Of a stretch of 17,794 bases of DNA, positions 1 to 17,794 are shown piece after piece. Source of the stretch: an uncultured delta proteobacterium (GTDB lineage Bacteria > RBG-13-61-14 > DRUE01); the NCBI GenBank assembly GCA_903930515.1, contig CAIYYW010000058.1, forward strand, positions 1 through 17,794, written 5' to 3'. Positions within the stretch are counted from its first letter, which is position 1, and every line of letters starts with the position of its first letter. The notes beneath the pieces were generated by a model. The model did not search any database and was not told where the DNA came from. It saw only the letters and a list, made by a program, of their open reading frames with translations. Made by a program: the position numbers and the translations under genes.

Positions 1-49
1 CCACTGGCCATTAATCACTGGTTATTCACAGGCTCTTCGCTATTGGCTG

Positions 50-1156
50 TTATTTACAGTCCTTAGGACAATTTTTCCTGGTTTCTCCGCAATACCAGTC
101 GCAATATCTATCTCCGCACCATCCTTGACAGCCACAATCTACCGGGCAATATTCCGACCTTCCGGGAATAGCCTCGCGGCATTCACCGCTACTGGAATAG
201 TTATCAGAGCAGAGACTATCTCCACATTCGCAAGCACAATCATTGGGGCAGTACTCCATCGTTTGACAATACCCGTCCCCGCATGAGCTTTGAATTGTCC
301 AACACAAATCATAAAGCACCGGGCTTCCGGAAATTAATTTGACATTAATATCAAGTGAGAAAGAATCCGGTGATATATTTATATAGTAACTTAATTTTTC
401 ATTATTTCCGGGCGTGCCGGAACAGCCAGGAGGCTCACAGAACGCCGGTACAATATCCTCTACCTCGCACGCACAAAGGTCCAATTCGCCGGAAGTGTCA
501 CCGGAGATGAGCGAAATATCAATAGAGGTGACCATACTGAAAAATCCAAACCAATAGTAGTCATCATCGTTGGAAATCCCAATGCCGGTGTTGCTCAAAC
601 AACCGGAGCCTGCTTCCACCCAGAGACCAAGGTCATACGGAGTATCATAAGTATCATTTTCCTCATAGATATCCTCCATCGGGCAATCCACCAGGCAATT
701 GGTCTGGTTCTCAAAATAGGTGTTGCAGTAGCCGTCCCCGCAGGTTCCGGGACAATCTATATTGCAACTGGACACGGTTTCAAAAAATTCATTGCAAATA
801 TCATCCCCGCAGGTTCCCGGACAGTCCTGGGGACAGCTATCAGCTGTTTCTTTTCCCTCGCACTTGCCATCATCGCATACGCAAGCGAGGTCGGAGCCAT
901 TGCAATTCTGGTCAATATCATCATCGCAGATTTCCTTTTGGGGCAAAATTTGACCCTTGCATTTAGACCATTGATTATTTACGCACCTTTGCTTGCCAGC
1001 CTTTCATACCCCCGCTCCCCTGGTTCCTTTTGGTCCGGTATAGCAATGCCTGGTTTGTCCATTGAGCTCGCAGACCCGATCGGCATCGCAGTTTTTCGGG
1101 GACAAAAGTAGTCCTGAAGCCAGAGCCAGAATCAATAGCCAATTCCTGCTTTCCAT
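50..1156 (-). CDS. Secreted Cys-rich protein with MopE-type motif, interrupted by one in-frame TGA
   Basis: Read from ATG 1156 this frame has 368 codons with a single internal TGA at codon 51 (1004-1006). The start has a strong Shine-Dalgarno sequence (AGGGGGG about 8 bases upstream) and encodes a signal peptide (MESRNWLLILALASGLLLS). Then come CYTGPKGTRGAGV, the TGA, and KAGKQRC; a MopE-like metal-binding motif EICDDDIDQNCNG at about 75-87; three CxDGxC/CGDxxC...DC units at about 94-158; a region at about 163-287 that looks like a PPC-type beta domain (EENDT, later DDDYYWFGF); and a Cys-rich tail of further CGDxxC units to the end. No catalytic residues are recognised, so it is probably an extracellular surface or binding protein. 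The TGA sits where this repeat family normally has Cys (GxGxC). If TGA stops translation only a 50-residue peptide is made; a TTG at 946 could restart a protein without a signal peptide. Pseudogene, sequencing error and recoding all remain possible. Confidence 0.75.
1004..1006 (-). other. In-frame TGA at a conserved Cys position
   Basis: The plus-strand TCA reads TGA in the same frame as both the upstream signal peptide and the downstream Cys-rich protein (158 bases separate it from ATG 1156 and TTG 946 combined in whole codons). The context GTRGAGV-TGA-KAGKQRC matches the usual GTxGxGxC-xxG-xQxC pattern with TGA in place of the first Cys. One third-base change from TGC or TGT explains it. 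I see no convincing SECIS-like hairpin just downstream: the best candidate is a 3-bp GCA/TGC stem. Confidence 0.85.
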
Positions 1157-1259
1157 TTTCCACCCCCCTGTTCATAATCCCGAAAACCGACCCTTTTCTC
1201 TTTAATAAAGTTTAGCCGATTTTCAAAAAAAGCAAGTCCCGCGAGCCTCTTCAAAATGG

Positions 1260-2843
1260 TTAATTCCTTAAATAAATTTTAAAGTAAACCTTGCTGGTTC
1301 TTTTCTTCCAGTCCGTCCGAGAGAGTTCCACGCTGTCCCATCCGAAGATTTCGTTCACCATCCGGTATTCCATTTTCAGTCTGGCATCCTGAGCCAGTTT
1401 GCGGTCAAATTCGGAATGGCCGATTTCCACTCCCTCGGGATAGCGGTGGACCAGGCTGATTATGCAAAAAGGCTCCTGCCGAAAAACATAATCCAGGTCA
1501 GTGGTAAGGGAAGCGATTCCGGGGAGCCGTCCCAGATGCCGATCCACCAGCCCCATAGTGTCAATGATCCGGTTATATTCCCCGAAGTATCCGAGGTATC
1601 CGATGTCCCCGGCCGTGACGGTCTGGTTCTGCCAGACATATTTTTTCAGCCAGTCCGCGGCGGGCAGATAGAATTTCCCCTGGTTCCGGTGCCAGTTTTT
1701 TTCAAAGCTTTTGAAAAAATTGTAGCGGACCATAAAGAACAAATTGGAGCTCAAAATTATGCCGACGACCAGGAAGATCAGGGCGCGGTCCCGTTTCGGA
1801 TCCTTTCCGGTCAGCCATTCCGACCCGAACAGGATTACGCCCGCGCCGCAAAATACGGTCAGCAGAGGGACGATCAGACGGGAATCCGGCATCCAGTCTC
1901 CTCCGACCAGGATCAGGAAAACCAGATAGACCGCGACCAAGCCCAGCCCGATCTTGATCGGGAAGGAGATGCGCTTGGCCCAGATCATTCCCGCGGCAAT
2001 AATCAAGGCCAGGAGCGCCATCCCGGGATTGGAAGATAAAAAATCCCCCAGGTAAATCGCGCCCTCTCTCAGACCGATGATCCCCAGCCCGGTCTTGGCG
2101 TAAAAGGTGTTAGGCAAAAGGCTGCGGTAATAAATCGCGCGCCAGAGGAAATAAATCCCGTAAGGCGCGATCAACCAGAGCCAGAGCAACTCGGTTTTCC
2201 GCCTTTGCAAAGGCTCCTTGCTCAGCCGGAAGAACTGGCCGATTGCGATCACCAGGAACAGCAAAATCCCCTCCGGCCTGGTCAGCGCGAAGAGCAGGGC
2301 GAAAATCAATGCCGGCAATTTCCGCTCCAGGCTTAAGCTGAAAATGGCCGCGATCAGGAGCAGGCCGTAGAGCGGGGTTTCCAATCCCTCCACCTGCCAG
2401 ACCGCGAAATAGATGTTGGTTCCGAGGAAGGATACCGCGATCAACCCCAGCCATCGGTTCTCAGTCTCCCGCCTCACCCAGAGGAAGAGCAAGACCGATC
2501 CGGCCAGGGAAAAGATCACGCCCAAAAATTGCGCGATCAATCGGGCGCTCAATCCCAGCTTGAGTCCGAGCGCGAGCAGGATCACCCAGAGGAAATTGGA
2601 ATACCCTTCCACCCGCTCCAGCCCCTCGCCCCGGTTATAGACCAATCCGAATCCATCCGCGAAATTACGGGCGTAGCGGGCCGAGATGTAAGCGTCATCC
2701 ACCAAGTCCCGGCATTGGAACAGGACCAGCAGCAATTGGAAGGCGAAAACGGAAATGAGCAGGTAGAAAAATAAATCTCGTTTTTTTAAAAGCGGAACAA
2801 CCTTATCCCGGATCGCGGTCACCCGGGCGGGAACCATCCGCAT
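1260..2843 (-). CDS. GT-C superfamily membrane glycosyltransferase (AftB/ArnT-like)
   Basis: A 527-residue polytopic membrane protein, probably a polyprenyl-phosphate-sugar-dependent glycosyltransferase that adds a sugar on the outer face of the cytoplasmic membrane. A first membrane segment (about 25-44) is followed by CRDLVDDAYISARYARN: the paired Asp in the first extracytoplasmic loop are the typical GT-C catalytic or metal site. VEGYSNFLW follows, as in AftB-like and related GT39-type proteins. About ten more hydrophobic segments follow, then a soluble C-terminal domain from about residue 390 (AGDIGYLGYFG, DTMGLVD). I chose ATG 2843, not the TTG three bases upstream, because it overlaps the previous gene's stop as TGATG, the usual arrangement for translational coupling. 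Acceptor and sugar donor cannot be told from sequence. Downstream, a run of seven T on the coding strand lies before the next gene, without a clear hairpin. Confidence 0.85.
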   Translation of the reverse strand: MRMVPARVTAIRDKVVPLLKKRDLFFYLLISVFAFQLLLVLFQCRDLVDDAYISARYARNFADGFGLVYNRGEGLERVEGYSNFLWVILLALGLKLGLSARLIAQFLGVIFSLAGSVLLFLWVRRETENRWLGLIAVSFLGTNIYFAVWQVEGLETPLYGLLLIAAIFSLSLERKLPALIFALLFALTRPEGILLFLVIAIGQFFRLSKEPLQRRKTELLWLWLIAPYGIYFLWRAIYYRSLLPNTFYAKTGLGIIGLREGAIYLGDFLSSNPGMALLALIIAAGMIWAKRISFPIKIGLGLVAVYLVFLILVGGDWMPDSRLIVPLLTVFCGAGVILFGSEWLTGKDPKRDRALIFLVVGIILSSNLFFMVRYNFFKSFEKNWHRNQGKFYLPAADWLKKYVWQNQTVTAGDIGYLGYFGEYNRIIDTMGLVDRHLGRLPGIASLTTDLDYVFRQEPFCIISLVHRYPEGVEIGHSEFDRKLAQDARLKMEYRMVNEIFGWDSVELSRTDWKKRTSKVYFKIYLRN

Positions 2844-3424
2844 CAATAATTTACCAGGAAATATTTGATGGTCCGGACCAGACGCTCCAGCTTGAACGGC
2901 TTGGTCAGATATTCATCGCAGCCGGCTTCAAACCCCTTCCGGATTTGGGGCTGGCCCGACTCCGGGCTGATCAAGATGATCGGGATCCCGCGCAGGGATT
3001 GATTCCCTTTTATCAGTTGGCAGAATTCAAAACCATCAACCCAGTCCAGACCCGGATTGACCAGCGCCAAATCAAAGGTGTTCCCCTCAATGATCCCAGC
3101 CAGCTTTTCCGCGTCCGTCGCGAACAGCGTCCGAAAACCCCGCTTTTCCAGGGCCTTGCTTAAAGGCTCTTCCAACTCCCGGTCATCGTCAATCACCAGA
3201 ACCGCCTTGACTGCCTGGGTCTTCCGCAAAGTCCGATACTCGGCCAAGTCAACCACCTTCTCGGACAGGAACCGCTCCCGCCTCAGCCGTTCAACCTGGA
3301 AACTCAAATTCTTGGCCGAAAGGATCAACTCGCTGATCTTGAGCCGGCTTTGTTTTTTCCCCTGTTTGGAATCGCTCACCTTCTTCTCCGCATCCCCTTG
3401 CTTCTTCCATAATAATACCATCAC
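2843..3424 (-). CDS. Response-regulator receiver-like protein lacking the phospho-acceptor Asp
   Basis: Up to 193 residues. The N-terminal ~70 are basic and probably helical. A CheY-like receiver domain fills 72-193: acidic cluster IDDD (79-81), the Thr/Ser position in ILIS (Ser153) and the conserved Lys in YLTKPF (Lys175). The segment that should carry the phospho-Asp reads LALVNPGLDWVDGFEFC, which places Asn123 where the family has Asp. This looks like a pseudo-receiver that cannot be phosphorylated in the usual way. There is no output domain. The start is unsettled: GTG 3424 or ATG 3421 open the longest frame, but a TTGAAA-17-TATTAT promoter overlaps them and would favour GTG 3379, which has GGAG six bases upstream. 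The stop overlaps the glycosyltransferase start, and a WG-repeat gene lies 66 bases upstream, so co-expression is likely. Confidence 0.85.
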   Translation of the reverse strand: MMVLLWKKQGDAEKKVSDSKQGKKQSRLKISELILSAKNLSFQVERLRRERFLSEKVVDLAEYRTLRKTQAVKAVLVIDDDRELEEPLSKALEKRGFRTLFATDAEKLAGIIEGNTFDLALVNPGLDWVDGFEFCQLIKGNQSLRGIPIILISPESGQPQIRKGFEAGCDEYLTKPFKLERLVRTIKYFLVNY

Positions 3425-3440
3425 CCGGCCTTGATTTCAA
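3412..3440 (-). promoter_or_regulatory. Possible internal promoter for the receiver gene
   Basis: On the minus strand TTGAAA (3435-3440), a 17-base spacer and TATTAT (3412-3417). Predicted transcript start is near 3405, inside the longest reading frame, leaving GTG 3379 as the first leadered start. It may supplement read-through from the WG-repeat gene. Confidence 0.4.
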
Positions 3441-3490
3441 GAATTCAGCAAAAAAATTACCTCTCCGCCCTGGCCCCCCCCTGACCACTC

Positions 3491-4498
3491 CTATTCCGAA
3501 GGCTCCCAGACATATTTTCCCTGATCATTTATGTATCCGATCTTGCCCTGGAACTCCACCCGGGCCAGTTCGTCTTTAAAATCCAGCACGCTTTCAAATT
3601 GAGGCTTGATCACAATAGTCCCGAACCGGTTGATGAAGCCAAACTTGTCACCGGACTTGATCCGGGACCTTCCGTCGGAAAAGGGATACGCATAATCAAA
3701 ACCCGGCTCAATCGCTTTTCGGTTGGTCTTGCCGTAATCCAAATCAATAAATCCCCATTTCTGCCCGACCCGGACCCGCGCCAATCCTTCGCTGAACTCG
3801 CCCGCCTCGTCAAACTCAACCATCATCGCCATCTTGCCGGTCTTGCCGTAAGTCGGATCAATATATCCCCATTTCCCGCTAATCCTCACCGGGGCCAGCC
3901 CCCGGCTGAAAGAACCGCATTGCTCAAACATAGGCCGGATCGTGAACGCTCCGCTCCGGTCAAGGTATCCGCAATTCTGATCCCCGATCTTCTTTACCCG
4001 CCCCAACCCTTCGGAAAATCCGCCGCATACCGAGAAGGGGTCCTTGAACTTCAACACCCCGTCCCGATCCAAATAGTTGCATAAACCCTGCGAGCCGACC
4101 GCGGCCAGCCCATCCGAGAACGGAAAAATCTTGTCCCATTGCCCGGCATTGATCGCCATCCTTCCGGTCGGATCAATATACCCGTTGTCGCCGTCCTTCT
4201 TCACCGCGGCCAGACCCTCTGAGAACGCCCCGGCTTCATCAAATACCGCGTCAATCACGATCTTGCCGCCCAATGCCACATATCCATACTTGCCGCGGAT
4301 CTTGACCGGAGCCAGGCCCTCGGAAAAATCTTCCGCCCCGTTAAAAATCGGCTCAATCGCCATCTTCCCCTTCCGGTCAATGTATCCCCATTGACCGTTC
4401 TGCTTGACCGGAAATAGAGCGCTTGGCTCTTTGGCCTTGGCCAAAATGACAAAAAGCGCCATCAAAATAGTTAAACCAGCAATGTCCCTTTTTTTCAT
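3491..4498 (-). CDS. Secreted WG-repeat protein
   Basis: 335 residues. An N-terminal hydrophobic segment (about 7-22, LTILMALFVILAKA) is a probable signal peptide. The rest is eight full WG (KWG) repeats of about 35 residues plus a partial ninth: each has a WGYID/YGYV-type start, a K-x-x-I-x-P-x-F middle and a FSEGLAxV end. Repeat 6 and repeat 7 carry small insertions (DPTYGKTGK, DLDYGKTNRK). WG repeats are common in secreted or surface beta-structured proteins of bacteria; no enzymatic role is established for them and I assign none. The start at ATG 4498 is fixed by GGGAG five bases upstream and by the signal peptide. It is the first gene of a likely operon with the receiver-like protein and the glycosyltransferase. 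Confidence 0.9.
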   Translation of the reverse strand: MKKRDIAGLTILMALFVILAKAKEPSALFPVKQNGQWGYIDRKGKMAIEPIFNGAEDFSEGLAPVKIRGKYGYVALGGKIVIDAVFDEAGAFSEGLAAVKKDGDNGYIDPTGRMAINAGQWDKIFPFSDGLAAVGSQGLCNYLDRDGVLKFKDPFSVCGGFSEGLGRVKKIGDQNCGYLDRSGAFTIRPMFEQCGSFSRGLAPVRISGKWGYIDPTYGKTGKMAMMVEFDEAGEFSEGLARVRVGQKWGFIDLDYGKTNRKAIEPGFDYAYPFSDGRSRIKSGDKFGFINRFGTIVIKPQFESVLDFKDELARVEFQGKIGYINDQGKYVWEPSE

Positions 4499-4517
4499 AA
4501 AGCTCCCATCCGCCTTA

Positions 4518-4546
4518 TTTTTATCTCATCTCCCTCAAAGAATCAA
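4518..4546 (-). promoter_or_regulatory. Promoter of the WG-repeat gene
   Basis: Minus strand TTGATT (4541-4546), 17-base spacer, TAAAAA (4518-4523). The predicted start gives a leader of about 13 bases that includes the GGGAG Shine-Dalgarno sequence, unlike the leaderless promoters elsewhere in the window. Confidence 0.5.
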
Positions 4547-4553
4547 CGGTCAG

Positions 4554-4660
4554 AGGGGGCAGAGCTTAATTTTTAAGTTAACGGAGCATTGCGACCATGC
4601 ATTTTAACTGTCAGTTAATATTTATGATTAACTTAAGTTAAAAGTAAAGCGCTGACCACA
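4554..4660. mobile_element. Degenerate miniature REP/MITE-like element related to the adjacent transposase element
   Basis: Bases 4554-4579 match the left end of the transposase element (5102-5127) at 22 of 26 positions. Bases 4635-4657 match the right end (6104-6126) at 20 of 23, in the opposite orientation. The ends enclose about 55 bases with no room for a gene but with more copies of the same TTAAC core: a perfect 14-bp palindrome TTAACTTAAGTTAA at 4628-4641 and TTAACTG-T-CAGTTAA at 4604-4618. This is the structure expected of a non-autonomous copy moved in trans by a REP-associated transposase. Its right end overlaps the 3' end of the acetyltransferase gene. Confidence 0.6.
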
Positions 4661-5088
4661 ATCTCCCGGATTGGCCGCGACATTATAAATAAATCCTTCC
4701 GGACGGACCAGCCGATTTTTTTCCAGAAGCCGATGGCCTGATGGTTCTTTGCGAAAACAAAGATGTGGCATTTATTGATGCCGTCCTTTTTCAGGGCGGA
4801 CAGGCAGCGGTCCACCAGGCCGCGACCGATGTTCCGACGACGGCGCGAAGGCTTTACCGCGAGATGATGCAGATAGCCGCGCCGGCCGTCAGTGCCGCAA
4901 AGCGCCGCGGCCACGATTTCTTTGCCCTCCAGCGCCACGAAGCTGAGCGATCGATTTCGGAAAAGGAACCGCTTTACTCCGGCTCTGGAATCAATCTCCG
5001 GGTCCAGTCCCACTCCCTCCATACTCTTCCATAGCGCTGACACCTGATCAAAATCCCGGATGGTCATCTCCCGAATCTCTATCGCCAT
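4633..5088 (-). CDS. GNAT family N-acetyltransferase
   Basis: 151 residues, a single GNAT domain. The acetyl-CoA pyrophosphate loop is RRNIGRG (about 84-90), following beta strand 4 (YLHHLAVKP, 72-80). FAKNHQAIGFWKKIGW (112-127) is the usual C-terminal alpha4/beta7 region. Substrate unknown; the closest general type is the small YpeA/RimI-like group. The start at ATG 5088 is supported by a very strong Shine-Dalgarno sequence, GGGGAGGAG. The last seven residues and the TAA stop come from the miniature element, so the native C-terminus has probably been replaced. The gene lies 18 bases downstream of the transposase stop and may be co-transcribed with it. Confidence 0.88.
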   Translation of the reverse strand: MAIEIREMTIRDFDQVSALWKSMEGVGLDPEIDSRAGVKRFLFRNRSLSFVALEGKEIVAAALCGTDGRRGYLHHLAVKPSRRRRNIGRGLVDRCLSALKKDGINKCHIFVFAKNHQAIGFWKKIGWSVRKDLFIMSRPIREIVVSALLLT

Positions 5089-5101
5089 CTCTCCTCCCCT
5101 A

Positions 5102-5130
5102 AGGGGTCAGATCTTAACTTTTAACTTTTG
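5102..5130 (+). repeat. Left inverted repeat of the transposase element
   Basis: 29 bases identical to the reverse complement of 6101-6129. It contains AGATCT and two TTAACTTTT units, and supplies the stop codon (TGA on the minus strand, 5107-5109) of the transposase. Confidence 0.85.
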
Positions 5131-6063
5131 CGCCAGTTTTTCCAATTTCGGATCATCAAAAATCATCCGGTCGGCTTTCCGGATCCCCTGCGTGATCGCC
5201 GCGGAACTGACTTTAAAATAATCCGCGACCATCCCCACCGGAACTCCCCCATTCTCAACCAGATGCCAATACGCCAGCAGCCGCGCTGAAAAATCATACC
5301 CCCGATCTTTCAACCGGGCCTCCTTGATCCCAAAAACTTCTGCCACCTGTTCCAGCAAATCCTCCATCTCCCAAACCGGCCGGAACAAATTCCGATATTC
5401 AGTCACCTCGTTCTTTTTGCCCACGGGCGCAAACTTCTGCTTAACCTGCTCCACAAATTCCGCGGAGCCGATCACCGCCCGGTCCAGAAAATCGCTCCAA
5501 TATTTCCCGGGCTTGCCCGCAAGTTCCAGCCCGGCCTTCCGATATCGTTTTCTCCTTTCCACGCCGGTTCTGCCGAATTGCGCCAGAATCTCCTCCCGGC
5601 TGATCCAGTCAAACCTGGGCCGCGCCTTGATGTAATCAAGCCAGCTTGACCACTGGTATTGAGCCGGATTTTCAACCATCCCCGCCCGGACCGGGTTCAA
5701 ATGAATATAAAAACTTAAATACTGCCAATATTCCTCGTCTTCCACCACCGTGGATTTATATCTCCCCTGTAATAAATGACCGACCAAATGCTGCCGGAGT
5801 TGGAACCGGACGCTATAGCTGGTGTTCAGCCATTGCATCGCGCGGGAGAGGTTGCCCTCGGGGGTCCGCAAAAGCAGATGAAAATGATTGCTCATCAGGC
5901 AAAAGGCAAAAATTTCCAGGTGAAAGCGTTCCGCGGCCCGGGCCAGAAGCTTGAGAAAATCCCGCCGGTCAATATCGCTCATAAAAATATCGCGCCGATG
6001 ATTGCCCCGGGAGCTGATATGATATACCGCTCCCGAGAATTGGATCCGCCAAGGCCTCGCCAT
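5107..6063 (-). CDS. REP-associated Y1 (HUH) transposase with DnaA-like C-terminal helix-turn-helix
   Basis: 318 residues. The start MARPWRIQFSGAVYHISSRGN is characteristic of IS200-like/REP-associated transposases (COG1943). The metal-binding HUH motif is HFH (60-62, in CLMSNHFHLLLR). The likely nucleophile is Tyr119 in SFYIHLNPVRAG. The protein is longer than a minimal ~130-200-residue Y1 domain: residues ~227-300 (EVFGI..., GVPVGMVADYFKVSSAAITQGIRKADR) resemble the DnaA domain IV helix-turn-helix found in one group of these proteins. It should cut and rejoin single-stranded DNA at its repeat ends. The ATG overlaps the predicted transcript start, with no Shine-Dalgarno sequence. All key residues are present, so it may be active. 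Confidence 0.92.
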   Translation of the reverse strand: MARPWRIQFSGAVYHISSRGNHRRDIFMSDIDRRDFLKLLARAAERFHLEIFAFCLMSNHFHLLLRTPEGNLSRAMQWLNTSYSVRFQLRQHLVGHLLQGRYKSTVVEDEEYWQYLSFYIHLNPVRAGMVENPAQYQWSSWLDYIKARPRFDWISREEILAQFGRTGVERRKRYRKAGLELAGKPGKYWSDFLDRAVIGSAEFVEQVKQKFAPVGKKNEVTEYRNLFRPVWEMEDLLEQVAEVFGIKEARLKDRGYDFSARLLAYWHLVENGGVPVGMVADYFKVSSAAITQGIRKADRMIFDDPKLEKLAQKLKVKI

Positions 6064-6069
6064 ACTGGT

Positions 6070-6098
6070 TTTATATCAAACCCAATCCCCTTTGTCAA
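6070..6098 (-). promoter_or_regulatory. Leaderless promoter of the transposase
   Basis: Minus strand TTGACA (6093-6098), 17-base spacer, TATAAA (6070-6075), a near-consensus sigma-70 promoter. Six bases separate the -10 box from ATG 6063, so position +1 should be the A of the start codon. The -35 box begins three bases inside the right inverted repeat's edge. Confidence 0.7.
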
Positions 6099-6100
6099 GT

Positions 6101-6129
6101 CAAAAGTTAAAAGTTAAGATCTGACCCCT
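6101..6129 (-). repeat. Right inverted repeat of the transposase element
   Basis: 29 bases identical to the reverse complement of 5102-5130. It lies between the transposase promoter and the start of the protease gene. Confidence 0.85.
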
Positions 6130-6172
6130 ATGATGGTTGACATCAGCGGATAATGTGGCAAGCTCAGGGATC

Positions 6173-8989
6173 ATGAAAAAAGTGTTGTTAATTTTTGCCG
6201 GTCTGGTGATGAGCCTGAGCATCAGCGGCGCAGGCCAAGAGAAGCAGACTAATGCCAAGAAATTCTGGGAAAACCTTTCTTTTCCCAAATTAAGCAAAGA
6301 GCAGAAGGTGGACGGGATGAAAGTATTGAAACTGGAAAACGGGGCGCGGTCGGTGATAGAGGAGAACCATTCGGCGCCGGTGGTTGCGGTCCAGATTTGG
6401 GTCAAGGCCGGGAGCGCGGACGAGACGGATGATCTGGCCGGAGTGGCGCATCTGATTGAGCATATGGTTTTCAAGGGGAGCGAAAAATTCGCAGTCGGAG
6501 AGATGGCGCACCAGGTGGAATCTCGGGGCGGAGAGATCAACGCCTACACCACCAACGATTACACGGTCTACCATATCACCATCTCCAGCCGGTTCCTGGA
6601 TTTGGCGATGGATTTGCTTTCGGATTCCGTGCTCCATCCCAAGTTTGACCCGGAGGAAATCAGCAACGAGCGGGAAGTGGTTCTGGAGGAGATCCGGAGA
6701 CAGGGGGATAATCCTGCAGTCAAGATTTACGAGCAATTGATGGGCCTGGCATATCAGGCCTACCCATACCGCCGTCCGGTGATCGGGTATCAGAAGACGG
6801 TGGGTCAGTTTGAGCAGGAACAACTGCTCCGGTTTTATCATTGCAATTACGCCCCGAAAAACATCACGGTGGTCCTGGTCGGAGATTTGGACGAGCAGAC
6901 CGCAGTCAGCCTGACCAAGAAATATTTCGGAAAAGAAAAAGATCAAGCCGGCCGCTGCCCTTCTCCGTCGGCCAGGTCGGTTGCCGAGCCGGAAGCGACG
7001 GAGCTGAAAGTTCGGGTGGGTCCGGACCATCTGGAACGCGCGTATGCGAGTTTGGCCTGGAAAATTCCCAAGTTCGGCGATCCGGATATGCCGGCTTTGG
7101 ATTTGCTGGCCGCGATTTTGGGCCAGGGGGAAAGCTCGCGTCTGACCGAGAGCGTACGCGACCGGAAGAGATTGGTGGACCAGATTTTCGCATACTCGGA
7201 CACGCCGGTGGGGCCGGGGCTGATGATGATCGGGATGACCCTTGATTCCGACAAGCTGATCCCGGCGGCCCGACAGGTTTTGAATCAGATCGGCCGGATC
7301 CAGGAATACGGCGTGTTTGACTGGGAACTGGACCGGGTCAAGCGACAAATTGAAAGCGATTCCATATTCGCGCGCGAAACCATGGCCGGACGCGCCCGCC
7401 GGATCGGTTTTTTCACCTTCATCTCTGATAATCCGGCGTATGAGAAAACCTATCTGGACCAGATAGAAAAAATTGACTCTCAGGAAATCCAGAGGGTGGC
7501 CCGGAAATACCTTTCGGTTTCCCGCCTGGCAATGGCCGGGCTGGTTTCGGAAAAAGCCTTCAGCCCTAATTTGGAGCAACAATTGAATGAAGCGATCCAG
7601 CTTGAAGCCCTGAAAAAAATAGAGCCGGCCGTGGCTGAAATCCAGCCCTCCATTTCTTCCGCCCGGCTCTGGCCGGTCCCAGCCGTGGCCTCCAAAATTG
7701 CTCCGGTTTCGGAGCCAAAGAGGTATCTGCTCAAGAACGGGATCCGTCTTTTGGTTCGCGAGAATCATTATGTGCCCCTGGTCTCGGTCCGGGCCGGATT
7801 TCCAGGCGGGGTCCGGTTTGAAGACCAGAACAATAACGGCATTTTCAACTTCATCTCCGAAATGCTCACGGAAGGCACCAAGACCAAAAACGCGACCGAG
7901 ATTCATCGCCGGATAGAATCCCTGGCCGGAGCCATCATCGGTTTTGCCGGCAAGAACACCTTGGGAGCGTCAATGGTCATCCCCAGCCCTAATTTCGACC
8001 AGGGACTGGATTTGTTCAGCGACCTGATCCTGAACCCATCCTTCCCGGAAGACGATGTCAAGCGGATCCGGATGCTCACCCTGGCCGCGATCAAGCGCGA
8101 GCAGGATCAGCCCCGGCTGGTGGTGCGGAACCTGTTTTTGGAAACCTTATACGGCTCCCATCCCTACCGACTGAATCCGCTCGGCACCGAGGATAGCGTA
8201 AGGAAAATTTCCCGACAGGCGCTTCTCGACGGCTACCAGCGGTTCGCCTCCCCCGCGAACCTGGTGATCGCGGTTTCCGGGGATGTTGACGCGGAAAAGG
8301 TCAAGGCGCGGATGGAGGAGTTGTTAGGAAATTGGCAGGCCTCTCCCGGCCCGGCAAGTCCGCCCGGCCCGGAGCCGGCTTTCAGCGAGCCCCGGATCAA
8401 GGAGATTGAGCGGCGGGCGGTCCAGACCCAGATTATTATAGGCTGGCTGGGAACCACCGTGTCCGCGGCAGACCAGCCGGCAATGGAGGTGTTGAGCGAG
8501 GTATTGGGAGGGATGAGCGGCAGGCTGTTTATGGAATTGCGGGACAAGAAAAGCTTGGCTTACGAAGTGAGCGCCTATCATCTGGAGGGAGTGGAGACCG
8601 GGTATCTGGCCGGATATATCGGATGCGCCCCGGAAAAAAAGGAGGAGGCGATCTCGGGGATGAAGCTGGAGTTTGACCGGATCAAGCAGGAGCCGGTTTC
8701 GGAGGATGAGTTGTCCCGGGCCAAGAACAGCCTGATCGGAAGCTACGAGATTGACCTGCAAAGCAATATGAGCGTGGCCGGACATATGTTCCTGGACGAA
8801 TTGCTCGGACTCGGGTTCGGACATTGGGGGAAATATCAGGAACGAATCGAGACGGTGACCGCGGAGCAAGTGCAGCAGGCGGCCGATAAATATATCACGC
8901 CCGGATCCGCGCTGAGCGTGATCAATCCGAAGCCGGGGGAAACCCCGGAAAAATCCGATCCCGGCGCCGGCCCGTCTCCGCTAAAGTAA
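6173..8989 (+). CDS. Two-domain M16 (pitrilysin/insulinase-like) zinc peptidase, secreted
   Basis: 938 residues from ATG 6173. An N-terminal MKKVLLIFAGLVMSLSISGA is a signal peptide, so it acts outside the cytoplasmic membrane. The N-terminal M16 half has the inverted zinc motif HLIEH (93-97), with the third ligand Glu in NEREVVLEE about 75 residues later. The C-terminal half (from about 540, PKRYLLKNGIRLLVREN) repeats the fold, but the motif place reads IFNFISEML without His, so it should be the non-catalytic partner, as is usual in two-domain M16 proteins. It closes around and degrades oligopeptides; the substrate is unknown. A TTG at 6137 in frame is a longer alternative, but ATG 6173 puts the signal peptide first and has AGGGA just upstream. 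The upstream region is the transposase element's right end, so part of the native promoter may have been displaced. Confidence 0.93.
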   Translation: MKKVLLIFAGLVMSLSISGAGQEKQTNAKKFWENLSFPKLSKEQKVDGMKVLKLENGARSVIEENHSAPVVAVQIWVKAGSADETDDLAGVAHLIEHMVFKGSEKFAVGEMAHQVESRGGEINAYTTNDYTVYHITISSRFLDLAMDLLSDSVLHPKFDPEEISNEREVVLEEIRRQGDNPAVKIYEQLMGLAYQAYPYRRPVIGYQKTVGQFEQEQLLRFYHCNYAPKNITVVLVGDLDEQTAVSLTKKYFGKEKDQAGRCPSPSARSVAEPEATELKVRVGPDHLERAYASLAWKIPKFGDPDMPALDLLAAILGQGESSRLTESVRDRKRLVDQIFAYSDTPVGPGLMMIGMTLDSDKLIPAARQVLNQIGRIQEYGVFDWELDRVKRQIESDSIFARETMAGRARRIGFFTFISDNPAYEKTYLDQIEKIDSQEIQRVARKYLSVSRLAMAGLVSEKAFSPNLEQQLNEAIQLEALKKIEPAVAEIQPSISSARLWPVPAVASKIAPVSEPKRYLLKNGIRLLVRENHYVPLVSVRAGFPGGVRFEDQNNNGIFNFISEMLTEGTKTKNATEIHRRIESLAGAIIGFAGKNTLGASMVIPSPNFDQGLDLFSDLILNPSFPEDDVKRIRMLTLAAIKREQDQPRLVVRNLFLETLYGSHPYRLNPLGTEDSVRKISRQALLDGYQRFASPANLVIAVSGDVDAEKVKARMEELLGNWQASPGPASPPGPEPAFSEPRIKEIERRAVQTQIIIGWLGTTVSAADQPAMEVLSEVLGGMSGRLFMELRDKKSLAYEVSAYHLEGVETGYLAGYIGCAPEKKEEAISGMKLEFDRIKQEPVSEDELSRAKNSLIGSYEIDLQSNMSVAGHMFLDELLGLGFGHWGKYQERIETVTAEQVQQAADKYITPGSALSVINPKPGETPEKSDPGAGPSPLK

Positions 8990-9166
8990 AATCAGCCTGC
9001 CGGCCTCGGGATCAACTTTCTGACCCCGCACCCGAAGGCCAAGGCGATCCAGAAGCCGATGCTGGCAAAGCCGCGCCATATCCCGATCCGGGTCTGAAAG
9101 GGCCGACCCGAAGCAATTCCCGGAAACCTTCCGGATCAGCAACATCTTCGGATGGTTCGGACGGAT
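8990..9166. other. Convergent intergenic region between protease and methyltransferase
   Basis: The only structure seen is an inverted repeat GGCCTCGGG/CCCGAAGGCC (9002-9010 and 9031-9040) with one bulged base and a 20-base loop. It has no following T run, so it is not a clear intrinsic terminator. A 54-codon minus-strand frame crosses the region but has no ribosome-binding site or recognised homology. Confidence 0.3.
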
Positions 9167-10129
9167 TCAGCCGTTTTTCTTCAAGACCGCGAAAAGGGTT
9201 GAGCCTCTTTGGGGGAATCTCTTTTTCAGGAAAGAGTCCAGCCGTTTGGTCAAGCGGTTCTGCTCGCTGATCTCGCTGAGATGCGCGTAGGTTTCAAAAG
9301 AGACCAGTTGAAAGTTGTCAAGATATTTGGATAAGATTTCGGAAAAGTCTATTCCGCGGTCCCGATGATATCCGCCCGCAGTCGGGGAATGGATGTCAAC
9401 AATGGCCGAGATTTGCGAAGAGGAAAGCGGAGTTTGGATCAGACCTTCCTGCCCGAGCAGTTGATTAAGCCGGCCTATGATTTCACTATGGGATTTCATC
9501 TCGGGATTGAAGCGCTGGTAAATCTTTCGCGCCTGTTCAAAAAGCCGGAGTCTTCTTAAGACGGTTCCGGCAAATTGCCTGGGCCGATAAATTATGGAAA
9601 GGAATTGATAGAGGCTCCATAAAAATTTATCCGCGAAAAAAAACCGGTTCGGCTCGTGACCGATGACTAACAAGCCGTCTGGTTTCAATAAGCGGTTGAT
9701 CTCCAGGAAAAAAGGATGGAACTCCGGAATGTGGTGCAGGACCGAATTTAAAGTGATGAAATCAAAAAGCCCGGAGCCTAAATTGATCCGCTTGCCGTCG
9801 AGCTTGAGGAATTGGAATCGGCACCGGAAATTTTTCTTCCCGATATTCTCCCGGCAGACTTCCAGCATTTTTTCCGAAAGATCGGCGCATACGATTTGAT
9901 CCGGTTCTTTCAGGAATCCGGCGATCTGGAGCGGAACCAATCCGGTGCCGGTCCCCAGGTCCAGGACCATCAGCGGCCCGGGGCAAGGGGCGAGATATTC
10001 CTGAGCGATCTTTTGCCAGCGGGGGGCTTCCAGCCGGAAAAGCTCCTGATGGCTGCGCTCATATTCCCTTTGCTCCAGGTCGTGGTAGAGTTCATTTACT
10101 CTCAAGACCAGGCCGGGATGGTAGTCCAT
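9167..10129 (-). CDS. Class I SAM-dependent methyltransferase
   Basis: 320 residues from ATG 10129. Motif I is VLDLGTGTG (about 55-63). The acidic end of beta 2 is VCADLS (Asp83). Motifs II/III are FDFITLNSVLHHIPE and LLKPDGLLVIGHEPN. This is the Methyltransf_11/25-like Rossmann fold. A C-terminal ~150-residue extension (KIYQRFNPEMKS..., HSPTAGGYHRDRGIDF) does not belong to a fold I can name and may bind the acceptor. The substrate is unknown; HEPN and the extension recall methyltransferases found in surface-polysaccharide or lipid loci, but nothing here proves it. A start at ATG 10141 (four more residues) is possible, but that ATG lies inside the predicted -10 box, so 10129 is preferred. Confidence 0.9.
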   Translation of the reverse strand: MDYHPGLVLRVNELYHDLEQREYERSHQELFRLEAPRWQKIAQEYLAPCPGPLMVLDLGTGTGLVPLQIAGFLKEPDQIVCADLSEKMLEVCRENIGKKNFRCRFQFLKLDGKRINLGSGLFDFITLNSVLHHIPEFHPFFLEINRLLKPDGLLVIGHEPNRFFFADKFLWSLYQFLSIIYRPRQFAGTVLRRLRLFEQARKIYQRFNPEMKSHSEIIGRLNQLLGQEGLIQTPLSSSQISAIVDIHSPTAGGYHRDRGIDFSEILSKYLDNFQLVSFETYAHLSEISEQNRLTKRLDSFLKKRFPQRGSTLFAVLKKNG

Positions 10130-10136
10130 TTCGCCT

Positions 10137-10166
10137 ATCATAAATGATAACCGCTTAAGCTGTCAA
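10137..10166 (-). promoter_or_regulatory. Leaderless promoter of the methyltransferase
   Basis: Minus strand TTGACA (10161-10166), 18-base spacer, TATGAT (10137-10142). Seven bases separate the -10 from ATG 10129, placing +1 one base before the start codon. This decides against the upstream ATG 10141. Confidence 0.6.
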
Positions 10167-10265
10167 TTTTTGGTCTTGGGGCCAGACCTTTTAGTCGCGA
10201 TCGTCTGGCCGCGTTGGACTTGCTCGCCGGTTGATTCGGGATCGGCGCGCAAATTCGGAACCCAG

Positions 10266-10294
10266 TTGCAGTTTGCGCGGTCTAAACTTACAAT
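10266..10294 (+). promoter_or_regulatory. Leaderless promoter of the zinc-ribbon protein
   Basis: TTGCAG (10266-10271), 17-base spacer, TACAAT (10289-10294). Seven bases to ATG 10302 place +1 at about 10301. The AAGG in those seven bases would then not be in the transcript. Confidence 0.55.
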
Positions 10295-10301
10295 AAGGTC
10301 A

Positions 10302-11321
10302 ATGAAACATTGTCCCAATTGCGGAGCCGAGATTGCGGAAGGCGTAAAAACCTGTCCGGGATGCGGGGCTGGTTTGGACCACCAGGCCCGTCCGGCTCGG
10401 GCGAGCCTTCCCAAATCTCTGCATCCCTTCCTGGTGATGGGATATCTTTTAATCCTGTCGGCCTTGATCGTCTTGCTCCAGTGGGGATTGAAATCAAGGG
10501 CCGCGCATTCCGGCCCGTCCAGCCAGGAGGAAACCGCGCAGGGGGAAGCGGGATTATTGGGCCGGTTGAAAGGGGGAGTCCCCACGGCGGTTTCTTCCGC
10601 GGACAAAGAATATGTGAACGCCCTGGTTTACGAGCAGAAGTCAACCCCTCTTTTTCAGAAGCTGCTGGAGCTGGACACTGAATTGAGCAAGCCCGATCTC
10701 CAGCTCTCGGATTCGAGGTTCCGGGAGTTGAACTCGACCCTGGACAGCCTCTCCGATCAGGCGGAACAGGTCCTAGCCCCTACTTCCTTGGGCCCCTGCG
10801 CTATGGCAATCAAAACCGCGGTGGACCAGGAGCGGAGCGCGCTCAATTTTTATAAAAGCTATCAGCAGACCCCGACCCCTCAGCTTAAAGGCAGCTATGA
10901 TGAAAACCTGAGGCTTTCCCGCAACCAGCGCAATTATTGCCAGAGCCTGATTGAACTGCTCAAGAAACAACTCGGACCCGATCTTACGCTCAGCCAGGAT
11001 GATTTTCAAAGGATCGCTCAGCAAGAACTTTCCACGCCTCCGCCGGCGCAACCCTCGCCCGGAATCTCTCCCCAGGCGCCGCTCCCGGCTCCCGGGTTTC
11101 ACCAACCGGCGGGACCGATGCCTCCCCCGATCGGTTCCCTGCCGCAGTCCGAACGGGTTCTTTCGCCCCCCCCTGGTCATAATCCACTAAGCCTCCAACA
11201 GCCGGCTCCGAATGCAGACCCGGATCAGGAAGACGAGGATGCTGATGATAACAACGGCCCGGAAGATAATGGAACCGATACGGAAGACGGGGGAACTGAT
11301 GAAGAGGATCCGGGTCAGTAA
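10302..11321 (+). CDS. Zinc-ribbon, single-pass membrane protein with acidic tail
   Basis: 339 residues. The N-terminal zinc ribbon has Cys4, Cys7, Cys18 and Cys21 (HCPNCG...TCPGCG). A membrane segment follows at about 43-61 (FLVMGYLLILSALIVLLQW). The next ~170 residues are mostly helical (coiled segments with ELDTELSKPDLQLSDSRFRELN). From ~240 the chain is rich in Pro, Gln and Gly. It ends in a very acidic run (QEDEDADDNN, TDTEDGGTDEED). The layout predicts a cytoplasmic zinc ribbon and an extracytoplasmic helical domain. I do not recognise the family and assign no function. Longer in-frame starts upstream exist, but this ATG opens the zinc ribbon directly and follows the promoter. The stop overlaps convergently with the penicillin-binding protein gene by seven bases. 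Confidence 0.85.
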   Translation: MKHCPNCGAEIAEGVKTCPGCGAGLDHQARPARASLPKSLHPFLVMGYLLILSALIVLLQWGLKSRAAHSGPSSQEETAQGEAGLLGRLKGGVPTAVSSADKEYVNALVYEQKSTPLFQKLLELDTELSKPDLQLSDSRFRELNSTLDSLSDQAEQVLAPTSLGPCAMAIKTAVDQERSALNFYKSYQQTPTPQLKGSYDENLRLSRNQRNYCQSLIELLKKQLGPDLTLSQDDFQRIAQQELSTPPPAQPSPGISPQAPLPAPGFHQPAGPMPPPIGSLPQSERVLSPPPGHNPLSLQQPAPNADPDQEDEDADDNNGPEDNGTDTEDGGTDEEDPGQ

Positions 11322-13942
11322 TCGAGGCTTCTGAGCAGATCGTCGGTTTTGGGAGCGGCCCCGCAAGGAGAGGATTGAGCCGGGGCGGTTCCGGCCAGGA
11401 AAGATTCCACCACTATCTCGTCGCTGCAAGAGCTGGCCAATAATCCGGTCTTTTGGTCAATCCGGGCGAATTCAATACCGTCCGGCACCGGGAAATTCTG
11501 GGCAGGCCTTCCGGCCAGGGCCTCTTTCATAAAATCAATCCAGATCGGCTCCGCGGCCTGTGCGCCAGCCTCTCCCGGCCCGAGCGAGCGGCTGTATTCG
11601 TCAAAGCCTACCCAGACCCCGCAGATCAGTTCGGGGGAATATCCGATGAACAGGGCGTCCCGGAACTGGTTGGTGGTTCCGGTCTTTCCGGCCACCGGCC
11701 GCAACAGGGACCTGGCCTTCCAGCCGGTTCCCCGGGTGGCCACTCCTTCCAGCAGATTGTTCATCAGGTAGGCCAGTTGGGGACTGATCACGCGGGTTCC
11801 CTGGGACGGCGTGTCCAGCCCGGCCAGGCTCGGAACCTTTTGCCCCCGCAGCAGAGCCAGGTATTCGGCCGCATCCGGCTGGGAAATATCTTTGGGCTTG
11901 ATCGGCTTGACGGATTCCTTGGGAGGCTTGGTCTTCGATTCTTTCGCCTGTTCCCCGGGTTGGCCGAATTGCAGTTCCTGGATTTCCTCGGCCGGGCTCT
12001 TGCGCGAATGAAGCTCGAGCAGGTTTCCCTCCCGGTCATAAATCCGCCGGATCAGATGCGGTTCCACCAATGCCCCGCCCGAGGCGAATACATTATACGC
12101 CCGGGTCAGCTCTAACAGCGAGACCGGGTTGGAGCCGAGGGCGAGGGTGAGGTCCATTTTCATCGGGCTTTTGATCCCGAGCTTTCGGAGAAAGTTGAGG
12201 ACATAATCCAAGCCGATTTCTTCCGCGATCTTGATTGAGATGGTATTGATGGATTTTTCCAGGCCCTTGCGCAGGGTTCGGGGGCCGAGAAATTTTCCCG
12301 CATAATTATCCGGCTTCCAGATCATCACCTCGTCTTCCTGGGTATATTGAAAAACATCCGGCGAGTCATAAATAATGGTCGCGGGGGTGAACCCCTTGGT
12401 GGGATGGTCCAGGGCGGCCGCGTAAAGAACGGGCTTAAAGGCCGAGCCGGGCTGGCGGAAGGACTGGAGCGGCCGGATCAACTGGGTCTTGCTGAAATCA
12501 TAGCCCCCGATCAGGGCCTTGATTTCTCCGGTCCGGACCGAAAAGGCCAGCAAGCCCGCTTCCGCCTGGGGCTCCTGTTCGAGCCGGAAACCGTATTCCT
12601 TCCCCGGGTTCAGGTCCTTGATCGCGCTGACCGCCACCAGGATCACATCCCCGGCTTGGAACACTTTTTCCACCGGCTTCCCGCTCAGCGCCCATTTAAA
12701 ATTTTCCTTGGCGATCCAGCCGAAGCTTTGGCCCACGCTGATCTTGAGCCGGCTCCCGACCGGATCCAGCTCCCTCACCATCCCGGAATACTTGCGGCTC
12801 AATTCCAGCGGGATCGGAGAGGCCGGCTGGGCAAAGGGATCGCCCCCGCCCGCGACATTCCGAGTCTGCCATTGCTCCTTAAGCTTCTGCTCCTGATCGT
12901 TTAAATATTTTTCCAGGTCCGTTTTCTTCACCTGCTTCAGGGGACCGCGATAGCCTTCTCTTTTATCCAGGCCATCGCTTCCGGCCAGGCCGTTTCGGAC
13001 CCCTTGCCCCGCGGCCTTCTGCATCCCCAGGTTTATGGTGGTAAAGACCTTGAGTCCCTCGGTCAAAACCTTTTGCTCGCCGTAGCTTTCAAACAAATAT
13101 CTCCGGACCGCTTCAATAAAATACGCGCTGTCCTGAGTATACGGGTCCCCCTTGACCTTGAGCCGGATCGGCTCCGACTCCGCCAGTTGGGATTCCTGCT
13201 CCGAAATCATTTTCGTTTCCACCATCCGCCTCAACACGATCCGCTGGCGCGTCTTGGCCTCGGCAAAATGGTAGATCGGAGAATACCGGACCGGCGCCCG
13301 GGGAAGCCCGGCCAGCATCGCGGCCTCGGCCAGGGTCACCTGGTTGATGGGTTTTCCAAAAAATTGCTCGGAGGCCGCCTCCACTCCAAAGATATTACGG
13401 CCCATATTGGTTCCGAGGTAAATCTGGTTCAAATACAGCCAGAGCACCTGATCTTTTTTAAACTGATGATCAATCCGCCAGGCTAAAATCATCTCCTTGA
13501 TCTTACGCGAAAACAACTTCTTTTGGGAAAAATAAAAAGTGCGCGTCAGTTGCATGGTGATGGTGCTGCCCCCCTCCCCTTTCAGCTTGCCGGACCGGAG
13601 GTTGTGATAGACCGCTCCGCCCAGGCGATAAAAGTCCAGACCCTTATGTTCGAAAAAACGGGCGTCCTCGCTGGCGAGAAAGGCGTTGGTCACATAAGGC
13701 GGGATCATTTCAAAGGGCACCACCTTCCGGTATTCCTCGGCCAACTCTCCGATCAGGGCGCCGTCATCCGAATAAATCTCGGTGATCACTTTCGGCTTAT
13801 AAGCGGTCAGGGGATTGGTGGTGTTGATAATATCCAGGGGAAGGCCCCGGCTGAAATACCAGTAAGCCCCGACGGCGCCCGAAATTCCGATCACCAGGGC
13901 CGACGCGACCAAGATCAATCCCCATATGAGAATCCTTTTCAT
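11315..13942 (-). CDS. mrcA: Class A penicillin-binding protein 1A (bifunctional peptidoglycan synthase)
   Basis: 875 residues. It polymerises lipid II into glycan and cross-links peptides at the outer face of the cytoplasmic membrane. The N-terminal membrane anchor is at about 5-30. The GT51 transglycosylase domain has catalytic Glu92 (SEDARFFEHKG) and GGSTITMQLTR (124-134). A middle segment (~370-460) looks like the OB-type domain of PBP1A. The transpeptidase motifs are SAFK (Ser500-Lys503), SIN (564-566) and KTG (753-755, followed by TTNQFRDALFIGY). A Lys/Pro/Glu-rich linker at ~650-690 lies between SIN and KTG. All key residues are present. The symbol is by family, not proven orthology. 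ATG 13942 follows a consensus -10 box. Confidence 0.95.
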   Translation of the reverse strand: MKRILIWGLILVASALVIGISGAVGAYWYFSRGLPLDIINTTNPLTAYKPKVITEIYSDDGALIGELAEEYRKVVPFEMIPPYVTNAFLASEDARFFEHKGLDFYRLGGAVYHNLRSGKLKGEGGSTITMQLTRTFYFSQKKLFSRKIKEMILAWRIDHQFKKDQVLWLYLNQIYLGTNMGRNIFGVEAASEQFFGKPINQVTLAEAAMLAGLPRAPVRYSPIYHFAEAKTRQRIVLRRMVETKMISEQESQLAESEPIRLKVKGDPYTQDSAYFIEAVRRYLFESYGEQKVLTEGLKVFTTINLGMQKAAGQGVRNGLAGSDGLDKREGYRGPLKQVKKTDLEKYLNDQEQKLKEQWQTRNVAGGGDPFAQPASPIPLELSRKYSGMVRELDPVGSRLKISVGQSFGWIAKENFKWALSGKPVEKVFQAGDVILVAVSAIKDLNPGKEYGFRLEQEPQAEAGLLAFSVRTGEIKALIGGYDFSKTQLIRPLQSFRQPGSAFKPVLYAAALDHPTKGFTPATIIYDSPDVFQYTQEDEVMIWKPDNYAGKFLGPRTLRKGLEKSINTISIKIAEEIGLDYVLNFLRKLGIKSPMKMDLTLALGSNPVSLLELTRAYNVFASGGALVEPHLIRRIYDREGNLLELHSRKSPAEEIQELQFGQPGEQAKESKTKPPKESVKPIKPKDISQPDAAEYLALLRGQKVPSLAGLDTPSQGTRVISPQLAYLMNNLLEGVATRGTGWKARSLLRPVAGKTGTTNQFRDALFIGYSPELICGVWVGFDEYSRSLGPGEAGAQAAEPIWIDFMKEALAGRPAQNFPVPDGIEFARIDQKTGLLASSCSDEIVVESFLAGTAPAQSSPCGAAPKTDDLLRSLDY

Positions 13943-13950
13943 TCAAAATA

Positions 13951-13978
13951 ATTATAGTGGATCAGGGCTGATTTTCAA
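13951..13978 (-). promoter_or_regulatory. Leaderless promoter of the penicillin-binding protein gene
   Basis: Minus strand TTGAAA (13973-13978), 16-base spacer, perfect TATAAT (13951-13956). Eight bases separate it from ATG 13942, so the predicted leader is two bases. TATTTTGA before the ATG has no Shine-Dalgarno sequence. Confidence 0.7.
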
Positions 13979-14210
13979 TCCGGCCAAAAAAACCTTTGAA
14001 TCCGGTCCCGGACCGGTCCGGATTTCCCCTCCATCCTTTCCCGAGATGGGGGGGCGATATAAATGACGATAAATTATGCCGGTTTTAGGGGCAAGGATTT
14101 CCCGCATTCGCGCGGGACCGATTCTGGGCGCGGCAATCCGGCCCGAGGCGGGACCCTACCAAGACAGAATCCATAGATCTCACCAAAGATCTCGCCCACC
14201 CTCCCGCGAT

Positions 14211-14238
14211 TTGACAATAACCAACGGTCCCATAAAAT
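14211..14238 (+). promoter_or_regulatory. Leaderless promoter of the helical protein gene
   Basis: TTGACA (14211-14216), 16-base spacer, TAAAAT (14233-14238). Six bases (AAAAGT) separate it from ATG 14245, which puts +1 on the A of the start codon. No Shine-Dalgarno sequence. Confidence 0.65.
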
Positions 14239-14244
14239 AAAAGT

Positions 14245-14673
14245 ATGGGCGAGGAGATAAAATTAGGGCAAGCCACCCGGGAGACCCTTCGGAATGTCGT
14301 CCTGGTTACCATCCAGCGGGAAGCGGAATTCGAGCCGAAGCCGGACTTGGAAAGGGTTCTGGATAAATTTGAAGATATGATCGGCCGCACCACCATCGTG
14401 ATCCGGACCGGAGTGCTGATGCTGGTGAAGTCGCTGGAGATGAGCACCCTGGCCCAGGGATATCGGCATACTTTTTCCAAGCTCTCCCCCGAGGAACAGA
14501 AAGAATATCTCAACAAAATGGAGGGGAGTTCCACTTACGCCTTCCGCGGAATCGTTATGGGGGTCAAGACCCTGATCCTGCTGATTTACTTCTCCGAGCC
14601 CGAAGCCGAGGCCGCGGTCGGGTATGACGGCAAATGCCTTTCGCATGCCCGGTCGGAATCAAGCTCCGGCTGA
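14245..14673 (+). CDS. Small helical protein resembling the subunit or N-terminal domain linked to GMC oxidoreductases
   Basis: 142 residues, nearly all helical, without a signal peptide. The stretch HTFSKLSPEEQKEYLNKMEG, then AFRGIVMGVKTLILLIYFSEPEAEAAVGYDGKCL (about 75-132), resembles the small domain that precedes or accompanies GMC-type oxidoreductases (gluconate 2-dehydrogenase subunit 3-like pattern: LS-x-E-x-x-x-Y, a Lys-bearing hydrophobic helix, Y-x-x-P-x-x-x-x-x-x-G-Y). This is pattern recall, not an alignment. No oxidoreductase partner is in the window. The plus-strand frame is preferred over a 149-codon minus-strand frame because it has a good promoter, ordinary helical composition and the recognisable motif. 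Confidence 0.7.
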   Translation: MGEEIKLGQATRETLRNVVLVTIQREAEFEPKPDLERVLDKFEDMIGRTTIVIRTGVLMLVKSLEMSTLAQGYRHTFSKLSPEEQKEYLNKMEGSSTYAFRGIVMGVKTLILLIYFSEPEAEAAVGYDGKCLSHARSESSSG

Positions 14674-14679
14674 AGTAGA

Positions 14680-14696
14680 TCCGGATCCTTTCCGGA
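14680..14696. terminator. Weak hairpin between convergent genes
   Basis: TCCGGA-TCCTT-TCCGGA, a six-base stem with a five-base loop, lies between the stops of the helical protein and the Usg-like gene. Only a T-poor tail (AGATTTGATTT) follows, so termination is uncertain. Confidence 0.3.
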
Positions 14697-14713
14697 AGAT
14701 TTGATTTCCCCCC

Positions 14714-15742
14714 CTAGATCAATCCCAGCTCGATCAGCTTTTCCGCGATCTGGACCAGGTTCAGACTGGACCCTTTCCGGGTATTATCAATGACGATCCA
14801 GATTTGGAATCCATTTCCCGAACCGGCAACTTCCCGGATCCGTCCTGCTAATACCGGTTCCTGTTCCATCACGGCCAGCAAATCCGGGTATTGATCCTGG
14901 GCCGGATCGTCCATCACCTGGATGCCCGGGCGACGGGAGAGGAAATCCCTTAGCGCCCGTTCTGAAACGGGCTTTCGGGTTTGCAGAAAAAGAGAGATGG
15001 AAATCCCGGCAAAGACCGGCGCCTGTACGCAGGTCAGGCCGATCCCGAGTTCGGGAAGACCCAGTATTTTTTTCAACTCCTCCGCGATATCGTTTTCTTC
15101 CTCAGTGTCCCGATTCAGGAACCGGCCGACCTGGGGAAAAATATTAAAGGCGGCCTGACGAGGGAATTTTACCGGGTCAAAATCCTGGTTGTTGAAAATG
15201 GCAATGGTCTGTTCCTGAAGCTCTTCCAAACCGGCCCGACCGCCATAGCTGCTTCCGTAAAGCACGGTTGCCACCGCCTGCTTCACCCCCGCCTGATTCT
15301 CAACCGCAAAGAGCGCAAGCGAAAGCGCCACCGCGGCAGGACCCGGACTCGAAATGATCTTCCCTCCGCTTTTGGGCTTGAGCTTGGACAGGGCATCTGC
15401 GTTCACTTCCGGAACCAACAGCGGGACTTGCGGGTTCAGCCGGAATTGCCGGCTCGCGTCAATCACCCATACCCCGGCCTTGGCCGCGTCCTCCACCAAG
15501 TCCCGGCTGACCCAGGGATGCGCGGCGAAAAAGACCAAATCCAATCCCTGATAATAATCCGCCCGGATCGGCTCCAGGGTAAGCTCTTCCCCTTGAAACT
15601 CCACTGCCTCGCCCGCGGTCACAAACCCGGAAAACAGGGTCAAAGACCGGGCCGGAAAATCCCTCCGTTCCAACTGCTTGATCAGCTCGGTTCCCACCAT
15701 CCCGCCCGCGCCCACGATCCCGATCTGATAGGTCTTGGTCAT
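14714..15742 (-). CDS. Usg-like aspartate-semialdehyde dehydrogenase paralogue, catalytic residues missing
   Basis: 342 residues with the two-domain Asd fold. The NAD(P)-binding loop is GIVGAGGMVGTEL (8-20), then VIDASRQFRLNPQVPLLVPEVN (93-114). In the catalytic loop, the family's N-C-S/T is replaced: IISSPGPAAVAL (129-140) puts Pro135 at the nucleophilic Cys. The R-x-P-V-x-x-G-H segment reads QAPVFAGIS (240-248), losing the Arg and the catalytic His. The dimer and substrate regions remain similar (SSYGGRAGLEELQEQ, AAFNIFPQVG). This matches the known Usg-type Asd paralogues, which also lack the Cys; their role is unclear. It is unlikely to make aspartate semialdehyde. The neighbours give no biosynthetic context. 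ATG 15742 follows the promoter closely. Confidence 0.85.
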   Translation of the reverse strand: MTKTYQIGIVGAGGMVGTELIKQLERRDFPARSLTLFSGFVTAGEAVEFQGEELTLEPIRADYYQGLDLVFFAAHPWVSRDLVEDAAKAGVWVIDASRQFRLNPQVPLLVPEVNADALSKLKPKSGGKIISSPGPAAVALSLALFAVENQAGVKQAVATVLYGSSYGGRAGLEELQEQTIAIFNNQDFDPVKFPRQAAFNIFPQVGRFLNRDTEEENDIAEELKKILGLPELGIGLTCVQAPVFAGISISLFLQTRKPVSERALRDFLSRRPGIQVMDDPAQDQYPDLLAVMEQEPVLAGRIREVAGSGNGFQIWIVIDNTRKGSSLNLVQIAEKLIELGLI

Positions 15743-15750
15743 CGGCCGGG

Positions 15751-15779
15751 ATTTTAGCTTGCTTTGACTCCCGGATCAA
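15751..15779 (-). promoter_or_regulatory. Leaderless promoter of the Usg-like gene
   Basis: Minus strand TTGATC (15774-15779), 17-base spacer, TAAAAT (15751-15756). Eight bases to ATG 15742 give a predicted leader of two bases; CCCGGCCG has no Shine-Dalgarno sequence. Confidence 0.6.
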
Positions 15780-15878
15780 CTGCGACCGGAAAACCGATTT
15801 TTTTCCCATGGCCTCCCCGCTTCCCGGCCCGGCTTTCGGTTATTCCAAAATAATTTTATAAATAAAATACTTATTCTC

Positions 15879-15907
15879 TTGACAAAATATCCGCAATAGG
15901 GGAAAAT
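15879..15907 (+). promoter_or_regulatory. Near-leaderless promoter of the PilZ gene
   Basis: TTGACA (15879-15884), 17-base spacer, GAAAAT (15902-15907, weaker). Eleven bases to ATG 15919 predict a leader of about five bases, without a Shine-Dalgarno sequence. Confidence 0.5.
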
Positions 15908-15918
15908 GATCCGCAACA

Positions 15919-16266
15919 ATGATGAATTCAGAATCAGAGAACAGGAAGCATCCGAGGAAGTTGTTTGATCGGGCGGTCAAATGCATCACCACCCAGTTGA
16001 TGTTTGATTGCCGGGGGGTGAACCTGAGCCTGGGGGGCATCTGCCTCCGCTCGCCCATCACCTTTGAGTCGGGGGAGGATCTGGCCCTGCTGATCCCGGT
16101 CGGGAGCGACGAGGGCAGCCTGGTGATCGCGCTCGGGAAAGTGATCTGGATGCAGCAGTATGAGGAAAGCCTGAATGATCTGCCGGTTTACGCCGGAATC
16201 TCCTTCATCGCCACCGCGGGCAAATTCCAGGGCGAACTCAACAAGCTGTTCCCGGTTCCGGGATGA
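15919..16266 (+). CDS. PilZ domain protein (probable cyclic di-GMP receptor)
   Basis: 115 residues, a stand-alone PilZ domain. Both c-di-GMP-binding motifs are intact: RxxxR as RKHPR (about 9-13) and the D/N-x-S-x-x-G as NLSLGGI (about 36-42). The rest is beta-strand rich (EDLALLIPV, VIALGKVIW). In this family binding of c-di-GMP changes partner binding, often in motility, exopolysaccharide or regulation. No partner can be named: the nearest genes are the Usg-like protein (divergent) and the synthetase. A second ATG lies directly after the first; the difference is one residue. Confidence 0.9.
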   Translation: MMNSESENRKHPRKLFDRAVKCITTQLMFDCRGVNLSLGGICLRSPITFESGEDLALLIPVGSDEGSLVIALGKVIWMQQYEESLNDLPVYAGISFIATAGKFQGELNKLFPVPG

Positions 16267-16358
16267 ACTTTGATCCGGGCTGAGTTCCGCAATTTCCCTT
16301 CCCGGAATCCAGGGGAGCGGCCGTTTGCTCGCGCCGGATCCGCGGGTCCCGTTCAAAA

Positions 16359-16387
16359 TTGACTTTCCGCCCGGCTGGTTTTAAATT
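16359..16387 (+). promoter_or_regulatory. Promoter of the acyl-CoA synthetase
   Basis: TTGACT (16359-16364), 17-base spacer, TAAATT (16382-16387). Predicted start near 16394 gives a leader of about 26 bases carrying AAGGGGAA before ATG 16420, a conventional leadered promoter. Confidence 0.5.
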
Positions 16388-16419
16388 TTAACCTGTAAAT
16401 TCAAGATGAAGGGGAAGTT

Positions 16420-17794
16420 ATGGCCAGAGAAAATATGAAGTATCTGTTTGAGCCGGAATCAATTGCGATGATCGGCGCGAGCAACAATTTCTCTAAATGG
16501 GGTTTCATCATCCTCCACAACCTGATCATCGGCAGGTATGGCGGGAAAATATATCCGGTCAATCCCAAGGAGAAGGAAATCCTGGGCCTGACCTGCTATC
16601 CGAGCGTGGCCGAAATCCCAGGCGGGGTGGATTTGGCCCTGCTCACGATCCCGGCGCGGGAAGTCCCCAAGGCGGTGGCGGAGGCGGCGGAGAAAAAGGT
16701 CAAGGCGATCGTAGTCATCTCCGCGGGGTTCTCCGAGCTGGGAGAAGAGGGAGAGCGGCTTCAGCGGGAAATTTTGCAAACCGCGCGCTCGGCCGGGATT
16801 CCCCTGGTCGGTCCCAACGGCCAGGGGGTGTCCTGCCCGAAACTGAATTTCCATCCCTGGATGCCGATTTATTTTCCCAAGCCGGGCAAGGTGGCGATTT
16901 TAAGCCAGAGCGGGAACCTGCTCACTTGGCTGGCCGAGGGCCTGGAAAATTTCGGATGCGGCGTCTCCAAGGGAGTGAGCGTGGGAAATATGGCCGACCT
17001 GGACTGGGCGGATTACCTTTGGCATTTCGCAGACGACCCGGACACCAAAGTGATCCTGCTTTATATTGAAGGGATCAAGGACGGGCGAGCATTCCTTTCC
17101 GCGGCGAGCGAAGTGAGCCTGAAGAAACCGATCGTGGCCTTGAAAGCCGGACGCACCCCTGCGGGGATCAAGGCCGCATCCTCGCATACCGGGGCGATGG
17201 GCGGGGAAGACGCGATCTTTGACGCCATTTGCCAACAGAGCGGGATGATCCGGGCGCGGGGCATGGAAGAAGCGGTTATGATTTCAGCCGGACTGGTGGG
17301 GACGCCTGCGCCGAAAGGGAGACGGGTGGGGATTTTGACCGGAGGAGGGGGCCTGGGGGTGATGGCGGCCGATGAATGCCTGGAGCAGGGACTGGAAGTG
17401 GCGCCCTTGAGCCAAAATACCTTGGACAAGCTTTCCGCGATTCTGCCGCCCTGGTGGGCGCCTGGGAATCCGGTGGACCTGGTGGCCGGGATCGGATACG
17501 CCGGTCCCAAGGAAGTGATCCCGATCCTGATTGAGAGCAGGGATTTTGACAGCCTGATCCTGATCGGGATCGGATGGGTGCATGCGATGGCGGACATTTC
17601 CCAGATCTCACCATTGGCGGGGAAATTCGATTTGAAGAAGTTGAACGAGGACCGCAAGGCCGGCGATCTCCGCTACTGCCGTAAAATCCGGGATCTGATC
17701 AGGAATAATGACTACCCGATTGTCCTGGTGTCCACCCTGGCCGGACGGGCCATTGACCGGAATTTCGGGAGTCTGGTGGAACTCCTGTTAAGCG
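16420..17794 (+). CDS. ADP-forming acyl-CoA synthetase (acetyl-CoA synthetase type), 3' end outside the window
   Basis: 458 codons are visible and the frame is open at the window edge. It interconverts acyl-CoA, ADP and phosphate with acid, CoA and ATP, in the cytoplasm. Domains: N-terminal CoA-binding Rossmann domain (SIAMIGASNN, 14-23; YGGKIYPVNPK, 40-50), a second subdomain (GPNGQGV, 131-137; ILSQSGN, 160-166), and the phosphohistidine loop SHTGAMGGED with His256. Then comes the second flavodoxin-like domain (VGILTGGGGLGVMAADEC, GNPVDL at 349-354). This covers the alpha part; full proteins of the fused type run to ~700 residues with an ATP-grasp beta part, which would lie beyond the edge. 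If it stops soon, it is a separate alpha subunit. The start is set by AAGGGGAAG just upstream. Confidence 0.92.
   Translation, partial: MARENMKYLFEPESIAMIGASNNFSKWGFIILHNLIIGRYGGKIYPVNPKEKEILGLTCYPSVAEIPGGVDLALLTIPAREVPKAVAEAAEKKVKAIVVISAGFSELGEEGERLQREILQTARSAGIPLVGPNGQGVSCPKLNFHPWMPIYFPKPGKVAILSQSGNLLTWLAEGLENFGCGVSKGVSVGNMADLDWADYLWHFADDPDTKVILLYIEGIKDGRAFLSAASEVSLKKPIVALKAGRTPAGIKAASSHTGAMGGEDAIFDAICQQSGMIRARGMEEAVMISAGLVGTPAPKGRRVGILTGGGGLGVMAADECLEQGLEVAPLSQNTLDKLSAILPPWWAPGNPVDLVAGIGYAGPKEVIPILIESRDFDSLILIGIGWVHAMADISQISPLAGKFDLKKLNEDRKAGDLRYCRKIRDLIRNNDYPIVLVSTLAGRAIDRNFGSLVELLLS

Follow-up and report, generated by a model that had tools for sequence, protein, structure and literature searches.

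Does one bacterial genome use two ways of starting translation? The question was raised by a 17,794-nucleotide stretch of DNA from an uncultured delta proteobacterium, referred to here as the window (contig C58, positions 1–17,794, of a draft genome of 3.65 Mb that is 93.5% complete; hereafter G000). A reading of its letters alone, the original prediction, had placed a -35/-10 promoter pair so close to the ATG of seven genes that their transcripts would begin at or beside the start codon, and had assigned longer leaders to genes with strong Shine-Dalgarno (SD) sequences. We examined the window, the genome that contains it, and two relatives: a congener of the same genus (G001) and a member of the same order (G002).

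Promoters adjoin start codons in the window

-35/-10 pairs were sought within 45 bases upstream of each start in the window, and each upstream region was compared with 2000 dinucleotide shuffles. Sites are written as -35, spacer, -10 and gap, the gap being the number of bases from the end of the -10 to the ATG, whose position is given in parentheses.

6064–6098, minus strand: transposase promoter, TTGACA-17-TATAAA-6-ATG (6063); -35 at 6093–6098, -10 at 6070–6075
6137–6172, plus strand: M16 peptidase promoter, TTGACA-16-CAAGCT-8-ATG (6173); -35 at 6137–6142, -10 at 6159–6164
10130–10166, minus strand: methyltransferase promoter, TTGACA-18-TATGAT-7-ATG (10129); -35 at 10161–10166, -10 at 10137–10142
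10266–10301, plus strand: zinc-ribbon protein promoter, TTGCAG-17-TACAAT-7-ATG (10302); -35 at 10266–10271, -10 at 10289–10294
13943–13978, minus strand: PBP1A promoter, TTGAAA-16-TATAAT-8-ATG (13942); -35 at 13973–13978, -10 at 13951–13956
14211–14244, plus strand: helical protein promoter, TTGACA-16-TAAAAT-6-ATG (14245); -35 at 14211–14216, -10 at 14233–14238
15743–15779, minus strand: Usg/Asd-like protein promoter, TTGATC-17-TAAAAT-8-ATG (15742); -35 at 15774–15779, -10 at 15751–15756
15879–15918, plus strand: PilZ promoter, TTGACA-17-GAAAAT-11-ATG (15919); -35 at 15879–15884, -10 at 15902–15907

For the seven genes named at the outset, which are all of the above except the M16 peptidase, the top-scoring pair within 45 bases upstream was the one adjoining the ATG (p = 0.0005–0.0045 for all seven against the dinucleotide shuffles), and the predicted gaps of 6, 7, 7, 8, 6, 8 and 11 bases were reproduced exactly. 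These are sigma-70-type pairs, with TTGACA-like and TATAAT-like boxes at a spacing of 16–18 bases. The list of genes needed amending at two points even though boxes were found in all seven: PilZ is a borderline case, the weakest of the set, which a gap of 11 and a predicted leader of ~4 bases place outside the core class, and the M16 peptidase gene at 6173 had been missed. The shuffle p for this gene was 0.012, and because a second upstream site at gap 38 scores higher than the gap-8 site, the M16 case rests mainly on conservation between relatives (see below). An SD sequence is absent between the -10 and the start in the window genes, where gaps of 6–8 bases leave scant room for one. Weak SD-like bases do occur in the gap of the zinc-ribbon gene (AAGG) and of the methyltransferase gene (AGGCG), and both lie ahead of the predicted transcript start, as had been proposed.

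Pfam matches support the names of the Y1/IS200-like transposase, methyltransferase, zinc ribbon, PilZ, WG repeat and GNAT proteins. PBP1A matched transglycosylase and transpeptidase domains and the Usg/Asd-like protein a semialdehyde dehydrogenase; the helical protein had no Pfam match. Protein matches to PBP1A were 30–42% identical and scattered across phyla.

Six other sites were tested in the same way, upstream of the WG, GNAT, synthetase, response regulator, glycosyltransferase and Cys-rich protein starts, and gave p values of 0.29–1.0. The longer leaders expected of the strong-SD genes were recovered, with gaps of 19 bases for WG, 32 for the synthetase and ~29 for GNAT (weak boxes). The synthetase provides the leadered counterpart to the sites listed above:

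16359–16419, plus strand: synthetase promoter with leader, TTGACT-17-TAAATT-32-ATG (16420); -35 at 16359–16364, -10 at 16382–16387

Its 32-base gap contains an SD-like AAGGGGAAG, and the congener synthetase, read by hand, has TTGACA-17-TAAATT-32-ATG, a leader of unchanged length.

A genome-wide class of operon-leading genes

Gene calls for 841 kb of G000 came from a home-made caller that relies on coding statistics and start-codon preference; since it does not consult upstream signal, its choice of starts cannot create such a signal. This yielded 290 operon-leading and 223 operon-internal starts. At gaps of 6, 7, 8, 9 and 10 bases, promoter scores of at least 6 bits were reached by 11, 16, 22, 11 and 11 operon-leading starts, compared with ~6 elsewhere. 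The genome-wide -10 peak 6–8 bases before starts, which had been named as one of two observations on which the prediction would stand or fall, is thus present. Among the 223 operon-internal starts there was no promoter peak at gaps 6–10, and the SD signal was strong. The 3′ end of the 16S rRNA, which holds the anti-SD, was sought as well: no 16S gene was found in G000 or G001, and the G002 copy is partial.

A three-class mixture assigned 26.5% of operon-leading genes (bootstrap 23–31%) to a class with a start-adjoining promoter, called TA-led hereafter, 43.5% to an SD-led class and 30% to neither; for operon-internal genes the shares were 0.0%, 66% and 34%, respectively. This division fits the proposal of two initiation classes. 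The mixture weights for gaps 6 to 11 were.12,.23,.29,.14,.15 and.07. Because the first 20 regions had been picked partly for containing matches, the figures were recomputed on contigs taken by number alone, where the TA-led share was 25.5%. Slid controls, in which the model was moved 15–45 bases upstream, yielded 10–14%, leaving an excess of ~12–16 points; for this reason the class fraction is soft, and the true TA-led share of operon-leading genes lies between ~12% and 26%.

The promoter-like sites that the slid controls find upstream also lend something to a different account, in which the ATG-adjoining boxes are secondary promoters or regulator sites and the main transcript, with a leader, comes from further upstream. 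Second-best sites in the window score lower, however, and in seven of seven listed genes the top site within 45 bases lies at gap 6–11; moreover, a leader arising from an upstream start would itself be SD-free. We regard this account as very improbable.

Full-promoter patterns gave a concordant picture across whole genomes. TTGAC-N17-19-TANNNT-N6-8-ATG was counted 56 times in G000, 53 in G001 and 58 in G002; a shifted control (N15-17 before the ATG) gave 20, 26 and 20, and a reversed-pattern control 3, 4 and 5, respectively. The shifted control includes genuine leadered promoters, so its contrast with N6-8 is conservative. The strict hexamer TATAAT was found 12, 14 and 12 times at gaps 6, 7 and 8 before an ATG, against 4.3 per position elsewhere, in counts that include contigs selected for such matches. 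As a plain pattern TATAAT gave 94 occurrences versus 21 reversed and 65 with shifted spacing; the reversed control overstated the effect of this pattern, and the full-promoter patterns were used instead.

The same pipeline applied to 250 kb of Escherichia coli K-12 returned 0.0% TA-led genes. Deinococcus deserti plasmid 1, the positive control, returned only 7% (slid controls 0–3%). The probable reasons are that requiring a -35 makes the model too strict and that high GC complicates the calling of starts; the complete -35/-10 form stands out more clearly in the present lineage. In G002 the mixture was barely above the slid controls (0.121). A -10 consensus is short and degenerate, and AT-rich upstream DNA might be supposed to yield TATAAT-like words anywhere by chance. 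Yet neither shuffles, slid windows, reversed or shifted patterns, operon-internal genes nor E. coli produced the peak, and the probability we attach to chance is negligible.

Start codons and conservation between relatives

If the start codons were wrong, and the true starts were downstream in-frame codons preceded by an SD, the genes in question would be ordinary leadered ones. The methyltransferase and PilZ genes offer some grounds for this view: both have alternative ATGs within a few codons (for the methyltransferase an in-frame ATG at 10141, inside the -10), and both starts are uncertain by that margin. An SD-preceded in-frame start was also found within 30 codons in 23% of TA-led genes, but 16% of the other genes have one likewise. 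By contrast, domain edges and M1-to-M1 alignments pin down the zinc-ribbon, transposase and Asd starts. Zn_ribbon_3 matches residues 1–25 of the zinc-ribbon protein, the domain beginning at residue 1–3. The alignments of all transposase homologues from the order begin at residue 1, and most of their open frames extend just a few residues further. In addition, the gap to the same ATG is conserved between congeners, as described next, and wrong starts appear a very remote explanation, a shade more so than secondary promoters.

Starts were conserved between G000 and G001 in 31 genes, eight of which have a promoter at gaps 6–9 in G000. Six of these eight have the identical gap in G001, a number reached in 0 of 20000 partner permutations. 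Across the six matched pairs, identity was 86% in the hexamers, 42% in the spacer, 42% in the gap and 28% in the DNA upstream of the -35. Since a pair had to score in both species to be included, hexamer identity is overestimated, though gap equality is not. The equality of the gaps despite the diverged bases between is a stronger point than the identity of the hexamers.

Individual window genes follow this pattern. In the congener, the M16 peptidase has TTGACA-16-CAACCT-8-ATG, the zinc-ribbon gene TTGCAG-16-TAAAAT-7-ATG (at 42% protein identity), the helical protein gene TTGACA-17-TAAATT-6-ATG and the Usg/Asd gene TTGCGG-17-TACCAT-8-ATG. The congeneric PilZ orthologue shows a 24-base gap and, ahead of its ATG, AAAGGGAG; for PBP1A, a relative from the same order carries TATAAT-11-ATG (13.6 bits). 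In G002 the helical protein and Asd genes have leaders of ~24 bases. Class membership is largely kept between the congeners, PilZ being a change, and turns over in the more distant G002.

Predicted transcripts and their translation

Transcription starts ~7 bases after the -10, so that at a gap of 6 the A of the ATG would itself be +1, and at gaps of 7–9 the ATG would be preceded by 1–3 bases. From this promoter geometry we infer, with high confidence, that the organism makes leaderless or near-leaderless transcripts, initiated without an SD, beside SD-led ones. Operon-internal genes and many operon-leading genes would use an SD, and a second class of operon-leading genes would rely on a sigma-70-type promoter whose -10 ends 6–9 bases before the ATG. 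Ribosomes would then engage messengers with little or no leader, and the -10 box sits where an SD usually does. Ribosomes can initiate on such messengers without an SD (PMC5397173).

A variant that overlaps with this explanation has +1 falling 8–10 bases past the -10, or drifting, so that leaders are 1–10 bases long, too short for an SD though not strictly absent, and initiation would rely on an unstructured 5′ end and not on an AUG at the very 5′ terminus. The breadth of the gap distribution (6–11) suits it, with PilZ and the PBP1A homologue (both 11) at the far end. However, the mode is 7–8 overall and the gap is 6 in 10 of 14 transposase genes (see below), which points to +1 on or beside the A of the ATG, and we hold the variant to be possible though not likely.

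The promoter-ATG layout in transposase homologues

Among 18 close homologues of the window transposase in the three genomes of the order, 14 share the promoter-ATG layout, defined as a -35 reading TTGA(C) and a -10 that contains TA, followed 5–9 bases further on by the ATG of the transposase; twelve were found by pattern, and to these were added the copy on contig C34 of G002 and the window copy (TATAAA). In 10 of the 14 the gap is exactly 6. Spacers vary among these 14 copies, and identity to the one in the window is 42–49%, but they share descent and hence are not independent cases. We also considered the layout as a trait of the transposase family at large. Nine distant plasmid-borne homologues from other phyla mostly lack it, a comparable arrangement being seen only in Rhodospirillum rubrum (TTCTCT-17-TAGACT-7-ATG), and this broader reading was rejected: the layout is a trait of the copies in this lineage.

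One consequence, which we put forward as a doubtful proposal, is that the IS200-like (Y1) transposase in this order travels with a start-fused promoter and that leaderless initiation would insulate it from read-through. Read-through that began in an adjacent host gene would yield an RNA with a long, SD-free 5′ extension, which hence would go untranslated, and transposase would be made only from transcripts of the element's own promoter. Zheng et al. list protection against read-through transcription as a general advantage of leaderless translation (PMC3160421); its extension to a transposase is our own inference. A search for leaderless transposases found no paper in the literature collection consulted. 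The near-uniform layout suggests a testable form of self-limiting expression by a mobile element.

Relation to known leaderless classes

The nearest described class is that of TA-led genes, reported by Zheng et al. (2011) in 207 of 953 genomes, nearly all of which belong to named phyla, with a turnover in class membership that grows with phylogenetic distance (PMC3160421). There, as here, a Pribnow signal lies ~10 bases upstream in a subset of genes and an SD precedes the rest; TA-led genes are expected to be operon-proximal, and in G000 they are operon-leading only. Unlike that set, the present one comes from an uncultured order, in which three species were compared, and has clear TTGACA -35 elements. 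The TA-led start mode is therefore known; what is new is its occurrence in this lineage, the well-defined -35/-10 form and the layout in 14 of 18 transposase homologues.

In Deinococcus-Thermus, a -10 motif 6–7 bases before open reading frames is accompanied by RNA-supported leaderless transcripts, and TANNNT, present in nearly one third of genes, is conserved between congeners (Zhong et al. 2025; PMC12340547). The short distance from -10 to start and the conservation between congeners are common to both, while the transcript starts proposed here are read from the sequence. According to Lomsadze et al. (2018), as cited in PMC9581028, GeneMarkS-2 predicts leaderless transcription in 21.6% of bacterial species, for up to 40% of transcripts; that class is the same in kind, with SD and leaderless genes mixed in one genome. 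Gene finders that rely on the SD alone will misplace starts in such genomes. A sparsely sampled lineage with a clean two-class system, whose membership is conserved between congeners, provides an independent data point. Leaderless use is one trait in arguments about how early translation began. As to base composition, the TA-led signal takes the form TAtaaT in medium-GC genomes, and it does likewise in G000, which has a GC content of 0.54.

Repeats around the transposase gene

The Y1 (IS200-like) transposase gene, which lies on the minus strand with its ATG at 6063, is flanked on both sides by the arms of a perfect 29-base inverted repeat, AGGGGTCAGATCTTAACTTTTAACTTTTG, of which a partial copy is also present in the window.

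4635-4662: partial copy of the 29-base repeat
5102-5130: inverted-repeat arm
6101-6129: inverted-repeat arm

When the 841 kb gene-called part of the genome (G000) was searched, the repeat core, GGGGTCAGATCTTAA, occurred only twice, in these two arms. Terminal repeats of such a kind are usually absent from descriptions of IS200-like elements. A similar GGGGTCAG motif (GGGGTCAGGTC, GGGGTCAGACCCC) was found a short way upstream of transposase homologues in G002, a relative of the same order, and in Rhodospirillum rubrum (locus L141, ~4300; locus L211, 345-400, upstream of the transposase), suggesting an element-end sequence common to different phyla.

Other features of the window

6137-6172: M16 peptidase promoter, TTGACA-16-CAAgCT/CAAcCT-8-ATG
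50-1156, minus strand: Cys-rich repeat protein with CGDGYC motifs, in two reading frames
50-946, minus strand: one of its frames, TTG start
1004-1156, minus strand: its short N-terminal ORF

The M16 peptidase promoter is conserved in two species, in both of which the -10 box begins with C, an unusual base at that position. The gene for the Cys-rich protein may be interrupted by a frameshift, or its true start may lie elsewhere.

Probable leaderless layout in other genomes

By whole-genome counts, the leaderless layout is as strong in G002 as in G000. However, the three-class mixture model of operon-leading starts, applied to 332 kb of G002, rose scarcely above its own controls and favoured gaps of 9-11, a mismatch that may stem from the sample and the start calls. 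In G018, which is not among the compared members of the window's phylum, TATAATN6-8ATG was counted 42 times versus 2 for the reversed control, and the gaps were often C-rich (e.g. TATAATCCCCGCCATG); G018 is probably one more strongly leaderless lineage.
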